Positions 1 through 64,000 of a stretch of DNA of 64,000 nucleotides are shown here, one piece after another. Source of the stretch: Clostridium sp. C105KSO13. GTDB lineage: Bacteria > Bacillota > Clostridia > Lachnospirales > Lachnospiraceae. The DNA lies in NCBI RefSeq assembly GCF_001517425.1, contig NZ_FBWL01000157.1:1-64000 (forward strand), read 5' to 3'. The position numbers and the translations under genes were made by a program. The number at the start of each line of letters is the position of its first letter. Position 1 is the stretch's first letter. Below the pieces are notes generated by a model that saw nothing but the letters and a program-made list of their open reading frames with translations, did not search any database and was not told where the DNA came from.

Positions 1-58
1 TTGTAAAAGTTAATATTTTTCGTTTCAGTGCATAGGTATTTGATGTATAATTAGCCAT
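1..58 (-). CDS. 5' end of a probable IS transposase (partial)
   Basis: On the reverse strand an ATG at 58 follows a good ribosome binding site (AAGGAG, 7 nt spacing) and opens 19 codons that run off the window. The visible N-terminus is MANYTSNTYALKRKI. From memory this resembles the start of DDE transposases of clostridial insertion sequences, but 19 residues are too few to name a family. It lies outside the integrase end of the element, so it may be host or neighbouring mobile DNA. Confidence 0.4.
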   Translation of the reverse strand, partial: MANYTSNTYALKRKILTFT

Positions 59-325
59 AGGGAATCTCCTTCTTTTTTGTTTAGTAAGATTTTTCTTTGA
101 TAGCTTAATTTTACATCAAAAAGGAATTAGATTCCTTATATTTGGGGCATTTTTTGAAAGTTGTTTATAAAGACATGGTTTAATTCAGGTCTATGTGGAT
201 AAAACTGCGGAAACTCAAGTAGAATTTTAATTTACAACTGGATGGTTGTTTGTTATAATACATCAGAACAGCCGTGTACAGGGTGGTAGCCTCCCAAACT
301 TTTATAAAGAGGGGAGGTGGTGCAA

Positions 326-421
326 ATGGATATATCAGATGCAATATCGTTGATGTTGACCTTTGGTTTATTCTTAATTGCATTGCTTACCTACATAGAT
401 AGGAATAATAAGCGAAAATAA
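326..421 (+). CDS. Holin-like type I toxin peptide, copy 1
   Basis: A 31-residue peptide with strong Shine-Dalgarno GGGGAGGTGG. It starts MDISDAISLMLTFGLF, has one hydrophobic segment (about residues 7-23), and ends in a short charged tail, YIDRNNKRK. This is the layout of the Hol_Tox/TxpA-like family of membrane toxins, whose translation or mRNA stability is held down by an antisense RNA. A hairpin follows at 426-455, and a divergent RNA promoter lies beyond it on the other strand, as in txpA/ratA-type loci. Two more copies of the same design sit at 16479 and 35051. Toxicity is inferred from family resemblance only. Confidence 0.72.
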   Translation: MDISDAISLMLTFGLFLIALLTYIDRNNKRK

Positions 422-425
422 AAAT

Positions 426-455
426 GACCTACCCTGTCGGCCAACAGGATAGGTC
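426..455. terminator. Bidirectional hairpin between toxin 1 and its antisense RNA
   Basis: Arms 426-436 and 445-455 pair over 11 positions with one mismatch. Read on either strand it is followed by an A/T run, so it could end both the toxin mRNA and the convergent antisense RNA and be the region where the two RNAs pair. Confidence 0.6.
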
Positions 456-515
456 GTTGCCTTAAGGCAATTTACTTAGACTAATGGTTACCACTCAGTG
501 GCGGTTGTTCTTTAT
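426..515 (-). ncRNA. Candidate antisense RNA of toxin 1
   Basis: The reverse strand has a promoter-like pair, TTGAAA or TGAAAA near 551-545 and TAGAAT at 527-522, with 17-18 nt spacing. It is followed by a 5' hairpin (ACCGCC...GGT) and then the shared terminator. The same order (promoter, ACCGCC-type hairpin, spacer, terminator) occurs beside the two other toxin peptides, which supports this as an antitoxin RNA rather than chance. Ends are estimated. Confidence 0.5.
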
Positions 516-576
516 GATTTTATTCTAACACACTTCAAATAACATTTTCAACTGTTTTCTATTATAATATCATTAT

Positions 577-660
577 CTATTTTATGGGGGCATAATACAT
601 AATTTGATCCGGCTGGCAATCCAATGAGTTACAAAGTAGACACAGGGTTTCACAAGTTAC
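577..660 (-). pseudogene. Orphan 3' remnant of a second integrase
   Basis: The reverse strand encodes VTCETLCLLCNSLDCQPDQI followed by MYYAPIK and a stop. This is nearly the same as the last residues of the intact integrase just upstream (VTCETLCLICNLFDCQPDKI then MEYVP). Nothing else of a second integrase is visible: an in-frame stop lies directly before it. It is best read as the tail of an earlier or related element's integrase left behind by recombination at or near the attachment site. Confidence 0.7.
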
Positions 661-822
661 TTACCTAAGATTTTTTTCAAAATTAGGATAAGTGATATAA
701 TCTATGATTGCTTTCCCAATTAAGCAGCAGAAAATGCAGAGGTACATAATTTAGAATACGATTATTCTCTTTTCTTTCTCTATTGTTGGCTATTCTATGC
801 TCAAAAGACCTAATCTCAGGCA

Positions 823-2211
823 TTAATGTTTTTGAGTACCAGGGACATATTCCATGATTTTGTCTGGCTGACAATCAAATAAATTACAAATTAGGCAGAG
901 TGTTTCACAGGTTACACTGTTATTATTCTTCAGTTGCTCAACAATACAATGATCTAGGCCATTTTCTTCTAGCCATTCACTTTTTAATTTTTTCTCGTTG
1001 AGAAGATCCCAAAGCTTTGAAAATTGCATATACCCATTTGTACCATATTTATTTTCTTCCTTTAGGGAAAATAAAGAATTGGCCATCATTTCTAATGAGT
1101 CTCCGGCCATATTTTCTAATATATGCGCATAATTTTGCATGACAGTTTCAACAGAATCACCCATTACTTCTGCAACAGCTTTTATGTGTACACCTTTCAT
1201 AAGTGATAGTGTAGCAAAAGTATGACGTAATCCATAAGGTGTGATCGGCTTTATTTGCATATCCGCAGAGTCTTTGTTTATTCTTTCAATTAATCTTTGA
1301 AAATGCTGGCAATAGGTATCAGGGTTAATAGACGATCCATTATCCAGCACAAATAAGAAAGGATAATCTAGGCTTTTATCACGGATTTGGTTACTAAGTT
1401 GTATTTGGCCTTTTAAATGTTGTATAAGATGATGTGGGAATTTCAGAGTGCGCTGGGCTCCTGTGTTTTTTAAGTCAGTTAGCCGATTCTTCTTATCAAG
1501 GCCATAGTTTAAGCTCAGTAAATTTAATGGTAGAATCAAGTCATAGATGCTAATTCCGCAAAGCTCACCGGGCCTCATTCCCAATATGGAATGTATTACA
1601 TACATATTATAATAAAGGGTATCATTTTGTGTGTAAGGATGGTTTAAGAAATACTTCAATTCCTCTTCGGTCCAAAACTTGTCTGATTCCATTCCCTTTT
1701 TTCGTATTTTGGGACGTTGTATATTTTCCTTGCAGGGATTGGAGTCAATTGCTTTCAACGGACTTACGGCATAGTCTATTATTTGGGATAACAAATTGAA
1801 GGCCATATTCACAGTCTTGGGCTTATATTTTTTAGATAAGAGGGTTATCAAATTCTGTACATGGATTCCGGTGATTTCTGTGATAAGCATATCATCGAAC
1901 ACGGAGAGGTATAAATTACAGTAATCCACATCCCGTTCATAAGTTGTGCTTTCCTTAGTATTCCTTGTCTCTAGCCAGTGCTTTCTAACATCTCTAAATT
2001 TTAACTTCTTATTCTTTGCTTTATTGGCTGAAAGTGTTTTTTCCAGATCCCGCAGCATTTTTGCTTCCTCATGTTTAGCATCACTCTTTTTCAAAAAGCC
2101 AGGCCCCCACAGTGGGGTTTTACTTTTTGTATATTTGTATGTTGAAATAACGGGATAATAATAAGTTACTTTTTTTCCACCCTGTCGTAGTGTTTTCTCC
2201 TGGATGCTCAT
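823..2211 (-). CDS. int: Tyrosine site-specific integrase with fused C-terminal HTH domain
   Basis: About 462 residues. It would integrate and excise the element by strand exchange at att sites. The start is set at MSIQEKTLRQ (2211), preceded by AGAAAGGG; an upstream ATG at 2292 would add an atypical AT-rich extension. It has an N-terminal Arm-type DNA-binding part, then a core SAM-like domain. Catalytic residues appear in order: Arg in GMRPGELCG, the LRHTFATL box, and the nucleophilic Tyr in VMQNYAHI. Unusually, about 65 residues follow (from FSKLWDLLNE to the end) that look like a Cro/C1-type helix-turn-helix domain of the HTH_26 kind. This domain could bind the att region or autoregulate. 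Its position at one edge of the mobile genes fits an ICE end. Confidence 0.9.
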   Translation of the reverse strand: MSIQEKTLRQGGKKVTYYYPVISTYKYTKSKTPLWGPGFLKKSDAKHEEAKMLRDLEKTLSANKAKNKKLKFRDVRKHWLETRNTKESTTYERDVDYCNLYLSVFDDMLITEITGIHVQNLITLLSKKYKPKTVNMAFNLLSQIIDYAVSPLKAIDSNPCKENIQRPKIRKKGMESDKFWTEEELKYFLNHPYTQNDTLYYNMYVIHSILGMRPGELCGISIYDLILPLNLLSLNYGLDKKNRLTDLKNTGAQRTLKFPHHLIQHLKGQIQLSNQIRDKSLDYPFLFVLDNGSSINPDTYCQHFQRLIERINKDSADMQIKPITPYGLRHTFATLSLMKGVHIKAVAEVMGDSVETVMQNYAHILENMAGDSLEMMANSLFSLKEENKYGTNGYMQFSKLWDLLNEKKLKSEWLEENGLDHCIVEQLKNNNSVTCETLCLICNLFDCQPDKIMEYVPGTQKH

Positions 2212-2489
2212 ATTGTATACCCTTTCTAATCGGCTTTTTTGTAATGAGTAACTTAGATAAATATATATTATAAGTGAGTAAAGCCGATTCAATCTTTCTA
2301 ATTATAACGGCTTATAATGGGCTTGTCACGTAGTTTTCCTTGATTTATGGGGTTTTTTAAGGCATTTATATAAAAGCACATCTTGTTTATTTGATTTTTA
2401 CCATGTAACATAATTATATTACATAAGATTCATACGTGATTCCAATGATTGCTTAGAGAATTGAAATAGATTGGATTATCTGAAAATAT

Positions 2490-2687
2490 ATGAAAATAAT
2501 ATTAGGCGATATAATGTACACACGAGGTTTGTCAGTCCGCCAAGTTTCACTGATGACCGGAATATCGAAATCTGCAATACAAAAAATTATCAATAATCAG
2601 GAAAGTCCAACGATGGATACAATGGAAAAATTGGCCAGTGGTCTTAAGGTAACAATAGCGGATCTATATAAGTCGAGATTTAAATAA
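2490..2687 (+). CDS. Small XRE/Cro-type HTH regulator
   Basis: 65 residues, almost entirely one helix-turn-helix: LSVRQVSLMTGISKSAIQKI then a conserved SPTMDTMEKLASGLKV tail. It is transcribed away from the integrase and immediately precedes a perfect 16-bp palindrome (2690-2705), a plausible operator for it or for a neighbour. Likely a switch protein for the integration module. The start ATG has no strong ribosome binding site, so the N-terminus is uncertain by several codons. Confidence 0.75.
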   Translation: MKIILGDIMYTRGLSVRQVSLMTGISKSAIQKIINNQESPTMDTMEKLASGLKVTIADLYKSRFK

Positions 2688-2689
2688 GT

Positions 2690-2705
2690 GTCCACTATAG
2701 TGGAC
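2690..2705. promoter_or_regulatory. Perfect 16-bp palindrome, likely operator
   Basis: GTCCACTATAGTGGAC is fully self-complementary. It lies between two small genes, upstream of a TATAAT at 2744-2749. Operator use by one of the adjacent XRE proteins is inferred. Confidence 0.5.
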
Positions 2706-2783
2706 AATTATATAAATCACATGGTAATCATACAATAATAGTGTATAATTAGTAAAATTGTTGAGAGTACGAGGAGGATTGCT

Positions 2784-2909
2784 ATGAGAATAGAAGAATA
2801 TAAAGAAATTATTTTCGATTTAGTAACTAGAAGTTATGATATTGAGTATCTGATTGCCATTTGTACTTTTGCTATGAATTTTCCTGATAAAAGCAAAAAA
2901 CAAGAGTAG
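2784..2909 (+). CDS. Small hypothetical protein, 41 aa
   Basis: ATG at 2784 with an excellent GAGGAGG ribosome binding site. The peptide starts MRIEEYKEIIFDLVTRSYDI and continues with a short apolar stretch and a KSKKQE tail. No motif recognised; probably helical. It sits in the lysogeny-like control cluster, so a role as an accessory of the neighbouring regulators is possible. It converges with the XRE gene at 2917. Confidence 0.5.
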   Translation: MRIEEYKEIIFDLVTRSYDIEYLIAICTFAMNFPDKSKKQE

Positions 2910-2916
2910 TGTAGAA

Positions 2917-3327
2917 CTATTCTTGTTTTTCCTTTTTTGACAAATCTATAATTATATTCGATAAATCTTTGAATGTATCAAATAAAATTTCTCTGTTTTC
3001 AACGGTTAATTTGCTGTAGGTAATGATGAAAGCTTCAAATAGAGGATCCTTTGTGCCAAGTAAAGCTGCAGCTCTGGCTACAAGATCGTTTGTTTCCGGT
3101 TCCAAAAACATAGGGCCATTGCCTGTTTCAAGATAATTTATATTAACTTTTCTTTCTTGCCAGTTTGATAGCATAATCAGATGCTGTTTTGTAACTTTTC
3201 TCTTTCCCTTTTCAATATTACTAATACCTGATTTAGAAAGACCTAAAATTTGTCCCATTTCCTCTTGACTTTTATTACACTCTATGCGTAATGCTCGAAA
3301 ACGATCGTTTATTCTTTCTTCAGCCAT
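2917..3327 (-). CDS. XRE-family repressor, CI-like
   Basis: 136 residues. The N-terminal helix-turn-helix spans about residues 8-62 (CNKSQEEMGQILGLSKSGIS, then NIEKGKRKVT). An apolar linker and an acidic/helical C-terminal region (about 75-130) may dimerise. It is divergent from the small gene at 3471 across about 140 bp that hold a consensus promoter and two copies of AAGTATACAAA, so it probably represses that promoter. This mimics a phage CI/Cro switch. Confidence 0.8.
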   Translation of the reverse strand: MAEERINDRFRALRIECNKSQEEMGQILGLSKSGISNIEKGKRKVTKQHLIMLSNWQERKVNINYLETGNGPMFLEPETNDLVARAAALLGTKDPLFEAFIITYSKLTVENREILFDTFKDLSNIIIDLSKKEKQE

Positions 3328-3382
3328 AGCACACCACCCTTTCAGCGTGTATTATCTCATATAAAAAATTATAAGTCAATAA

Positions 3383-3436
3383 AAGTATACAAAGAGAACG
3401 GTCTATATTGACAAAGTATACAAACAAAACTATAAT
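3383..3436 (+). promoter_or_regulatory. Consensus promoter with repeated GTATAC operator
   Basis: TTGACA at 3408-3413 and TATAAT at 3431-3436 are separated by exactly 17 nt. AAGTATACAAA occurs twice, once upstream of and once inside the promoter (near 3383 and 3413). The promoter points to the gene starting at 3471. It also shows that a TTG at 3408 is the -35 box and not a start codon. Confidence 0.8.
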
Positions 3437-3470
3437 GTATTCATATAGAACTTTAGAAAGGGATGATAAT

Positions 3471-3674
3471 GTGAGCAAAAAAAAAGAAACCCTTAAATTA
3501 GATGAGTTAAAAAATATAACAGACCTATACAAACAATTGACCCCAGCCAACAGATATCTGTTGATTACTGTATCAGGACTCATGCTTGCCAATCAGGGAG
3601 CAGAAGTTGGGCAGCATATTCGGCAGCCCTGTGCCAGAGGGAATAAATGTAGCACTGATGAGGAGTCAGCATAA
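3471..3674 (+). CDS. Small Cro-like position protein, 67 aa
   Basis: GTG start at 3471, preceded by GAAAGGGATG, chosen because the promoter lies at 3408-3436. The protein starts MSKKKETLKLDELKNITDLY and contains LTPANRYLLITVSGLML, then a Cys-containing tail. No HTH can be recognised. The LTPxN...L pattern is seen in small phage and ICE regulatory proteins, but the family is unknown. It occupies the cro position opposite the CI-like repressor. Confidence 0.55.
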   Translation: MSKKKETLKLDELKNITDLYKQLTPANRYLLITVSGLMLANQGAEVGQHIRQPCARGNKCSTDEESA

Positions 3675-3728
3675 GTACTATTCATTAGAATGCATCAGGG
3701 ATGTTTATTCCGCAAAAGCGGAGGCGGT

Positions 3729-3953
3729 CTAATAACGTGTAGGATCGTCAGAACGTCCTAAGAAGTAATCCAATGAGACATCAAAGTAGTCTGCTAGTTT
3801 TAATAAAACGGGTAATGTAGGTTGCTGTTCACCTTTTTCATACCGTTGGTAGTTCCTAATTGAAAGTTCAATGGCATTTGCAATATCCTTTTGTAGCAGA
3901 TTACGGTCATTTTTTATTTGAATAATACGCTCGGAAAAATTCGAAAAATTCAT
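3729..3953 (-). CDS. XRE-family regulator, 74 aa
   Basis: A compact helix-turn-helix protein: FSERIIQIKNDRNLLQKDIA, then LSIRNYQRYEKGEQQPTLPV and the family ending DYFDVSLDYFLGRSDDPTR. It is clearly a paralogue of the next gene (4013): both share FSERIIQ, LLQKDIA, YFDVS.DY.LG.SD.PTR. Tandem duplication is likely. Transcribed away from the plus-strand switch genes. Confidence 0.85.
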   Translation of the reverse strand: MNFSNFSERIIQIKNDRNLLQKDIANAIELSIRNYQRYEKGEQQPTLPVLLKLADYFDVSLDYFLGRSDDPTRY

Positions 3954-4012
3954 AAAGCGGCTCCTTCAGAGATATAAAAAATGGTTCGGCAAAATGCGGA
4001 AACGAACTAGTG

Positions 4013-4231
4013 TCAGTGACGAGTAGGATTATCGGATAACCCTAAAAGATAGTCGGCTGACACATCAAAGTAGTTGCATATTTTGACAATATTACTTAAC
4101 GTTGGTTCTTTTTCACCATGTTCATAGTGCTGATAAGCTCGCAAAGAAATGCCTAAATCGTGCGCTATATCTTTTTGTAATAATTTTTTTTCTTTCTTAA
4201 GTTGTATTATGCGCTCTGAAAAAATGGACAT
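4013..4231 (-). CDS. XRE-family regulator, 72 aa
   Basis: The start is placed at MSIFSERIIQ (4231) behind a GGAGGCAC ribosome binding site. An earlier ATG at 4297 falls in the operator region. It has the helix-turn-helix (LLQKDIAHDLGISLRAYQHY) and the DYLLGLSDNPTR ending, and is a paralogue of the gene at 3729. It is divergent from the regulator at 4310 across two copies of a 19-bp motif, so the two proteins probably compete for or share these operators. Confidence 0.85.
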   Translation of the reverse strand: MSIFSERIIQLKKEKKLLQKDIAHDLGISLRAYQHYEHGEKEPTLSNIVKICNYFDVSADYLLGLSDNPTRH

Positions 4232-4259
4232 AATTGTGCCTCCAAACAATTTGGTATTG

Positions 4260-4312
4260 ACATGAACTAAAGTGCATGATAATATAATATAGAACATGAA
4301 CTAAAGTGCATG
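4260..4312. promoter_or_regulatory. Twin 19-bp operators in a divergent promoter
   Basis: ACATGAACTAAAGTGCATG occurs at 4260-4278 and again, identically, at 4294-4312, start-to-start 34 bp. Each copy has CATG at both ends. The AT-rich segment between them (TATAATATA) can serve as the -10 region for either direction. Binding by the flanking XRE proteins is inferred. Confidence 0.65.
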
Positions 4313-4555
4313 TTTAGTAAAAAGGAGAGGGTGACTATTAATAATAAAATTAAGTATTATCGTAATAAAAAACAGCTAACTCAAAAGGAATTAGCAGATA
4401 GAATAGGCATTAGCGAACGACGTTTGATAGAGATTGAGAAAAATGGGCAGGATCCTAAATTATCAAACGCTTTTAAAATAGCCTATTCATTAAATGTGAC
4501 TGTTGAAGAACTATTCCGACCGCCAAGAAAGAATAGTTCAGAAACAGGTCAGTAG
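4310..4555 (+). CDS. XRE-family regulator, up to 81 aa
   Basis: A classical helix-turn-helix: KYYRNKKQLTQKELADRIGI then SERRLIEIEKNGQDPKLSNA and a hydrophobic ending NVTVEELFR. The ATG at 4310 overlaps the second operator repeat and has no ribosome binding site. A GTG at 4331 just after AAAGGAGAG is the other candidate, although its spacing is very short. Divergent to the regulator at 4013. Confidence 0.8.
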   Translation: MFSKKERVTINNKIKYYRNKKQLTQKELADRIGISERRLIEIEKNGQDPKLSNAFKIAYSLNVTVEELFRPPRKNSSETGQ

Positions 4556-4707
4556 CGGGTGCAGTTTCCAGACGACCAATCGAACAAACTGCACCGTAAT
4601 ACAAATACTATCGAAATAGATTCTATTCCATAATAGAGTAGAATGTCCTTGATTTCAAGGGAAATTGTTTTAATAAATGAGATAAATAGCCAGGGAGGAT
4701 AAATAAA

Positions 4708-5031
4708 ATGTATCTTGAAGAACGATTAGAGGCGATGGAAAAAATAATTGGAAATCTGCAACAGGAGATCCGATCTCTGGAAGCAAAATCGGCAGATGAG
4801 ATTCTTACCCCTAAAGAATTTGCAGAACGTGCAAAATTGAATGAGAATACAGTATACTGCTGGATCAGAGAGGGGAGAATCAAAACCCTTCCCAATTTAG
4901 GTACTGCCCTGCGGATTCCTATGAGCCAGTTTTATGAAGAACACAAAGAGAAAGAAATTGCTCATGTAAGAAGAAAAACATCTAAGGCGGATCGGCTAAA
5001 ACAGGAATTTCTTCAAACTCTGGTTGGATAG
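4708..5031 (+). CDS. Excisionase/MerR-type HTH DNA-binding protein
   Basis: 107 residues with the ribosome binding site GGGAGGATAA. An N-terminal coiled-coil (about 1-28) is followed by a winged HTH of the helix_turn_helix_17 kind: LTPKEFAERAKLNENTVYCW, IREGRIKTLP, then a wing and a basic tail (VRRKTSKADRLK). Proteins of this form serve as excisionases/recombination directionality factors or as small regulators. Its place between the control cluster and the stability genes suits either role. Confidence 0.7.
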   Translation: MYLEERLEAMEKIIGNLQQEIRSLEAKSADEILTPKEFAERAKLNENTVYCWIREGRIKTLPNLGTALRIPMSQFYEEHKEKEIAHVRRKTSKADRLKQEFLQTLVG

Positions 5032-5095
5032 CATTACAGGGTGAACAAAGGGAACTTGGAATGGTGGTAACTGAATTTTAGCCGAGGAGATTTGT

Positions 5096-5404
5096 ATGAA
5101 AATAGATGAACTGGAATTAAATGTTAGACCGCATAATGTGCTTTTGAGAGCTGGAGTGAATTCAGTGGAAGTTTTGGATACCATGTCAGACGATGAACTG
5201 CTGAAAATACATAATTTTAACCATAAGTGCTTAGCGGATGTGAGAGAGAAGCTGAAAAATTTTAAAAAAAGCAAGCATTGGGAATGTAAATATTGTGATT
5301 ATACCAGACCAGTGGAATACCCTGATGATCCGGGATTTTATGTATGCGGGCGTTGTGGTGCAGAATGGCTTGATTGTAAGGTGCTGGTATCTAATGAGAT
5401 ATAA
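5096..5404 (+). CDS. RNA polymerase alpha-CTD-like helix-hairpin-helix protein with zinc ribbon
   Basis: 102 residues. Residues about 5-57 (ELNVRPHNVLLRAGVNSVEV, then DELLKIHNFNHKCLADVREK) follow the alpha C-terminal-domain pattern L.vR..N.L..aGi.tv..L....ddeLl...n...k.l.ev..kL. This is followed by a four-Cys zinc ribbon: CKYC at about 64-67 and CGRC at about 84-87. A free-standing alpha-CTD-like domain could mimic or bind the polymerase, or simply bind DNA. I know of no standard gene name. Ribosome binding site GAGGAG. Confidence 0.65.
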   Translation: MKIDELELNVRPHNVLLRAGVNSVEVLDTMSDDELLKIHNFNHKCLADVREKLKNFKKSKHWECKYCDYTRPVEYPDDPGFYVCGRCGAEWLDCKVLVSNEI

Positions 5405-5431
5405 TAAAAAGCAATTTTTTAGGCATAGAAA

Positions 5432-5464
5432 AACCGCCCATAAGACTTTGGCAAGTTTGGCGGT
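5432..5464 (+). terminator. Possible terminator hairpin
   Basis: ACCGCC at 5432 and GGCGGT ending at 5464 can pair downstream of the gene ending at 5404. The loop is long and the T run is poor, so this is a weak call. Confidence 0.35.
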
Positions 5465-5641
5465 AATTCTATAACATCTAGGACAACCTTTATTGGTATA
5501 TCCTGTGTATCTTAAATATAGCATACAGGCTAGTAAAATTCAACTGTAATTTTTTATGTACCGGAATTCTTCTTGTTTTTTGCAATGTAAGAGTGTAACA
5601 AAATGCAATGCATATAAATATACATACAATTAATAAAGACC

Positions 5642-5719
5642 TTGGGGGCTACACCCCCAAACCCCTGTATATTCTCATATGAAATTGTTTAAAAAAACAG
5701 CACAATTTCATATGAGAAT
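5642..5719. repeat. Paired inverted repeats, structured non-coding region
   Basis: Two hairpins lie back to back in AT-rich DNA. The first (5642-5660) is TTGGGGG...CCCCCAA with a short loop, followed by ACCCC. The second has 18-bp perfect arms (5671-5688 and 5702-5719) and a 13-nt loop. Around them GTGTAAC (near 5588) and GTTACAC (near 5739) form an outer inverted pair. The region 5465-5845 has no other gene. It could be a single-strand origin, a recombination site or a regulatory structure. A half copy of the element-wide palindrome (GTACCGGAATTC) lies at 5558. Confidence 0.5.
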
Positions 5720-5845
5720 CAAAAGAAGTTGTTGCACAATGTTACACTTTTTAATTGCACTAAACAATTCTTCTGTTGCCGAACTGATAAAAGGATAGCG
5801 TTGTTATCACAAGAAGCAGTGGTGAGATACATATGGGAGGTATGC

Positions 5846-6421
5846 ATGTTAGAAATTAATGATGTCTATATAAAGGGAATCTTGGGTGACCATACAATAC
5901 TTTTGGAGAACATACATAAGCGAATCTTGGATATCCACAGTGAGCTGTTGGACACAGATGGTCTGATTCGATCACTCTCTATTAAGAAAATTGATTGGGA
6001 CAAAGAGGGTGGGGGTTCAGGTGGCATAAAAAAGGATCTGACTGATGCCATGCTAATGCATCAGCGTCTGGCTAGGGAGCGTGAATTGGAGCTTAGGACA
6101 GAAATGTTTCGTCTTACGGAAGAGGAGGAGAGTATTAACAGGGTATGGGTTTGCTTTCATGCTCTGCGTGGAAGAGAGTACATACTTCTTGATTGTTTAT
6201 ATGTGCAGAAATTACCATACAAGGCAGTGCAGGAAGACAGCCATGTAAGTCACAGAACATTCGAGAAAGTCAGAATGCAGGCCTTAAAAAAGATATTAAG
6301 GATGTATGAAAGCGAAATCAGTAACCTGCAGATAATTAATCTCAGTAATAAGCTGTCAGACAAGCCAATTGATACAGGTTCATCACATGTAAGATATGAG
6401 CAGCTTACGCTGAAAATATAA
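5846..6421 (+). CDS. Sigma-70 region-4-like/ArpU-like regulator
   Basis: About 191 residues. The start is set at MLEINDVYIK behind GGGAGG (5 nt spacing); the longer reading frame would begin in the structured region. The N-terminal half is helical/coiled. The C-terminal part has INRVWVCFHALRGREYILLD, then LPYKAVQEDSHVSHRTFEKV and a basic helix (RMQALKKIL). This is the pattern of region 4 of sigma factors or of ArpU-like late-gene activators. It would act on promoters of the element. No region 2 is visible, so it is not a full sigma factor. Confidence 0.6.
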   Translation: MLEINDVYIKGILGDHTILLENIHKRILDIHSELLDTDGLIRSLSIKKIDWDKEGGGSGGIKKDLTDAMLMHQRLARERELELRTEMFRLTEEEESINRVWVCFHALRGREYILLDCLYVQKLPYKAVQEDSHVSHRTFEKVRMQALKKILRMYESEISNLQIINLSNKLSDKPIDTGSSHVRYEQLTLKI

Positions 6422-6444
6422 GTTAAAAAACATACGAAAAAAAC

Positions 6445-6461
6445 GTGCCGAAATCCGGTAC
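6445..6461. repeat. 17-bp palindrome, site 1 (leader)
   Basis: GTGCCGAAATCCGGTAC ends 17 nt upstream of the ATG at 6479. About 40 bp around it (CATACGAAAAAA upstream, AGAAAAGGA downstream) match the leader of parA at 7451-7492. Confidence 0.75.
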
Positions 6462-6478
6462 AGAAAAGGAAGTAGAAA

Positions 6479-6697
6479 ATGCTGCAAACATTCACAAAAA
6501 ATGTAGAGGAACTTGTAATGTATTTTGGTAAAAATATTATTTTTGCATTTCTATGTGCAACTATTAATGCTTGTATGTTCATACCGATCTTTGACAGAAG
6601 ATACGAATTAGACTTTAAGCGCTCAATAATTGTATTTCTTATACTACACATTATGTTTTTTGTGCTGCTTTTTGGTTTTTCACTTTTTACTCTTTAA
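6479..6697 (+). CDS. Small membrane protein, 72 aa
   Basis: Two hydrophobic helices: about residues 19-37 (IIFAFLCATINACMFIPIF) and 49-70 (SIIVFLILHIMFFVLLFGFS). A charged hairpin (DRRYELDFKRS) separates them. Ribosome binding site AAAAGGAAG. The leader is shared with parA, including the palindrome, so it may be controlled together with the partition genes. No family recognised. It converges with and slightly overlaps the membrane gene on the other strand. Confidence 0.6.
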   Translation: MLQTFTKNVEELVMYFGKNIIFAFLCATINACMFIPIFDRRYELDFKRSIIVFLILHIMFFVLLFGFSLFTL

Positions 6698-7311
6698 ATG
6701 AGAAGCAGGTGGATATTTGTTGTTATAATCGCAGCAATTACAGTGGATAGAATAAAGATAAGAATATTTTTTATCTTATCTGAAAGATCTGAGGCAACTA
6801 TATTTTGGCAAATCATAATAAATCCTTCACAGTATGTTGTGAAAAAAATAAAGAAAAATATAAAGGCGGAAGTTGTTACCAAAAAAGCGTATGGATCAAA
6901 AGCGTTAAGGTGAATTCTTATTCCTGGATCATTAATTGTATTATAAATCAGGATTGACAAAAAGATAACTGAATTTACTTCCATAAGGAATTGACTGCCC
7001 TGATGGAGAATTAACTCTTTTTTCCCTGATAATATTTGTCCTGCGAAGTCCAACACAACAGTAATGGCAAAGATAACTAATAAAAATGCCCAAAGGGCCA
7101 ACAGATCCGCATGAGATAAATGGAGTTTTATAAAAAGATTCACAAATGCTTTTGGGATCAGCAGTTGTATTTTAGAGCTAATGATCAGTACTATTTTGAG
7201 CGATTCACTAGGAAAAAGGTATGAGAAAATAAAGATAACTATTAAAGCATGGGGAAGCCGCTGTTTTTCCTGGGCAAATATATCAAAGATTTTATTAATG
7301 AATGCAGACAT
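6694..7311 (-). CDS. Multi-pass membrane protein, 205 aa
   Basis: About four to five hydrophobic segments (for example ALIVIFIFSYLFP, LWAFLLVIFAITVVLDF, AFLVTTSAFIFFFIFF, ILIFILSTVIAAIITT). The N-terminus is a short cytosolic MSAFINKIFDIFAQEKQR. Ribosome binding site AAGGAG. Reverse strand, divergent from parA. No enzymatic motif seen. Function unknown; it may be an accessory gene unrelated to partition. Confidence 0.6.
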   Translation of the reverse strand: MSAFINKIFDIFAQEKQRLPHALIVIFIFSYLFPSESLKIVLIISSKIQLLIPKAFVNLFIKLHLSHADLLALWAFLLVIFAITVVLDFAGQILSGKKELILHQGSQFLMEVNSVIFLSILIYNTINDPGIRIHLNAFDPYAFLVTTSAFIFFFIFFTTYCEGFIMICQNIVASDLSDKIKNILIFILSTVIAAIITTNIHLLLI

Positions 7312-7468
7312 TTTTTCTCCTTAGTATTAAAAATTCAATAAGTATGGAAACTTATACATATTATACGGGATTAAAAGGTGCATAGCAACGAATATAGGAT
7401 CTATACATAAAATTTATATGAGATTAATTATTAATTTTTATCTATAAAAACATACGAAAAAATGAAAC

Positions 7469-7485
7469 GTACCGAAATTCGGTAC
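7469..7485. repeat. 17-bp palindrome, site 2 (parA leader)
   Basis: GTACCGAAATTCGGTAC is self-complementary except for its central base. It ends 17 nt before the parA ATG, immediately before the ribosome binding site AAAAGGAG. This is the expected place for a ParA/ParB autoregulatory site. Confidence 0.8.
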
Positions 7486-7502
7486 AGAAAAGGAGAACAA
7501 AA

Positions 7503-8249
7503 ATGAAGGTGTTGACAATTGGAAACTTAAAAGGTGGCGTTGGGAAAACCACATCAACCGTAAATCTGGCGTGTACCATGGCTGCCTTCGGCAAACGGGT
7601 TCTTGTAGTCGATTTAGATCCACAGGCGAACCTTACACCTTTCTTCAGAAAGGTGAACTATGGGGAACATACAATAAAGTCGGTTTATAGAAGTCCTGAA
7701 AAGTCCGGAAGAGCAATCTACAGAAGCAAATATAAAGACATTGACATAATCAAGGGCGATACTAGTCTTAGAGAAAACGATGCTGCAGATGAAAAGGCTC
7801 TGCTAACTGTATTGCAGCTTGTAACAGATAAGTATGATGTTTGCCTGATAGATACCCGACCGGCATTTGAGAACCTTACGATGAGCGCTTTATATGTAAG
7901 TAATATGTTGGTTACTCCTGTATGCCTTGATAAGTTCTGTCGGGACAATCTTCTGGCTGTGGAGGAACAGGTTGACGGTATCTTCCAAACAACTGGGATA
8001 AAGCTGGAATGGAGGATTTTTGCCAATAAGGTGGAGAATAAGAGAACACAACGCCAGATATATAAAGATATGGTGGAATATCATGCGTGGCCTTTCCTGG
8101 ACTGCTGTATCAGTAATGGCGCAGTGATGAGCAATGCCCTGGATTATTATAAACCTGTTATCAGACATAGATCAGGAAGTCCACTTGTACAGGATTACAT
8201 AGATCTGGCTAAAGAGTTATTGGAGGTGTTGGAGCATGGCGAGAATTGA
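7503..8249 (+). CDS. parA: ParA-family partition ATPase
   Basis: 248 residues. It begins at MKVLTIGNLKGGVGKTTSTV, with the deviant Walker A (KGGVGKTT, residues 10-17) typical of ParA/Soj. Walker A' is VVDLDPQAN (about 35-43) and Walker B is VCLIDTRPAF (about 115). Such ATPases bind DNA with ATP and move ParB-bound centromeres, keeping plasmids or excised ICEs from being lost. It overlaps parB by 14 bp, so the two are translationally coupled. The palindrome at 7469 sits just upstream. Confidence 0.93.
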   Translation: MKVLTIGNLKGGVGKTTSTVNLACTMAAFGKRVLVVDLDPQANLTPFFRKVNYGEHTIKSVYRSPEKSGRAIYRSKYKDIDIIKGDTSLRENDAADEKALLTVLQLVTDKYDVCLIDTRPAFENLTMSALYVSNMLVTPVCLDKFCRDNLLAVEEQVDGIFQTTGIKLEWRIFANKVENKRTQRQIYKDMVEYHAWPFLDCCISNGAVMSNALDYYKPVIRHRSGSPLVQDYIDLAKELLEVLEHGEN

Positions 8250-9771
8250 CCGTATCTTCAAGGAAGAAACTAAAAAGGCTGATTTACATCCCAAAAGAAT
8301 AACCAAATGGATCCATTACTCTAAACTGCATGAGAATAAGGCCCAGTATAAAAACGGAAACACGCCGGAAGAAAAGGCAAGAGTACATGAGAAAGTGGAG
8401 GCTCTTGCAGACTTGATTGAGCTTGACGGAGAAGTACTTCAGGATCTGCTTGTGAGAAAAGCTGATACTGATGAGTATGAGATTATTGCAGGACATACAC
8501 GACGGGATGCATGTAAATTGTTGGTAGAAGAGAGACACATGGAAAGATTTGCTTTATTACCCTGTATTGTAAAGGATATTTCTGATGTTCGTGCTGAGTT
8601 TCAGTTATTTTCTTCAAATGGTTACGGGAAAAAGACAGATTATGAGATCATGTGTGAGCTGGAGGGGATGAAGCATCTGATAGAAACTTATCCAGAAGAG
8701 TTTCCTGATCTTCAATGCGGTCGTATGGTTGAGCGTTTAGCCAAACAAATGAACATGAAGAAAACAACGGTTGGCGAATACCAGACTATTTCCAATAATC
8801 TTGGGGATAAGGCAATGGATGAATTCCGCACCGGTACATTGAAAAAGAGTGCTGCGGTGGAACTGGCTGCGCTTCCCAGGCAAGAACAGGAAGAACTATT
8901 GGATCAGGGAAAGACATCCTATAAAGATATTAAAGAACATAAGCAGCAGCAAAGATATGTTTTGGAAGAGGAGCGGGGCGAGAAGGAGGAAGAATATCAT
9001 GACGCTCAATGGTTTGTAACGGAATATTGTGAAAACAATAGTTCTCACCTGCAGCAATTCGTTAAACTCTGCAACCAGAACAGCAAAAATGATATTCGAG
9101 GAAAAAAGATACAGGAATTCATTGCTCCTTGTGGTTTGCACAGCCAAAATTTTCCACTGGGGCTTTACACTACTTTTCTTTCATGGGGGAAAGGCGTTGA
9201 GTTTGAAAAAGGGAAACAAAAGCTGCATCTATCTTACATAGAATTCGTAAAGTCGTTGGAAAGTATTTATGGCCCTTGGGAGGTTAAGACCCCAGTACTT
9301 GATGAAATAGATCTTCAGGTTACGCAGGAACCTATGACCCAGGCAAAAGAAGTCGCAGTAACGTTAGAACCTGTAGAACCAGAGCAAAAGGATGGCGAAA
9401 GAATAGAAGATGTACCGGATTTCGGTACAAAAGTGGATGGAATCGAAACAGAATTGCAAATAAACCGCTTTGAATTCCCTGATATGCGTAATATGGAGCA
9501 GCGGGAGGAGTTTGTACTTGCTTATCGCTCCTGGCCAATATGGACAAGCAATTTACTTACTGAGGAAACCTATTATAGATTTGATCTGCCTGACGGAAGT
9601 GCAATCGTGGTCAGAGAATATCCTTATACGTCATATTGGCGTAAAGGGGAAGAGAGGGGGATAGATTTATTTTTAATTAAGCAGGATCATAAGCATTTCC
9701 GTGATGCAGTTTCAAATATGACCTCAATCAAAGAACATTTAAAGGATATCAGAAAGGACAATCAGTTATGA
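8236..9771 (+). CDS. parB: ParB-family partition protein, extended
   Basis: 511 residues, longer than the usual 280-350. An N-terminal ParB/Sulfiredoxin-like domain (about 40-130) contains the CTP-binding box GHTRR (86-90). A helix-turn-helix follows (about 165-215, LAKQMNMKKTTVGEYQTISN). An acidic linker carries V-P-D-F-G-T at 393-398, encoded by a copy of the 17-bp palindrome. Then comes an extra globular C-terminal part (about 400-511). ParB proteins bind parS sites and spread. The palindromes near 6445, 7469, 9412 and 10180 surround this locus and are candidate parS sites. Confidence 0.9.
   Translation: MARIDRIFKEETKKADLHPKRITKWIHYSKLHENKAQYKNGNTPEEKARVHEKVEALADLIELDGEVLQDLLVRKADTDEYEIIAGHTRRDACKLLVEERHMERFALLPCIVKDISDVRAEFQLFSSNGYGKKTDYEIMCELEGMKHLIETYPEEFPDLQCGRMVERLAKQMNMKKTTVGEYQTISNNLGDKAMDEFRTGTLKKSAAVELAALPRQEQEELLDQGKTSYKDIKEHKQQQRYVLEEERGEKEEEYHDAQWFVTEYCENNSSHLQQFVKLCNQNSKNDIRGKKIQEFIAPCGLHSQNFPLGLYTTFLSWGKGVEFEKGKQKLHLSYIEFVKSLESIYGPWEVKTPVLDEIDLQVTQEPMTQAKEVAVTLEPVEPEQKDGERIEDVPDFGTKVDGIETELQINRFEFPDMRNMEQREEFVLAYRSWPIWTSNLLTEETYYRFDLPDGSAIVVREYPYTSYWRKGEERGIDLFLIKQDHKHFRDAVSNMTSIKEHLKDIRKDNQL
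9412..9428. repeat. 17-bp palindrome, site 3 (inside parB)
   Basis: GTACCGGATTTCGGTAC within parB, read as V-P-D-F-G-T. Confidence 0.8.
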
Positions 9772-9794
9772 CTATAAGGATAAAAAGGGAGACA

Positions 9795-9983
9795 ATGAAA
9801 AAGTTGATTAAACTTCTAATAGCTCTTATGATGTATACTGTTTTTCTTCTATTGGATCATTTCTTCACAAATGTATTGTGGAGTATGGTTTTGAAACTAC
9901 TTTTAGGCGGGGGAATGATTTGCATATTTTTAGACCTTATTATCACCCCGCCAGGATCAGATAAAGAAGATAAAGAAATTTAG
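9795..9983 (+). CDS. Small membrane protein, 62 aa
   Basis: Two apolar helices (LIKLLIALMMYTVFLLLDHF and WSMVLKLLLGGGMICIFL) and a polar tail, SDKEDKEI. The start at 9795 has AAAGGGAGACA in front. An upstream ATG at 9768 overlaps the parB stop and could also be used by coupling. Probably co-transcribed with parAB. Function unknown. Confidence 0.55.
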   Translation: MKKLIKLLIALMMYTVFLLLDHFFTNVLWSMVLKLLLGGGMICIFLDLIITPPGSDKEDKEI

Positions 9984-10112
9984 AAGAAAAGATGCTTAAA
10001 AAGAGTGATACCACCTTGCGGAATGCGTTTTAAGAACCTGTTGCCGTGGCCGCAAAGGCGCAAGGGGGACTGCACATACCTGTATTCCAGGGTTGTGCAC
10101 GTATGTTTTGAT

Positions 10113-10143
10113 CGCCGGCAGTAAGTTCTCCTTCTGCCGGTAT
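10113..10143 (+). terminator. Hairpin downstream of the parAB operon
   Basis: CCGGCAG and CTGCCGG pair around a 12-nt loop within the gap 9984-10250. The same gap holds an imperfect repeat pair around GTGCAC (10067-10105). There is no strong T run, so this may be an RNA structure rather than a terminator. Confidence 0.4.
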
Positions 10144-10179
10144 CTAAGAAATACCTAAATCTTCAGTATGAACATAATT

Positions 10180-10196
10180 GTGCCGGATTTCGGTAC
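10180..10196. repeat. 17-bp palindrome, site 4 (intergenic)
   Basis: GTGCCGGATTTCGGTAC, about 200 bp downstream of the parAB operon and 54 bp upstream of the next start codon. Confidence 0.7.
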
Positions 10197-10250
10197 AGAG
10201 CGGTAGGAATAGTTGAGGCGGCTATTAAAATAATGCGATGAGGTGATTGT

Positions 10251-10457
10251 ATGAGTAAAATTACAGAATTAAAGCCATGTCCCTTTTGTGGAGGCATAGC
10301 ACTGATGAAGCAGTTTGCGAACCCTAAATAATTTTACTATGTTGAATGTGCTGACTGTCACTGCAGTACTGATGGATATAGGCATAATCGCCGTGAGGGA
10401 ACTGATGCAGAGAATAAAAAGGCAAATGCAAAAGTCTGGAATACTCGGGTAAATTAG
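10251..10457 (+). pseudogene. Lar-like zinc-ribbon gene with an in-frame stop
   Basis: The ATG at 10251 has a GAGGTGATTGT ribosome binding site. It encodes MSKITELKPCPFCGGIALMK QFANPK, then TAA at 10329-10331. The same frame then continues FYYVECADCHCSTDGYRHNR and ends AKVWNTRVN. The whole matches the Lar/restriction-alleviation pattern: PCPFCGG, a C..C pair, and A...WN.R. A single base change accounts for the break, so it looks recently inactivated or is a sequencing error. The family modulates type I restriction in other systems. Confidence 0.75.
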
Positions 10458-10492
10458 AATTTGCTGTAGGAAGGGAAAGGTTTAGGTGAATC

Positions 10493-10693
10493 ATGAAAAC
10501 TAGAGGTCAAGTTATTGAGGAATACAAAAGAGCATTTGAAAATAAGACAGAGGGTGAACTATTATTAGCAACAGTTAAGCAGATAAATGCTTTAGACTGT
10601 TCGGACAGAGTTAAGTCCATTGCCTTAAGAGAAGAAATAGATAATATAATTTGTGCGTACATAGAGGCAAGAGATAGCAAAGCTGTCGTGTGA
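10493..10693 (+). CDS. Hypothetical protein, 66 aa
   Basis: Begins MKTRGQVIEEYKRAFENKTE and continues as a charged helical protein with two Cys (LDCSDR, IICAY). Ribosome binding site is GGAAAGG at some distance. No domain recognised. One of a run of small plus-strand accessory genes (10251-11827) that look co-directional. Confidence 0.5.
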   Translation: MKTRGQVIEEYKRAFENKTEGELLLATVKQINALDCSDRVKSIALREEIDNIICAYIEARDSKAVV

Positions 10694-10755
10694 TATGGAT
10701 ATAGCTCTTATGTGGATGCTAACACAAGATTAAAATTTTGTAAAGGAGACGACTT

Positions 10756-11088
10756 ATGCAAAAAGTAATTGAAAATGCGACATTGAAGATAGTACAGGCA
10801 ATGGATAAAAACCGAAAAGCCTATAATGAGGCACGTGACTGGCTTAACGATACAGGATATTACAGGTATCAGAAAAAAATGGATAAGTTAGATGGAGAAT
10901 ATGAGGAACTCCAAGCATTTTTACACATCGAGGAAAAAGTTGAGGTACAACCTGAAACAATAAGAGAGTGTGATGAGCTAAAAAGAACACTGTCAAACAT
11001 AAAAAGTAAGTGGAATTATTTAAAAGCAGACATGCCTGTGTCCGCCGACACGATTGGACTTGATGATTTGCTTCGAGATGTCCAGTAA
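10756..11088 (+). CDS. Hypothetical coiled-coil protein, 110 aa
   Basis: Ribosome binding site AAAGGAGAC. A largely helical, charged sequence: QAMDKNRKAYNEARDWLND, then YQKKMDKLDGEYEELQAFLH. It ends ADTIGLDDLLRDVQ. It resembles other small helical accessory proteins of ICEs and phages. No function can be assigned. Confidence 0.55.
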   Translation: MQKVIENATLKIVQAMDKNRKAYNEARDWLNDTGYYRYQKKMDKLDGEYEELQAFLHIEEKVEVQPETIRECDELKRTLSNIKSKWNYLKADMPVSADTIGLDDLLRDVQ

Positions 11089-11120
11089 TTTGCAAAACTG
11101 AAATATAGGAGGAAAAATCA

Positions 11121-11414
11121 ATGAAGTTTAATTGCGTAAAAGACTTTCATGTTGATACCATAGATGAAAATGGATTCTGTACTCACGAAAACAATCGCCG
11201 TGTTAGAAAAGGTAGTATGTGGGAGCTAGAAGAAGATTGTATTACTTTGACCGGAGCTGACTTGCACTTAGAAAATCTTACAGGTACTGAATGGATTGAA
11301 ATATCAAAGGAAAGATTGCTTGAGTATTTTGAGGTAATTGAGTGCGAGGAGCAATGCAGAAAAGATGTTTGTAGTTGCGACTTTTGGGACACAAGAAATT
11401 GTAAACTACACTGA
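11121..11414 (+). CDS. Hypothetical protein, 97 aa, Cys-rich C-terminus
   Basis: Ribosome binding site AGGAGGAAAA. Beta-rich N-terminal part with a charged RRVRKGSMWELEEDCITLTG segment. The tail has five Cys within 25 residues (IECEEQCRKDVCSCDFWDTR), possibly metal binding. Similar small proteins occur in accessory gene runs of Lachnospiraceae elements, but the family is unknown to me. Confidence 0.6.
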   Translation: MKFNCVKDFHVDTIDENGFCTHENNRRVRKGSMWELEEDCITLTGADLHLENLTGTEWIEISKERLLEYFEVIECEEQCRKDVCSCDFWDTRNCKLH

Positions 11415-11473
11415 TATTTAACCGTTTTGTCAGAGAGACATATACTGTTATGAAAGCGTATTGCAGGTGAATT

Positions 11474-11827
11474 ATGATTACTGAAAATTACTCTGTTTCA
11501 TTTTTTGGACTTGATCCCCGATATTACTCAATAGCTATAATCGGAAATATCTGGAATATAGCTGCAGATAAAGTTTATGAAGAAACCGGTATTCGCATTT
11601 CAGGGGAGATACAAGAAAGTTATATTGTTGGTCAAGATGATGAAGAACTTAACAACACTATTATTTTTACGATTCAAAGTACAAGAGTTCCCCATGAAAT
11701 AGCAAATTCAACGGAATACTGGAATGCATATGAAGCAGTTCTTGAAGAGGTTAGGTATAGATTGGGTAATCCAAGGATGAATTTAACAGTAGCGGATATT
11801 AATGTCACCAATTTTGAACTGATTTGA
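11474..11827 (+). CDS. Hypothetical protein, 117 aa
   Basis: Begins MITENYSVSFFGLDPRYYSI with alternating hydrophobic residues, then an acidic loop (GQDDEEL) and a beta-strand-like TIIFTIQSTRV. Neither a signal peptide nor membrane helices are seen. The ribosome binding site is only GCAGGTG. It closes the run of small accessory genes. A hairpin with arms GAGTGGTA/TACCACTC (about 11834-11856) follows it. Confidence 0.5.
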   Translation: MITENYSVSFFGLDPRYYSIAIIGNIWNIAADKVYEETGIRISGEIQESYIVGQDDEELNNTIIFTIQSTRVPHEIANSTEYWNAYEAVLEEVRYRLGNPRMNLTVADINVTNFELI

Positions 11828-11918
11828 CATGAATCGAGTGGTAGAGCGTACCACTCAATCAAAAAATGTACAAGCAATATAAGAGCGTCCGGCTGCTGAG
11901 CCGGGGAAAGAGGTAGAT

Positions 11919-11999
11919 ATGTATGAGACAAATAAAAAAATGTGCTGGGTTTGCAATACAAAATCTAAAATTGATGTAATTAAATTAAAATTTAGCTGA
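11919..11999 (+). CDS. Tiny zinc-knuckle peptide, 26 aa, possibly truncated
   Basis: AAAGAGGTAGAT precedes ATG. The peptide is MYETNKKMCWVCNTKSKIDV IKLKFS, with a CxxC pair. After the TGA the same frame continues for another 11 codons (FEEMKTKLGQE), which hints that a longer product was broken by one base change. Weak call. Confidence 0.3.
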   Translation: MYETNKKMCWVCNTKSKIDVIKLKFS

Positions 12000-12045
12000 T
12001 TTGAAGAAATGAAAACAAAACTAGGACAAGAGTGACTAATGATTA

Positions 12046-12070
12046 GCGCATCAAAATAAAAGTGATGCGC
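12046..12070. terminator. Bidirectional terminator
   Basis: GCGCATCA (12046-12053) and TGATGCGC (12063-12070) form a perfect 8-bp stem around AAATAAAAG. It lies between the plus-strand accessory run and the minus-strand cupin gene and could serve both. Confidence 0.5.
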
Positions 12071-12078
12071 CAGAAAGA

Positions 12079-12489
12079 TTAGTACCCAGAGTTATCTGAA
12101 TCAAATTTTGTGTGATGAACCGTGCCGAATGGATGCTGTGGAGGAGCATAGATTGAAAAAAGTTTTAAATCACAACATTCAGTATTCTTTAGATTGTGCC
12201 AAGTTCCGGCAGGAATAATAATGGCTGATTGGCTATAAACGTAGTGCTGGTAATTAAGGCAATCTTTTTGATCGCCCATTAGCATAAGTCCACTCCCGCA
12301 TTCAATATAAAGAAATTGATCAAGATGAGGATGCGATTCTAATCCAATTTCAGAATTTGGAGGTATACACATTAAAGTAAGTTGGAGATTTGTTCCTGTC
12401 CATCTGGTAGTACGAAAGTTATTGTTAAAAAAAGTTTCTCTTTTGAGATTTGTAACAAATGGGTTATCCCCACAATCATAAATATTCAT
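12079..12489 (-). CDS. Cupin-domain protein
   Basis: 136 residues on the reverse strand, start at MNIYDCGDNP with GAGGTGATATC in front. A single small cupin barrel: the metal-site segment GLESHPHLDQFLYIECGSG (about 49-67), then the second motif IIPAGTWHNL (about 91-100). Cupins of this size are mostly sugar or small-molecule binding or isomerising proteins; the substrate cannot be told. It is the only minus-strand gene in this part, with its own terminator, and looks like acquired cargo. Confidence 0.85.
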   Translation of the reverse strand: MNIYDCGDNPFVTNLKRETFFNNNFRTTRWTGTNLQLTLMCIPPNSEIGLESHPHLDQFLYIECGSGLMLMGDQKDCLNYQHYVYSQSAIIIPAGTWHNLKNTECCDLKLFSIYAPPQHPFGTVHHTKFDSDNSGY

Positions 12490-12673
12490 GATATCACCTC
12501 TATAATAGAATATGTAAAGTTCTAGAAACAGTGCAAATTTTAATGTTGTGAGTAGAAAGAAGGTGCGGATTTGAAAGCGATAAGAAAAATAAAGAATGTG
12601 GCAAGAGTAAATGTCAAACATGTAAGGGTAAGGCTTAGTCAGTAAACTGAAATTTAGGAGGAGATATGATGTA

Positions 12674-12922
12674 GTGGGCATTATTATAGAGAATCTTGGA
12701 AAATTTCTAAATTGGATGACTTATGCATGGATAGCTTGGGTTATAGGGTTTCCTATTTGTATAGTAATAATCAATAAGAACAACAAAAGCAGGATAGATA
12801 GCGGGTCATTGGTGGACATTTATTTGCACATAGCAGTGGGATTTTCTATTATAGTGTTTACGCTTTTTATAAATGTAAAATTTACTCTGCCCATGATAGT
12901 TAATTATTTTAAAATTTACTGA
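12674..12922 (+). CDS. Small membrane protein, 82 aa
   Basis: GTG at 12674 follows AGGAGGAG at a rather long spacing. Two hydrophobic segments: MTYAWIAWVIGFPICIVIIN (about 15-34) and IYLHIAVGFSIIVFTLFINV (about 50-69). A basic, polar loop (NKNNKSRIDSGS) separates them. Function unknown. Starts the second small-gene run. Confidence 0.45.
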   Translation: MGIIIENLGKFLNWMTYAWIAWVIGFPICIVIINKNNKSRIDSGSLVDIYLHIAVGFSIIVFTLFINVKFTLPMIVNYFKIY

Positions 12923-12993
12923 AAGGGGAATTAGGATTCAATGTAAGGCCGAATTATGCTTTCTTAAGAGCAGATTATGAGGAGGTATGAAAA

Positions 12994-13282
12994 ATGACAT
13001 ATGAATATAGAACTTGGTATAAAACCAAAAAAAGATGTGTGATGTATATTATATATCCTTATGCTAGTGAAATATGGTGTATCCCAAGCATATTGTCCAG
13101 CTGATAATGAGTATATGGATATCATAGGATTTTATGTAGAATCTGCCGGTTATCCGCACATGCCGGTTGGACCAATGGGTGATTATGCAAAAGTTGTCGG
13201 GAACATATACAAAAATCCTGATTGGTTGGAAAACAAAACTGAAACGTTAAAAATAGGGAGGAACTATACAAATGGCATATAG
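12994..13282 (+). pseudogene. Frameshifted small gene
   Basis: The ATG at 12994 has a perfect GGAGGTATGAAAA site and reads MTYEYRTWYKTKKRCVMYII, then runs out of frame near 13060. A different frame (from 13061) then continues YGVSQAYCPADNEYMDIIGF and on to 13282. The upstream frame ends in an unrelated tail and the downstream frame has no ribosome binding site. The simplest reading is one gene with a one-base indel around 13045-13065. It overlaps the start of the next gene, as genes in this run do. Confidence 0.45.
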
Positions 13283-13556
13283 AGAAGATTCTTGGTCAAA
13301 AGGATTTTATATTGATAATCATATGAAATATGAATGTTTATCCTGTGATAAACAATTCATAATGGGGGAAAAATTAAGCGAGAATTGCAGCGGCGGATAC
13401 CCATGCTGCCCGTATTGCGGGAAAAAGAACATTGAAAAAATTGTTTGGACACATGATGCCATGTTAGAGGATCTTGATTCTGATATGGGATGCTTGGCAA
13501 TACATTTTATGAAGAAATCAGAATCTGACTGTGCAGTGGATATTTCGAATATGTAA
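13272..13556 (+). CDS. Zinc-ribbon protein, 94 aa
   Basis: ATG at 13272 with AGGGAGGAAC, overlapping the preceding gene end. Two Cys pairs: CLSC at about residues 23-26 and CPYCGK at about 46-51, separated by a GYPC segment; this is a rubredoxin-like or zinc-ribbon knuckle. The C-terminal half is acidic. Such small zinc-ribbon proteins are common, mostly uncharacterised, ICE accessory genes. Confidence 0.6.
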   Translation: MAYREDSWSKGFYIDNHMKYECLSCDKQFIMGEKLSENCSGGYPCCPYCGKKNIEKIVWTHDAMLEDLDSDMGCLAIHFMKKSESDCAVDISNM

Positions 13557-13600
13557 AGTTATTTGGCATCAAAAAATATGTAGATTGGAAGATAATATTT

Positions 13601-13617
13601 GTACCGGATTTCGGTAC
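13601..13617. repeat. 17-bp palindrome, site 5 (leader)
   Basis: GTACCGGATTTCGGTAC ends 23 nt before the ATG at 13641. Confidence 0.8.
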
Positions 13618-13640
13618 GTAAAAAACAGGCTGGGAATAAC

Positions 13641-13796
13641 ATGATAAAAATACAAAACAGAGCCAAAAAGCGGCCAGGAATAAAAGAAGTGATGTCAACT
13701 TGCCTTTTATGTGGTGAGCAGATTAGTAAAACAGGTAATCATATTATTTACGTGAAAACGAAAAGGGATAATGAATACTGGATACTGGATACATAG
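13641..13796 (+). CDS. Small Cys-pair protein, 51 aa
   Basis: ATG at 13641 behind a weak GGGAATAAC. The basic N-terminus KIQNRAKKRPG is followed by STCLLCGEQISKTGNHIIYV and KTKRDNEYWILDT. The CLLC pair suggests half a zinc site. The longer frame would begin inside the palindrome and is not favoured. Lies directly before the sortase gene. Confidence 0.4.
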   Translation: MIKIQNRAKKRPGIKEVMSTCLLCGEQISKTGNHIIYVKTKRDNEYWILDT

Positions 13797-13854
13797 GAAG
13801 TGCTTTGATAGGACAATTACAAATAAATGTAAGCAGGAAAAGCGGTGAGACAAA

Positions 13855-14568
13855 GTGAAAAAACTGAGCATTAGTATTATCCTAATAACTGCGTTATTTT
13901 TCTTGAACTTGGCCATAAAAGAAGAGTTGCCATATATCGAGGCAAAAGAAAAAAATAAGGATATTAGAAAGGACTATGTATCCGATCAGAAGCAGGAGCG
14001 TGATCGTGAAATTAATTTTACAGCACTGCAGGCTATAAATCCTGACATTATTGGCTGGATATTTGTACCAGGAACTGCAATTGATTATCCCATATTACAG
14101 AATTCACTCTATGACAGTTATTATTTAACACATGATTTTACTGGAGGGTGGAGCGAATTAGGTGCCATTTTTATCCAGAAGTCGGAAAATGCCGCTTTTG
14201 AGGGGCAACACACAATTATATATGGCCATAACCTTGTGGATGATCAGATGTTTGGCTCTCTTTCCATATATGCTAATCAGAATATCAGGGATGCACAACC
14301 TTATATTTATATTTATCTGCCGGAAAAGACAATCCAGTATGAAATATACAGTGCTTATGAATGTCTGGATGGAACAGAAACCTATCAGATGACCTACGCT
14401 GACGAGAATGAATTTCAGAAGTGGATCAGCTTTACAACAAAAAACAGCAATTATACTGTTATGGATCCGAGGGGAAAAGATTATGTTCTGACATTATCTA
14501 CCTGCACGGATTCCGGCAGTTATAGATTTGTAGTACATAGCATCATAAACCAGATTATAAAAAAATGA
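13855..14568 (+). CDS. srtB: Class B sortase
   Basis: 237 residues, GTG start at 13855. An N-terminal signal anchor (about 3-20, ISIILITALFFLNLAI) places it outside the membrane. The core has the sortase B features: NPDIIGWIFVPGTAIDYPIL (about 62-81), the catalytic His in IIYGHNL (about 124), the Cys in LTLSTC (about 218) and the Arg in SYRFVVH (about 224). Sortases cleave a C-terminal sorting signal and link the protein to peptidoglycan or to another protein. Substrate candidates are the surface proteins encoded within 10 kb downstream (18508, 23595). Sortase B is a common fixture of clostridial conjugative elements. Confidence 0.93.
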   Translation: MKKLSISIILITALFFLNLAIKEELPYIEAKEKNKDIRKDYVSDQKQERDREINFTALQAINPDIIGWIFVPGTAIDYPILQNSLYDSYYLTHDFTGGWSELGAIFIQKSENAAFEGQHTIIYGHNLVDDQMFGSLSIYANQNIRDAQPYIYIYLPEKTIQYEIYSAYECLDGTETYQMTYADENEFQKWISFTTKNSNYTVMDPRGKDYVLTLSTCTDSGSYRFVVHSIINQIIKK

Positions 14569-14637
14569 TGCCCTGATAAAGTAATGCAGTGAAGATAAGA
14601 TATAAAAATTCAGAAAGACCTGCAGGAAAGGATAAGC

Positions 14638-15480
14638 ATGAGAATTAAGTACAGCATCATAGGTAAGCTTGCAAATTTAACAAATGTAGAATGGGATTTC
14701 CTGCTTTATATTGGCCGATATCAGGACCGCATGGGCTGCGTAGAGGGAGTATATTACCGTGATGTGATGAAAAACACTGGCATGTGCAAACAGTCTTTTT
14801 ATAACGCCCTTGAAGGACTTGAAACTAAAAAGATTATCTCTTACTGTAAAAATAGTGAGATTGATTACGATATTCACATCTTGGAAAATGAATTTCCGAC
14901 GCAAGAAAGCTTCAGGGAAGGATATATTAAGCTGAACCGTAAAATCTTCAGGAAAATACGGTTTAAGCAACTTAAAGCAAAGGAAAAGTTTCTGGTATTG
15001 GAATTTTTGAAGATTACACATGAAAATGCGTCCATTTACCAGATGACAAAAGAAAATTTTTTTACTAAATACTGTAAGATGTTGGGCGTGACAAAGAGAA
15101 TGATCCGGAGCTATCTGCATCACCTCAAAAAGTTCTTTTCTATAGGTATTAAGAATGGTAAATATTTTATTACATATCTGTTTTCAGTTTTTAAGGATGA
15201 CAATGCCAGGTCACAGGAACTGCAGCATTTAGATCACATGGTAAAAAAAGAATGTCAGCGCCGGTACATCCAATATGATCAGCAAACCATACAGGACACA
15301 GCAAAATTAATACAGCAATACCGCCAAGAAGTGGGCGGCACAAAAGAAATGCTGCTTGTCCTGGGTACCTGCATCGAAAGCAGCGTAAGCCAGCTAAAGA
15401 AACAGGAAAGGTATCTGAAACCTGACTACATACACAAGTTGGTGCGCATAGCTCTTGATTTACCCTCATATGCTTCTTGA
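14638..15480 (+). CDS. Double winged-helix protein, replication- or regulation-related
   Basis: 280 residues, start behind CAGGAAAGG. It seems to carry two winged helix-turn-helix units. One is at about 15-75 (LTNVEWDFLLYIGRYQDR, then YYRDVMKNTGMCKQSFYNAL). The other is at about 110-180 (LKAKEKFLVLEFLKI, then LGVTKRMIRSYLHHLKKF). A helical C-terminal tail follows. Two such units are typical of plasmid initiators (Rep_3, RepA_N) but also of regulators. It is followed by about 1 kb of AT-rich DNA with structured repeats, which suits an initiator with its origin. No catalytic motif seen; the assignment is tentative. Confidence 0.55.
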   Translation: MRIKYSIIGKLANLTNVEWDFLLYIGRYQDRMGCVEGVYYRDVMKNTGMCKQSFYNALEGLETKKIISYCKNSEIDYDIHILENEFPTQESFREGYIKLNRKIFRKIRFKQLKAKEKFLVLEFLKITHENASIYQMTKENFFTKYCKMLGVTKRMIRSYLHHLKKFFSIGIKNGKYFITYLFSVFKDDNARSQELQHLDHMVKKECQRRYIQYDQQTIQDTAKLIQQYRQEVGGTKEMLLVLGTCIESSVSQLKKQERYLKPDYIHKLVRIALDLPSYAS

Positions 15481-15581
15481 CAGATGCACTTGAGGATTTC
15501 TTGGCGTACAAAAGAAACATGCTTTAAACTGCAAAATACAATGCCACAAGATAAAAATAAAAAACAGAACCTCCAGCATAC

Positions 15582-15624
15582 AGAAATTCCGAGAAAACGA
15601 AAGTCTTCCCGGAATTTCTTTTAC
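15582..15624 (+). terminator. Terminator after the winged-helix gene
   Basis: AGAAATTCCG (15582-15591) and CGGAATTTCT (15610-15619) form a perfect 10-bp stem, followed by TTTTACAT. Confidence 0.65.
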
Positions 15625-15639
15625 ATATAGCGGTCTAAT

Positions 15640-16116
15640 TTTGTGCACCTATAAATTTTTCCAGTCCAATATTGCAGTCATATTTCCGTGAGCTGACAAA
15701 AGTAGTCCAAAAAGCAAGACGGAAACCACAAGTTTCAGTCTAATTCTATGCAGGGGCAGGACCTATTAAAAGTGCGTATTTTCGGGGGTTTTCAGAGATA
15801 TTTATACTCTATATATTATATCTTATTATATTCATTCTCTATCGAGTAAATTCAATCTTCTATTAAAAACTGACGCCCGGCTGCGCCGGTTATACAAGTG
15901 GGTCTATATTGTAGATTTATCCTATATGTAGTACATAACTCTATATAATCTTATGATAAAGGAAAATAGAAAAACACAGAAAGTAAAAACACATACAAAT
16001 GTTCACAGGAGTAATCTCAAAACGAGTAGGGGAAAAATGACAAATGTATAAAAATACAATCATAACGAATAAAAGGATATGTCATGCTTTAAAACATGCC
16101 TGTTTCGGGCGGCTTC
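15640..16116. other. Long AT-rich intergenic region, possible origin
   Basis: No gene found. It contains a very AT-rich stretch (15793-15835, mostly ATATATTATATC-like), a GC hairpin CCGGCTGCGCCGG at 15877-15889, then more AT-rich DNA. Its position after a possible replication protein and before tandem structured repeats would suit an origin of replication for an excised circular form. This is context only. Confidence 0.3.
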
Positions 16117-16145
16117 TTGACAAATAGGTTATTTACAGCTATACT
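16117..16145 (+). promoter_or_regulatory. Consensus promoter without a coding gene
   Basis: TTGACA (16117-16122), 17 nt, TATACT (16140-16145). The transcript would start near 16152 and enter the tandem repeats at 16207-16305. No open frame with a ribosome binding site follows within 300 nt, so it probably drives a non-coding RNA. Confidence 0.65.
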
Positions 16146-16206
16146 TTGAAACAGATAGGCAGCTATCACAGATATTTGTATCCATGTTATAAAGGAATCA
16201 CTAATA

Positions 16207-16305
16207 ATGAGATGTGTGACGGTTCTGACACATAGGTAAAATAAAAGTGACCGATCGATGAGATGCGTGACGGTACTGACGCATCGGTAAAATAATAATG
16301 ACCGA
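16207..16305 (+). repeat. Tandem 51-bp structured repeat, likely ncRNA
   Basis: Two copies start at 16207 and 16258. Each has a 6-bp stem (ATGTGT/ACACAT in copy 1, ATGCGT/ACGCAT in copy 2) around a GACGGTTCTG or GACGGTACTG loop. A second small hairpin follows (GGT...ACC). The T-A to C-G change is compensatory, so the stem itself seems to be under selection. It lies downstream of the promoter at 16117, and a terminator exists at 16431. Confidence 0.6.
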
Positions 16306-16378
16306 GTGGTGATTCATTTGGTGGGAATACAAGCTGATTATGATTTACAAAAGAAATAAAAAGTGTTATATTAAATTT

Positions 16379-16468
16379 ACAAAAGGAACAACCGCCCACA
16401 ATGGTGGTTTGACCTGTAGAGATAGAAATTCCACCCTCTTACTTGCCAAAGTCTCAAGGGTGGTTTTT
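16379..16468 (+). ncRNA. Candidate antisense RNA of toxin 2
   Basis: A promoter TTTACA (16344-16349), 17 nt, TATATT (16367-16372) lies directly upstream. The RNA would have the same 5' hairpin as copies 1 and 3 (ACCGCC...GGTGGT) and end at the terminator formed by CCACCC/GGGTGG (16431-16463) with a T run. It is convergent with the toxin peptide on the minus strand at 16479-16568, so the two RNAs would pair through their 3' ends. Confidence 0.6.
16431..16468. terminator. Shared terminator of toxin 2 and its antisense RNA
   Basis: Stem CCACCCT...AGGGTGG with TTTTTCT on the plus side. It can stop the antisense RNA and lies where the toxin mRNA should also end. Confidence 0.65.
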
Positions 16469-16478
16469 CTATATGTAA

Positions 16479-16568
16479 CTAATGACTAATCAAATGAATG
16501 AATGTCAGTAGTGCCAGTAGAAATAATCCGAACTGCATTAAGTCATTGAAACTAAATTTGTTCTTCAT
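16479..16568 (-). CDS. Holin-like type I toxin peptide, copy 2
   Basis: 29 residues on the reverse strand, from an ATG with GGGGGTGGTGCAT in front. It begins MKNKFSFNDLMQFGLFLLAL and continues LTFIHLISH. The L-M-x-F-G-L-F-L-x-A-L-L-T-F-I core matches the Hol_Tox pattern and copy 1 at 326. A membrane-active toxin is inferred from family form. It is paired with the antisense RNA at 16379. Confidence 0.72.
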   Translation of the reverse strand: MKNKFSFNDLMQFGLFLLALLTFIHLISH

Positions 16569-16826
16569 ATGCACCACCCCCATTCTATTGTAAAATGGAG
16601 GTCAGCCACCCTGTAACACGATTGTTCCTAACAATGATTTTAACACATATATTTTCCTAGTACAATAAGTCTATCATATAATTGCCTTGATTTGGCGGCA
16701 GCCAAATCCTGTTTTTGGATGTAATTCTGCAATTTTCTAAAAGAATCTTTTATGCAGAGCAGAGGCAAGAAGTATTCAACCAAACATAAAATAATCTCAA
16801 AAAAATCACAGACAAAAAGTTTAAAG

Positions 16827-16876
16827 GGTAACCCAAAGTAACCTAGATTTCCTAGATTAAGTGTGGTATTATATAA
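16827..16876 (+). promoter_or_regulatory. Promoter region with shared GTAACC motif, copy A
   Basis: GGTAACCCAAAGTAACCT (16827-16844) followed by TTTCC and an AT-rich stretch (TATTATATAATTG at 16866-16878) upstream of the tandem secreted-protein genes. A close relative of the motif (GGTACCCTAAAGTAACCT) lies at 35765 before the mobilisation operon, suggesting co-regulation. Confidence 0.5.
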
Positions 16877-16944
16877 TTGTAAAAAAAGATAACAGGAAAT
16901 AAAAACAACTTGATATACTAAAAAGGAAATTGGAGGGATTGGGA

Positions 16945-17634
16945 ATGGGAGACAAGTTGAAAAATTTCTTTAGTAAAAAAGTGGTAGTGGGAGCGTCAGT
17001 AGGGGCAATTGTTATTGCAGTAGCGGTGGTCGGTGTCGTACAGGCAGCGAATGGATCCACTAATGCACAGAAAGCAAAGACAGTGCAATCCGAAAAGAGC
17101 GTGAGTACCAATAAGTCAGAAGGATCCCGGAAAGATAAAAAATCTGATGCCAAGAGTTCTGAAAGTAAAAAATCAAATAGTAAAACTGAAAAATCTGCAA
17201 AGTCAACTGATACAAAAACAACAAAGGAAAAGGCGGATACGGCTAAAAAGAGTGACAACACTGGAACACAGACAGTAAAAGATACTCAGAATGCAAATAC
17301 AGCAGCTTCTAATAGAAACAGTGCTGTCAGCTCAAATGATGCTTCGGAACCGGCGGCTGCGCCTATAGCGGAATCAGCTTCGGCTGCGGTCACAGTAGCA
17401 GAGCCTGCACAGGCTCCTGCACCGGTAGTTGATTCAGCTCCGGCCCCTGCTCCAGTAGCAGAATCAACTCCAGCACCTGCACCAGAGCCAACACCGGCTC
17501 CAGAACCAACGCAAACATCTGAGTCTAACGTGGGGGTAACGGACGATATTGATTGGGCAAGTGGAACCAGTGTTGTGCCTGTAGGAGACGGCTCGGCAGA
17601 AGTGAATGCAGACTTAGATCGTGTTGGCTGGTAA
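16945..17634 (+). CDS. Membrane-anchored Ala/Pro-rich secreted protein, copy 1
   Basis: 229 residues, ATG at 16945 behind GGAGGGATTGGGA. An N-terminal basic segment and one hydrophobic anchor (about 16-38, VVVGASVGAIVIAVAVVGVV) lead to a long low-complexity Lys/Ser/Thr region (about 40-125) and an Ala/Pro/Glu region (about 137-205). It closes with a conserved end, DGSAEVNADLDRVGW. No sorting signal is visible; it may stay anchored by the N-terminal helix and span the wall. The next gene is a tandem duplicate. Family unknown. Confidence 0.75.
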   Translation: MGDKLKNFFSKKVVVGASVGAIVIAVAVVGVVQAANGSTNAQKAKTVQSEKSVSTNKSEGSRKDKKSDAKSSESKKSNSKTEKSAKSTDTKTTKEKADTAKKSDNTGTQTVKDTQNANTAASNRNSAVSSNDASEPAAAPIAESASAAVTVAEPAQAPAPVVDSAPAPAPVAESTPAPAPEPTPAPEPTQTSESNVGVTDDIDWASGTSVVPVGDGSAEVNADLDRVGW

Positions 17635-17653
17635 ATAAATTCGTTAAATGGGA

Positions 17654-18346
17654 ATGGGAGACGAGTTGAAAAATTTCTTTAGTATAAAAGTGGTAATGGG
17701 AGCGTCAGTAGGGGCAATTGTTATTGCAGTAGCGGTGGTCGGTGTCGTACAGGCAGCGAATGGATCCACTAATGCACAGAAAGCAAAAACAGTGCAATCC
17801 GAAAAGAGCGTGAGTACCAATAAGTCAGAAGGATCCCGGAAAGATAAAAAATCTGATGCCAAGAGTTCTGAAAGTAAAAAATCAAATAGTAAAACTGAAA
17901 AATCTGTAAAGTCAACTGATACAAACACAACAAAGGAAAAGGCAGATACGGCTAAAAAGAGTGACAACACTGGAACACAGACAGCAAAAGATACTCAGAA
18001 TGCAAATACAGCAGCTTCTAATGGAAACAGTGCTGTTAGCTCTGTAAATGATGCTTCTGAACCGGCTGCAGCTCCTGCAACAGAATCAGCTCCGGCCGCA
18101 GCAACAGTTGTAGAACCCACAACAGCTCCTACACCGGTGGTAGAATCAATTCCGGCTCCGGATCCAGAACCGGCACCCACGTCAACTCCGGAACCGACAC
18201 AAACTCCTACCCCAGCACAAACAGCAGGGTCAAATGTGGGAGTAACCGATGGCATTGATTGGGGAAATCTTAATCCAATTAATACGGATGATTTGGAAGA
18301 TGGTTCTGCTGAGGTTAACGCAGATTTAGATCGTGTTGGCTGGTAA
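17654..18346 (+). CDS. Membrane-anchored Ala/Pro-rich secreted protein, copy 2
   Basis: About 230 residues. The first 360 nt are almost identical to copy 1 at the DNA level, while the Pro-rich part has diverged and been re-expanded. Both end in DGSAEVNADLDRVGW. The ATG at 17648 or 17654 has no good ribosome binding site, unlike copy 1; the intergenic space is only 13-19 bp, so translation may depend on coupling. A recent tandem duplication with ongoing change in the repeat part is the simplest explanation. Confidence 0.7.
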   Translation: MGDELKNFFSIKVVMGASVGAIVIAVAVVGVVQAANGSTNAQKAKTVQSEKSVSTNKSEGSRKDKKSDAKSSESKKSNSKTEKSVKSTDTNTTKEKADTAKKSDNTGTQTAKDTQNANTAASNGNSAVSSVNDASEPAAAPATESAPAAATVVEPTTAPTPVVESIPAPDPEPAPTSTPEPTQTPTPAQTAGSNVGVTDGIDWGNLNPINTDDLEDGSAEVNADLDRVGW

Positions 18347-18386
18347 GTAAATTCGTTAAAAAAGTGAATAGTAAGAACATGATGAG

Positions 18387-18415
18387 AGAAGTGAGCATTT
18401 GCTTGCTTCTTTTTT
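18387..18415 (+). terminator. Probable terminator after the tandem pair
   Basis: AGAAGTGAGCA and TGCTTGCTTCT can pair imperfectly, followed by TTTTTTC. A 28-codon frame (18420-18506) follows, lacking any supporting evidence. Confidence 0.5.
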
Positions 18416-18507
18416 CTTATGCGGAAAGGAACAGTAGTTATGAAAAACAATAAAAGCCCGCCTATTATTTCCGTCACAAAGCGTAAAATACATAAGGAGG
18501 TGTGAAA

Positions 18508-21500
18508 TTGAATGTAAACAGAATATTGAGAAAGTGGATTCGTATTTTGCCATTGTCTTTTACAGTTACATTTATGTTAATTGGGTTTGTCATCAGCCCT
18601 ATTGTTAGCCATGCAAAAGATGTAACTGCCATGAACCAGAAAACATTTGAGCGATTAAATGATTTAATCTTTAGATATAATAATTCGGCAGAATATTATA
18701 CTACTGGAAACATTGTGACAACCACTAGGACGAATAGTATGGATGCCCCGTCGCTTATTGATCAAAATGATCACTTTTCGTTAAGTAGGTGGAAGTCCAT
18801 GTATAATAACAGTATTTTTACTCGGGCTAAAAGGGAGGGAAAGCCAGCAACACTGTTTGAAATAAGAAATTTGAATTCTACAATTACCTATACATATAAA
18901 AATATGGGTATGCAAAACGGAAAGTCTGTTGATTGCAAGGTGACATACAGCGGATTTGTGCCTACTAATGACTATAATAGTGTCATATGGCAGGGATATT
19001 CCTATCCGTGCATTGACATCTCACATAGTATTACAGATGGATATTGGAGTATGTTTCTTAAACAGTTTCACATCAACATGGAGTTTGTCTATGAGGACGG
19101 TGCTCCGGCAAACGTTGCGGAGTTTTATTTGTATAATGGCTCAATGAACTTAGGGGAAGGAATTATATCGCCTTCTACTGCAACAATATTATATGTGCTA
19201 GCTGATAATAATATTTACCAACCAACGGACGGAGTTTTTGGCGGCCATTCCAGTTATTTTAATGATACTGTTGGTGGAGAGACTAAGACCACTACTGATG
19301 GACAAGTATTAAGGCCCTTTGACGCAAATGCAATTTCTATGAAATGTACAGGAAATTCTGTATCGTATACGGTATTCCAAAATAGTATAAAGAACAGTGA
19401 TCTGATTGTAAACGGTGTAAGTTGGGAAACGGAGCCAAATACAGGAACAGGGAATGGGCCTAATAGTGATTTTTGGAATGCAATCTCCTTTTCGCCTTTG
19501 AGGTCATCAGTAGCACCGCTGCCGGAAAAGGCAGTCATTGTAAATGGTAAAGAAGCAACTAATATAGATAATGTCGATGTAGGAGACGAATTGCTCTTTA
19601 AAGTGAAACAGGAAGTTGAAATTCTTGGCATGAACGGGAGTGCTAAATATGATTCTTTTTCTCTGAAAGACAGTTTACCTATAGAACTGGATTACAAGGA
19701 AGCTTACGTTTTGGATGAAGGCACTGGTAAAAAGGTTGCTGCTTCAAATTATACACTTAATATTTCAGAAGATAAGAAAAGCATAAATGCGGCATTTACG
19801 TCAAATTTTCTTCAAAATGGTATGAGGTATGAAGGAGAAACCTATTCCCTTGTTGTAAAGGCTTTGGTAAATTCATCCACCTATGGTTTAAGTGCTTTCC
19901 AAAACAGAGGATCAACGATTGTAGATGGTGATGATGCCAATACAAACTCTATCAAGATCACAGCCAAGCCGCCGACTTTAGCTATTACAAAGTCTGCTTC
20001 TAAATATGAATGGCAGGTTGGTGATAAAGTTAATTATACCGTTAAAGTGACACATGCGATTGACAGCTCACGAGTTCCTTTTAAGAACATGATTGTTTCC
20101 GACATCTCGTTACCAAACGGGTTAGTAGCAACCGATTATTCCGTAGCAGGAGTATCCGGAGCAACTGTAGAAAAATCCGGGAATGGGTGGCTTGCAAAAG
20201 CGGCAAGGATGGAACCTGGACAATCACTCACTGTCACCTATCACTGTACGGCTATGGAAAGCGCAAATGGTAAGGAAACTGTTAATATTGCAAAAGCAAG
20301 GGCGGACAATGCTCCTGAAGTACAGGATAAGGCAGAAATCTATGTGAACACGGCAACACTACAGATAGGAAAAAATGTTTCCATGTATGAATGGCGTGTC
20401 GGGGATGAAGTGGATTTTACAGTGAAGGTAAAAAATACTGCAGCCGGGTCCATTGCACGAAATGTTAGGATTTCTGATTTAACGCTGCCTGATGGACTGA
20501 ATCTGAAAACCGCTCCGTCATTATCAGCACCTACAAGCATTTTAAATCCGGTTTCCGGCAGTAAAACGGTTGCTGGGGAGACACAGAGCAAACAGGTAAT
20601 CAGCAGTGTAGCGAAAAGTACAGGCGGCTGGACAGCAAGCATTTCCGACCTTGCAGCAAATCAGGAAGCGACTATTACCTTCCATTGCACTGCGGACAAA
20701 AATGTAAATGGGACTGAAATACAAAATACAGCAAGGACAAAGGCTGATAATGCTGTGGAAGTAAAAGCTGCCGCAAAGATCTGGATTAACACGCCAGGAC
20801 TTAAAATTGATAAAAGTGCAGACATTGGCAAGGTAAAAGTCGGTGATCTCATTACATACACAGTGAAGGTTAGAAATACGAAAGCAGGGACACTGGCAAG
20901 AAATGTTGTAATTGAGGATGCTCTGGATGATGAGGCCGCTGCGTATGCGAAGCTGCAAAAGAACAGCATTGCCTTAACTGATTCGGACGGTAAGAAAATT
21001 GAGGATGCTACAATCTCGGTCGAGGGAAATTCCTTTAAGATTGAAACCGGTCGTATGCTGGTATGCCCACAAGAATATTATGGAATCTGGGATATAGACA
21101 ATGCAAAAGATATGTCAGAGGGCAGTAAACTTAACCCAAAGGGTGTGACTAAAGAATCTGTCCTTACAGTTGAGTACCAGGTGAAGATTACCAATGATGA
21201 AGCCACTGGGGAGGAAATTAAGAATACAGCTGCGGCTTCCTGTGATGAAGGTGTATCGGTAAAGGATAAGGATACAGTTATGGTAAACGGGCCACATCTT
21301 GATGTTGTGAAAGATTCTGATAAAAAAGCATACACGACGGAAGAGACTGCGGAGTATTTACTGACGGTTCGTCAGACACGGGAAGGATACAGCGCAAAAG
21401 ATGTGGTAGTCACAGATCATATCCAGGAGCCTGGGGCGACAATATTGGCAGACACAATCAAAGTCAAGATAAATGGTACTGTGATTTCACCGGATGTGGT

Positions 21501-23466
21501 AACGATGGAAGAGGATAATGCAGGGTTCAAAATGGAAACCGGACAGGATCTATCTGATGAGGATAAGATGAAAATAACCTATAACGTGAAATTTGCGCCC
21601 CTAGAGATAGATACTGTAGATGAGGAATATACCAATACAGCAATTGCAAAGGGGAGTAATACAAACGCTAGCCAGGACGATAATAAGGTCGCTGTGACAG
21701 AAAGAGATGCTGCTTTGCAAGTTGTAAAGCAGGCGGACAGGAATGATTATATTGTGGGTGATACCGGAAAGTACACCCTCCTAATATTGGAACAGGTAGA
21801 CGGAGCCTCTGCAAAGCAGGTGACGGTAAAAGATACCTTTGATAAGGAAGGCATGACGATCATTGAAGATTCAATCACTGTGAAGGTCAATGGTGAGACT
21901 ATTACACCTAAATCCATTATCCTAAATGAGGCCAAAAATAGCTTTGTGATTGAAACTGGGGTGGATCTATCCTGGAAGGATAAAATGAAAGTATTTTATG
22001 ATGTGAAATTCAATCAGCCGCTAGAAAGTGAAGAAACGACCAATACAGCGGTTGTAAAAGCTGATAACAGTAATGAGGATACCACGGACTTCACAGCGAC
22101 TGTGAAAGAAATTATCCCTGTATTAAAAGTGGATAAAGGTTCTGAAAAAGCAGATTATACAGTAGGGGAAACCGGAACTTATACTATATCGATAAAGCAG
22201 ACCAAAATAAGAGGTGTTGCAAAGCAGGTTATCATAACAGATGCCTTTGATAAAGAAGGGATGATAATAGAGGAAGATTCCATAGTCATGAAAGTTAATG
22301 GCGAATCCATTACACCTAAATCCATTACTCTAAATGAAGCTCAAAACGGGTATGTCGTCGATACGGGTATGGATTTAGGAAAGCAGGACGTGATGACGCT
22401 CTCCTATGATGTAAAATTTCAACAAGCTGTAGAGGATAGAAGAACCACGAATACGGTTGTAGCTAATGCCGCAAATGCAGCAGAAAGCCAAGCTGATCAT
22501 TCTGTAGTGGTAAGGGATGCCATACCTGTTCTGACTGTAGAGAAAGCTTCTGATAAAGAATTCTACATGGTAGGGGATACCGCAAAATACTTGATTACTG
22601 TGAAACAGGCAAAAGAGTATGCTGTTGCCAAACAGGTTGTCATAAAAGACAGATTTGACCGGGAAGGAATGTCCATTGTGGAAGAGTCCATTCAAATAAA
22701 GGTCAATAATCAGGAAATCACTCCTCAGCTTGTCAGTCTTAATACTGAAAAAAACAGTTATACCATAGAAACAGGTGTGAATCTGGTGCAGTCTGATATA
22801 TTGACAATTACTTATGATGTAAAATTTGGACAACCTATTTATAAGGATGAAGCTACGAACACAGCGACTGCCAATGCAGATAATGGGGAAGAAGCGGTGG
22901 ATAAGCTTACTGTATCGGTAGAACGGCCTGTGCCAACATTGACACTACTAAAGGAAGCTGATAGATCTGAGGCAAATAAAGGGGACATTGTCACATACGC
23001 GCTGACTGTAAAAGAGAAAAACAACTACGGGGCAGCAAAAAATGTAAGCATAAGCGATTCACTGGAGCATGAGGGTGTCGTTTATTTAAAAGATACGATT
23101 AAAGTCTATGATAAAGATATGGAGGATATCACAAAAGATTGCGAGATTACTGTAAATGACAGAGACTTTCAGATTAATACCCACGAAGAACTAGAACAGG
23201 GAGAAGCCCTCTCTGTTGTATATGAGACACGATTGGAAGATGTTCATGCCGGTGATGATATTAAGAATATTGCCATTGCAAAGGGATCCAATACGGAGGA
23301 AGTAACTGTAGAAGCACACGTACAGGTTCCAACTATTGCAGAAGCCGTAGAAACAGGCATTAAAAACCATGCGGGAGTATATGCAGGAATTGCTGTGGGT
23401 TTATTGGCGATTGCAGGAATACTTATAAAGCATAACAGGAGGTTTAAAGATGACGGTAAGATTTAA
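18508..23466 (+). CDS. Giant repeat surface protein (DUF11/isopeptide-type domains)
   Basis: About 1,652 residues. TTG at 18508 is preferred over GTG at 18502 because of spacing from AAGGAGG. It has a signal peptide (about 12-38, ending SHAKD), then an N-terminal globular part (about 40-330). Next come a pilin-like isopeptide-type domain and about eight DUF11-like repeats, each starting like LxVxKxADKxxYxVGDTxxY and continuing AKQVxIxDxFDxEGM. The last repeats are most alike. The C-terminus has VETGIKNHAG, one hydrophobic helix and KHNRRFKDDGK. This resembles a divergent LPXTG-type sorting signal but lacks a canonical motif. Probably a stalk-like adhesin or pilus subunit, possibly fixed by the element's sortase. 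Confidence 0.85.
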   Translation: MNVNRILRKWIRILPLSFTVTFMLIGFVISPIVSHAKDVTAMNQKTFERLNDLIFRYNNSAEYYTTGNIVTTTRTNSMDAPSLIDQNDHFSLSRWKSMYNNSIFTRAKREGKPATLFEIRNLNSTITYTYKNMGMQNGKSVDCKVTYSGFVPTNDYNSVIWQGYSYPCIDISHSITDGYWSMFLKQFHINMEFVYEDGAPANVAEFYLYNGSMNLGEGIISPSTATILYVLADNNIYQPTDGVFGGHSSYFNDTVGGETKTTTDGQVLRPFDANAISMKCTGNSVSYTVFQNSIKNSDLIVNGVSWETEPNTGTGNGPNSDFWNAISFSPLRSSVAPLPEKAVIVNGKEATNIDNVDVGDELLFKVKQEVEILGMNGSAKYDSFSLKDSLPIELDYKEAYVLDEGTGKKVAASNYTLNISEDKKSINAAFTSNFLQNGMRYEGETYSLVVKALVNSSTYGLSAFQNRGSTIVDGDDANTNSIKITAKPPTLAITKSASKYEWQVGDKVNYTVKVTHAIDSSRVPFKNMIVSDISLPNGLVATDYSVAGVSGATVEKSGNGWLAKAARMEPGQSLTVTYHCTAMESANGKETVNIAKARADNAPEVQDKAEIYVNTATLQIGKNVSMYEWRVGDEVDFTVKVKNTAAGSIARNVRISDLTLPDGLNLKTAPSLSAPTSILNPVSGSKTVAGETQSKQVISSVAKSTGGWTASISDLAANQEATITFHCTADKNVNGTEIQNTARTKADNAVEVKAAAKIWINTPGLKIDKSADIGKVKVGDLITYTVKVRNTKAGTLARNVVIEDALDDEAAAYAKLQKNSIALTDSDGKKIEDATISVEGNSFKIETGRMLVCPQEYYGIWDIDNAKDMSEGSKLNPKGVTKESVLTVEYQVKITNDEATGEEIKNTAAASCDEGVSVKDKDTVMVNGPHLDVVKDSDKKAYTTEETAEYLLTVRQTREGYSAKDVVVTDHIQEPGATILADTIKVKINGTVISPDVVTMEEDNAGFKMETGQDLSDEDKMKITYNVKFAPLEIDTVDEEYTNTAIAKGSNTNASQDDNKVAVTERDAALQVVKQADRNDYIVGDTGKYTLLILEQVDGASAKQVTVKDTFDKEGMTIIEDSITVKVNGETITPKSIILNEAKNSFVIETGVDLSWKDKMKVFYDVKFNQPLESEETTNTAVVKADNSNEDTTDFTATVKEIIPVLKVDKGSEKADYTVGETGTYTISIKQTKIRGVAKQVIITDAFDKEGMIIEEDSIVMKVNGESITPKSITLNEAQNGYVVDTGMDLGKQDVMTLSYDVKFQQAVEDRRTTNTVVANAANAAESQADHSVVVRDAIPVLTVEKASDKEFYMVGDTAKYLITVKQAKEYAVAKQVVIKDRFDREGMSIVEESIQIKVNNQEITPQLVSLNTEKNSYTIETGVNLVQSDILTITYDVKFGQPIYKDEATNTATANADNGEEAVDKLTVSVERPVPTLTLLKEADRSEANKGDIVTYALTVKEKNNYGAAKNVSISDSLEHEGVVYLKDTIKVYDKDMEDITKDCEITVNDRDFQINTHEELEQGEALSVVYETRLEDVHAGDDIKNIAIAKGSNTEEVTVEAHVQVPTIAEAVETGIKNHAGVYAGIAVGLLAIAGILIKHNRRFKDDGKI

Positions 23467-23565
23467 GATTTGGTGTCCCGGTTAAGTTTAGTAGTGGATA
23501 GACAGCGAGGTAAGCTCAGACGAGACTTACCTTTTTGTTGGACATTTTATTTGAATTAAGAAAAC

Positions 23566-23582
23566 GTACCGGAATCCGGTAC
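23566..23582. repeat. 17-bp palindrome, site 6 (leader)
   Basis: GTACCGGAATCCGGTAC, perfect 7-bp arms, ends 12 nt before the TTG start at 23595 and abuts the ribosome binding site GGGGAGG. Confidence 0.85.
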
Positions 23583-23594
23583 GGGGAGGAAAAA

Positions 23595-24176
23595 TTGAAA
23601 AAATGGATAATCAGTATATTTTTTCTGATGCTCTGTGCCGGCTGCGGTATTGGGGCATTTTTCTTTTTTAGGCAAGGCACCGATACAGTGCAAGCTGAAA
23701 GGGAAAAGGCTATGCAGCCAAAATTAGTTGGTCTTTCAGACATTACGATTCAGGCAGGGGCTTCTCTGCCTGAATCTGTGAGCAGGGTAAAAGCAACAGA
23801 ATCGGTTAGGAAGCTTACCGTTGATACAAGCAAGGTACAGACGCATATTCCAGGGATATATCCAATCTATTATTCTTATTCAGGGAATGATGGTAAAAAG
23901 TATCAGGAAGAAATAAAGTGCCGGGTGGAGGAAGAAAAAAACGTACCGAAATTAGATACACAGGATGAAAAAATTGTACCGGAATCCGGTACACAGGAAG
24001 AAGAAGTTGTGCCAGAATCCGATAAGCTAAACGAAAGCCACTTACCGATATCCAATTTTGGGGCACCTAAAACAGGGGACACAGGAAAGATGATTTTACA
24101 GGTTATTCTAATTGTCTTTTCTTCCGCAGCAATTGGAGTCATCTTGCATCGTAAAGTAAGTTACAAAAAAATATAA
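23595..24176 (+). CDS. LPXTG-type wall-anchored protein with Ig-like domain
   Basis: About 193 residues. TTG start at 23595 with GGGGAGGAAAAA. Signal peptide with a possible lipobox-like LCAGCG (about 12-18). A DUF5011-like Ig fold (about 40-108, LVGLSDITIQAGASLPESV onwards) is followed by a linker with three V-P-x-x-x-x units (VPKLDT, VPESGT, VPESDK). These are encoded by one perfect and two degenerate copies of the 17-bp palindrome. The C-terminal signal is GAPKTGD, a hydrophobic helix, then HRKVSYKK. A sortase substrate; whether of the local sortase B is open. Confidence 0.8.
   Translation: MKKWIISIFFLMLCAGCGIGAFFFFRQGTDTVQAEREKAMQPKLVGLSDITIQAGASLPESVSRVKATESVRKLTVDTSKVQTHIPGIYPIYYSYSGNDGKKYQEEIKCRVEEEKNVPKLDTQDEKIVPESGTQEEEVVPESDKLNESHLPISNFGAPKTGDTGKMILQVILIVFSSAAIGVILHRKVSYKKI
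23943..23959. repeat. Degenerate palindrome copy, site 7
   Basis: GTACCGAAATTAGATAC, read as V-P-K-L-D-T; right arm decayed. First of three at exactly 33-bp spacing. Confidence 0.55.
23976..23992. repeat. 17-bp palindrome, site 8 (in gene)
   Basis: GTACCGGAATCCGGTAC, identical to the leader copy at 23566, read as V-P-E-S-G-T. Confidence 0.85.
24009..24025. repeat. Degenerate palindrome copy, site 9
   Basis: GTGCCAGAATCCGATAA, read as V-P-E-S-D-K, 33 bp after site 8. The three copies look like a tandem expansion of an 11-codon unit. Confidence 0.5.
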
Positions 24177-24186
24177 GGAGGTCAAT

Positions 24187-25314
24187 ATGGAAGAGATTAC
24201 AAGTCTGGAAAATCCAGAAGAGTTTTTACAACAACTGCGAGAGATATATGATAAGCGTGAAGAAGAGTTTATACTCCGGGAACATGCACATCAGGAGAAA
24301 GATGCAGCGCTTAAAGGTATGCTTAAAGAGATTGCAGAAAGTAGGAATAAGCTGGACCTGCGGGAAAAAGAAATGAATACTCTGCAGGAGAAAATTAACC
24401 AAAAAGAGATAAACTTCAAGCAAAAAGTGGAAGAACTGGAAGTCAGAAAATCACAGGTGCAGGAGCGGGAGATAAAAATCAGGGAACAGGAAAAAGGCCT
24501 GATCATGAAACATAACTTGGAGCTGGAAACTGTACGAAATGAAGAGATGCGGCTCAAGCGACTGACAGAAGAATATGACTATAAACTTTCTCTGTTGGAT
24601 GAAGGCATGGTAGAAACTTTGCAGCACACTGGGGATAAGGCAGATCTGACAAAATACATGCTTCTAAAAGAGCATGATGAAATGGTTACTGACTTAAATA
24701 AAAAGATACAAAGCTTACAGGCTGAGAAATCCACTCTGCTGACAGAACATGAGAAAACCGTTATTGATTTAAATAAGAAGCTGGAGGGTGCACATGCTGA
24801 TAGAACTACTCTCATGAAAAAGATTGTGGAGTTAAATACGCAATCAATTGCAACGCCTGAGTTGGAAAACCCTCAACAGCAGGTAAGTTCCTCACAGTCT
24901 GATACTGGACAGGGCGAAAAACCTAAGGAGGCACAGAATCCGGGGCATGAAGCCCATGAAGAACTAACTGCAGAAGTACTCCTGCATTATCTGGAGAAGA
25001 ATGAACCGGAACTTGAAAATGTTTCAATCAAACATTCAGATGACGGTGAGCAGCTCCAGGCTTCCTGCGGCAGACTGCAATATAGGTTCTTATTTACAAA
25101 GCCAGCCCAATTTGACCTCTTTGCAGAGAGAAAAAAGAATTCTCAATTGCGAAAGGTATTGGAACAATTGAACAAGGATCATCCAGGCGTTCAGTTCCGA
25201 TATGCAGAGGCAGAGGGCTGTGTTTTTGCCACAGGTTATTTTACCCAGGATATAAATTCGTATGAGCTTATGGAACGGGTAAAGAAGATTAGCAACTGCT
25301 TTCACCAGGATTAG
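24187..25314 (+). CDS. Long coiled-coil protein of the transfer operon
   Basis: 375 residues with the ribosome binding site AAGGAGG. Residues about 8-225 are a nearly continuous charged coiled-coil with heptads (LREKEMNTLQEKINQKEI and similar). A polar linker follows (about 226-260). A compact C-terminal domain (about 262-375) contains LLHYLEKNEPELENVSIKHS and ends ELMERVKKISNCF. No signal peptide, so probably cytosolic. It begins the run leading into type IV secretion genes, so a structural or chaperone role in transfer is possible. No family recognised. Confidence 0.65.
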   Translation: MEEITSLENPEEFLQQLREIYDKREEEFILREHAHQEKDAALKGMLKEIAESRNKLDLREKEMNTLQEKINQKEINFKQKVEELEVRKSQVQEREIKIREQEKGLIMKHNLELETVRNEEMRLKRLTEEYDYKLSLLDEGMVETLQHTGDKADLTKYMLLKEHDEMVTDLNKKIQSLQAEKSTLLTEHEKTVIDLNKKLEGAHADRTTLMKKIVELNTQSIATPELENPQQQVSSSQSDTGQGEKPKEAQNPGHEAHEELTAEVLLHYLEKNEPELENVSIKHSDDGEQLQASCGRLQYRFLFTKPAQFDLFAERKKNSQLRKVLEQLNKDHPGVQFRYAEAEGCVFATGYFTQDINSYELMERVKKISNCFHQD

Positions 25315-25335
25315 ACAAATGCGGGAGGGGACAGT

Positions 25336-25749
25336 ATGGCACATAATTATATAACTCTGGGTATACTCTTAGCATTTCTTTCCGGCGGCTGTATGGTTGT
25401 GTGTTTATTAAATCTTATACGCAGCGAAACCAAAAACAAAAAGCCACTCTATCTAAGAAAGCTACCTAAGAAACCATACCCGAAAGAGTTTGCAGATGCC
25501 CTCAGAAGGTCATATCATACAACGGGTGATATAAGAGGGATGTTGCTCCTATTACAGAGCAAATGGCAAAAAGGGACGGCTGCGAAGAGAATACCTGCAG
25601 CATTGGACTATCTGGAAAACAGCCGTTACCGTGACTATGAGACAACTTTTTTTTATCTATCTGACCAGTCTGCAGATGTTGATACTATTTTGCAGAAGAT
25701 ATTAGAAAAGGAGGTGCGAAAACAAAAAGGATTGGTCTGCAAAGGTTGA
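25336..25749 (+). CDS. Single-span membrane protein, 137 aa
   Basis: An N-terminal helix (about 5-27, YITLGILLAFLSGGCMVVCL) precedes a basic cytosolic-type region (KPLYLRKLPKKPYPKEFADA) and a helical C-terminal part. Ribosome binding site GGGAGGGGAC. It is followed by a 70-bp gap. Its place in the secretion operon suggests a small accessory component. No family recognised. Confidence 0.55.
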   Translation: MAHNYITLGILLAFLSGGCMVVCLLNLIRSETKNKKPLYLRKLPKKPYPKEFADALRRSYHTTGDIRGMLLLLQSKWQKGTAAKRIPAALDYLENSRYRDYETTFFYLSDQSADVDTILQKILEKEVRKQKGLVCKG

Positions 25750-25817
25750 ATATAGAAGCATAAGACATCGATTCATTCGGTGTTTTTTATTGCGAAAAAT
25801 TTGAAAGGAAGAATTAT

Positions 25818-26018
25818 ATGAGAAAAAGTAATTGGAAATCAAAAGTATTGATTGTATTTGCGGTTTTAATAGGGATTGCCGCAGGAGCTGTTGCAGCTGT
25901 TACGATAAATGAAACACATCCGCAGATAACCGGACTGGCTTTTTTTGGAGTATTAGCTATTATTACAATTGTGATTGTTGCAGTAGGAGTGAAAATTCTG
26001 GGAATCGGGAGGGACTAG
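25818..26018 (+). CDS. Small two-helix membrane protein, 66 aa
   Basis: MRKSNWKSKVLIVFAVLIGI starts a first hydrophobic helix; the second is about residues 40-60 (LAFFGVLAIITIVIVAVGVK). Ribosome binding site AAAGGAAG. Immediately upstream of the VirB2-like gene and likely part of the channel or pilin set. Function unknown. Confidence 0.6.
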   Translation: MRKSNWKSKVLIVFAVLIGIAAGAVAAVTINETHPQITGLAFFGVLAIITIVIVAVGVKILGIGRD

Positions 26019-26022
26019 ATAC

Positions 26023-26361
26023 ATGCGAAAAAAATTTGAGAAAAGAGTATTACGTTCCGGAAAAGCTTTGTTTTTGGCAACTTCACTTACATTGCTTTTT
26101 ACTATGCCGGTTTTTGCGGCAGGCAGTGGTGCGTCAATCGTAACGAACGGTTTTGACCAAATCTATACAATTATTGCGGCCCTCGTATCTTCAATAGGTA
26201 CATTACTTCTGCTTTGGGGGTTGTTTGAATGGGCGCAATCACTTAATACTCAGGATGGAGGTGCACAGTCTATGGCCTTCAAGCGTATTGCTTCAGGATT
26301 GGTAGCCACATTGGGGCCACAGTTGGTTCCGATCATCAATTCCTCAATAGGAAAAGCTTAG
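26023..26361 (+). CDS. VirB2/TrbC-like pilin-type subunit
   Basis: 112 residues. A signal peptide (about 1-32, ending PVFAAG) is followed by two hydrophobic helices (IYTIIAALVSSIGTLLLLWG and a second near LVATLGPQLVPII) joined by a short polar loop (AQSLNTQDGGAQSM). This size and topology are those of the VirB2/Maff2 family in clostridial conjugative elements. It would assemble a pilus or pore component in the membrane. It begins 5 bp after the previous gene. Confidence 0.75.
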   Translation: MRKKFEKRVLRSGKALFLATSLTLLFTMPVFAAGSGASIVTNGFDQIYTIIAALVSSIGTLLLLWGLFEWAQSLNTQDGGAQSMAFKRIASGLVATLGPQLVPIINSSIGKA

Positions 26362-26373
26362 GGGGATATAATT

Positions 26374-27201
26374 ATGCCAGAATGGGTAAGCGAACTTTTA
26401 AATGACATGTTCATGGGACCGTTTTTTGTGGCTGCAAAGTGGATCTGGAACTGGTGCATGGGCTTATGCACAGGAGTCATGACAAAATCCCCTCAGACTT
26501 TTTCAGCAGAAACGTGGCAATTCGTGACGGAAACACTGTATCCATGGTCCTTGGCAATCGGGGTAGCCTGTCTGAATCTGTTTTTTATCATCGGGTTTTT
26601 AAAGGCATCTTCAAACTTAAAAGAAAATATTACACTGGAGATGAGTGTGGAAGCGATGATTCGGCTTGTAGCAGTCAATGCGCTGCTGCAGGCCGGTCTT
26701 AAGCTTATCAGCACATTTTTTACCATGGCTTCCGCATTGGCGGGGCAGGTGGCTGGTTTCCAGCAGCCTGAGTTTTTTACCTCGGATCATGATATAGGTG
26801 CTAATTTATTTTGGTGGCTGTTTGGGTTTGGGTATTTTCTTGTTGCAGTGGTGTGTGCAATTCTTATTTTCCTGACGCTTTATGGCAGGTATATCAAACT
26901 GTATATGCTACTGATTACCTACCCCATTGCAATGCCCACGATTGTTGCTGGAAGGGGAGTAGACTCCACTGCTTATGCGTGGTTAAAAACATTCTTGTCC
27001 AATGTATTTGAGATTGTGGCGATTGCCCTTACGATGTCTATTGCAGGCAGGCTGATCAGCGGCATTACACTTCCGGATGCAGGATTTGCAAGCAATTTTG
27101 ATGGCTTTAAACAAGGGATGCATTCCATTATATATATGATACTAATGGCAACATCCGTAAAGGGAACGCCGGCGTTTATAAATAAAGCGTTCAACCTGTA
27201 G
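26374..27201 (+). CDS. VirB6/TrbL-like conjugation channel protein
   Basis: 275 residues with five or more membrane helices, for example LGVACLNLFFIIGF-type at about 55, FLVAVVCAILIFLTLYG at about 150-170, and LLITYPIAMPTIVAG. It contains a Gly/Ala-rich loop and the family's C-terminal SVKGTPAFINKAFNL, the end usual in these clostridial VirB6-like proteins. It would form the inner-membrane channel with VirB3-like and VirB4 proteins encoded next. Ribosome binding site GGGGGATATAATT. Confidence 0.82.
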   Translation: MPEWVSELLNDMFMGPFFVAAKWIWNWCMGLCTGVMTKSPQTFSAETWQFVTETLYPWSLAIGVACLNLFFIIGFLKASSNLKENITLEMSVEAMIRLVAVNALLQAGLKLISTFFTMASALAGQVAGFQQPEFFTSDHDIGANLFWWLFGFGYFLVAVVCAILIFLTLYGRYIKLYMLLITYPIAMPTIVAGRGVDSTAYAWLKTFLSNVFEIVAIALTMSIAGRLISGITLPDAGFASNFDGFKQGMHSIIYMILMATSVKGTPAFINKAFNL

Positions 27202-27228
27202 ATGTAGATTTTGAGGAGAAGATATAAA

Positions 27229-27588
27229 TTGAAGATAGATATGAACAAAGATTTTGAAAAGGATTTTAAAAGCACGATATGGAAGGGGCTGGGGGGCATG
27301 GAGTTGCTGTCCGCTACAGTTGCACTTTTAACTGCAGGGGCTGTAGCCATTGCAGTTTGGTACTTTACCAGAATTCCTCCTAACGTATGTATATACATGG
27401 GCATACCGATAATGTTACCGATTGCGGCAATGGGGTTTGTAAAATATCAGGGCGCATCTTTGTGGGAACTCGTAAAAAACTTCCGATATTTTTTTAAAAC
27501 CAGTGAATTACCATTTGAAGCAGAGGAACACAAGGAAGATTTACATGTTTTTACAATGGCAAGTCGCAGGAGAAAGGAGAGACGATAG
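27229..27588 (+). CDS. PrgI/VirB3-like membrane protein
   Basis: TTG at 27229, placed 9 nt after GAGGAG; an ATG at 27241 is an alternative. About 119 residues: a short cytosolic start (NKDFEKDFKSTIWKGL) and two helices (LLSATVALLTAGAVAIAVWY and NVCIYMGIPIMLPIAAMGFV). A basic cytosolic tail ends SRRRKERR. This matches the PrgI family, the Gram-positive equivalent of VirB3, always next to VirB4. It is followed with no gap by the VirB4 gene. Confidence 0.8.
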   Translation: MKIDMNKDFEKDFKSTIWKGLGGMELLSATVALLTAGAVAIAVWYFTRIPPNVCIYMGIPIMLPIAAMGFVKYQGASLWELVKNFRYFFKTSELPFEAEEHKEDLHVFTMASRRRKERR

Positions 27589-30303
27589 GTGGCAGTATAT
27601 AACGGAAACAGAGCATTTTCTTCAAAAAAGCAGAAATCAATCCCTGCTGTACCAATACCTAAGAATGTTAAGCAGGCCTTTAATGTAGATCGTGCCTTTA
27701 GGAACGGAATATTTAAGATAGAGCCTAAAAGCAGGCAGGCCCTATATGACAGGTGTTATATATTCGAGGATATAAATTATATTAATAAAAATAAGGGTGA
27801 ACAGAAAACATTTTTACTGGATCTGATGATGTGGCTTAATTCTATTGATGTTGAATTTAAAATTACTTTGGCAAATGAACATCAGAGTATGGAGAACTTT
27901 CTGGCAGCCATACGCTCGGAAAAGAACAGAGAGAAGTATCCGGATATCGCACAGGGAATCCGAAAATGGCAGGAAGATAATCTGGATGAAGTAAATCCGA
28001 ATGTGACTACATTGCGGTATCTTACGGTAACTTGCCGGGCAGATACTGAAGCAAATGCCAGAGTATACTTAAACGCCCTTGAGAGTACAATTTTTGAGGC
28101 ATTTTCAGGATGGGACAGCCGAATTGAAAAATTATCTGCGGAGGAAAGGCTTTATACATTACAGAAGATCACGCAGCCTGGCAGAGAAGATGAGAAAGAG
28201 TATATATCCTCTTTAGATAAGCATAGAGACTGGAAAAATGATGTCCTACCCAGAAGCATAAAACAATATAAGAATTTTATGATCATGGGAGATACTTACG
28301 TTTCGATACTTTTTGGTTCTAAGTATCGAAAGACTGTCGACTCCGACACTTTCATTCGCAATCTGTCAAATGTTTCGTACCCGTCGGTTATCACAATGGA
28401 TTTTGCTCCTGTAGGAACGGAAGTCGTGAACGATAAGCTGATTGCGGCTCAAATGAATAATGATACGGCGATCGCAGGTGAACTTGAACAGAAGAATAAG
28501 GCCGGCCAGTTAGTTACACAGCCTTCTTTTCCAAAGAAAAAGCGAAGCAGGGAAATTGAAAACTATATTGACCAGGTAGATGAAAATGATGAAAAGGGTT
28601 TTTTTATGAATCTACTGCTCATTATTACAGCTCCGGATGAAGATACATTGGCATCCCGGATCCAGGAAATGCAGGAGCTCGGGAAAAAGGAAGGATGTCT
28701 TTTTGAAACCTGTGACTGGAAACAATTGAAAGCGTGGAACACAGCGCTTCCGGTGGGCGGAAGACAGGTAGATTACATGAGGTTTTTCCTTACCTCTTCC
28801 TTAGTTGCATTTCAGCCCTATCACGCTCAGGACATCATCGAACCAGGAGGGCAGATGTTAGGATTAAACCTGACTACAAAACGCTTTATCATTGGGAATC
28901 GGAAAGGGCTGCCTAATCCACATGGCATTATTGTCGGCTTTTCAGGTTCAGGCAAGTCCATGCTAATAAAGTTGACAGAAGTGTCCCAGACGCTGCTTTC
29001 AACATCAGATGACATTGTAATCCTCGATCCGCAAAACGAATTTATGGATATAGTAGAACGGTATAATGGCGTGTATTTTGACCTGACACCCAAAAGCGGA
29101 ATTTACTTGAATGGATTTGAGGTATCACAGGAAGCATTTCGTAGCACGGGAAAAGTACGCAATGAGTTTATTGCAACGCAAACGGAATATGCTAAAAGTC
29201 TCTGTGCAGCCGCTATGAAAAACATTCAGGTCACACAGGAACATGATTCTGTGATAAGCCGTTGTACAGAGCGCATGTTTGAAAAGGTTTTTGAACAGAA
29301 AAATCTAAAAAATCAACCAACTCTTATCTGGCTTAGGGAAGAAATCGGTGAGGAGCTAAAAAAGGTGGAAAATCCTCATGATGAGGAGATCATCAGGCCA
29401 ATCTATAATTGCCTAGAAGAGTATACATCCGGGAGCTGTGACATGCTTGCACATCCTTCAAATATTGAGTTTAACAACCGATTGGTGGGCTTTGGTTTAG
29501 CGAACGTGCCGGAAAATAACTGGGAAGCAGTTATGGTCACCATTTTGCATTACCTATCAACCAGAATGGACTATAACAAAAAACTACAGAAAGCAACGCA
29601 TCTGATCGTGGATGAAGCACAGTACGTATCAAAAAAGCCGGGCTCTGCTGATCAGTTAAATAATGCGGTTCTGACGTTCCGTAAGTTTGGCGGAATTGTA
29701 ACAATAGCAATGCAGAATGTAACAGCGGCTCTGTCGAATCCTAAGCTGACGGAGCTGTTTCAAAATTGCTCTTACAAATGTTTTCTGGATCAGGGTGGTG
29801 TAGATGCAAAGAGTCTTGCTGCCATACAGGAATTAAGTGCAAAGGAATACAAGGCATTAGGTTCCGGGAAAGTAGGCTGCGGGGTAATGGTGTGGAATAA
29901 AAGGATAGCATTGTTTAATGCACGGATTGAGAAGGATAATCCTTTGTTTACGCAATATACGACAAACTTTCATGAGGAGGCCGGAAAGAATGTACCGGAT
30001 TACGGTACGCTGGAGGTAAAAGATTATGTACCGGATTCCGGTACACAGCATGAAATATCTGAGATAAATACTGTCAGGCAGAAAGCCCCAAATACAGATG
30101 CTCCTTCCGAAAATGATGAACGGAGAAAACAATATCAGCAGCTATTGCAGATTGCCGAGTTATCTGCAATTGATGTGCAGGATGTAATGGAGGTTCTGCA
30201 TTTGTCTAAAGACGAAAGCCTGAAACTTCTGACAGACATGGTGGACACGCACCTTCTGATAGCAGATAAGACGGAGGCAGGAAGATACCGAAAGGCGGCC
30301 TAA
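27589..30303 (+). CDS. virB4: VirB4-family conjugation ATPase
   Basis: 904 residues. GTG start directly after the preceding stop. Walker A GFSGSGKS at about 449-456, Walker B LIVDEAQY at about 675, and further RecA-like motifs (DPQNEFMDI). It would power substrate transfer and pilus assembly. The tail after about 800 is unusual: V-P-D-Y-G-T (802-807) and V-P-D-S-G-T (814-819), each encoded by a copy of the 17-bp palindrome, precede an extra helical domain (QQLLQIAELSAIDVQDVMEV). The last base overlaps the next ATG. Confidence 0.93.
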   Translation: MAVYNGNRAFSSKKQKSIPAVPIPKNVKQAFNVDRAFRNGIFKIEPKSRQALYDRCYIFEDINYINKNKGEQKTFLLDLMMWLNSIDVEFKITLANEHQSMENFLAAIRSEKNREKYPDIAQGIRKWQEDNLDEVNPNVTTLRYLTVTCRADTEANARVYLNALESTIFEAFSGWDSRIEKLSAEERLYTLQKITQPGREDEKEYISSLDKHRDWKNDVLPRSIKQYKNFMIMGDTYVSILFGSKYRKTVDSDTFIRNLSNVSYPSVITMDFAPVGTEVVNDKLIAAQMNNDTAIAGELEQKNKAGQLVTQPSFPKKKRSREIENYIDQVDENDEKGFFMNLLLIITAPDEDTLASRIQEMQELGKKEGCLFETCDWKQLKAWNTALPVGGRQVDYMRFFLTSSLVAFQPYHAQDIIEPGGQMLGLNLTTKRFIIGNRKGLPNPHGIIVGFSGSGKSMLIKLTEVSQTLLSTSDDIVILDPQNEFMDIVERYNGVYFDLTPKSGIYLNGFEVSQEAFRSTGKVRNEFIATQTEYAKSLCAAAMKNIQVTQEHDSVISRCTERMFEKVFEQKNLKNQPTLIWLREEIGEELKKVENPHDEEIIRPIYNCLEEYTSGSCDMLAHPSNIEFNNRLVGFGLANVPENNWEAVMVTILHYLSTRMDYNKKLQKATHLIVDEAQYVSKKPGSADQLNNAVLTFRKFGGIVTIAMQNVTAALSNPKLTELFQNCSYKCFLDQGGVDAKSLAAIQELSAKEYKALGSGKVGCGVMVWNKRIALFNARIEKDNPLFTQYTTNFHEEAGKNVPDYGTLEVKDYVPDSGTQHEISEINTVRQKAPNTDAPSENDERRKQYQQLLQIAELSAIDVQDVMEVLHLSKDESLKLLTDMVDTHLLIADKTEAGRYRKAA
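29992..30008. repeat. 17-bp palindrome, site 10 (in virB4)
   Basis: GTACCGGATTACGGTAC, read as V-P-D-Y-G-T; one mismatch pair inside the arms. Confidence 0.8.
30028..30044. repeat. 17-bp palindrome, site 11 (in virB4)
   Basis: GTACCGGATTCCGGTAC, read as V-P-D-S-G-T, 36 bp after site 10; perfect 7-bp arms. Confidence 0.85.
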
Positions 30304-32144
30304 TGAAAATCAATGAATCCAAAGATAAGGAATTACAGTTAATAAATGGATCCCTTCAGGTGGCAGGAAAGAGTGTAAAGTTTGCAAAGCAGAATCTTAA
30401 AACCCTAAATATGGGGAATGACTTTGATGATGAGGAGGAAGAAGATGAGCATGGAAACCTGAATATAGATCCCAGCTGCTTTATGACAAGACAGGAGGCG
30501 GCTCAGTGGAACAGGCTGTCAGATTCCCAAAAGAATAAATTTGTTAAAGATGGTATAAGGGAGGCAGAGAGGTCTTTTAGGGCTAAGAGTAAAGGTAAGA
30601 CAACAAGCAGATTATTCCAGGAATACCTGCAGGATAAAGAATTAGAAACGGATATGGCGGTTGTTTCTCATCTGCCACAAAGCCATAAAAGCAACAGGGC
30701 GGATCGTTATCCAGGAAAGAAAGCGGATATTGGACGGAAAAAAAACGTGCAGCAAAACATCCTTTCTTCACAGATACCTGCCCAAGGTATTACAACACAG
30801 GGCGATGCAAGTAAATTTGTAGAATCAGGAGGTCAGGCTGCGTCAAAAATAATCGGAACTGAAACGACAGGTGCGATTGCGGTTCAGGCAAGTGAAGCAG
30901 CAGCCACAGGAGGTGTCAATCTTGCTCTGGAAGCAGGAAAAAGGGCAGCGTCAGCCTTCAAAGAATCTATAGAAGCACATGCCGTGGTTGCAGATAAAGC
31001 TATATACTCAGCCCAGCAAAAAATGCAGGCAGTAAAAGCGCAGAATAAGGAAATGGGAACGTTGCCCTCGGCTGTAACCTATATTGGTGCCGCTGTGGCC
31101 GCTGCTTTTTTATCGGTAGCAGCTGTAATCGTTCAGGCCGCTGTGGCTCTGGTAACCTCTCTACTGGCCGTGCTGGTAACAGTAGCTGTAACCGTTGTTG
31201 TTGCGGTCGTTATTGTTGGAGTTCTGGCATCTATAATCGTTGCTATTGTATCTAGTTTAGATAAGACTGGAACGGGTGGTGCAGAGCAGATTGTAAAGGT
31301 GGCACTTGCTGAGGAAGGAGTTACAGACGGAACAAAATATTGGACGTATACTATGGGAAATGCTTTTTCAGATGGAAACGCAACACCATGGTGTGCCTGT
31401 TTTGTTTCCTGGTGTGCCAATGAATGTGGTTACCTAGATGAGGGTACATTCCCGAAATCAGCATCGGTTGCAACATACCGGAGATTTTTCCGTGAGAAAA
31501 ATCAACTACATGAAGAGAAAAGCTATATCCCCAAAACTGGGGATTTAATCTTGTTTGGAGCAGATGAACATATAGGAATTGTCCAATATACAGAAGGCGG
31601 AAGAGTCATAACAATTGAAGGTAATACATCGGATGCAGTACATAGTAGAAGCTATGAACTTGGCAGCTCCTATATTACAGGATATTGTGCTCCAGAATAT
31701 CCGGAAGGTGCGCAGATTGTGATACCGGATGGTATGGGAATATATCATACATATATGGGCTGGCAGACTATAACAAGCCCAACCAGCTTACAGTACCAGC
31801 TGCGTGAAGCAAGCCGAGAACATTACGATACAGAGGGCTTTGCGAAAATAGACGGGCGCTATGTGATTGCCTGCACAACCACATTTGGTAGCGTTGGTGA
31901 TTATGTGGATTTCTATAGAGAAGATGGTTCTATCGTTCACACTGTAATCGGAGATATTAAGAACCAGAATGATCCGGGCTGTAACAAATATGGACATGCA
32001 GATGGTCAGTGTGTTGTTGAGTATGTAGTACAGAAAAGTACATGGTATCCGATACATGCAAACCCGGGATCATCAGGCTGCCACCCGGAATGGAATTCAC
32101 GAGTGGTTAAGGCGGTAAAGCTGGGTAAGAATTATTTTAAATAA
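30303..32144 (+). CDS. Membrane-anchored CHAP-domain peptidoglycan hydrolase
   Basis: 613 residues. A charged N-terminal cytosolic region (about 1-255) is followed by a strongly hydrophobic stretch (about 256-318, VTYIGAAVAAAFLSVAAVIV onwards). A CHAP domain follows at about 330-465, with catalytic Cys in WCACFVSWC (about 364) and His in DEHIGIVQY (about 421). A further C-terminal domain (from about 480) carries CTTTFGSVGDYVDFYREDG. It would cut the cell wall locally for the channel (VirB1-like role). Overlaps virB4 by one base. The extra C-terminal domain is not recognised. Confidence 0.88.
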   Translation: MKINESKDKELQLINGSLQVAGKSVKFAKQNLKTLNMGNDFDDEEEEDEHGNLNIDPSCFMTRQEAAQWNRLSDSQKNKFVKDGIREAERSFRAKSKGKTTSRLFQEYLQDKELETDMAVVSHLPQSHKSNRADRYPGKKADIGRKKNVQQNILSSQIPAQGITTQGDASKFVESGGQAASKIIGTETTGAIAVQASEAAATGGVNLALEAGKRAASAFKESIEAHAVVADKAIYSAQQKMQAVKAQNKEMGTLPSAVTYIGAAVAAAFLSVAAVIVQAAVALVTSLLAVLVTVAVTVVVAVVIVGVLASIIVAIVSSLDKTGTGGAEQIVKVALAEEGVTDGTKYWTYTMGNAFSDGNATPWCACFVSWCANECGYLDEGTFPKSASVATYRRFFREKNQLHEEKSYIPKTGDLILFGADEHIGIVQYTEGGRVITIEGNTSDAVHSRSYELGSSYITGYCAPEYPEGAQIVIPDGMGIYHTYMGWQTITSPTSLQYQLREASREHYDTEGFAKIDGRYVIACTTTFGSVGDYVDFYREDGSIVHTVIGDIKNQNDPGCNKYGHADGQCVVEYVVQKSTWYPIHANPGSSGCHPEWNSRVVKAVKLGKNYFK

Positions 32145-32173
32145 GTGAAGAAACAGATCGGAGGTTGTAGGAA

Positions 32174-33007
32174 ATGAGACTTAAAAAGAAAGAAATTATT
32201 TTCATCAGCAGCATTTTTATATGTCTTATTCTATTTTTCGTTGGCAACGCTTTTTATATAAAAAATTCAGCGCAAAAGGCTGCAAGAAAAGAGACTAAGC
32301 AGGAAGTAAAGAAAGCAGCAACAAAAGATACTGGGGAATCAGAGGCGCCGATGAAAAATAAAGAACTCACTTTCGAGGGATTTTCGTTTTTAGAATCCTC
32401 TTTTTCTGAGGTACAGACAATAGAGCTGGAGAAAGAGATTACAGATTTTTTATCTCAGGACGTAGCCTATAATTCTGTTACAACAGTCACTTGCAAGGAG
32501 GAAGCAGTACAGACTGAAAATAGGATTGAGTTTTACTGTATATTGAATGATGAAAACAGCACTGTCTTACAAGCAATTTATGATAGAAACAGTGAGAAAT
32601 TCCGATTTTGGACAGAAGTGATTTCCGGCGAGGAAATTGAGCAAAGCTGGGAAGAAAAACAAGATTCCATTATGGGGACAAAAGAATGGGAAGAGGAAGA
32701 AAAACTTCCTAGTGAATGGGAATATGAAGATAAGGAGCCTGTACCTGTGGATCTGTCTCAAAAGCAATTGCTGGACGGAAAAATTCCTAAAGAAAATCTT
32801 GATTTGCTGGGGGGAAAAATGCTTAAATTCCTACAAGAAAATAGTGAGCTTCGGCGTGAAATTTCAATTCAAAATTCTGTAAAAGAAACAGAAGAAGTAG
32901 TAGAGTTTTGGGGCGGATTTGATACGCCAAGACTGGATAAAAAGGAGTTACACATCATATATGATAAAAGTGGAAAGAACTTCCAATTCGCTTTGCAGGA
33001 GGACTGA
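32174..33007 (+). CDS. Single-pass membrane protein of the transfer operon
   Basis: 277 residues. An N-terminal anchor (about 8-28, IFISSIFICLILFFVGNAFY) is followed by a Lys/Glu-rich stalk (about 30-60) and an extracytoplasmic part with two similar halves. The first runs FLSQDVAYNSVTTVTCKEEA to IYDRNSEKFRF; the second runs FLQENSELRREISIQNSVKE to IYDKSGKNFQF. The duplicated fold and the position suggest a VirB8-like or channel-stabilising protein, without sequence proof. Ribosome binding site GGAGGTTGTAGGAA. Confidence 0.6.
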   Translation: MRLKKKEIIFISSIFICLILFFVGNAFYIKNSAQKAARKETKQEVKKAATKDTGESEAPMKNKELTFEGFSFLESSFSEVQTIELEKEITDFLSQDVAYNSVTTVTCKEEAVQTENRIEFYCILNDENSTVLQAIYDRNSEKFRFWTEVISGEEIEQSWEEKQDSIMGTKEWEEEEKLPSEWEYEDKEPVPVDLSQKQLLDGKIPKENLDLLGGKMLKFLQENSELRREISIQNSVKETEEVVEFWGGFDTPRLDKKELHIIYDKSGKNFQFALQED

Positions 33008-33009
33008 GA

Positions 33010-33327
33010 ATGGGTGATAAAATAAGAGAAAAACTTATGTATGAATATGAAATTTTCTTTCTCGATTGTATGAGGTTAAGCAGGTCGGGAGTATATGCCA
33101 GAAGTGGTGAAATTGAATTGAAAAAGCAGCTTATAATCATTCTAAGAAAAAAACTTGTTGAAGATAATATCCCCTATGCAAAACTAATTCAGTTGGACAA
33201 CATTTTGGAAGAGATATACCGGTATGCAAAGGATTATGAAAACTTAGGACTAAGTCTGGAAAATGTGGTTCAAAAATGGTTAGATGAGATGGGAGTAATT
33301 CTGTTTACAGTCGGGAATAGGATTTAA
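33010..33327 (+). CDS. Hypothetical helical protein, 105 aa
   Basis: Starts 3 bp after the preceding stop. All-helical, charged: MGDKIREKLMYEYEIFFLDC, then a conserved-looking YARSGEIELKKQL and a long C-terminal helix. It resembles, loosely, DUF3848-type proteins of clostridial ICEs. The last gene of the first transfer operon. Confidence 0.5.
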   Translation: MGDKIREKLMYEYEIFFLDCMRLSRSGVYARSGEIELKKQLIIILRKKLVEDNIPYAKLIQLDNILEEIYRYAKDYENLGLSLENVVQKWLDEMGVILFTVGNRI

Positions 33328-33400
33328 TAAGCTGAAATATAAAATACTCTGTAACTGAAATATGTGCTATAATCAGGAAAAGAAAAACAGGAGACAGGAT

Positions 33401-34126
33401 ATGGGAGAAATCATTGATTTTATAAAAGGAAACAAAGATTATTTTGAAAATTTTGTTACTCGCAGCACCTATCATTCTAACGGGATTGAAGGGAATACTT
33501 TGAGTTATGCGGAAACATATGCTATCATTTTTAATGACAATGAGTTTACAGTAAATGCCAAGCCCAGAGAGTTATATGAAGCAATCAACCATAAATATGC
33601 ATTAGACTATTTGTTTCATCATGTAGGTGAGCCACTATCGGAAAAGATGATAAAGGATTTAGGACAGATTGTAAATAAAAACATCAATGAGATTGAAGGC
33701 TACAGGAAAGAGCCAGTGATGATAAGAGGCGTTGAGCATATTCCGCCTGAGCCGGAAAAAGTCCCACAGGCAATGATGTATTTTGTCTACAATATTTCAC
33801 ATACGGATTATGAAAATATTTTCGTTAAGCTGGCTGATATGCATATCAACTTTGAAAGGATACATCCGTTTTCTGATGGGAATGGAAGAACGGGTAGGCT
33901 GTTGTTGAATTATGAATTACTGAGAGAAAATTATGCGCCTATAGTGATTCCAAAAGAGGAGAGAAGTCAGTATTTTCAGATGCTGGCTGCATGTGATTTA
34001 AAAGCGATGTCCAGTTATTTCAAAGATTTGGAGACTCGGGAAGTTGAGATTCTGAGAAAATTGGGATTTCAAAAAGACACTTCTCTCAAAAAAGTAAGAG
34101 AATCAAATGTAGGCCCAAAGCTATAA
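33401..34126 (+). CDS. Fic-domain protein 1 (AMP-transferase type)
   Basis: About 241 residues, start at MGEIIDFIKG with AGGAGACAGGAT. An earlier ATG at 33362 overlaps a TATAAT. The Fic core motif HPFSDGNGRTGR (about 154-165) is complete, with catalytic His and the GNGR anion hole. An N-terminal inhibitory motif SNGIEGN (about 26-32) carries the Glu that blocks ATP. Fic enzymes attach AMP or related groups to target proteins. With the inhibitory Glu on the same chain this is a self-restrained form. Next to a paralogue. Confidence 0.88.
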   Translation: MGEIIDFIKGNKDYFENFVTRSTYHSNGIEGNTLSYAETYAIIFNDNEFTVNAKPRELYEAINHKYALDYLFHHVGEPLSEKMIKDLGQIVNKNINEIEGYRKEPVMIRGVEHIPPEPEKVPQAMMYFVYNISHTDYENIFVKLADMHINFERIHPFSDGNGRTGRLLLNYELLRENYAPIVIPKEERSQYFQMLAACDLKAMSSYFKDLETREVEILRKLGFQKDTSLKKVRESNVGPKL

Positions 34127-34141
34127 TAGGGAGGAGCTATT

Positions 34142-34936
34142 ATGCCGATCATAGATAATGAAAATCAAATTCGAGAAATTGAAATGGGATTAAATCTTAT
34201 AGAAAAGGCAGAGAGTGATCCGCTTATTCAAGAGCCTTTTGCAAAGGATTTTTCTTTACGGTTCTGTTGGAGCAGTAATGCAATTGAGGGAAATACTTTG
34301 AATCTGGAAGAAACGGTTTCTGTCATTGAATATGATGAAGTGAGAAGTGGACATACCTATTCGGAGTACCATGAAGCAAAGAACCTGTATCAGGCCATTA
34401 GTCAGTTGCTTGTCCCTTTCAAAAAACAAGAAATCACTGAAGATTGGGTGAAAGATGCAAATGGAATCATCTTAGGCAAGAAGAGTGATTATAGAGAAAG
34501 CCCTGTATATATCGGGACACTAGTTGAAGCTATATTCTACCCTCCGGACTATGAAGAAATACCTGCATTAATGAAGCAATTTATTGTAGATATTCCATGC
34601 GAAGGAAATTCTGTAAAGGAGGTATTGGAGAGAGCAGCAGAGTTTCATATCCGGTTTGAAAGAATTCATCCTTTTCAGGATGGTAATGGAAGAGTTGGCC
34701 GGATGATATTGAATCAACAGTTGATCAATCATGGTCTGTTACCATTAGCAATTGAACCGAAAGGAAAATACCGCCAAGCATTCCGGCAATATGACAAAAA
34801 CAAAGATATTTCCTTGATGACCTACACATTATGTAAGGGAGAGATGGAGTCAATTAATAAGATTCAAGAGCTTGTAAAAAAAAGAAACCAGCAGATTAAG
34901 CCCGGCAAAAAGAAGGAATATGTTCCCAAAATGTGA
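34142..34936 (+). CDS. Fic-domain protein 2 (AMP-transferase type)
   Basis: 264 residues with GGGAGGAGC. The motif HPFQDGNGRVGR lies at about 177-188. The inhibitory SSNAIEGN lies at about 44-51 with Glu49. It is related to but not a close copy of the preceding Fic protein. Both might be regulatory toxins or target transfer-related or host enzymes. A tandem pair of self-inhibited Fics of different sequence is unusual. The promoter of the third antisense RNA starts directly after its stop. Confidence 0.88.
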   Translation: MPIIDNENQIREIEMGLNLIEKAESDPLIQEPFAKDFSLRFCWSSNAIEGNTLNLEETVSVIEYDEVRSGHTYSEYHEAKNLYQAISQLLVPFKKQEITEDWVKDANGIILGKKSDYRESPVYIGTLVEAIFYPPDYEEIPALMKQFIVDIPCEGNSVKEVLERAAEFHIRFERIHPFQDGNGRVGRMILNQQLINHGLLPLAIEPKGKYRQAFRQYDKNKDISLMTYTLCKGEMESINKIQELVKKRNQQIKPGKKKEYVPKM

Positions 34937-34938
34937 GT

Positions 34939-34967
34939 TTGACAATTATGAAGGAATCTGCTAAGAT
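34939..34967 (+). promoter_or_regulatory. Consensus promoter of antisense RNA 3
   Basis: TTGACA (34939-34944), 17 nt, TAAGAT (34962-34967). The transcript would start near 34974. Confidence 0.75.
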
Positions 34968-34973
34968 GAAGTT

Positions 34974-35061
34974 GTAAAAAGACACTGCCGATAGGCGGTC
35001 AGTCCAGATTTGGGTTTAAAAAAAGTAACCGTGACCTTGACTAGAGGCGGTTACTTTTTTG
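34974..35061 (+). ncRNA. Candidate antisense RNA of toxin 3
   Basis: Begins with an ACTGCC...GGCGGT hairpin (34984-34999), equivalent to the ACCGCC hairpins of copies 1 and 2. It ends in a terminator with 7-bp arms GTAACCG/CGGTTAC (35025-35054) and a T run. Convergent with and overlapping the 3' end of the toxin peptide at 35051-35143. Confidence 0.68.
35025..35061. terminator. Shared terminator of antisense RNA 3 and toxin 3
   Basis: GTAACCG and CGGTTAC with TTTTTTG on the plus strand. Confidence 0.7.
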
Positions 35062-35143
35062 TTTGATTTATGTAGGCTATTAGAATCGTAACGATGATTC
35101 CAAGAATCATCAGAACGGTCGAAAGCATTTCATAATCGCTCAT
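35051..35143 (-). CDS. Holin-like type I toxin peptide, copy 3
   Basis: 30 residues on the reverse strand, preceded by AAAGGAGGCT. Starts MSDYEMLSTVLMILGIIVTI and ends LIAYINQTKK: one hydrophobic helix between a polar start and a basic end. Less similar in sequence to copies 1 and 2 but with identical gene architecture. Membrane toxicity is inferred from family form. Confidence 0.68.
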   Translation of the reverse strand: MSDYEMLSTVLMILGIIVTILIAYINQTKK

Positions 35144-35481
35144 AAAAAGTAGCCTCCTTTCCTAGATTTCTCATGTCAGAGAACTCTATGTAATCAGAGG
35201 GTGCAGTCCCTCTGTTGAAGGACCAACCGCCTACCGCTTTTAAGCAGTGCCAGATTCATTTTAGCAAATTTTTTATATTTTCACAAGCGAGAATTCACCC
35301 TCAAAAGAGATGGTAACATTAGAGGGAAGTTTTAGCTAACAAACAGTGGCTGCAGGAAGCAAAAAGAGTTTCAAAACACAGACAGAACTCCTTGGCATTT
35401 AATGCTCCAGGGGTTTTTATATGTGGAAAGTAGATGGCTTTCCGCAACTATTTTATTTACCATATTATATATATCGGGGTC

Positions 35482-35554
35482 TTAGGGTGCTCCCTAACAA
35501 GATTTGGCATTATGTTTAACATAATGCGTATCTTGCCAAATCCCAAAGGGATTT
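35482..35554. other. oriT: Candidate origin of transfer (oriT)
   Basis: Nested inverted repeats: TTAGGG/CCCTAA (35482-35497); outer GATTTGGCA/TGCCAAATC (35501-35509 and 35534-35542) enclosing a 21-bp palindrome with 10-bp arms GCATTATGTT/AACATAATGC (35507-35527); and AAATCCC/GGGATTT (35538-35554). GGTGCTCCCT within it resembles IncQ/MOBP-type nic regions. It lies about 0.9 kb before the MobC and relaxase genes. The nick position is not determined. Confidence 0.6.
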
Positions 35555-35556
35555 GC

Positions 35557-35739
35557 AATACAAAGAGCAATACGTTTTCACAGAAAGTGAAATACAAATA
35601 GCAATACAGTGAAAACAGAGGTGAAATACAAATAGCAATACATTTGAATCAGGGTGGAATACACAAAGCAATACATCTGAATCAGAGTGAAATACATACA
35701 GCAATACACTATATCGGAGTGAAATACAAATAGCAATAC
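35557..35739. repeat. Six-copy iteron array
   Basis: The 17-bp unit AATACAAATAGCAATAC or close variants starts at 35557, 35591, 35625, 35658, 35691 and 35723, so the period is 34, 34, 33, 33, 32 bp (about three helical turns). Each unit contains two direct AATAC half-sites. Spacers are 15-17 bp and differ. Likely a binding array for a relaxosome or initiator protein beside oriT. Confidence 0.8.
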
Positions 35740-35764
35740 AGTGCGTTGGAGCAAAAAAAATATA

Positions 35765-35820
35765 GGTACCCTAAAGTAACCTTGTTTTCCCTTGTACAAA
35801 ATGTTATTGTAAAAAGGGAA
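35765..35820 (+). promoter_or_regulatory. Promoter region with shared GTAACC motif, copy B
   Basis: GGTACCCTAAAGTAACCT (35765-35782), then TTTTCC and an AT-rich segment. It aligns with 16827-16855 ahead of the surface-protein genes. Probably controls the mobilisation operon. Confidence 0.5.
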
Positions 35821-35831
35821 AAAAGATAGAA

Positions 35832-35861
35832 ACATCTGTTTTGAAAACAGGTGTTTTTTTT
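35832..35861 (+). terminator. Terminator-like hairpin in the mobilisation leader
   Basis: ACATCTGTTTT and AAAACAGGTGT pair around GA and are followed by eight T. Because it lies between the promoter motif and the first gene it could be an attenuator. Confidence 0.6.
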
Positions 35862-35893
35862 GCGCCTGGATATAGGAAAGGAGAAGACAATCA

Positions 35894-36166
35894 ATGAGCA
35901 AGAAAATATCACGGACTTATAGGCTGACAAAAGAGGCACTTTCCATAATTGAAAATCGTGATACAAGTAAATATCCTAATGCCAATGATTTTATTGAGAT
36001 GAGAATTATGGATCTACCAGATGAAGAAATGAGCAATAAAATACTCCTAGAGCTTAAACAGATACGTCTGGAGATAGAATCGTTAAAAGAGACCTTAAAT
36101 ACTTTAGGAGTAAATAAGGGGTCGGAAGAGAACATTTTCGACCTGCCTGTTACACCAACCATTTAA
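35894..36166 (+). CDS. Small helical protein, 90 aa, relaxosome operon
   Basis: Starts MSKKISRTYRLTKEALSIIE with AAAGGAG. The first 50 residues resemble a ribbon-helix-helix arrangement (a beta-like KISRTYRLT then two helices). A coiled-coil follows (ILLELKQIRLEIESLKETLN), then the tail DLPVTPTI. It may bind the adjacent iterons and oriT. The RHH reading is by eye only. Confidence 0.5.
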   Translation: MSKKISRTYRLTKEALSIIENRDTSKYPNANDFIEMRIMDLPDEEMSNKILLELKQIRLEIESLKETLNTLGVNKGSEENIFDLPVTPTI

Positions 36167-36186
36167 AAGAAAAGGAGCATAATAAA

Positions 36187-36471
36187 ATGACATTAGATCA
36201 ATTAAGAATCCAGTTAAAGAAAACAGAAAATGAGCTTAAAAAAAATGAAGAGAAGAAAAAGGACCTGCTTGGCAAAAAAACGGAAATTGAATTGCAGATT
36301 GCGCAGCTAGAAGCTGAAAAAGCTGAAAAGGTGCTCACAATCATAAAAGATAATTTCGGGGAAGTTGATGAGAATAATCTTGAGCTCTTCCAAAAGGTAA
36401 TGGAGGGTCAGTCAAAAGAAATTTTAAGACAGAAAGAAATGCTGGAGCATGGTGTGACGTCAGGGGTTTGA
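36187..36471 (+). CDS. DUF4315-like coiled-coil protein, 94 aa
   Basis: Begins MTLDQLRIQLKKTENELKKN and remains a charged coiled-coil to about residue 50, then a helical end. Length and composition match the small DUF4315 proteins found in Tn1549-type transfer modules. Ribosome binding site AAAGGAG. Function of the family unknown. Confidence 0.6.
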   Translation: MTLDQLRIQLKKTENELKKNEEKKKDLLGKKTEIELQIAQLEAEKAEKVLTIIKDNFGEVDENNLELFQKVMEGQSKEILRQKEMLEHGVTSGV

Positions 36472-36487
36472 TAAGGGGGTAGAGTGA

Positions 36488-36859
36488 TTGATTAACCGGA
36501 ATGTTATTATTGGTGTTCGTTTGACGCAGAAAGAATATGAGTACTTATGTAAGAAAGCAAAACAGGATCCTGATACACGTTATAAAAACGGTGATAAAAA
36601 CCTTTCCGGTTATATAAGAAACTATGTTTTAAAAGGAGCCGGATACGGAGATATCCATATTCGAAAAGAAATTGAAAATATGGCATACCAGATACGTAAG
36701 ATTGGTGTAAATATCAATCAGGCTACAAGGAAAATCAATAGCGGATATGGTACAGCAAAGGCAGTATCGGAACTGCAGGCTGACATGGCTCATCTTACTA
36801 AAAGCTTTGACGAATTTATTGATAAAATCACATTGGAGGGAGGCACATTGTGGCAATAA
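36488..36859 (+). CDS. mobC: MobC-like relaxosome accessory protein
   Basis: 123 residues, TTG start. The sequence RNVIIGVRLTQKEYEYLCKK followed by LSGYIRNYVLKGAG is the ribbon-helix-helix start of MobC/BacterialMob proteins. The second half has the family signature NMAYQIRKIGVNINQATRKI. MobC binds oriT and helps the relaxase to open and nick DNA. Its gene overlaps the relaxase start by 10 bp. Confidence 0.88.
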   Translation: MINRNVIIGVRLTQKEYEYLCKKAKQDPDTRYKNGDKNLSGYIRNYVLKGAGYGDIHIRKEIENMAYQIRKIGVNINQATRKINSGYGTAKAVSELQADMAHLTKSFDEFIDKITLEGGTLWQ

Positions 36860-38328
36860 CCAAGCTGATGAACATTAAGACAAGCAGTTATGGTGCCGGC
36901 AGACATTTGTACAACTCAATACAATATATTTTAAATCCGGAAAAGACTAAGGGCGGCCTTTTGGTGGGCGGCAATACTGGTGCTGTGTGCGATGAAGTAT
37001 ATGAGGTCATGATGGAGACAAAAAGAGTCTGGGACAAGATGGATGGAAGGCAGGGATACCATTTTGTTATCAGCTGGAAGCCAGGAGAAATCGAAGAGGA
37101 AAATGCCGTCCAGATTATAAAAGAATTTTGTGAAGAATATTTAGGAGAAGAGTATGATTATGTGTTTAGTGTACACGATGATCATGCACATATGCACGGG
37201 CATATTGTTTTCAATTCTGTCAGAAGAACAGACGGCTATAAATATCGTTATATCAAAGGCGATTGGGAAAAGTTCATCCAGCCTATCACTGATAAAGTGT
37301 GTATGAGTCATGGCCTTCCTAAGTTAGAATATGGGTCTAATCGTAAGGGGAAATCTTATGGTGAATGGTATAGCGAGAAGAATGGCAAAACCACGGGAAT
37401 AAAAATTATTAAAGCCGATATTGATTCAGCTATTACCAGATCGGATTCTTACTCTTCCTTTTTGAGCGTGATGGGAAAATTTGGGTACAAAATAGAACCA
37501 CGACTCATAGGCGGAGTACCCGAACTTGCACTGACAGCTCCGGGGCAGGAAAGAGCAAGAAGAACAAACAAATTGGGAGCGGGATATAGGCTTAAGGACA
37601 TCAAGGAGCGTATTGGAAAAGTGAAGTTTAGAATTGAGGCTCCAAAGCTACCGGCAGTAAAAAGCTGCACTATGAAATTTACGGTTAAGAAATTACCTCA
37701 GGCGTCCCGATACCAGGTACGAAAGGTCCGTGAAATCTATAAAGTACAAACCTTTTATACACGAAAGAATCCTTTTTTGGTCAACCAGTCTAACATCCGA
37801 AAAAATATGCGGCAGATTGAAAAGCTTACAGGCGATTGCCGTTATTTGCTACGAATGAAGATTAAAAATGAATCTGAGTTGACGCAGCGAGAAGAACTAC
37901 TGAAAAAAGAAGAAAGGACCTTGAAAAATCAGCGATCAGCTTTAATATCAGCTGCACATGTTCTGGAAGATGATAAAGAATATGCGGAGTATCTGAAACT
38001 GCAACAGGAATTACAGGAGATATCTGAATGGGATGATCGCTTTGAAGATGTGCAGGATGCGTTGGAGGCACTGGAAGAAAAACTGCCTTTGGGAGAAGAA
38101 ACTATCGAAGCAGATACTACCAAGATAAAGGATCAGTTGGAGTCAATAAGAAAGGAAAAAAATATCATCCGGCGTATAAAGAAAAGGGATGGTGAATTGC
38201 AGATAATAGAGCGTCAGGAACGAATAAATATTTTGCCCACTGCAGAGCAGATTATGGAGAAAGCGAGAGGAGAAAAAAAATGGCAGAAGATACAAACCCA
38301 GAAGAAATCAGACCAGAAGAAAGGGTAA
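36850..38328 (+). CDS. MOBP-type relaxase
   Basis: 492 residues, GTG start overlapping mobC. N-terminal relaxase domain with YILNPEKTKGG and the metal-binding histidine triad HDDHAHMHGHIVFNS (about 108-122). The catalytic Tyr is probably one of those in the first 30 residues (SSYGAGRHLY, SIQYIL). The C-terminal half is a long charged coiled-coil (about 330-490). It would nick oriT, stay attached to the strand and guide it to VirD4. Confidence 0.92.
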   Translation: MAITKLMNIKTSSYGAGRHLYNSIQYILNPEKTKGGLLVGGNTGAVCDEVYEVMMETKRVWDKMDGRQGYHFVISWKPGEIEEENAVQIIKEFCEEYLGEEYDYVFSVHDDHAHMHGHIVFNSVRRTDGYKYRYIKGDWEKFIQPITDKVCMSHGLPKLEYGSNRKGKSYGEWYSEKNGKTTGIKIIKADIDSAITRSDSYSSFLSVMGKFGYKIEPRLIGGVPELALTAPGQERARRTNKLGAGYRLKDIKERIGKVKFRIEAPKLPAVKSCTMKFTVKKLPQASRYQVRKVREIYKVQTFYTRKNPFLVNQSNIRKNMRQIEKLTGDCRYLLRMKIKNESELTQREELLKKEERTLKNQRSALISAAHVLEDDKEYAEYLKLQQELQEISEWDDRFEDVQDALEALEEKLPLGEETIEADTTKIKDQLESIRKEKNIIRRIKKRDGELQIIERQERINILPTAEQIMEKARGEKKWQKIQTQKKSDQKKG

Positions 38329-39095
38329 AAAAACAGCAGCTTGCAATTGCATCAAGCATGAAAGTGGAGAAAGCTGTGTTGTATGTTTTAAACACTGTAG
38401 CTGACTGGCATGTTCGGGAATGGCTATATATTTGTGCAGTAGATGGTATGCCGGCAGAACAACTGAAAAATTTTGCTGAGACAAAAACAAATGTTTTGGA
38501 AATTAAGAAAGAACGCATGGTTTTTCTGAGAGATAGATATGTACAGACAGATCCGCTGCAGTTGAAAATTGAAACACTGCAAAAGGAAGTTCAGGAGGTC
38601 TGCCAGGAAAGCAGACAGGCCCGGTCTACAATAGAAAATGGTTTAGAGGATGCTTTAAAGAAGCAGGCCCAGGCGCAGACTGAAACTATCCATGTAAAAG
38701 ATGAAATAATTGCAATGCTGAAAAATCAGGTTCTGGATTTACAGGAGGACAGGAAAGCGTTTCCATCTGAAAAAGAAATTGTACCGAAATCCGGTACAGA
38801 TAATACAGTGTTAGAAGCTCTGGATGTTGGTGCAAAAACATTACATAGAACAAAGAAAAAATCTGGTGCAGGACAACTCCTGTCTCTCATACGCCGGAAT
38901 GCGGAAACAAAGAAATTTATTGAACGTTACATACAAAGTGACAAGATGTCCACAGAGCAGACGAATTTTCTACTTGACTGTCTGGAAGAGGGAATGAGTG
39001 TTAAGGATATAGAGGCCTTTGCAGCTCCTGGGCTTTCGCTTGAGATGATGAGTCGTCTTAAGAAATTTAGCCAAAAGGATTACGGGGAGGAATGA
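38280..39095 (+). CDS. Coiled-coil transfer-operon protein with VPKSGT linker
   Basis: 271 residues. The start overlaps the relaxase gene. N-terminal helical part (about 20-85, VLYVLNTVADWHVREWLYIC), coiled-coil (about 90-160), then V-P-K-S-G-T (168-173) encoded by the 17-bp palindrome, and a C-terminal helical domain (FIERYIQSDKMSTEQTNFLL, then LDCLEEGMSVKDIEAFAAPG). The last domain resembles the end of the VirD4 protein (ILVGLESGLSEKQIKSYFCL). Possibly a partner binding the same component as VirD4. Confidence 0.6.
   Translation: MAEDTNPEEIRPEERVKKQQLAIASSMKVEKAVLYVLNTVADWHVREWLYICAVDGMPAEQLKNFAETKTNVLEIKKERMVFLRDRYVQTDPLQLKIETLQKEVQEVCQESRQARSTIENGLEDALKKQAQAQTETIHVKDEIIAMLKNQVLDLQEDRKAFPSEKEIVPKSGTDNTVLEALDVGAKTLHRTKKKSGAGQLLSLIRRNAETKKFIERYIQSDKMSTEQTNFLLDCLEEGMSVKDIEAFAAPGLSLEMMSRLKKFSQKDYGEE
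38781..38797. repeat. 17-bp palindrome, site 12 (in gene)
   Basis: GTACCGAAATCCGGTAC, read as V-P-K-S-G-T. Confidence 0.8.
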
Positions 39096-39099
39096 GCGG

Positions 39100-40080
39100 A
39101 TGAATACCCAAAAAGAGATACAGGAGATATTTGCAGATTATAAGATGTACATTGCAGGCAAAGGCTGCTCCAGGGAAGCACTGCTCGAAAAACACAATAA
39201 CCACCCACTTCTATTAAGCATGTTGGCCTCCCCAGAGAACATGATTGAGGGGGGCTTGGAGGATGCTGTGAGCGAAATGTCCGACATCTATCTAAAATAT
39301 TCTGGCAGGAAACTACGGGATGAAGAGTGGGAGGCTATTTTGGAAGCAGCCAATAATATCTCCGTTAAGGTGGACGATAACAAATGGTGCAGGGATACAT
39401 TGGTTGAGCTGCTTGATGTTTTGGAAGACGGGGAAAAAGAACCGGATACTTTAGAAGAATCTCAGCTGTCTCTTCCATATGTAAATTATGAAGAACAGAA
39501 GTGGGATATCCAGACTGAGATGCATTTAGCAAGGCAGGGGAATGTTTTAGCATATGGTACAGTAACAATCGATAACTGCATTAAATTTCCTGTGCAATTA
39601 AGAAAATATAAGGATGAAAAAAGTGGGGAAGAAAAAAGTTTTTTAAGTTATCCTAGAAGATTGGTCAAGGGACAGTGGGAAGACACAGTGCATCCGGAGC
39701 GAGAACTGCATAAGAAAATTACGGCTTCTGCCGGCAATGCAATTAAGAAAGAGCTTGCTAAGGATATGTATCTGCCGGAGGTGGATGTTGTTTCTGTTAC
39801 GCCTGTTACCCCTAAAAATATAGCCGGTGCAAAGGCGGTAATATGTGGCTTGGCGACTGTAAAGATAAGTGGACTTACCATTCATGGGATTACAATCAAG
39901 CAGAGCGAAAAGGGCCTTTTTATAAATATGCCACAATATCAAAATGATACAGGATATAAGGATATTGTATATGGAACATCCAAAGCAATACAACAGAAAA
40001 TGGAAAAAGCAATCTTAAGTGTGTATAAAGACAAAATAAAAACAGCTACGCCTTTGAAAACAGTAAATAAGGTATTGTAA
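39100..40080 (+). CDS. Protein with two SpoVG-like domains
   Basis: 326 residues. An N-terminal helical part (about 1-125) is followed by two units resembling SpoVG. One is at about 145-225 (LAYGTVTIDNCIKFPVQLRK, then SYPRRLVKGQWEDTVHPERE). The other is at about 235-310 (AKAVICGLATVKISGLTIHG, then GLFINMPQYQNDTGYKDIVY). SpoVG is a small DNA/RNA-binding regulator. Duplicated SpoVG units behind a helical domain are not a form I recognise. It lies between relaxase and helicase genes, so a nucleic-acid role in transfer is plausible. Confidence 0.65.
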   Translation: MNTQKEIQEIFADYKMYIAGKGCSREALLEKHNNHPLLLSMLASPENMIEGGLEDAVSEMSDIYLKYSGRKLRDEEWEAILEAANNISVKVDDNKWCRDTLVELLDVLEDGEKEPDTLEESQLSLPYVNYEEQKWDIQTEMHLARQGNVLAYGTVTIDNCIKFPVQLRKYKDEKSGEEKSFLSYPRRLVKGQWEDTVHPERELHKKITASAGNAIKKELAKDMYLPEVDVVSVTPVTPKNIAGAKAVICGLATVKISGLTIHGITIKQSEKGLFINMPQYQNDTGYKDIVYGTSKAIQQKMEKAILSVYKDKIKTATPLKTVNKVL

Positions 40081-40148
40081 AACCCGTTTTATAAATGGAG
40101 AGCTACTCAGAACATAGAATTTATTACTTATGAAGGAGGTACATATAT

Positions 40149-43100
40149 TTGGCAGGAAAATTTGAATATATATCTAAACTGGCCGATAAAACAGCAAAAA
40201 ATATTATTAAAAATGAGGCTGCATGGAAGCAGTATCTGGACACAGCTGCAAGGCTTTATAAGTATCCATTTCAGGAACAACTGTTAATCTATGCTCAACG
40301 ACCGAATGCTGCAGCTTGTGCAAGTATTGAAATCTGGAACGGTAAAATGAACTGCTGGGTAAATAAAGGAGCTACCGGAATCGCTCTAATCGATGAAGAG
40401 TCACCATATCCAAAATTAAAGTATGTATTTGATGTGGCCGATGTACATAAGGCCAAGCGTATAGGACGTACTCCGTATCTTTGGAAAATGCGGGAGGAAC
40501 ATGCAGATGCAATCATAGCTCGTTTGGAAAACATCTATGGCAGCACGGATCAGTCACACGGGTTTCCTGATAGATTGTTGGAAATAGCAGAGAGGATTGC
40601 CTATGATTGCTATGAGGACGCTGCGGATGATATGGCTTATCTGACGCAGGGCAGCTTTTTAGAAGAATTGGATGAACATTCGTTACAGGTTCGCTTGAGA
40701 GATACGCTGCAGGCGAGTATTGCTTACACTTTGTTGTCACGATGCGGAGTAGAACCAGATATCTATGCAGATGAAATGAATTTCCAATACATTTCTGACT
40801 TCAATTCGGTTCCGGTGTTGTCACAGCTTGGCACCAGCATCACCGAACAGTGCAAACCTGTATTAATGGAAATAGGCAAGACCATACATGCATATGATTT
40901 GGAAATATCTAAAAAAAGTATTGCAAATACTACAAACCAGAGCTATAATGCTTTAAAGCGTGAAAGTGAAGGGCGGCAGCCTATTTTAAGAAAAACACCA
41001 CATCTATTGGAAGGACAAAGGCAGGAGGAGAAGGAGGAAGAAAATAATGAGCGAAGAATTGATGTATCAGAAGAACGGAGATTATTACATTCCGAATATC
41101 AAAATGGACGAACAGCCACAGACAGACTTAACAAAATACGGGCTGATGAGAAAGAATTATCTGAAGGAATACAAGAAAGGAATCTATTCGGGGATGCTGC
41201 TGGAAGGCAAACTGATGGAACATTTGTTGGAGGTTCAGGAAGCAGCGGATCAGCGAATGGAAATGTTGACGAACCAGATGGCAAAGACAGCGGGAGTGGA
41301 CGAGGAGCTAAAAAGCATGGATCAGATGCGTTGGGTACAGATGATGAACAATATCAGACAGTCGGCGGAGGAAATAATTTTAGAGGAACTGATCTACAAT
41401 TAAAGACTGAGGATATAAAAAAATCGGACAGTAGTGTACTGCCCGATTTTTTTGACCATTTCGACCGGCAGAATGAGGAGGTCGATGAATATCAGCAGAT
41501 TAGTCTTTTTCCGAGTATGGACGAACAGGTTGGAAACATCACTTTAGATCATGCTGATGACTTATTTGCTTTGTCCATGGAAAATTTGATATCTGATGAA
41601 ATGATAGATTATGTACTGCTAAGTGGAGGCGGAGAGAGTAATAGCAGATCCAGAATCTTTTCAAAATATCAAAAGGGATTAGACCACAAAACTATGACAG
41701 GATTTTTGAAACGTGAATACCGGTTAGGGGGGAAAGGCTTTACTTTTGAGAAGGATCCTCTTTGTGTTTGGTATGAAGAAAAGAGTATGAACTTTTCAAG
41801 GGGAACGTCAGCGAGATATACTCCAATGCGGACTCTGACATGGGCGGAGGTGGAACAACGTACCTACGATCTGATTAATTCAGGAAGATACATGGATGAA
41901 GCAGAACTATGGCAGGTGCCGCTACGAGAGAAAGAAGAACTTTCTTCTAAAATATATTTCTTCTTTCGTGACGAATATGGATCTCTTCCGGCAAATGTTA
42001 CAAAGCAGCCATATAGTTATCCGGAAGCCCAGGCTGAAATCATAGAACACCTGTCTACTATGGATGGAATTAACCGCATTTTACAAGAGTTAGACAAAGC
42101 TATGGATAAATTAAGCAGTGGGGAGGTTGAACCACAGATTAGGCTAATATATCGGCCAGAGAACATCCGGGAATCCGTAAAAGAATTAACAAGAAAACCA
42201 GTTTCCTTTCCTATTGCAGCATCAATTGATATACCTGAAGAAACTTTTATTACGCAGGATGAGATTGATTATACTTTGAGCAGAGGAAGCAGATTTGAAA
42301 ACGGGCTTTTTAGAATCTATGAATATTTTTTAGATAGTCATGATAAGGTAGAACAGGCATCCTTTTTAAAGCATGAATATGGAATAGGTGGCTTCTCAGG
42401 TGCTTTAGCAGGCGCAACATCCAGTTTTGCTGACTATAATTCAAAAGGGTTTCAGTTAAAAAAGGGAAGTATTTGTGACCCAACTGCAGAAGTACTATTT
42501 GCCTGGCCCAAGGTTGCGGAGAGAGTTCAGAAGCTGATTGATACTGACCGCTTTTTAACTCCTCAGAAAAAGGAGCAATATGAAAAGTGGAAAAATGCGA
42601 AAGAACAAGAAAAAGTAATTATTTCGGATTCACAATCAAAAATAGATGAAGAAGCAAAGGATCTTGAGCAGATACAAGAAGGACGTAGTATTTCTCATTC
42701 AGAAGAACAACAAATACAAAGATATCAGTACAAGATTCATAATGATTCATTGGGAGTAGGTACACCGAAAGAGAAATTTCAAGCAAATATAAATGCAATC
42801 CAGATTTTGAAACAATGTGAGGCAATGAAACGCTACGCTACAAAGGAAGAACAGGAAATCCTGTCTGGGTATGTTGGCTGGGGCGGATTATCTGAAGCTT
42901 TTGATGAAACTAAATCTTCTTGGAGCAAAGAATATTATGAATTAAAAAACATATTGACGGCGGAAGAATACCGCTCAGCCCGGGAGTCCACATTGACAGC
43001 GTTTTATACGCCGCCCGTTGTTATACGCTTTATGCACCAGACCTTGGAAAACATGGGTTTAAAGACGGGAAATCTTTTAGAACCTTGTTGTGGTATTGGA

Positions 43101-46100
43101 AATTTTTTCGGGATGATGCCAGAAGGACTTTCCCATTGTAAAACCTATGGAGTAGAACTGGATAGTATATCGGGAAGGATTGCAGCTCAGCTATATCAGA
43201 AATCTCAAATCATGGTACAAGGTTTTGAAAAAACTAATTTTCCGGACAGTTTCTTCGATGCAGCGATTGGAAATGTTCCTTTTGGACAGTTTAAGGTTAC
43301 GGATAAACGTTATGACAAGCACAATTTTCTTATCCATGATTATTTCTTTGCAAAAACATTGGACAAGCTAAGAACTGGCGGTGTAATTGCATTTACTACA
43401 TCTTCTGGAACAATGGATAAGAAAAATCCTGCTGTTAGAAAATATATTGCACAGAGAGCAGAACTTGTAGGGGCTGTTCGTTTGCCAAACACCGTATTTA
43501 AACAGAATGCAGGAACTGAAGTAACTTCTGATATCTTGTTTTTTCAAAAACGAGATCGTGTAATGGATCTGGAGCCTGAATGGGTGCATCTGGGAGAGAA
43601 TGAGAATAATATTTCCATGAATCAGTATTTTATCACTCATCCGGAGATGATCCTTGGAAAAATGGAACTGGTGTCCGGTCCTTACGGAATGGAGGCTACC
43701 TGCAGTCCATTGGAGGGAAAAACACTTGCTGAGCAGCTCTCAGAAGTAATAAGCAGTATTCATGCAACTATTGAAGATGCTGGTTTATATGAATTGGATA
43801 CTGAATTGGAAAAAGCAGCGATTCCGGCAGATCCTGACGTTAAGAATTATAGTTATACCATTATGGATGGCGATGTGTACTACAGGGAAGATTCTGTAAT
43901 GAAGCCTTTGGAGAGGGCAGACTCCTTGGTTGAGAGAATCAAGGGAATGGTTGCTCTTCGCAATGCTACTCAGACTGTAATTAATTATCAATTAGAGGAA
44001 TACGATGATTCTGCTATAAAAGAAAAGCAGTCAGAGCTATCTGATCTGTATGATAATTTCATAAAACAGTTTGGTCTGATAAACTCTCATACTAATAAGC
44101 GGGCATTTAATCAGGATTCTAGTTATTGTTTACTTTGTTCCCTGGAAGTATTGAATGAAGATGGTACGCTAAATAGGAAAGCAGATATGTTTACCAAGCG
44201 CACAATAAAAAGACGGGAAGCCATTACCTCAGTGGATACTCCGACAGAAGCTTTGGCTCTTTCATTGAATGAGAAGGGCAATGTAGACATTAGATATATG
44301 GCTTTCCTGTTAGGAGACTCCGAAAATACTGATAGAGTGATAAAAGGACTTAGCAGTGTTATCTTTAAAGATCCATTGAGTGACCTGGATGATCTCAATT
44401 CGGGCTGGATGACAGGAGATGAATACCTGTCTGGAAACGTTCGTGAAAAACTGGAGATTGCCAAACTATGTGCAGAGAATCATCCAGAATATTCAATTAA
44501 TGTCACAGCATTAGAACAAGTACAGCCTAAAACGCTGGATGCATCAGAGATTGAAGTGCGGCTAGGTGCAACATGGGTAGACACCGAATATGTTAATGAC
44601 TTTATGCATGAAATATTTGGGACACCACAGAACAAAATTGATAGAGGCCTTATCGGAGTACAATATTCTGAAACCAGTGGTCAGTGGAATATTAAAGGGA
44701 AAGGTGTTGATTTTGGCAATCCGCTAACAGAGACTACTTACGGGACTGGAAGGGCCAATGCTTATAAAATATTGGAAGATTCTTTGAACTTACGTGATAG
44801 TCGTATCTTTGATACTGTCATAGAAGATGGCAAAGAAAAACGTGTACTTAATAAAAAGGAAACTATGTTGGTAAGTCAGAAGCAGGAAACAATAAGAGAA
44901 GCCTTTAGGGGGTGGATATTTCAGGATATTAATCGGAGAGAAGTACTTTGCGAAAGATACAATGAAATTTTCAATTCTAACAGACCAAGAGAATACGATG
45001 GAAATCATCTGACTTTTCCTGGAATGGCGCCTAATATTACCTTGCGTACTCATCAGAAAAATGCAGTAGCGCACCAACTTTATGGAAATAACACACTACT
45101 TGCACATTGTGTGGGGGCAGGTAAAACATATGAAATGGCGGCGGCAGCAATGGAGAGTAAGCGGTTAGGATTGGCACAAAAGTCATTATTTGTAGTTCCA
45201 AATCATCTGACCGGGCAATGGGCCAGTGAGTTTTTAACACTATATCCGGGAGCAAACATTTTGGCGGCAACAAAAAGGGACTTCGAGCCTGCCAATCGGA
45301 AGAAGTTCTGTTCACGTATAGCTACAGGAGATTACGATGCAGTTATTATCGGCCACAGTCAATTTGAAAAAATCCCATTATCTAAAGAACGCCAGGCAAT
45401 GATGATAGAACACCAGATAGATGAGATTACAATGGAAATTGAAAGTCTAAGGGCACATCAAGGAGAACGTTATACTATTAAACAGATGGAAAAGACAAAA
45501 AAATCTTTGTCTACACGGTTGGAGCGGTTAAATGATAATTCAAGAAAGGACGATGTTGTTACCTTTGAGCAGTTAGGAGTGGACAGGCTTTTTGTGGATG
45601 AGAGTCATAACTATAAAAATTTGTTTCTATATACCAAGATGAGAAATGTAGCCGGCGTTGCACAGACAGAGGCACAGAAATCCTCTGATATGTTTGCTAA
45701 GTGTCAGTATATGGATGAATTAACTGGTGGAAAAGGAATAACCTTTGCTACGGGGACGCCAATAAGCAATTCTATGACAGAACTTTATACTAATATGAGA
45801 TATCTTCAATATAGTACATTGCAGAGATTAGGGCTGGGTCATTTTGACAGCTGGGCGGCGTCATTTGGTGAAACTGTTACGGCGGTCGAACTTGCTCCGG
45901 AGGGGACGGGATACAGGGCAAAGACCAGATTTGCAAAGTTCTTTAATCTGCCGGAACTGATTTCTATTTTCAAGGAATCTGCTGATATTCAGACACCGGA
46001 CATGCTGGATCTGCCAGTGCCTGAGGCCATATATGAAAATGTGGTGTTGGAGCCTAGTGAATATCAACGTGAAATGGTACAAAGCCTTGCTGTTCGGGCG

Positions 46101-48293
46101 GAGGATGTACGTAACGGTAGCATAGATGCCACTGTAGACAACATGTTAAAGATAACCAATGACGGCAGGAAACTTGCTCTAGATCAGAGATTGATCAATG
46201 ATATGCTGCCGGATGATGAAAACTCGAAAGTTAGTGCCTGTGTAAATAAATCGTATCAGATATGGGAGCAGACAAAAGAGAATAAATCCGCCCAGCTTAT
46301 ATTCTGCGACCTGTCTACTCCTAAGGGGAAAACGAAGGTAGAAATAGCTGGTAATACTATAGAAGCGGATATTTTTGAAAATGTCTATGTAGATATAAAA
46401 AAGAAACTGATTGCGAGGGGTGTACCGGAAAAAGAGATTGCATTCATCCATGAGGCAAATACAGAGTTGAGAAAAGCGGAGTTGTTCGCAAAAGTAAGAA
46501 GCGGGCGGGTCCGTTTTTTGCTTGGATCAACCGCCAAAATGGGCGCTGGGACCAACGTGCAGGACAGTCTGATTGCAGAACATCATCTTGATGTGCCCTG
46601 GCGGCCCTCAGACATTGAGCAGAGGGAAGGGAGAATTATCCGGCAGGGGAATCAGAATGAAAAAGTATACGTTTATCGCTATGTGACAGAAGGCACCTTT
46701 GATACCTATAGTTGGCAAGTTATCGAAAATAAACAGAAATTTATATCTCAGATTATGACCAGTAAATCGCCGGTTCGGAGTTGTGATGATATTGATGAAG
46801 CCAGTTTAACTTATGCTGAGGTCAAAGCATTGGCTACGGGAAATCCTTTTATCAAAGAAAAAATGGATCTGGATATACAGGTATCGAAATTGAAATTGTT
46901 AAAATCCAACCATACCAGTCAGATGTATCATTTGGAAGATAATATTGTAAAGTATTACCCAAAGAAAATCAGTACATTAAAGGAAAAGATTTCTGGATAT
47001 CAGGCTGACATGGAACGTTATAAAAAGGCTGCTCCTTCTGAAAAAGATTCTTTTTCCATGAAGATTGGAGAACGTGTGTATACAGATAAGAAGGAAGCCG
47101 GTACTGCTCTTCTTGCTTTCTGTAAACAGGTCAAAACCCCAAACGTTGTAACGCCAATTGGTGAATATATGGGGTATAAGATGAGCGTGGAGTTTGACAC
47201 TTTTTATCATAAATACACGTTGAACCTGAAAGGTGAATTAACCCACTCCCTGGAGATAGGCACGGATGTTCTTGGCAACTTAAGCCGTATAACCAATACA
47301 TTGGGCGCTATGGAGAAGAAATTGGATCAGGCACAGGAAAACTTGAGTAATGCGGAAAAGCAGCTTGCAAGCGCTAAAGATGAGGTTACAAGACCATTTC
47401 TTCAGGAAGACGAACTGAACCGGATGCAGGAACGTTTATCTGAATTAAACGCCTTGTTGAACATAGATAAAAGTACTACAAATAAAAAATTAGTAGATCA
47501 AGTAAGGGAAAGGACGGATTATAATATGGGAGAAAATATTGAAAATATTGAAGTTCCTGAAAGTTGGAGTATTGTTGAAACGACGAACAATGAGTACATT
47601 TTGTCACATACCGGCGATGAAGTTCTAAGAGGGTCCAGGGATGATATGGAGTCCGCTGTGGGCCGTATCCACAAAGCGAAAGAAAACGAGGGAAAGTTTG
47701 GACAGCTTATTCACACAATCAGAGAAAGTAAAAATTATGATATGGAATCTCTCTCCAGCATGGTATTGATTGCCAGCAATGAATTGAAAGCCATTGAGGC
47801 AGGCCTTATTTATCCGGATAGAGACACCTTGCAGTTATTTGGCAATATTTTTAGTGTATTCGCCAATGAATTGGAAAGCGGAAATATTGTCCCTAAAAAG
47901 TCCAGGGAAGACTTAAATCAGGCTCTCCATGATATAAGTGGGTATGTAACAGAGATTAAGAATGATAATAATTATTTCTCAAAATTTATGGAAAAACACG
48001 GGATAGAGCCTGAAAGAAGCATGGTCCATGATCTAAAACGAGATAGCGGAGAAGTTAATAAATCTGTTAGGGAATATTATGTGATAGATGATCAAGTAAC
48101 TGGTCAAACTGTTGCAGATAGGAATGGACAGGAGATACAAGCTGAGAGCCGGGAAGAGGCAGAAGGAATTGCAGAATCATTAAGTAATGAAATGACAGAG
48201 ATAGGAGAAGAAGTGGGGACGGTCAATGAAACTAAAGATATAGGTAAACCGACAAATGAGAAGCGCCCTTCTCCACTTGCACCCAGGATATAG
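40149..48293 (+). CDS. Giant SNF2-type helicase/N6-adenine methylase fusion
   Basis: 2,714 residues, TTG start 10 nt after GGAGG. An N-terminal region (about 1-270) has YPFQEQLLIYAQRPNAAACA, as in Tn1549-type proteins. A repeated domain occurs twice: about 480-570 (ISDEMIDYVLLSGGG) and about 700-790 (ITQDEIDYTLSRGSR). A methylase-like domain spans about 900-1150, with LLEPCCGIGNFFG and a divergent NVPF in place of NPPY. An SNF2 helicase follows, with Walker A HCVGAGKT (about 1652-1659), DESH (about 1816), GTPISNSMTE and IIRQGNQNEKVYVYR. Coiled-coils and a Cro-like HTH (LIHTIRESKNYDMESLSSMV, about 2520) close it. Thought to aid transfer or protect incoming DNA. Confidence 0.88.
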   Translation: MAGKFEYISKLADKTAKNIIKNEAAWKQYLDTAARLYKYPFQEQLLIYAQRPNAAACASIEIWNGKMNCWVNKGATGIALIDEESPYPKLKYVFDVADVHKAKRIGRTPYLWKMREEHADAIIARLENIYGSTDQSHGFPDRLLEIAERIAYDCYEDAADDMAYLTQGSFLEELDEHSLQVRLRDTLQASIAYTLLSRCGVEPDIYADEMNFQYISDFNSVPVLSQLGTSITEQCKPVLMEIGKTIHAYDLEISKKSIANTTNQSYNALKRESEGRQPILRKTPHLLEGQRQEEKEEENNERRIDVSEERRLLHSEYQNGRTATDRLNKIRADEKELSEGIQERNLFGDAAGRQTDGTFVGGSGSSGSANGNVDEPDGKDSGSGRGAKKHGSDALGTDDEQYQTVGGGNNFRGTDLQLKTEDIKKSDSSVLPDFFDHFDRQNEEVDEYQQISLFPSMDEQVGNITLDHADDLFALSMENLISDEMIDYVLLSGGGESNSRSRIFSKYQKGLDHKTMTGFLKREYRLGGKGFTFEKDPLCVWYEEKSMNFSRGTSARYTPMRTLTWAEVEQRTYDLINSGRYMDEAELWQVPLREKEELSSKIYFFFRDEYGSLPANVTKQPYSYPEAQAEIIEHLSTMDGINRILQELDKAMDKLSSGEVEPQIRLIYRPENIRESVKELTRKPVSFPIAASIDIPEETFITQDEIDYTLSRGSRFENGLFRIYEYFLDSHDKVEQASFLKHEYGIGGFSGALAGATSSFADYNSKGFQLKKGSICDPTAEVLFAWPKVAERVQKLIDTDRFLTPQKKEQYEKWKNAKEQEKVIISDSQSKIDEEAKDLEQIQEGRSISHSEEQQIQRYQYKIHNDSLGVGTPKEKFQANINAIQILKQCEAMKRYATKEEQEILSGYVGWGGLSEAFDETKSSWSKEYYELKNILTAEEYRSARESTLTAFYTPPVVIRFMHQTLENMGLKTGNLLEPCCGIGNFFGMMPEGLSHCKTYGVELDSISGRIAAQLYQKSQIMVQGFEKTNFPDSFFDAAIGNVPFGQFKVTDKRYDKHNFLIHDYFFAKTLDKLRTGGVIAFTTSSGTMDKKNPAVRKYIAQRAELVGAVRLPNTVFKQNAGTEVTSDILFFQKRDRVMDLEPEWVHLGENENNISMNQYFITHPEMILGKMELVSGPYGMEATCSPLEGKTLAEQLSEVISSIHATIEDAGLYELDTELEKAAIPADPDVKNYSYTIMDGDVYYREDSVMKPLERADSLVERIKGMVALRNATQTVINYQLEEYDDSAIKEKQSELSDLYDNFIKQFGLINSHTNKRAFNQDSSYCLLCSLEVLNEDGTLNRKADMFTKRTIKRREAITSVDTPTEALALSLNEKGNVDIRYMAFLLGDSENTDRVIKGLSSVIFKDPLSDLDDLNSGWMTGDEYLSGNVREKLEIAKLCAENHPEYSINVTALEQVQPKTLDASEIEVRLGATWVDTEYVNDFMHEIFGTPQNKIDRGLIGVQYSETSGQWNIKGKGVDFGNPLTETTYGTGRANAYKILEDSLNLRDSRIFDTVIEDGKEKRVLNKKETMLVSQKQETIREAFRGWIFQDINRREVLCERYNEIFNSNRPREYDGNHLTFPGMAPNITLRTHQKNAVAHQLYGNNTLLAHCVGAGKTYEMAAAAMESKRLGLAQKSLFVVPNHLTGQWASEFLTLYPGANILAATKRDFEPANRKKFCSRIATGDYDAVIIGHSQFEKIPLSKERQAMMIEHQIDEITMEIESLRAHQGERYTIKQMEKTKKSLSTRLERLNDNSRKDDVVTFEQLGVDRLFVDESHNYKNLFLYTKMRNVAGVAQTEAQKSSDMFAKCQYMDELTGGKGITFATGTPISNSMTELYTNMRYLQYSTLQRLGLGHFDSWAASFGETVTAVELAPEGTGYRAKTRFAKFFNLPELISIFKESADIQTPDMLDLPVPEAIYENVVLEPSEYQREMVQSLAVRAEDVRNGSIDATVDNMLKITNDGRKLALDQRLINDMLPDDENSKVSACVNKSYQIWEQTKENKSAQLIFCDLSTPKGKTKVEIAGNTIEADIFENVYVDIKKKLIARGVPEKEIAFIHEANTELRKAELFAKVRSGRVRFLLGSTAKMGAGTNVQDSLIAEHHLDVPWRPSDIEQREGRIIRQGNQNEKVYVYRYVTEGTFDTYSWQVIENKQKFISQIMTSKSPVRSCDDIDEASLTYAEVKALATGNPFIKEKMDLDIQVSKLKLLKSNHTSQMYHLEDNIVKYYPKKISTLKEKISGYQADMERYKKAAPSEKDSFSMKIGERVYTDKKEAGTALLAFCKQVKTPNVVTPIGEYMGYKMSVEFDTFYHKYTLNLKGELTHSLEIGTDVLGNLSRITNTLGAMEKKLDQAQENLSNAEKQLASAKDEVTRPFLQEDELNRMQERLSELNALLNIDKSTTNKKLVDQVRERTDYNMGENIENIEVPESWSIVETTNNEYILSHTGDEVLRGSRDDMESAVGRIHKAKENEGKFGQLIHTIRESKNYDMESLSSMVLIASNELKAIEAGLIYPDRDTLQLFGNIFSVFANELESGNIVPKKSREDLNQALHDISGYVTEIKNDNNYFSKFMEKHGIEPERSMVHDLKRDSGEVNKSVREYYVIDDQVTGQTVADRNGQEIQAESREEAEGIAESLSNEMTEIGEEVGTVNETKDIGKPTNEKRPSPLAPRI

Positions 48294-48305
48294 GAGGAAC
48301 ATTTT

Positions 48306-48407
48306 ATGGAGAATAAAATGAATTCCGGCCCTCCCCGTTTATTCGTAGATATGGATGGAACACTAGCTTGTACCAAATTCCGGTACGGAAAGGAAATATA
48401 TGAGTGA
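48306..48407 (+). pseudogene. Truncated HAD-like phosphatase start
   Basis: An ATG at 48306 behind AGGAGG gives MENKMNSGPPRLFVDMDGTLACTK across 24 codons (motif RLFVDMDGTLA), then stops after ten more codons at 48407. RLFVDMDGTLA is the nucleophile motif of HAD phosphatases, which normally continue for over 150 residues. The break coincides with a copy of the 17-bp palindrome (48370-48386), which here is read in a different frame from all other in-gene copies. It seems to be the leftover of a HAD gene cut off at the palindrome. Confidence 0.65.
48370..48386. repeat. 17-bp palindrome, site 13 (gene junction/leader)
   Basis: GTACCAAATTCCGGTAC ends 13 nt before the ATG at 48400 and adjoins the ribosome binding site GGAAAGG. 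Confidence 0.75.
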
Positions 48408-49701
48408 GAGAGATACACAGCAGATCATCATGGCGGTTCAGAAAGCAACGGTGCTTATGGACCCTGTTTTTAAGCTGACTGCAGCGGGAGCTGCGCTGCT
48501 AATAACATATCTGGCACGTATGGTCAAAGAACATAAAATAAAAAAAGGAGAATTTAAAAATGTGCAGGAATTTATGAAGGCAACGGACGGCCAATATAAT
48601 ATTGTGAATGTGCCGGTGCCAACAACGGCAGACGGATTAAAGTGGCTTGGATCAGAAGGCTTCGGAAAGGAAATGGATAGTTTGAGAGAAATGGGTGTCC
48701 GTGTTCAGTTAATGCCGGATTTAAATAAGTCAGATGGCTTCGAACAACTTATGATACAAAGTGATGATATGGAGCTCTTCAGCGGTTGGTATGAGAGATA
48801 CTTGCAGAGGCAGATGCGGGGAGGTGAACACCTAACGCAGGATTTACAGAATCTGACGAATGGGAAAACAACCCTGGTGAGTATTCCCTTTGAGGAAAAT
48901 GAAAGTAAACTGGTACACGATTTTGAAAAACTTGGTATCAACTATTCCATATTACCTGATCTGAATGTTGGAGATGGAGAAATACAGATCATGGTAGCCA
49001 GCAGCGATATTGATACAGTCAAGTATTGGTATGGCATGTATCAGAATGATCAATTGGCAAAAGGAAATGAAGTAAAGGATATGAATTATGTCAATATGGA
49101 AGATTACACACAAACTGGTAATATGACCGAGGAGGAATATATCAATACTGCCAGCCCTGAGCTGCAAAAGGCTAATGAAAAGTATGAGAATCGGAAATAT
49201 GGAGAAATTGAAAACAGCGTTATAAAGCAGGAAAACAGAATTCGGAGTACAGAGGATGTTGCCTATGAGCAATATCATAACAATCCGGGCTTTACCGAAA
49301 TTACGATTAATAAGGAAACGTTGGTTGAGAAATCCTCTTTTGCTCAGAATGAAAAAATAAAGGAATCTGGTCTGTTTGCCAGCCGCATACCAACTACCTA
49401 TGGAAAGGACGAACAAACACTAATTTTACCGAATGAACAGGTATTTCTGACAGACGATGGAAAGACGTATATAGCTTTTCTTGAAAAAGATAAATCTCCG
49501 CTTGTGATGCTGGCAAATGGAATGCCTGTATCAGTAACTGAAAGAAAGAATGGAGAGAAGTTGTTCCGAGACTATTATGATAAAGTTGAACGTGAATTCT
49601 ATAAGAAGGAGCAACTTTCGCATACTGCCAATAAGGTACAGGAATCTGCAAAAAGCATGGCCACAGAAAAAATACCCTCTGTTCCAATAAAAATAAAGTA
49701 G
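48400..49701 (+). CDS. PcfB/DUF3801-like transfer protein, duplicated domain
   Basis: 433 residues. One hydrophobic segment near residue 25-40 (KLTAAGAALLITYLARMVKE). Two similar units: about 50-145 (NVQEFMKATDGQYNIVNVPV, then LREMGVRVQLMPDLNKSDGF) and about 148-215 (NLTNGKTTLVSIPFEENESK, then FEKLGINYSILPDLNVGDGE). This resembles the PcfB-type proteins that precede VirD4 in many Gram-positive elements. The C-terminal part is polar. Directly upstream of virD4, so probably its partner. Confidence 0.6.
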   Translation: MSERDTQQIIMAVQKATVLMDPVFKLTAAGAALLITYLARMVKEHKIKKGEFKNVQEFMKATDGQYNIVNVPVPTTADGLKWLGSEGFGKEMDSLREMGVRVQLMPDLNKSDGFEQLMIQSDDMELFSGWYERYLQRQMRGGEHLTQDLQNLTNGKTTLVSIPFEENESKLVHDFEKLGINYSILPDLNVGDGEIQIMVASSDIDTVKYWYGMYQNDQLAKGNEVKDMNYVNMEDYTQTGNMTEEEYINTASPELQKANEKYENRKYGEIENSVIKQENRIRSTEDVAYEQYHNNPGFTEITINKETLVEKSSFAQNEKIKESGLFASRIPTTYGKDEQTLILPNEQVFLTDDGKTYIAFLEKDKSPLVMLANGMPVSVTERKNGEKLFRDYYDKVEREFYKKEQLSHTANKVQESAKSMATEKIPSVPIKIK

Positions 49702-49710
49702 GAGGTACAT

Positions 49711-51933
49711 ATGATTCAAAGAAAAAGAACACCCTGGGGAGTTCTATTATCAGTGCTTGTGTTCCTGTGTGTGCTTGCTTATTTTCTTTGTGGACTCTTC
49801 CTGTTGTCAGGGGTAAACCTCACAAATTTTCAAGATAAGCTGCTGTATATCCTTCTTCATCCGTTTCAAAATTGGTGGAATGATAAGACAGTTGGCTTTA
49901 TCGGTGTAGCATTTTTGATATGGGTAATGTTTGTTGCCTGGTACCTGGATAATAACCGTAATTATCAGTCCGGAAAAGAGAAGGGGACAGAAGAATGGGG
50001 AAATGTTAAAAAATTGAGCAAAACCTTGCGTGACAAAGATGAAATGAAAAACATGTATCTGAGCCAAAATATTGCAATTTCAAACTCATTACTGTCTAAC
50101 CAAAATATGCTTGTTATTGGTGGCTCCGGTAGTTATAAGACTACTTCTGTACTTACCCCTAATATTCTTATGGCTTCCTGCACAAACGTGATTTTAGATA
50201 TAAAAGGGGATTTGCTGAGAAAGCACGGAAAATATTTAATCAAGCACGGAGTGACTGTAAAGTCTTTAAATTTTATTAATCCGGAGGAATCAGATCGGTA
50301 TAATCCGTTTGCTTATGTAGCAAGGGAGACAGATCTGATTAAATTAATCACCAATACCCAATTATCGGTAAAACCTCCAGATGCAATGAAAGGGGATCCG
50401 TTTTGGGATGACGGAGTAGCATTATATTTGCAGGCAATGTTTTATTATGAATGGCTGCAGGCTAAGGATGAGGGAAGAAAAGCATGCTTTAATAATATTT
50501 TGGTCCTTGTAAATATGGAGAGCAAACACGTAGATGAGGAAGGGACTACAGCACTGCAGCAGGAAATGAATAGGCTTGCAGCTATAAAGGGCGATGATTA
50601 TCCTCCGGTACGTGATTACCGGAAATTAAAAGAAGGAGCAAGTGAAACAGTACGCAGCATTGTAATCATGGTGAATGCAATGCTGCGTTTGTGCGAGACA
50701 GCCTCAATAAAAAGGATACTTTCTGATGATGACCTGGATATTAAGTCCCTGGGGCTGGGCATAAATGGAAATCCAGATAAAAAGACGGCACTTTTTCTTG
50801 TTATGCCTGACAATGATGAGTCTTTCAACTTCTTTATCAGCATGTTTTATACACAGCTTTTTGACGTGCTACTATATACGGCAGATCATGAGTGTCACGG
50901 GCAACTGCCGATACATGTGCGGCTCTGGGCCGATGAGTTTTATGCAGGGCCAAAACCAAACAATACAGAAAAGCTTATGGGTACCATACGAAGCCGTAAC
51001 ATGTCAATTGTTCCGATCCTTCAATCTGTTTCACAAATCAAAGCAATATTTCCACAAGATAAATGGGAAATATTTATGGAAAATTGTGCAGCCGCCATTT
51101 ATCTGGGATCTGGGCCAATGGCTCATTCTACACACAAATATATTTCAGATCTATTAGGGGACATGACAATTGATACCCGCAATGACAACCGGCAGCTGGG
51201 AATGCAAGGGCAGACCAGCCTAAATAATGGTAGAGACGGAAGAACACTTATGACTCCGGCTGAGGTAAAAAGAATGTCCAGGAAAGATTGTATCTTATTT
51301 ATTGAGGGACAATATCCAATCTACGATCAGAAGGCACTACCATTTAGAACACAACGGTGGATAGAATCTGCAGCGCTGGCATTACCATTTGGCTATAAAC
51401 ACCCAGTAAGAGTTATATATAATGAAAATACCATGACTTATCGCACTTTGAAGACAAAGAAAACTATCCAATTTCTTGATAAAAGGGAAGTACAGTTTTT
51501 TAAAGAAGCTGAAAAGACCGATTCCACCATTAGAGTATTTGAAATGGATGAGGAGGATTTTCTTTACTTGAACTGGAGAAAGAAGCCGCCGCTTTCGGAA
51601 GAAGAAGTAACAGAAATATTCCAACAGGCAAAAGCAGAGAAAAACAATGATGAACAACAGGAGGAAGAGCTTCCAGAGGATGTAAAACTTTTAGGAGATC
51701 AGAAGAACGTACCGGATTCCGGTACGGAAGTGCAAACACAATGGGATCTTTCCGGCAGTGTGTTTCAATGTATAAAAAGATATGCAGTGCAGCTGAGTGA
51801 GGCGCAGTTAAATGAGATATTGGTGGGACTTGAATCTGGGTTGAGTGAAAAGCAGATAAAGTCCTATTTTTGTCTGCCGGCAGAAAAAATGAATCAATAC
51901 CGACGTGCATATATGTTCAGCAGTTCTAAGTAA
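49711..51933 (+). CDS. virD4: VirD4/TraG-type coupling protein
   Basis: 740 residues, ribosome binding site AGGAGGT. Two N-terminal helices (about 10-32 and 58-75). Walker A VIGGSGSYKTTS (about 135-146), Walker B VRLWADEFYAG (about 408), and the family motif IPILQSVSQIKA-like. It docks the relaxosome and pumps DNA. After about 650 comes an acidic linker, V-P-D-S-G-T (667-672) encoded by the palindrome, and a C-terminal helical domain (LSEAQLNEILVGLESGLSEK) shared with the 38280 protein. VirD4 C-termini typically confer substrate choice. Confidence 0.93.
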   Translation: MIQRKRTPWGVLLSVLVFLCVLAYFLCGLFLLSGVNLTNFQDKLLYILLHPFQNWWNDKTVGFIGVAFLIWVMFVAWYLDNNRNYQSGKEKGTEEWGNVKKLSKTLRDKDEMKNMYLSQNIAISNSLLSNQNMLVIGGSGSYKTTSVLTPNILMASCTNVILDIKGDLLRKHGKYLIKHGVTVKSLNFINPEESDRYNPFAYVARETDLIKLITNTQLSVKPPDAMKGDPFWDDGVALYLQAMFYYEWLQAKDEGRKACFNNILVLVNMESKHVDEEGTTALQQEMNRLAAIKGDDYPPVRDYRKLKEGASETVRSIVIMVNAMLRLCETASIKRILSDDDLDIKSLGLGINGNPDKKTALFLVMPDNDESFNFFISMFYTQLFDVLLYTADHECHGQLPIHVRLWADEFYAGPKPNNTEKLMGTIRSRNMSIVPILQSVSQIKAIFPQDKWEIFMENCAAAIYLGSGPMAHSTHKYISDLLGDMTIDTRNDNRQLGMQGQTSLNNGRDGRTLMTPAEVKRMSRKDCILFIEGQYPIYDQKALPFRTQRWIESAALALPFGYKHPVRVIYNENTMTYRTLKTKKTIQFLDKREVQFFKEAEKTDSTIRVFEMDEEDFLYLNWRKKPPLSEEEVTEIFQQAKAEKNNDEQQEEELPEDVKLLGDQKNVPDSGTEVQTQWDLSGSVFQCIKRYAVQLSEAQLNEILVGLESGLSEKQIKSYFCLPAEKMNQYRRAYMFSSSK
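51709..51725. repeat. 17-bp palindrome, site 14 (in virD4)
   Basis: GTACCGGATTCCGGTAC, identical to site 11 in virB4, read as V-P-D-S-G-T; flank AAGAAC before and GGAAGTG after. Confidence 0.85.
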
Positions 51934-51946
51934 GAGGAAAAGATAT

Positions 51947-52192
51947 ATGAGAATACGAAGTCCAACAAGGGTGTTTAGAGAAAACTTTAATAATGAAAAA
52001 GAATATAAGTTGTCCTCAGGAAGGAGCATTAAATTCATGTGTATAGAGAATAAGGAATTGTATTCACAGCAGACAAAGGCGGCATTAATTGAGAAACGAG
52101 AATTTGAGTTGACGTCACAGCAGCTGAGGTCTTTGGTGGAAATAATGGAGGAAAATCAGATTTTGGAGGTAGAGATAGACAATGCAAAATGA
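51947..52192 (+). CDS. Small hypothetical protein, 81 aa
   Basis: Start at MRIRSPTRVFRENFNNEKEY behind AAGAGGAAAAG. A basic N-terminus, a beta-like part (YKLSSGRSIKFMCIENKELY) and a helical end (LTSQQLRSLVEIMEENQILE). It overlaps the following RadC-like gene by 11 bp, so the two are co-translated. No family recognised. Confidence 0.55.
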   Translation: MRIRSPTRVFRENFNNEKEYKLSSGRSIKFMCIENKELYSQQTKAALIEKREFELTSQQLRSLVEIMEENQILEVEIDNAK

Positions 52193-52502
52193 ACATGAAT
52201 TGGAGGTTGTAAATGTCAGGTTAGTAAGAGAGCCTTCTTTGTATAGCGAAACGCCATTGAATACTCCTCAAGCAATTACGGAACTTATGGCGGATGAGCT
52301 CTCGAAATATGACAGAGAAGTTATGTGTGTGCTGAATATGAAAACGAACGGACAGTGTATTAATATGAACATTGCTAGTATGGGTGCGATTAATCATACT
52401 CTTATAAGCCCAAGGGAAATATTTAAAAGTGCCATTTTAGCAAATGCGTCCCATGTCATTTTGCTACATAATCATCGGAGAAAGGGTATGTTGACATACT
52501 GA
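52182..52502 (+). pseudogene. radC: RadC-like JAB-domain protein, 5' part (interrupted)
   Basis: The first 98 codons (to 52475) encode a RadC/JAB domain of the kind common in ICEs: TPQAITELMADELSKYDREV, VLNMKTNGQCINMN, SPREIFKSAILANASHVILL and HNH. The frame then passes into foreign sequence (RRKGMLTY, stop). The missing part, beginning PSGSVQPSHEDLVVTEQLEK, appears in the correct frame at 56024. The break falls exactly in the metal-binding H-x-H-P-S-G motif. RadC-like proteins are putative metal-dependent hydrolases or DNA-processing proteins of unclear role. Confidence 0.92.
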
Positions 52503-52552
52503 TTTTGCTATGTTATATTAGGTAATACCTAAATATATTAGGGGATACCTAA
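52491..52552 (+). promoter_or_regulatory. Promoter and twin operators at the transposon left end
   Basis: TTGACA (52491-52496), 17 nt, TATATT (52514-52519). Two inverted repeats overlap and follow the -10: TTAGGTAATACCTAA (52518-52532) and TTAGGGGATACCTAA (52538-52552). They are placed to block transcription of the recombinase genes; the XRE-like protein at 53657 is the likely repressor. Confidence 0.75.
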
Positions 52553-52570
52553 GAGAATGGAGTTCCTGTT

Positions 52571-53650
52571 ATGAACGATGGAATCAAGGTTGTCAATGGT
52601 GGCGTACACCCTCAAAGAGAGGAACCAACGTATGAAGAATCTGTAAGGTTTCAAGCAAGAATTATTGGCTTATGGGAACAACAACAGCAAGTACTCGGTT
52701 ACACAAAGGCAACAATAGCATTAAACCTGAGAAATCTGAATGAAATTTTGGATATAAGCGAAAAGTTTATATGGGAACTGAAAGCTTCTGATATGGATTT
52801 ATTTTATGAAAAACTTGTAGGAAAAGGATTATCTTATTCCACAAGACGCAAATATCAATCGTGTGTTTCTGCATTTTTAGATTTTTTAGAAGCAAGGCAT
52901 AGCAAGGATATTTATAAGCAGTATGGTGTTAATGTTCCAAATATAATTGATAAGTTCAATAGACATATGCACCGTAAGGATGATGTTGATATGCCCGTGC
53001 TACCACCTGAACCAGAGGTATTAGAACGATTTTGGAATGGCTTGAAGGAGGAAATGTCAACTGCAAGGAAATATGGGACAATAGCAAGGGATTATATGAT
53101 GTTTCGTACAATGGAGAAAGCAGGACTACGATCATTTGAATGCGTTATGCTTGATGTGAAGGATATCCGATTTGATTTGGGAGAAAAGGGTAAAATTCAT
53201 ATCCGATATGCAAAAGGGTCAAATGGCACAGGGTATAAGGAGCGGTTAGTTCCAATGCTGATGGGACTAGATGAGTTGATGCATTGGTATTTAAAGAATG
53301 TACGACCATTATTTACAGAGGAAATAACTGGTCCTTTGTTTCTAAGTGAAACAAAACGACGAATATCACGTGATGTGTCAAGAAATTCGCTACGAAGAAG
53401 ACAGAAGGAATTAGGATTTACTGATGATGAAATCTTCAGTCCACATCAGCTGCGTCATGAGTTTGCCACAAATCTTACCGAAATGGGGGTAGATTTACTT
53501 ACTTTAAAAACACTTTTAGGACATAGTCAGATTCAGACTACTTTTGCATATGTGTCACCAGGTGATGATTTTTTAGAAAAGAGGATTCGCATGGCTCAGA
53601 GTAAATGGCAAAAACAATTGGAAACGTATGAAGAAAAAACAGGAGGCTAA
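52571..53650 (+). CDS. tnpA: Tyrosine recombinase, TnpA-like
   Basis: 359 residues, close to the 361 of Tn554 TnpA. An N-terminal SAM-like domain (about 25-120) is followed by a catalytic domain with Arg in KAGLRSFECV (about 188), HQLRHEFATN (about 298), the LLGHSQIQTTFAYVSP box and Tyr at about 330. All expected catalytic residues are visible. It would perform strand exchange at the radC site. Ribosome binding site TGGAG. Likely co-transcribed with the next three genes from the promoter at 52491. Confidence 0.9.
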   Translation: MNDGIKVVNGGVHPQREEPTYEESVRFQARIIGLWEQQQQVLGYTKATIALNLRNLNEILDISEKFIWELKASDMDLFYEKLVGKGLSYSTRRKYQSCVSAFLDFLEARHSKDIYKQYGVNVPNIIDKFNRHMHRKDDVDMPVLPPEPEVLERFWNGLKEEMSTARKYGTIARDYMMFRTMEKAGLRSFECVMLDVKDIRFDLGEKGKIHIRYAKGSNGTGYKERLVPMLMGLDELMHWYLKNVRPLFTEEITGPLFLSETKRRISRDVSRNSLRRRQKELGFTDDEIFSPHQLRHEFATNLTEMGVDLLTLKTLLGHSQIQTTFAYVSPGDDFLEKRIRMAQSKWQKQLETYEEKTGG

Positions 53651-53656
53651 GTAAAG

Positions 53657-53956
53657 ATGTCATTGGAATGGAAATTAAGAAAAGTAATGGCAGAGAAGAA
53701 TATTTGGTCGGGAGCAGAACTTGGAAGATTGCTTTTAGATCTGGCGGGTTACAAGCTATCGGCACCTTCAATAAGTGCATTAATTAATGAGCAACCGAAG
53801 CAGGTTAAAACAGAAACAATGGATGCTCTTTGCATGGCTTTAGAATGCACTCCGAGTGATTTATGGTTATTTACTCCGACACCATATGTAAAAAAGAAAC
53901 AAGAAAAGGTTATTCCCATCAAAAAAGTTGCAAATGGGAAGATGCCACCACTATAA
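53657..53956 (+). CDS. XRE-like HTH protein of the transposon
   Basis: 99 residues with AGGAGG. The N-terminal part (WKLRKVMAEKNIWSGAELGR, then SAPSISALINEQPKQVKTET, then ALECTPSDLWLF) is a Cro/C1-type helix-turn-helix. The basic tail is VKKKQEKVIPIKKVANG. Placed between two recombinase genes and separated from the second by only its stop codon. Probable repressor of the operators at 52518 and 52538. Confidence 0.8.
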   Translation: MSLEWKLRKVMAEKNIWSGAELGRLLLDLAGYKLSAPSISALINEQPKQVKTETMDALCMALECTPSDLWLFTPTPYVKKKQEKVIPIKKVANGKMPPL

Positions 53957-55174
53957 ATGTTTGTCTATAATTCGCTTATCATACCAGTCAAGAAATCATG
54001 GGTAATGAGAATTATCGAGGAGTACAGAGATTTTTTGATGGACTATCATAATGAGCAGAAAGCAGTTTTTCACCATCTTAGAAATTCGGAAAAGGTGTTT
54101 GTTGCAATGGAAGATATTTTTCCAAACGAACTAACCTATGACTGGCTTGAAAGTAGTTTTGAAACTTACGGAAAAGCAAAGTCATGGAAAAGCCTGACAG
54201 GATTTTTGGTTAGAAAAAAACTGATACAAATGCCATCTGAAAATTCGAAATATCGAAAACAGTGTATGAAGTATGTAATCAAACTTCCGGAAAACTTTCA
54301 AAAATGCATAAATTGGTATATAGAAGATAAATTTGCATTGCAGGAACGCCAAATTGCTAATAATGCAAGTAGTCCGATTAAAGCAAGAACGATTGAAACA
54401 GATGCATGTTCTTTATATAGAATGGTACGATGGATAACTGAAAACTGTGAGGAAGTAAGACATTGGACTGATTTTAATGAAGCGATAGTTAATCGTTATT
54501 TACTATCATTACCAGCTTCAAATAGAGAATGTACGCGAAAAGATTTATACCAATTCTTCAAATTTGCAAAACGAAAAAGGTGTATTTTCACAATCCCAAT
54601 GACAGACTATAAGACGAGAGCGATTCCGCGTGTATGTGAAGCATTGTCGAATGATGAGCAGAGATTATTATATCAAAAAATTAAAATGGAAGGTACTTCA
54701 TCACCATATGAAGCGTTTCTGACATCATTATGCTTTTTTCACGCAATCCAGCCTATGCGAATAGCGGAAATAAAGATTGAATCTATAGATATTGAGAGAC
54801 GACTTATTCATATGCAAAATATACCTGATGTTTTTCTAATGTCAATGGAAATGGTTCTGCTTAAAGAATATCTTTTATTAAGAGAAGGTTTCCCGAATCA
54901 TGTAACAAACAGTCATTTGTTTATCAGAAGAAATAGAGGAGATTACCTTCCTGACCAAGTAGTAACAAGAACATTTATTACAAAGTCGGTTCAATCATTT
55001 AGTGGGTTTGGACCACAAACATTAAGGATTACTTGCCTTCAGGAGATGGCCGCACTAAATGGACCTAATTTCTTGAGAGAAGCATATGGAATATCAGGAA
55101 CCCATGCTGGCAGATATGGATCTTACGAAGAATATTTGGTTGAAGAAGCATTGAAAGAAATAGATTTTAGTTAG
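53957..55174 (+). CDS. Second, degenerate tyrosine recombinase
   Basis: 405 residues. ATG immediately after the XRE stop; an internal ATG at 54005 is an alternative. The C-terminal half has the fold signs of a tyrosine recombinase: PMRIAEIKIESIDIERRLIH and the end HAGRYGSYEEYLVEEAL with a possible nucleophilic Tyr. The usual H-x-x-R box appears as PQTLRITCLQ, with no His. It may be an accessory partner that acts like TnpB, using only some catalytic residues. TnpB of Tn554 is much longer (630 residues). Confidence 0.75.
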   Translation: MFVYNSLIIPVKKSWVMRIIEEYRDFLMDYHNEQKAVFHHLRNSEKVFVAMEDIFPNELTYDWLESSFETYGKAKSWKSLTGFLVRKKLIQMPSENSKYRKQCMKYVIKLPENFQKCINWYIEDKFALQERQIANNASSPIKARTIETDACSLYRMVRWITENCEEVRHWTDFNEAIVNRYLLSLPASNRECTRKDLYQFFKFAKRKRCIFTIPMTDYKTRAIPRVCEALSNDEQRLLYQKIKMEGTSSPYEAFLTSLCFFHAIQPMRIAEIKIESIDIERRLIHMQNIPDVFLMSMEMVLLKEYLLLREGFPNHVTNSHLFIRRNRGDYLPDQVVTRTFITKSVQSFSGFGPQTLRITCLQEMAALNGPNFLREAYGISGTHAGRYGSYEEYLVEEALKEIDFS

Positions 55175-55187
55175 GAGTGTAATCGAT

Positions 55188-55457
55188 ATGGATGAATCAT
55201 TTGTACCACAAGATATCAAAGATAAGATTGTAGAACTAAATGCGTTGATAAAAAAAGCGGAAGTATTAAGCAAAGAAGTTACAAAGTGGTATCACGAGGC
55301 TCTGCTTGAGATGGATTTAACGTTAGATGTAGAAGATGAGCTATTTGATGCGACAAATCTGCTTTGTGTGGAAGGAATAGATTTTAATTCAATTATGGAG
55401 GGCTTGAGCACGGTTCAAATTTTCAGAAGTTCTTATAAAGATAAAGCTTTAAATTGA
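55188..55457 (+). CDS. Small helical protein of the transposon, 89 aa
   Basis: Begins MDESFVPQDIKDKIVELNAL, a charged helical protein with a coiled-coil-like KKAEVLSKEVTKWYHEALLE and an acidic middle. Ribosome binding site TTAGGAGTG. It occupies the place of TnpC (125 residues) of Tn554, which aids orientation and efficiency of transposition, but no sequence similarity can be asserted. Confidence 0.55.
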   Translation: MDESFVPQDIKDKIVELNALIKKAEVLSKEVTKWYHEALLEMDLTLDVEDELFDATNLLCVEGIDFNSIMEGLSTVQIFRSSYKDKALN

Positions 55458-55494
55458 GGCCTTTTATGAAATGAGGTAGATGTCAAGATTAATT

Positions 55495-55522
55495 TTGAGA
55501 TTTAATGATTTTATAGTATAAT
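55495..55522 (+). promoter_or_regulatory. Promoter of the iron-sulfur cargo gene
   Basis: TTGAGA (55495-55500), 16 nt, TATAAT (55517-55522). It gives the cargo gene its own transcription, separate from the recombinases. Confidence 0.6.
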
Positions 55523-55567
55523 GAATACAACAACAAAATAGTATTTATATTAAGTGAGGTGTTAGGT

Positions 55568-55771
55568 ATGCAAGATGAAATAATATGCTATTGCTCCAAT
55601 GTAAGTAAGGGGAAAATATTAGAAGCTATAGGAAACGGAGCAAAATCGCTTCAAGACATTAGGGATATGACTGGTGCTTGTACTTTGGGTAAATGTAAAG
55701 AATTAAGTCCAACAAAGAAATGTTGTTCTGCTAGTATTATTAAGATATTGAATGAAAATACTATAGTATGA
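55568..55771 (+). CDS. BFD-like [2Fe-2S] protein, 67 aa
   Basis: Start at MQDEIICYCSNVSKGKILEA behind GTGAGGTG. The Cys pattern CYC (about 7-9) with CTLGKC (about 38-43) follows the BFD-like [2Fe-2S]-binding domain (C-x-C ... C-x-x-x-x-C). An additional CC pair lies near the end (KKCCSASII). Such domains bind a cluster and assist redox partners or iron release. It is the only gene in the transposon without an obvious mobility function, so it is the likely cargo. Confidence 0.75.
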   Translation: MQDEIICYCSNVSKGKILEAIGNGAKSLQDIRDMTGACTLGKCKELSPTKKCCSASIIKILNENTIV

Positions 55772-55912
55772 TCATAAAAGAAAGTGAAAAATTCCAATGT
55801 ATTTAACGGTTGGGATTATAAGATACAGAAAAATGGTGTCAGAAGTTCTAAGATTAAGAACTGTGATAGCTGTACGTATCGAATTTTTATCAATATTTAT
55901 GGAGGTTAATAA

Positions 55913-56218
55913 TTGAAAAAACTAAATACAGAATATTGGAAAAAGCTACTGGAAACAGTGGCTTTTTCTAATGGTGAGATAAGTTTGTATGAACTTGTCC
56001 AAAAGGAACATAGACATTTCCACCCTAGTGGTTCTGTGCAACCATCTCATGAGGACCTCGTAGTTACAGAACAATTAGAAAAATGTGGGCAGCTTTTGGG
56101 CATTCCTGTTAGGGACCATGTAATTATCGGCGGCACCAACAAAAAAATGTATAGCTTTGCTGAAAATAGACAGTTAGAGGGAAAGAAAGCCCCAATATTA
56201 CACAGGAAAAAAAGCTAA
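55913..56218 (+). pseudogene. radC: RadC-like protein, 3' part with transposon-supplied start
   Basis: From 56024 the sequence reads PSGSVQPSHEDLVVTEQLEK, then LLGIPVRDHVIIGGTNKKMY and ends at 56218; this is the missing half of the gene at 52182. Upstream, 37 codons inside the transposon (MKKLNTEYWKKLLETVAFSN onwards) are in frame with it and have a strong TATGGAGGTTAATAA before a TTG. The C-terminal half might therefore be made as a fusion. Without the first His pair it should lack activity. Confidence 0.88.
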
Positions 56219-56332
56219 ATCAAAAAAATAATAGACAGATAAGCCAACTTCAGCTGTGACTTAAGAAAAAGTACATAAACAGAATTATGTTGAATAAAAG
56301 GACAAATAAGTTTAATTCGAGGAGGAATTAAT

Positions 56333-56494
56333 ATGAAATCATTTATGGAAGAATATGGAGTTATTATCGTAGCGGCAATTATCATCATGATACTCGTTGT
56401 AGCGGCGTCTCCACTTGGAAATTCAATTAAGAGCGGAATTACAGAAGCAGTAGCTAAACTGACGTCTGCACTTGCAACTACAGTGGCACCATAG
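56333..56494 (+). CDS. Small pilin-like subunit, 53 aa
   Basis: ATG at 56333 behind GAGGAGGAATT. The sequence is MKSFMEEYGVIIVAAIIIMI, then LVVAASPLGNSIKSGITEAV and a Ser/Thr/Ala end. A short start, EEYG, one long hydrophobic helix and a small polar tail are the form of Flp/Tad-type pilins. It differs in having no leader before a Gly cleavage site. Three later genes of the operon start with the same MKxFxEEYG motif. Likely the major pilin. Confidence 0.72.
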   Translation: MKSFMEEYGVIIVAAIIIMILVVAASPLGNSIKSGITEAVAKLTSALATTVAP

Positions 56495-56497
56495 AAT

Positions 56498-56524
56498 AGG
56501 CAGCTTGTAATGAGCTGCCTTTTA
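56498..56524 (+). terminator. Hairpin after the pilin gene
   Basis: AGGCAGCT (56498-56505) and AGCTGCCT (56513-56520) pair perfectly, then TTTTA. As the operon continues only 20 bp later, it may be a partial terminator that gives more pilin than ATPase mRNA. Confidence 0.65.
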
Positions 56525-56544
56525 AAGGTGAGCAGGAGGTTGAA

Positions 56545-57591
56545 ATGAAACTAGAGAAAGAATGGGACTTTAAGGATGAAAATTTTGGTGAGCTATTACC
56601 GTATATACAGGATGATATGATTACGGATATTAATTACAATGGCTCAGATGTGTGGGTAGAACACTTACAAAAAGGTATATATAAAGCGCCTGTGCAGCTT
56701 TCGCCGGAATTTGTAAGTCAATTTAGTATTCGTATTGCAAATGTAGTAAGCCAGCAGATCAATAAGTACAATAATGTGTTGGAAGCAGAAACGGATACTC
56801 TCCGGATTTCCATTATACACCCCAGTGCGACGAATACCGGATATTCTATATCTATACGGAAAACTCCGGTAGTGATGAGATTATCATCTCAAAGCATGTT
56901 GGAAACAGGATATTGCTCAAATGAAATCTTGGATTTTCTCACTAATTGTGTGATCGGGAAGATGAATATAGTTTTTTGCGGACAGCCAGGTGCAGGGAAA
57001 ACAGAACTTTTAAAGTTTCTTACTCAATATATACCCAGGGAAGAAAAGGTGATGACCATAGAAGATAACCTGGAAATCCATTATAAAGATATAAATCCTG
57101 GGGCAAATTGTGTGGAAATGAAGGTGGATGAGGAATTTTTCTCCTATACAAAAGCAATTAAGACAGCATTGCGGCAAAACCCGCAATGGGTTCTGCTCTC
57201 AGAGGCACGTTCGGCGGAAGTGAAATATCTGTTGGAATGTTTCTCTACAGGACTCCACGGTCTCACAACGCTCCATACGGATGACACCAGGAAAATACCT
57301 GACCGCATAAAAAATATGATGCAAGATGCATATGCTGCATCCAGACTAGAAAATGATATTTACAGTTTTCTAAATGTAGGGGTACTGCTCCGTAAGAGAG
57401 TTTCTGAGAATCAAGAAGTAACACGATGTATCGATCAGATCTGCTTGTTTGATCGTGTAGGAGAAGAAAATATAATCCAGATGGTGGTAGAGGACGGAAA
57501 AGTGGTGTCAAGGGAAATGCCAGTGAATGTTAAAAGAAAGTTTGAACATCAGGGAATCTGTGCACCTTTTGAATCAGCGTTAAAAATCTGA
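56545..57591 (+). CDS. CpaF/TadA-type secretion ATPase
   Basis: 348 residues, start behind CAGGAGG. An N-terminal domain with DDMITDINYNGSDVWVEHLQ (about 28-47) is followed by Walker A GQPGAGKTELLKF (about 147-159), the Asp box IEDNLEI, a divergent Walker B (LLSEARS) and the His box GLHGLTTLHTDD (about 230-241). It would power assembly of the Tad-like fibre at the membrane. At 348 residues it is slightly short for CpaF (about 400-450). Confidence 0.9.
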   Translation: MKLEKEWDFKDENFGELLPYIQDDMITDINYNGSDVWVEHLQKGIYKAPVQLSPEFVSQFSIRIANVVSQQINKYNNVLEAETDTLRISIIHPSATNTGYSISIRKTPVVMRLSSQSMLETGYCSNEILDFLTNCVIGKMNIVFCGQPGAGKTELLKFLTQYIPREEKVMTIEDNLEIHYKDINPGANCVEMKVDEEFFSYTKAIKTALRQNPQWVLLSEARSAEVKYLLECFSTGLHGLTTLHTDDTRKIPDRIKNMMQDAYAASRLENDIYSFLNVGVLLRKRVSENQEVTRCIDQICLFDRVGEENIIQMVVEDGKVVSREMPVNVKRKFEHQGICAPFESALKI

Positions 57592-57602
57592 GGAGGTGAA
57601 AC

Positions 57603-59126
57603 ATGTCAGTACGGAATGAAAAAGTGAAGAAAGCTTCCTTGTTTAAATACTTGAATCCCAAAAATCTAAAGGGCGAAATCAAAGGATATGGGTATACCTT
57701 TACACCTGGAGATTTTCTGAAATATATTGTTTTGGTATATGGTGGAATAGTTGCGTTTTCATATTTATTTAAATTGAAGATACCTTATATTATTTTTATT
57801 GCAGCAGCGGTTACACTGCTCCTGCCTGATATATTCCTGAATCAATTTCGGAATATGTATGAGGAAAAACGCTTTGAAGATATTACGGCATATATGGAAC
57901 AATTGCTTTATTCGTTTAAACGAAGAGCAAAGATATTATCCGCCCTGCAGGATACACTAACTCTATTCTATGATGAGCATAGTAAGAGTCAGGGGGGACT
58001 TTATGAGGCTATACAGAAGGCAATTGATCATATACAGACATCTGAAACAGAAGGCAATATTTACGAGGAGGCTTTTTCCTACATAGAAAAAGAATACGGA
58101 TGCAAACGGTTATATAAAATACACGATTTCCTTATACGTGTGGAGGCTGCTGGCGGAGAATGCTCTAATGCAGTAGAAATCTTGTTGGATGATAGGAAAT
58201 TATGGATGGACAGAGTATACACTCTTCAGAAGGATAAGGCAAATGTAAAGGTGAAAATCACAATAGGTATTGCCCTATCCTTTCTTATTTGTGCAATGGG
58301 AATATATATGCTGCCGCCTGATTTTCATGTCATAAATAATCCCCTGTCTCAGGGAATCACAACACTTGTCATTATAACGAATGTGTTGATATGGTATGCA
58401 TCGCAGAAAAAATTATCCGGAAGCCTTCTAGTGTCAGGGAATGAAACACCATTTAAAGAAATTCAGAAGCGCTATGAGTATGTCATGCATGTAGATTTAA
58501 AACAGAAGAGAAAAAAGGCACTGATAACAGCTGCAGCATTTTCACCATTGATTTTATTGGCATATTGGAAAGTGAATATAACGAGTGCTGCCTTTATGGC
58601 GGTATTTTGCTGGCTGATTGCATCGCAGCCAAAGAGACACTATAAGACATCTTTAAAAATAATAACAAAGGAAGTCGAAAAAGCATTTCCTGAGTGGCTG
58701 ATGAGCCTGGCCCTGCAGCTGCAGACAGATAATGTGCATGTATCTATCTCTAAGACGATCGGTACGGCACAGGAGGTATTGCAGGAAGAATTGCAAAAGC
58801 TACTGGATGGAATCGAACAAAGACCAAATTCTTTGCAGCCGTATACTAATTTTTTTCGGAAAATACAGCTGCCTGATATCACATCAGCCATGAAAATGTT
58901 GTATTCCATGGCTGAGTTTGGAGCTGCCGATGTGGAGAAACAAATAGGTGCGTTGGTACAACGCAATACAGTTTTGATGGACAAGGCTGAACGGATTCGA
59001 CAGGAAGACTCCCTTTCTGGAATTAGTTTTTTAATCTTGCTGCCGATGCTGACAGGTGTTATAAAGCTTATTGTGGATTTGGGACTGGTAGTTATGAGCA
59101 TTTTGTCAACAATCAATACGATTTAG
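57603..59126 (+). CDS. TadB/TadC-like platform protein, two GspF domains
   Basis: 507 residues. It contains two units of the T2SSF kind. The first is at about 85-265 (MEQLLYSFKRRAKILSALQD, then FLIRVEAAGGECSNAVEILL, helices at 220-260). The second is at about 350-505 (FPEWLMSLALQLQTDNVHVS, then MAEFGAADVEKQIGALVQRN and a final helix). Tad systems usually have TadB and TadC as separate proteins of about 300 residues; here they appear as one. Ribosome binding site GAGGAGGTG. Confidence 0.8.
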   Translation: MSVRNEKVKKASLFKYLNPKNLKGEIKGYGYTFTPGDFLKYIVLVYGGIVAFSYLFKLKIPYIIFIAAAVTLLLPDIFLNQFRNMYEEKRFEDITAYMEQLLYSFKRRAKILSALQDTLTLFYDEHSKSQGGLYEAIQKAIDHIQTSETEGNIYEEAFSYIEKEYGCKRLYKIHDFLIRVEAAGGECSNAVEILLDDRKLWMDRVYTLQKDKANVKVKITIGIALSFLICAMGIYMLPPDFHVINNPLSQGITTLVIITNVLIWYASQKKLSGSLLVSGNETPFKEIQKRYEYVMHVDLKQKRKKALITAAAFSPLILLAYWKVNITSAAFMAVFCWLIASQPKRHYKTSLKIITKEVEKAFPEWLMSLALQLQTDNVHVSISKTIGTAQEVLQEELQKLLDGIEQRPNSLQPYTNFFRKIQLPDITSAMKMLYSMAEFGAADVEKQIGALVQRNTVLMDKAERIRQEDSLSGISFLILLPMLTGVIKLIVDLGLVVMSILSTINTI

Positions 59127-59138
59127 GGGTGCAGGTAT

Positions 59139-59246
59139 ATGAAAGAATTTTTTGAGGAGTATGGAGCCATTATCTTCATATCCATTATAGGTCTGGCAGT
59201 AGTGTATGGAATGTGGGAAATGCTGAAAATGGTTTGCACTATTTAA
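59139..59246 (+). CDS. Tiny pilin-like peptide, 35 aa
   Basis: MKEFFEEYGAIIFISIIGLA then a short end, VVYGMWEMLKMVCTI. It has the EEYG start and one helix but almost no tail. GGGGTGCAGG lies before its ATG. Probably a minor subunit or initiator of the fibre. Too short for most gene finders. Confidence 0.6.
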   Translation: MKEFFEEYGAIIFISIIGLAVVYGMWEMLKMVCTI

Positions 59247-59260
59247 GAAAGGCGATAAGG

Positions 59261-59422
59261 ATGAAAGGTTTTATAGAGGAATATGGGGGCGTTATTGTGG
59301 CCTGCCTTATGGGGCTTTTGATATTAGGAATCATATCTTCCTGCATTACAGACGGAACATTTGTTAATTTGATTAAAATGTTTTTTCAGGGCGTCGGCAC
59401 TACAGTTACAAATTGGAGGTAG
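59261..59422 (+). CDS. Small pilin-like subunit, 53 aa
   Basis: ATG at 59261 with AAGGCGATAAGG. It reads MKGFIEEYGGVIVACLMGLL, then LGIISSCITDGTFVNLIKMF and FQGVGTTVTNWR. Same EEYG motif, helix and a 25-residue tail with one Cys. A paralogue of the 56333 product. A longer frame from 59213 overlaps the preceding gene and lacks a ribosome binding site. Confidence 0.65.
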   Translation: MKGFIEEYGGVIVACLMGLLILGIISSCITDGTFVNLIKMFFQGVGTTVTNWR

Positions 59423-59425
59423 CAA

Positions 59426-59899
59426 ATGAAAACATTCATGGAAGAGTATGGGAAAGTTATTGCACTTGTAATCGTACTTGTAGGACTGATTTTATATGTA
59501 TTTGGTTCAGATGCCCACGGCTTGTTGGGAGAATTATCCAAGGTGAAGGGCGTGGAAACTGTGGGGGATGCTGATAATTCTGAACTTCTATCGTCTGTTG
59601 GCAGTCGGGATAATCCGACGTTAGAGGTCAAGCCTAAAAAGCTTAGGATTGGAAATGAATACAATTTATTAGATAAAAATGAATATTACATTACAGCCAG
59701 GAATGCAGATGATGCTGAACTGGCTGTTTCTGTGAAAAGTATTATATCCCCGGAAGGCGAAGCATTAACGGGATTCGTCAATCCGAATGCTTTTAAGCCG
59801 GACAGATCAGGAATCTATGTTATTAAATATGAAACACATGAGGTGTATAAAACATTTGTGAAGACAACGGAAAAGGATTACCAATTTGTTGTAGATTAA
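59426..59899 (+). CDS. Pilin-like protein with soluble domain, 157 aa
   Basis: MKTFMEEYGKVIALVIVLVG starts the same kind of anchor. From about residue 30 it carries an extracellular domain with LEVKPKKLRIGNEYNLLDKN and the Ig-like AFKPDRSGIYVIKYETHEVY, of the type seen in DUF5011 domains. Likely a tip or minor pilin. Starts 3 bp after the previous stop, with GGAGG inside that gene's end. Confidence 0.7.
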   Translation: MKTFMEEYGKVIALVIVLVGLILYVFGSDAHGLLGELSKVKGVETVGDADNSELLSSVGSRDNPTLEVKPKKLRIGNEYNLLDKNEYYITARNADDAELAVSVKSIISPEGEALTGFVNPNAFKPDRSGIYVIKYETHEVYKTFVKTTEKDYQFVVD

Positions 59900-59916
59900 G
59901 AAAGGGGGTGGCAAGT

Positions 59917-60249
59917 ATGAAAGGGGCTATAGAAACTATGATGGGGGTCGTGATCATTGCCTTGTCAACAGTTTTGATAACCGGATTTATTATAGCGTCT
60001 TTAAATACGCAAAAGGCGCAAAATTATCATGCGGCAGTGGTTGCAGAAGTGGAAGCAAGTGATTTTTCACCCACGGTAATAGCCAGTTGTGAAGAAAAAG
60101 CAATAGAAAATGGATATACGGACTTACAGATTGAACAAATGACCTCTGTAAAAGAAGAAAAATATGCGAAAGTTACGTTGATGTATGATTATCCAATGCC
60201 TCTGCTAAATGTATTACTGGAACATAAGATTGTTGGCTATGCCAGATAA
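59917..60249 (+). CDS. TadE/pseudopilin-like protein, 110 aa
   Basis: Start at MKGAIETMMGVVIIALSTVL behind AAAGGGGGTG. One N-terminal helix (about 8-30), then a soluble domain with a single Cys pair partner missing (SCEEKAIENGYTDLQIEQMT) and the beta-like KVTLMYDYPMPLLNVLLEHK. The form suggests a TadE/F-like pseudopilin that helps assembly. The identity is inferred from place and topology. Confidence 0.6.
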   Translation: MKGAIETMMGVVIIALSTVLITGFIIASLNTQKAQNYHAAVVAEVEASDFSPTVIASCEEKAIENGYTDLQIEQMTSVKEEKYAKVTLMYDYPMPLLNVLLEHKIVGYAR

Positions 60250-60258
60250 GGGGAGATT

Positions 60259-60858
60259 ATGAAAAATGCTGTTATCAGTTTCTTTTTGATTGTGATACTT
60301 ATATTTGGGGCTGTCATTGTGAATACGGCGGAAACCAAAACAACTAGGGAAAATGAGTTGGATAGCAATCTGGATTCCGCAATGAGAAGTTCTATGAAAG
60401 CTCTCATGACAGATGAAGATTATCAAACAGGAAAGTCTGGACCGGATGAATTTATAGCTGACTTTATTCAGAACTTTTTCGTCAATACCACAAGTGATGC
60501 AAAATTTAAGATAGACATTAAGGCTGTAGATATAGATAAAGGTCTGCTAGATGCAGAGGTAACAGGCTATTACAACCAGGTAATAGGTACGGGGAAAGTA
60601 TCAAGCAGAAAAACTGTAGTGCTAGAAGACTATGATAACATGGACAATGTGTACTATACGGTGACATTTAATGACGGTGACAACATTATTAAACAGATCA
60701 ATGTGCATATAGGAGATTCTCTCAAAGGAGAAATGCTGCCTCAATCAGATAAATATAAGGGGGGGTGGACTTTGGAAGGAAAAGAACTGATTTATACAGC
60801 CGATAACATTGATCAGATAAAAATGGAATCGCCTATAGTCTTAAATGCAGTCAAGTAG
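60259..60858 (+). CDS. Membrane-anchored pilus-operon protein, 199 aa
   Basis: MKNAVISFFLIVILIFGAVI anchor, then an extracellular part: NELDSNLDSAMRSSMKALMT, a helical segment, and a beta-rich end (DNMDNVYYTVTFNDGDNIIK). The A-M-R-S-S-M-K-A-L region is typical of secreted proteins beside Tad-like systems in Lachnospiraceae, from memory. Ten bases after the pseudopilin gene. Function unknown; likely another minor subunit. Confidence 0.6.
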   Translation: MKNAVISFFLIVILIFGAVIVNTAETKTTRENELDSNLDSAMRSSMKALMTDEDYQTGKSGPDEFIADFIQNFFVNTTSDAKFKIDIKAVDIDKGLLDAEVTGYYNQVIGTGKVSSRKTVVLEDYDNMDNVYYTVTFNDGDNIIKQINVHIGDSLKGEMLPQSDKYKGGWTLEGKELIYTADNIDQIKMESPIVLNAVK

Positions 60859-60904
60859 CTTAAAACTTTCTGAAATCAACAAAAAAAATGAAAGGGGAAA
60901 GACA

Positions 60905-63900
60905 ATGGTAAAGGGTTGGAAATACATATTATCAATGATTTTGGTAATAACGTTGGTTACCGCCGGGCCGCTTACAGTTGTTCATGCGGAGGATCCCAAT
61001 GCTGATGCTGCTGTGACAAATGAAAATCAGCCAAATCTCTCCAAGCTCTCAAACATCATGGAAGCAGAGGAGCCTTACCAGGCATTTGGACAACGAAAAG
61101 ATAGAAGTGATATCCTGGACAAATTATCAGAAAAAGAAATCTATGAACTTATGATCCTGATGCGCTACCAATATCTGAAAGAGGATATCCAAGGGCAAGA
61201 TCAATCCCTGAAAGCCTATCAGGACATAGTTGAAAACTGGAAAAAGAAAGTAGCGCTTAATAAGAACACGGATGCTATTGATAAGGATATAAAAGGGAAA
61301 TATTCGGAATGGAATCAAGAAGCATTTTCTTTTCTTCCGGACAAATCTATTGTTTATGAAAGGGACAATGTAGAAAAGAAAGTAACTGATTTTGTCACTT
61401 ATGCTGAATATCTTCAAACACTGACCGCAGTTGATGTGAGCCAGTTTTTAAAACTCCTGGAAGTGATTTCTGATGCCGACAGCTCTGAAATGTATACTGA
61501 GGCTGTGAAGGATTACGAGAATTTTCGGAATGAAGCATACGGCTTCGATGATGCAGAAACGATCGAAACTGAACAGCCAAATATTGATAAGCCAGATATG
61601 GATGGAAGAGAATCAAGTGAAGACTCTGATTCTTCGGCAGGCGGTGTCCCTGAATCAGAAATCCAGGAAAAGAACCAAACGGAAATTAATGATTCAGAAA
61701 CCACCAAAGGTACGTTAGAAAAGTCTATAACAGCTAGAACTACTACACATATTTCAATTTTAGCTGCAACGAATGTTGCACGAATCGGTAGTACATATTA
61801 CACTTCATTTGACGCAGCATTTGCAGCACTTCCAAGCGGGGGGACATTATATGTCTTAAAGAGTACTACTATTGGACATAACGTAAATACTAAGTCGTTT
61901 ACAATCATGCCAGAAGGAGCAAATGTTGTTTTAACTGCGGATTCAAGTGTATCATCGGATGCTGCTGGTGCTATTGCTACTCCGAGTGGGGCCTCTTCAA
62001 CAGCGACATGGAACTTTTCGGGAAATGGTGGATATACTTTAACCATTGATGGCGCCGGGAAATATGGTTCGGGAATACTTTCCTCCGGGTCCAGCATAAC
62101 AATCAATTTAAAAAGTGGAGTACGTCTCAGAAATGCCTCAACTAATGGGGTGTGGAATGCCAAGGGGACAACAAATCTCTATGATAATGCCATAATTTAT
62201 AACTCCAGTTATACGGGCATTGCAAGTCAGGGAACTGTAAATGTGTACGGTGGAGAGATTTACGGTTCAGCACAGCAGGGAGTACGAGCAGATAAAATTA
62301 CTATGTCTGGCGGAGCAATACATGATAATGGTGCTGCAGGGATACAGACACAATCTGTGGATGATAATACAAACATAAGCGTTTCTGGTGGTAATATTTA
62401 TAATAATGGTTCCGATGGATTACTAGGATACGCTGCCAATAATGTATGCACAATCGATGTATCAGGAGGAACAATTTATTCCAATGGTTCATCAGGAATA
62501 AGAATTCCGGTCACATCTGGCACTTTAAAAATTTCTGGCAGCATTAATATAAATAAAAACGCAGTTGGTGTTGTAACAGCATCGACAACTTCAATGTCAG
62601 GTGGTTCGATCAATGCTAATAAAGGCAGTGGTGTTAATACTTCAAAATCTTTTTCAATGACCGGCGGCAATATATATTCCAATACTACCAGTGGAAACGG
62701 TGGTGGAATATACAACGCAGGAACACTTACACTTTCAGGTGGTACTGTTTATTCTAATACAGCAACTGGCGGTGGCGGCGTTTATAACAGTGGGACATTG
62801 ACTTTAAGTGGAGCAACTATAAAAACTAACAATGCGAGCACAGGAGCCGGTATTCAGAATACCGGTACATTAACCGTTTCAAGTGGCACTCTAAGCGGCA
62901 ACACCAGCAGCGGGCACGGTGGGGGTATTTATAATACCAATGCCCTAAATATCTCTGGAGGGTATGTGAACAGTAATACTTCTAAGGTCAATGGTGGTGG
63001 TGTTTACCTGGCGGGAGGAAAGCTAAATATGTCCGGCGGATATATCCAAAATAATACGGCCAGTAATTATGGTGGTGGGATATGTGTAGCAGCGGGAACT
63101 ATATCTCAATTGAACGATGGAAATATAACTGGAAATACTGCAATAAATTATGGCGGTGGTCTGTTTACGAATGTAAATGCCCCACTTAATAATAATACAA
63201 TCACAGGTAATAAGGCTGTAAACAACGGTGGCGGAGGAATCTATATAAATTACACAACTCTTACTCTAGCGGGAAATAATATAAGCTCTAATACTGCTGG
63301 TGATTCTGGTGGCGGGATATGCGGGTATCAAGCAACTATAAACCACAATAGTGGTACAATGAATAGCAATAAAGCGGGCGTGAATGGAGGCGCTATATTT
63401 TCTGGATCGGCAACAAATGTTAATGTTAAGGGAGGAACTTTAAGCAACAATGAAGCCACATCAAATAATGGTGGGGCAATTTATATACAAGATGGTGTTG
63501 GAACAATGAGTTCAGGCACAATCACAGGTAATAAGGCTGTAAATGACTGTGGTGGTGGCATCTTCATAGATAATGGATCCACCTTAAATCTAAAGGGTGG
63601 TACTTTGTCATCCAACTCATCTAAATGGGGTGGTGGTGTGTTCAACCAATATGGAGGCGTTGTCACCATGACAGGTGGAACTGTCTCTGGAAACAGCGCA
63701 TCTGATAGAGGAGGAGGCTTGTTCAATAAGTCAAGTGGAGCCACAAAGGGGATTATGAATCTTACAGGCGGGACAATTTCCGCAAACACGAGTACGAATA
63801 CAGGATCAGGCATAGCAGTACAGTCAACCATCAATGTTGGTGGTGCAGTAAATATCAAGAATGACAACAATGTTGCTCTGTTTGATGGAAATTACCTTAA

Positions 63901-64000
63901 CATTATATCTGCTCTGACTGGAAGCACTCCAATCATGATAGTACCCAATAGTTATGCAAACGGTAGTAAGATTGCAAGTGTAGCATATGGCACAAAACTT
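60905..64000 (+). CDS. Secreted beta-helix surface protein (partial, open at window end)
   Basis: At least 1,032 residues, no stop before 64000. ATG behind GAAAGGGGAAAGACA. A signal peptide (about 1-29, ending VVHAED) leads to a helical N-terminal part (about 40-220, LSEKEIYELMILMRYQYLKE), an acidic linker (about 220-275), and from about 290 a long array of roughly 20-residue units of the kind LxxSGGxIxxNxAxxxGGGI. These are right-handed parallel beta-helix repeats, of the Pmp or pectate-lyase type, as in adhesins. It closes the pilus operon and may be displayed by it or by sortase; the C-terminus is outside the window. Confidence 0.88.
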   Translation, partial: MVKGWKYILSMILVITLVTAGPLTVVHAEDPNADAAVTNENQPNLSKLSNIMEAEEPYQAFGQRKDRSDILDKLSEKEIYELMILMRYQYLKEDIQGQDQSLKAYQDIVENWKKKVALNKNTDAIDKDIKGKYSEWNQEAFSFLPDKSIVYERDNVEKKVTDFVTYAEYLQTLTAVDVSQFLKLLEVISDADSSEMYTEAVKDYENFRNEAYGFDDAETIETEQPNIDKPDMDGRESSEDSDSSAGGVPESEIQEKNQTEINDSETTKGTLEKSITARTTTHISILAATNVARIGSTYYTSFDAAFAALPSGGTLYVLKSTTIGHNVNTKSFTIMPEGANVVLTADSSVSSDAAGAIATPSGASSTATWNFSGNGGYTLTIDGAGKYGSGILSSGSSITINLKSGVRLRNASTNGVWNAKGTTNLYDNAIIYNSSYTGIASQGTVNVYGGEIYGSAQQGVRADKITMSGGAIHDNGAAGIQTQSVDDNTNISVSGGNIYNNGSDGLLGYAANNVCTIDVSGGTIYSNGSSGIRIPVTSGTLKISGSININKNAVGVVTASTTSMSGGSINANKGSGVNTSKSFSMTGGNIYSNTTSGNGGGIYNAGTLTLSGGTVYSNTATGGGGVYNSGTLTLSGATIKTNNASTGAGIQNTGTLTVSSGTLSGNTSSGHGGGIYNTNALNISGGYVNSNTSKVNGGGVYLAGGKLNMSGGYIQNNTASNYGGGICVAAGTISQLNDGNITGNTAINYGGGLFTNVNAPLNNNTITGNKAVNNGGGGIYINYTTLTLAGNNISSNTAGDSGGGICGYQATINHNSGTMNSNKAGVNGGAIFSGSATNVNVKGGTLSNNEATSNNGGAIYIQDGVGTMSSGTITGNKAVNDCGGGIFIDNGSTLNLKGGTLSSNSSKWGGGVFNQYGGVVTMTGGTVSGNSASDRGGGLFNKSSGATKGIMNLTGGTISANTSTNTGSGIAVQSTINVGGAVNIKNDNNVALFDGNYLNIISALTGSTPIMIVPNSYANGSKIASVAYGTKL

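Follow-up and report, generated by a model that had tools for sequence, protein, structure and literature searches.

A compact type IV filament-like operon with leaderless mini-pilins and associated large surface proteins, found mostly in Lachnospiraceae

The stretch of DNA analysed here (the window, 64,000 nucleotides from the start of contig NZ_FBWL01000157.1 of Clostridium sp. C105KSO13) carries at positions 56333–60858 a compact type IV filament-like operon, whose eight genes run in one direction almost without gaps. Four of them encode EEYG mini-pilins and two encode other pilin-like proteins; the remaining two are for an ATPase and a platform protein of two domains. In our view, the operon probably specifies a dedicated, compact type IV filament-like machine in which the pilins are pre-matured and which displays large proteins ending in a common C-terminal domain (CTD). 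A broader proposal, that there is a whole lineage of type IV filaments which uses no prepilin peptidase because its pilins are made in mature form, and which has a dedicated C-terminal docking domain by which many different giant surface proteins, from genes close by or distant, are recruited, seems to us evenly poised between right and wrong. The system is apparently undescribed, as the first-pass annotation of this DNA had suggested: no description of leaderless pilins or of the EEYG system was found in open-access papers, and a report in a subscription journal is possible.

All of the genes lie on the forward strand. P1 (56333–56494), a leaderless EEYG mini-pilin of 53 residues and the probable major subunit, has the sequence GAGGAGG directly 5' of its ATG. 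It is followed by an extension-type ATPase of the TadA/VirB11/FlaI-like superfamily (348 residues; 56545–57591) and by the platform protein (507 residues; 57603–59126), a single chain with two PilC/GspF-like domains. The next gene encodes the mini-pilin Pa (35 residues; 59139–59246), which was under the cut-off of the initial ORF listing and was recovered by a motif scan; counterparts of 33–37 residues are present in many loci. The same scan identified P2 (53 residues; 59261–59422), for which the ATG at 59261 is the most likely start, an in-frame GTG at 59213 falling within the Pa gene. P3 (157 residues; 59426–59899) consists of an EEYG helix and a domain of about 110 residues that is Ig-like by eye only. 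The remaining two genes encode PsA (110 residues; 59917–60249), a pilin-like minor subunit without a leader, and PsB (199 residues; 60259–60858), which is pilin-like with an N-terminal helix (residues 2–51) and a beta domain. Beyond PsB, a beta-helix surface protein with a signal-peptide-like start and a C-terminal CTD begins at 60905, continues past the window's last position (64000) and finishes at contig position 65662, giving 1,585 residues from the likely start. The first-pass annotation had recognized an ATPase, a platform, four MKxFxEEYG proteins, a pseudopilin, a further protein and a beta-helix protein of more than 1,000 residues in this block; all are present there and co-directional, and extending the sequence rightwards, as it proposed, supplies the end of the adhesin.

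To describe the mini-pilin starts, a regular expression in which the distance from the Met to an EYG-like triplet was left free was applied to 104 loci. It returned 290 ORFs with such a triplet in 96 of the loci, and in 256 of these ORFs residue 9 is the last of the triplet. Among 200 distinct N-termini, which were selected for this residue-9 spacing, residue 7 is Glu in 143, residue 8 is Tyr or Phe in 197 and residue 9 is Gly in 186, while residue 2 is mostly Lys (106), Glu, Gln or Arg and is Gly in two. The assigned starts are credible: a strong Shine–Dalgarno match lies 5' of 160 of 238 mini-pilin starts, compared with 216 of 4,160 random ATGs. There is an in-frame stop within ten codons upstream of 132 of the 238 starts, which leaves little space for a leader; for 58, an in-frame start further upstream would lengthen the protein by at least five residues. 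PsA and PsB likewise start with a hydrophobic helix. The subunits thus possess the N-terminal hydrophobic helix, often with an early Glu, of type IV filament proteins, as seen from residue 7 of the mini-pilins and from the PsB helix, and they have no class III signal peptide ending in Gly or Ala. These counts agree with the earlier statement that the pilins lack a normal leader and Gly cleavage site. Known pilin leaders always end in Gly or Ala, and class III signal peptides are described for type IV pilins at large, including those of archaea (PMC10191384). When the mini-pilins were compared with pilin families none scored above the family cut-off, the best being Flp1_like in two of 43, and a P1 profile gave only weak matches of uncertain meaning among PDB sequences (SecG, 0.005; TraM, 0.016).

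No match to an A24 prepilin peptidase was found on the window's contig up to its end at position 75133, the two A24 genes of this genome being on contigs C159 and C165. Using these A24 proteins and further A24 sequences as queries, no homologue was found near the EEYG loci, which thus have no recognizable dedicated peptidase. The first-pass annotation saw no peptidase in the window and held that a standard tadV/cpaA peptidase with a canonical Flp pilin in the adjoining sequence would speak against its reading; neither an A24 nor a Flp homologue was found there. A24 peptidases are encoded elsewhere in every carrier genome. The co-occurrence of A24 with the operon was considered as a test of the need for a peptidase and was set aside as uninformative because A24 is universal (150 of 150 family genomes). 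Loci without a peptidase of their own are also known, such as the MSH loci, which borrow one (PMC6668835). The presence of A24 thus cannot decide on pilin processing, and a peptidase encoded elsewhere may yet trim the mini-pilins at an unusual site.

The ATPase matches T2SSE (PF00437) with 77.6 bits (cut-off 24.9; E = 1e-21) and so provides the ATPase expected of the type IV filament superfamily. A tree was built that also sampled CpaF, PilB-like and PilT-like ATPases of relatives and three sequences from the PDB. In it the 21 EEYG ATPases all fall into a single clade (99/99), which sits on a long branch and excludes the canonical CpaF proteins of the relatives, with the deeper order left unsettled. 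The best solved match of the ATPase profile is AfGspE (2oap), followed by VirB11 and CpaF and then by FlaI. The AF2 model of the platform protein (pLDDT 89.8) shows two helical domains, and its top structural matches include one set per half, namely OutF 89–210 (Z = 9.0), PilC 358–465 (Z = 9.8) and EpsF 344–477 (Z = 9.2), and these Z scores of 9–10 fall where helical bundles can score by common arrangement alone. A T2SSF domain is detected in six of 53 platform homologues (best E = 2.5e-4); with the same caution regarding helical bundles, the protein has the character of a polytopic platform with T2SSF domains. HHalign comparison of the platform family with single canonical TadB and TadC sequences gave no usable signal and structure comparison was used instead. 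A Foldseek search of the platform and PsB models against the PDB returned nothing at E < 0.001, which is not evidence of a new fold. The AF2 model of PsB (pLDDT 94) has a helix of 50 residues and a beta domain, with no leader. PsB lacks the early Glu, and tip-capping subunits of type IV filaments are described without this residue (PMC10191384).

The label 'Tad-like' in the first-pass annotation is apt in part. The EEYG system shares with the Tad or type IVc (Flp) pilus its ATPase superfamily, a small number of genes and very small pilins whose E-Y(-G) start resembles that of mature Flp, with E at +5 and Y at +6 (PMC3244431). It is not a standard Tad system, in that the pilins have no leader, the ATPases form a separate clade, large CTD proteins are linked to it and the platform is a single two-domain chain in place of separate TadB and TadC, which are thought to derive by fission of a two-domain platform-type protein (PMC10191384). 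When the canonical Tad locus that this genome has on C165 supplied the query proteins, the ATPase alone matched and none of the nine other Tad-locus proteins was found nearby; sequence searches near the loci found no TadV, TadZ, TadE, Flp, TadB or TadC homologue. The Flp pilin with a leader, TadE/F, TadZ and TadV of Tad systems thus have no recognized counterparts here. In the Flp-like protein of the C165 locus, by contrast, LSVVE comes after a long leader whose last residue is Gly. As the class III signal peptide and several Tad features are lacking, we do not file the EEYG system as Tad. The nearest earlier report is that of the Gram-positive tad-like loci of Imam et al. 2011 (PMC3244431), which have tad-like genes and no apparent prepilin signal motif but contain tadV, tadZ and rcpC, all absent here; they are set apart by their published description. 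Archaeal-type filaments with GspE/FlaI ATPases are close in the solved match to AfGspE noted above, but carry class III signal peptides (PMC10191384), whereas the EEYG system is bacterial, mostly from Lachnospiraceae, and has a set of CTD cargo proteins. Type II secretion systems and the minor-pilin tip complex of T4aP resemble it in the single-chain two-domain platform and in a last subunit, here PsB, without an early Glu; they differ from it in that no secretin or assembly-complex genes were recognized here, the subunits are leaderless and the ATPase lies outside the PilB group in the tree.

In about 55 loci a relative of the window's large protein is encoded immediately downstream of PsB or immediately upstream of P1/ATPase. 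These proteins share, at or close to the very end, the CTD of about 105 residues, which has no Pfam match, and their upper parts vary (beta-helix, Listeria-Bacteroides repeats, subtilase). A genome-wide search found the CTD in 18 of 150 genomes, all of which carry the ATPase (18 of the 22 carriers, none of the 128 non-carriers; Fisher p = 9e-20, a value which serves as a guide because the genomes are related); the other four carriers have no CTD match. CTD proteins are also encoded away from the operon. One is a beta-helix protein of 1,253 residues on contig C170 of the window's genome, with a counterpart in genome G029, where the operon itself has no adjoining cargo, and the unlinked examples include a protein of 1,253 residues in G105 and a subtilase-like protein of 2,049 residues in G122. 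In three loci (L050, L109 and L119) PsB is part of a longer chain, fused to a large portion whose homologues elsewhere are separate cargo proteins, which argues that PsB and the cargo work together. The first-pass annotation placed the large beta-helix protein in the block, and the way in which the CTD tracks the system across genomes shows that the large CTD proteins belong to it and are not an add-on.

The system is mostly one of Lachnospiraceae, and is widespread and gut-bacterial. Relatives of the ATPase (E ≤ 1e-40) are found in 22 of 150 genomes of the family, sampled mostly at one per genus; across the class, relatives at E ≤ 1e-50 are present in only four of 393 genomes, two of them from the window's own family. 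A scan of GTDB representatives gave 492 tblastn relatives among pattern hits, and the best 80 of these, which were retained, include Roseburia faecis, Anaerostipes hominis, Lachnoclostridium phytofermentans, Robinsoniella, Clostridium tyrobutyricum and an Erysipelotrichaceae MAG. The same set of genes in a similar order recurs in the 22 Lachnospiraceae genomes and in about 100 loci, and is therefore not due to chance. In profile searches of the 104 loci, some of which share a genome, 103 gave a match for the platform, 98 for PsA and 93 for PsB; several of the gaps are at contig ends. The genome from which the window comes carries the operon twice; beside the second copy (C143, 20078–24663), one flank has a glutamate synthase-like gene and the opposite flank has genes resembling rpsB and that of an NlpC-type protein.

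The copy in the window shares its contig with genes for a VirB4/TraG-type ATPase (27589–30303; PF19044), a relaxase with a MobA/VirD2 nuclease domain (36850–38328; PF03432) and a type IV coupling protein (49711–51933; PF02534), all on the forward strand, and with an integrase. The contig, which stops at 75133, thus has the gene set of an ICE. The earlier placement of the block on a conjugative element holds for this copy, but not as a general feature: of roughly 100 loci, no more than about six to eight are adjoined by transfer or mobile-element genes. In a Ruminococcus MAG (MAG_3; L064) the operon follows relaxase-like and coupling-protein-like genes of a different element. Elsewhere it is close to VirB4-type genes (L092), to coupling-protein-like and integrase-like genes (L047) or to topoisomerase- and helicase-like genes (L141), and in Anaerobium (L218) P3, PsB and cargo are close to radC and a relaxase-like gene. 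Most of the 104 loci, and likewise the second copy in the window's genome, have no transfer genes within about 8 kb; on this distribution the operon is therefore mainly a chromosomal trait, occasionally carried by elements. The copy in the window is probably cargo of its conjugative element and is not the DNA transfer machine, and its surface protein could help cell contact.

In the machine that we envisage, the ATPase would drive the single two-domain platform in the membrane, and the platform would build a thin filament or short pseudopilus from the mini-pilins, with P1 most likely the main subunit and Pa, P2, P3, PsA and PsB minor or initiating subunits. The mini-pilins would be translated from the mature-like end and would need no leader removal, so that a prepilin peptidase would have no place in the system. 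The task of the machine would be to keep large surface proteins, exported by Sec, at or on the filament, beta-helix proteins here and proteases in some relatives, where they may serve in adhesion. The CTD would provide the docking contact with the machine; the partner may be PsB, to which some CTD proteins are fused.

The same observations can be read differently. A short filament resembling the pseudopilus of type II secretion might push the CTD proteins through the cell wall, to be released or wall-bound instead of pilus-displayed. The CTD does act like a sorting tag on diverse proteins, subtilase-type ones included, and there are many small subunits, but the PsB–cargo fusions tether the large part to a subunit, and monoderms export Sec proteins without a piston of this kind; we regard this reading as unlikely, if deserving of attention. 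Alternatively, the operon could specify an ordinary pilus for which a peptidase encoded elsewhere cuts the mini-pilins after residue 2. The loss of two residues would set the Glu and Tyr exactly at the Flp positions (+5 and +6). We know of no parallel for a two-residue leader. Residue 2 is Lys, Glu, Gln or Arg, with Gly in two of 200, whereas known leaders end in Gly or Ala (PMC10191384). An A24 gene is always available in the genome and MSH loci borrow their peptidase (PMC6668835), but its universal presence in the family robs this of weight, and we consider such a cut improbable.

That the proteins form a membrane complex which never polymerizes into a filament would fit the failure of the mini-pilins to reach any pilin family above cut-off, but the ATPase, PilC/GspF-like platform, N-terminal helices with conserved Glu and helix-plus-beta-domain protein together make up a type IV filament set, and this reading appears to us very improbable. 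We give still less credence to an apparatus for mating contact specific to conjugative elements, the role tentatively offered by the first-pass annotation. The copies in the window and at L064 do lie beside relaxase and coupling-protein genes of different elements, and four further loci have transfer- or mobile-element-like neighbours, but the lack of transfer genes around most loci and the housekeeping neighbourhood of the second copy in the same genome tell against it as a general role.

Cleavage of the leader by a prepilin peptidase is regarded as a defining step in the assembly of type IV filaments. If a machine with pre-matured pilins displays the CTD proteins as we propose, a natural and widespread system would demonstrate that this step is dispensable, and it would be clear why pilin finders based on the signal have missed the EEYG system. 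Through the CTD one can look for and test the ways in which Lachnospiraceae of the gut (Roseburia, Anaerostipes, Lachnoclostridium and others) may bring giant adhesins and proteases to their surface, and it provides a sequence tag by which cargo may be predicted. The occasional copies on conjugative elements show a possible route for the spread of such surface traits.

A terminator between P1 and the ATPase was considered as a general mark of the major pilin and was dropped, as it is present by a strict rule in just three of 80 loci. Beyond the window, the genes 3' of the beta-helix protein include one for a DNA/RNA non-specific endonuclease (PF13930) and, as judged by eye alone, one for a Y-family polymerase, among others.

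The EEYG operon is directly preceded by a remnant of radC (window positions 55988-56218), the other piece of which lies at 52182-52502. In the window the gene is broken at HNH/PSG, and the approximately 3.5 kb that separate the two pieces contain two recombinase-like genes, one of which belongs to PF00589.

A terminator-like hairpin (56495-56525) directly follows the gene for P1, the 53-residue mini-pilin that opens the operon, and could allow P1 to be more abundant than the machine. A similar hairpin lies 3' of P1 in the Ruminococcus MAG_3 locus, but under a strict rule such a hairpin was found after P1 in only three of 80 loci.

A 1,253-residue β-helix protein carrying the C-terminal domain common to the large surface proteins (cargo) of the EEYG system is encoded on contig C170 of the same genome (L214:6149-9910), unlinked to the operon. 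It is probably the cargo of the second EEYG operon, on contig C143, which has none adjoining. Genome G029 has a counterpart of this protein (L215). It also encodes a further divergent ATPase type of 473-516 residues (C1:126827 and C29:25162), with matches to the A24 prepilin peptidase family a few kilobases away in the same genus; this type is perhaps another Tad-like kind.

Elsewhere in the window, two near-identical tandem proteins of about 233 residues (16930-17634 and 17648-18346), with transmembrane N-terminal starts and low-complexity tails, precede a 1,654-residue repeat surface protein (18502-23466). Two neighbouring genes within the conjugative element (33362-34126 and 34142-34936) encode proteins that look, by eye, like Fic-domain proteins. 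Downstream on the same contig, a 914-residue protein (L005:10170-12914), whose N-terminal start resembles by eye a SIR2-type domain, is possibly a defence protein.
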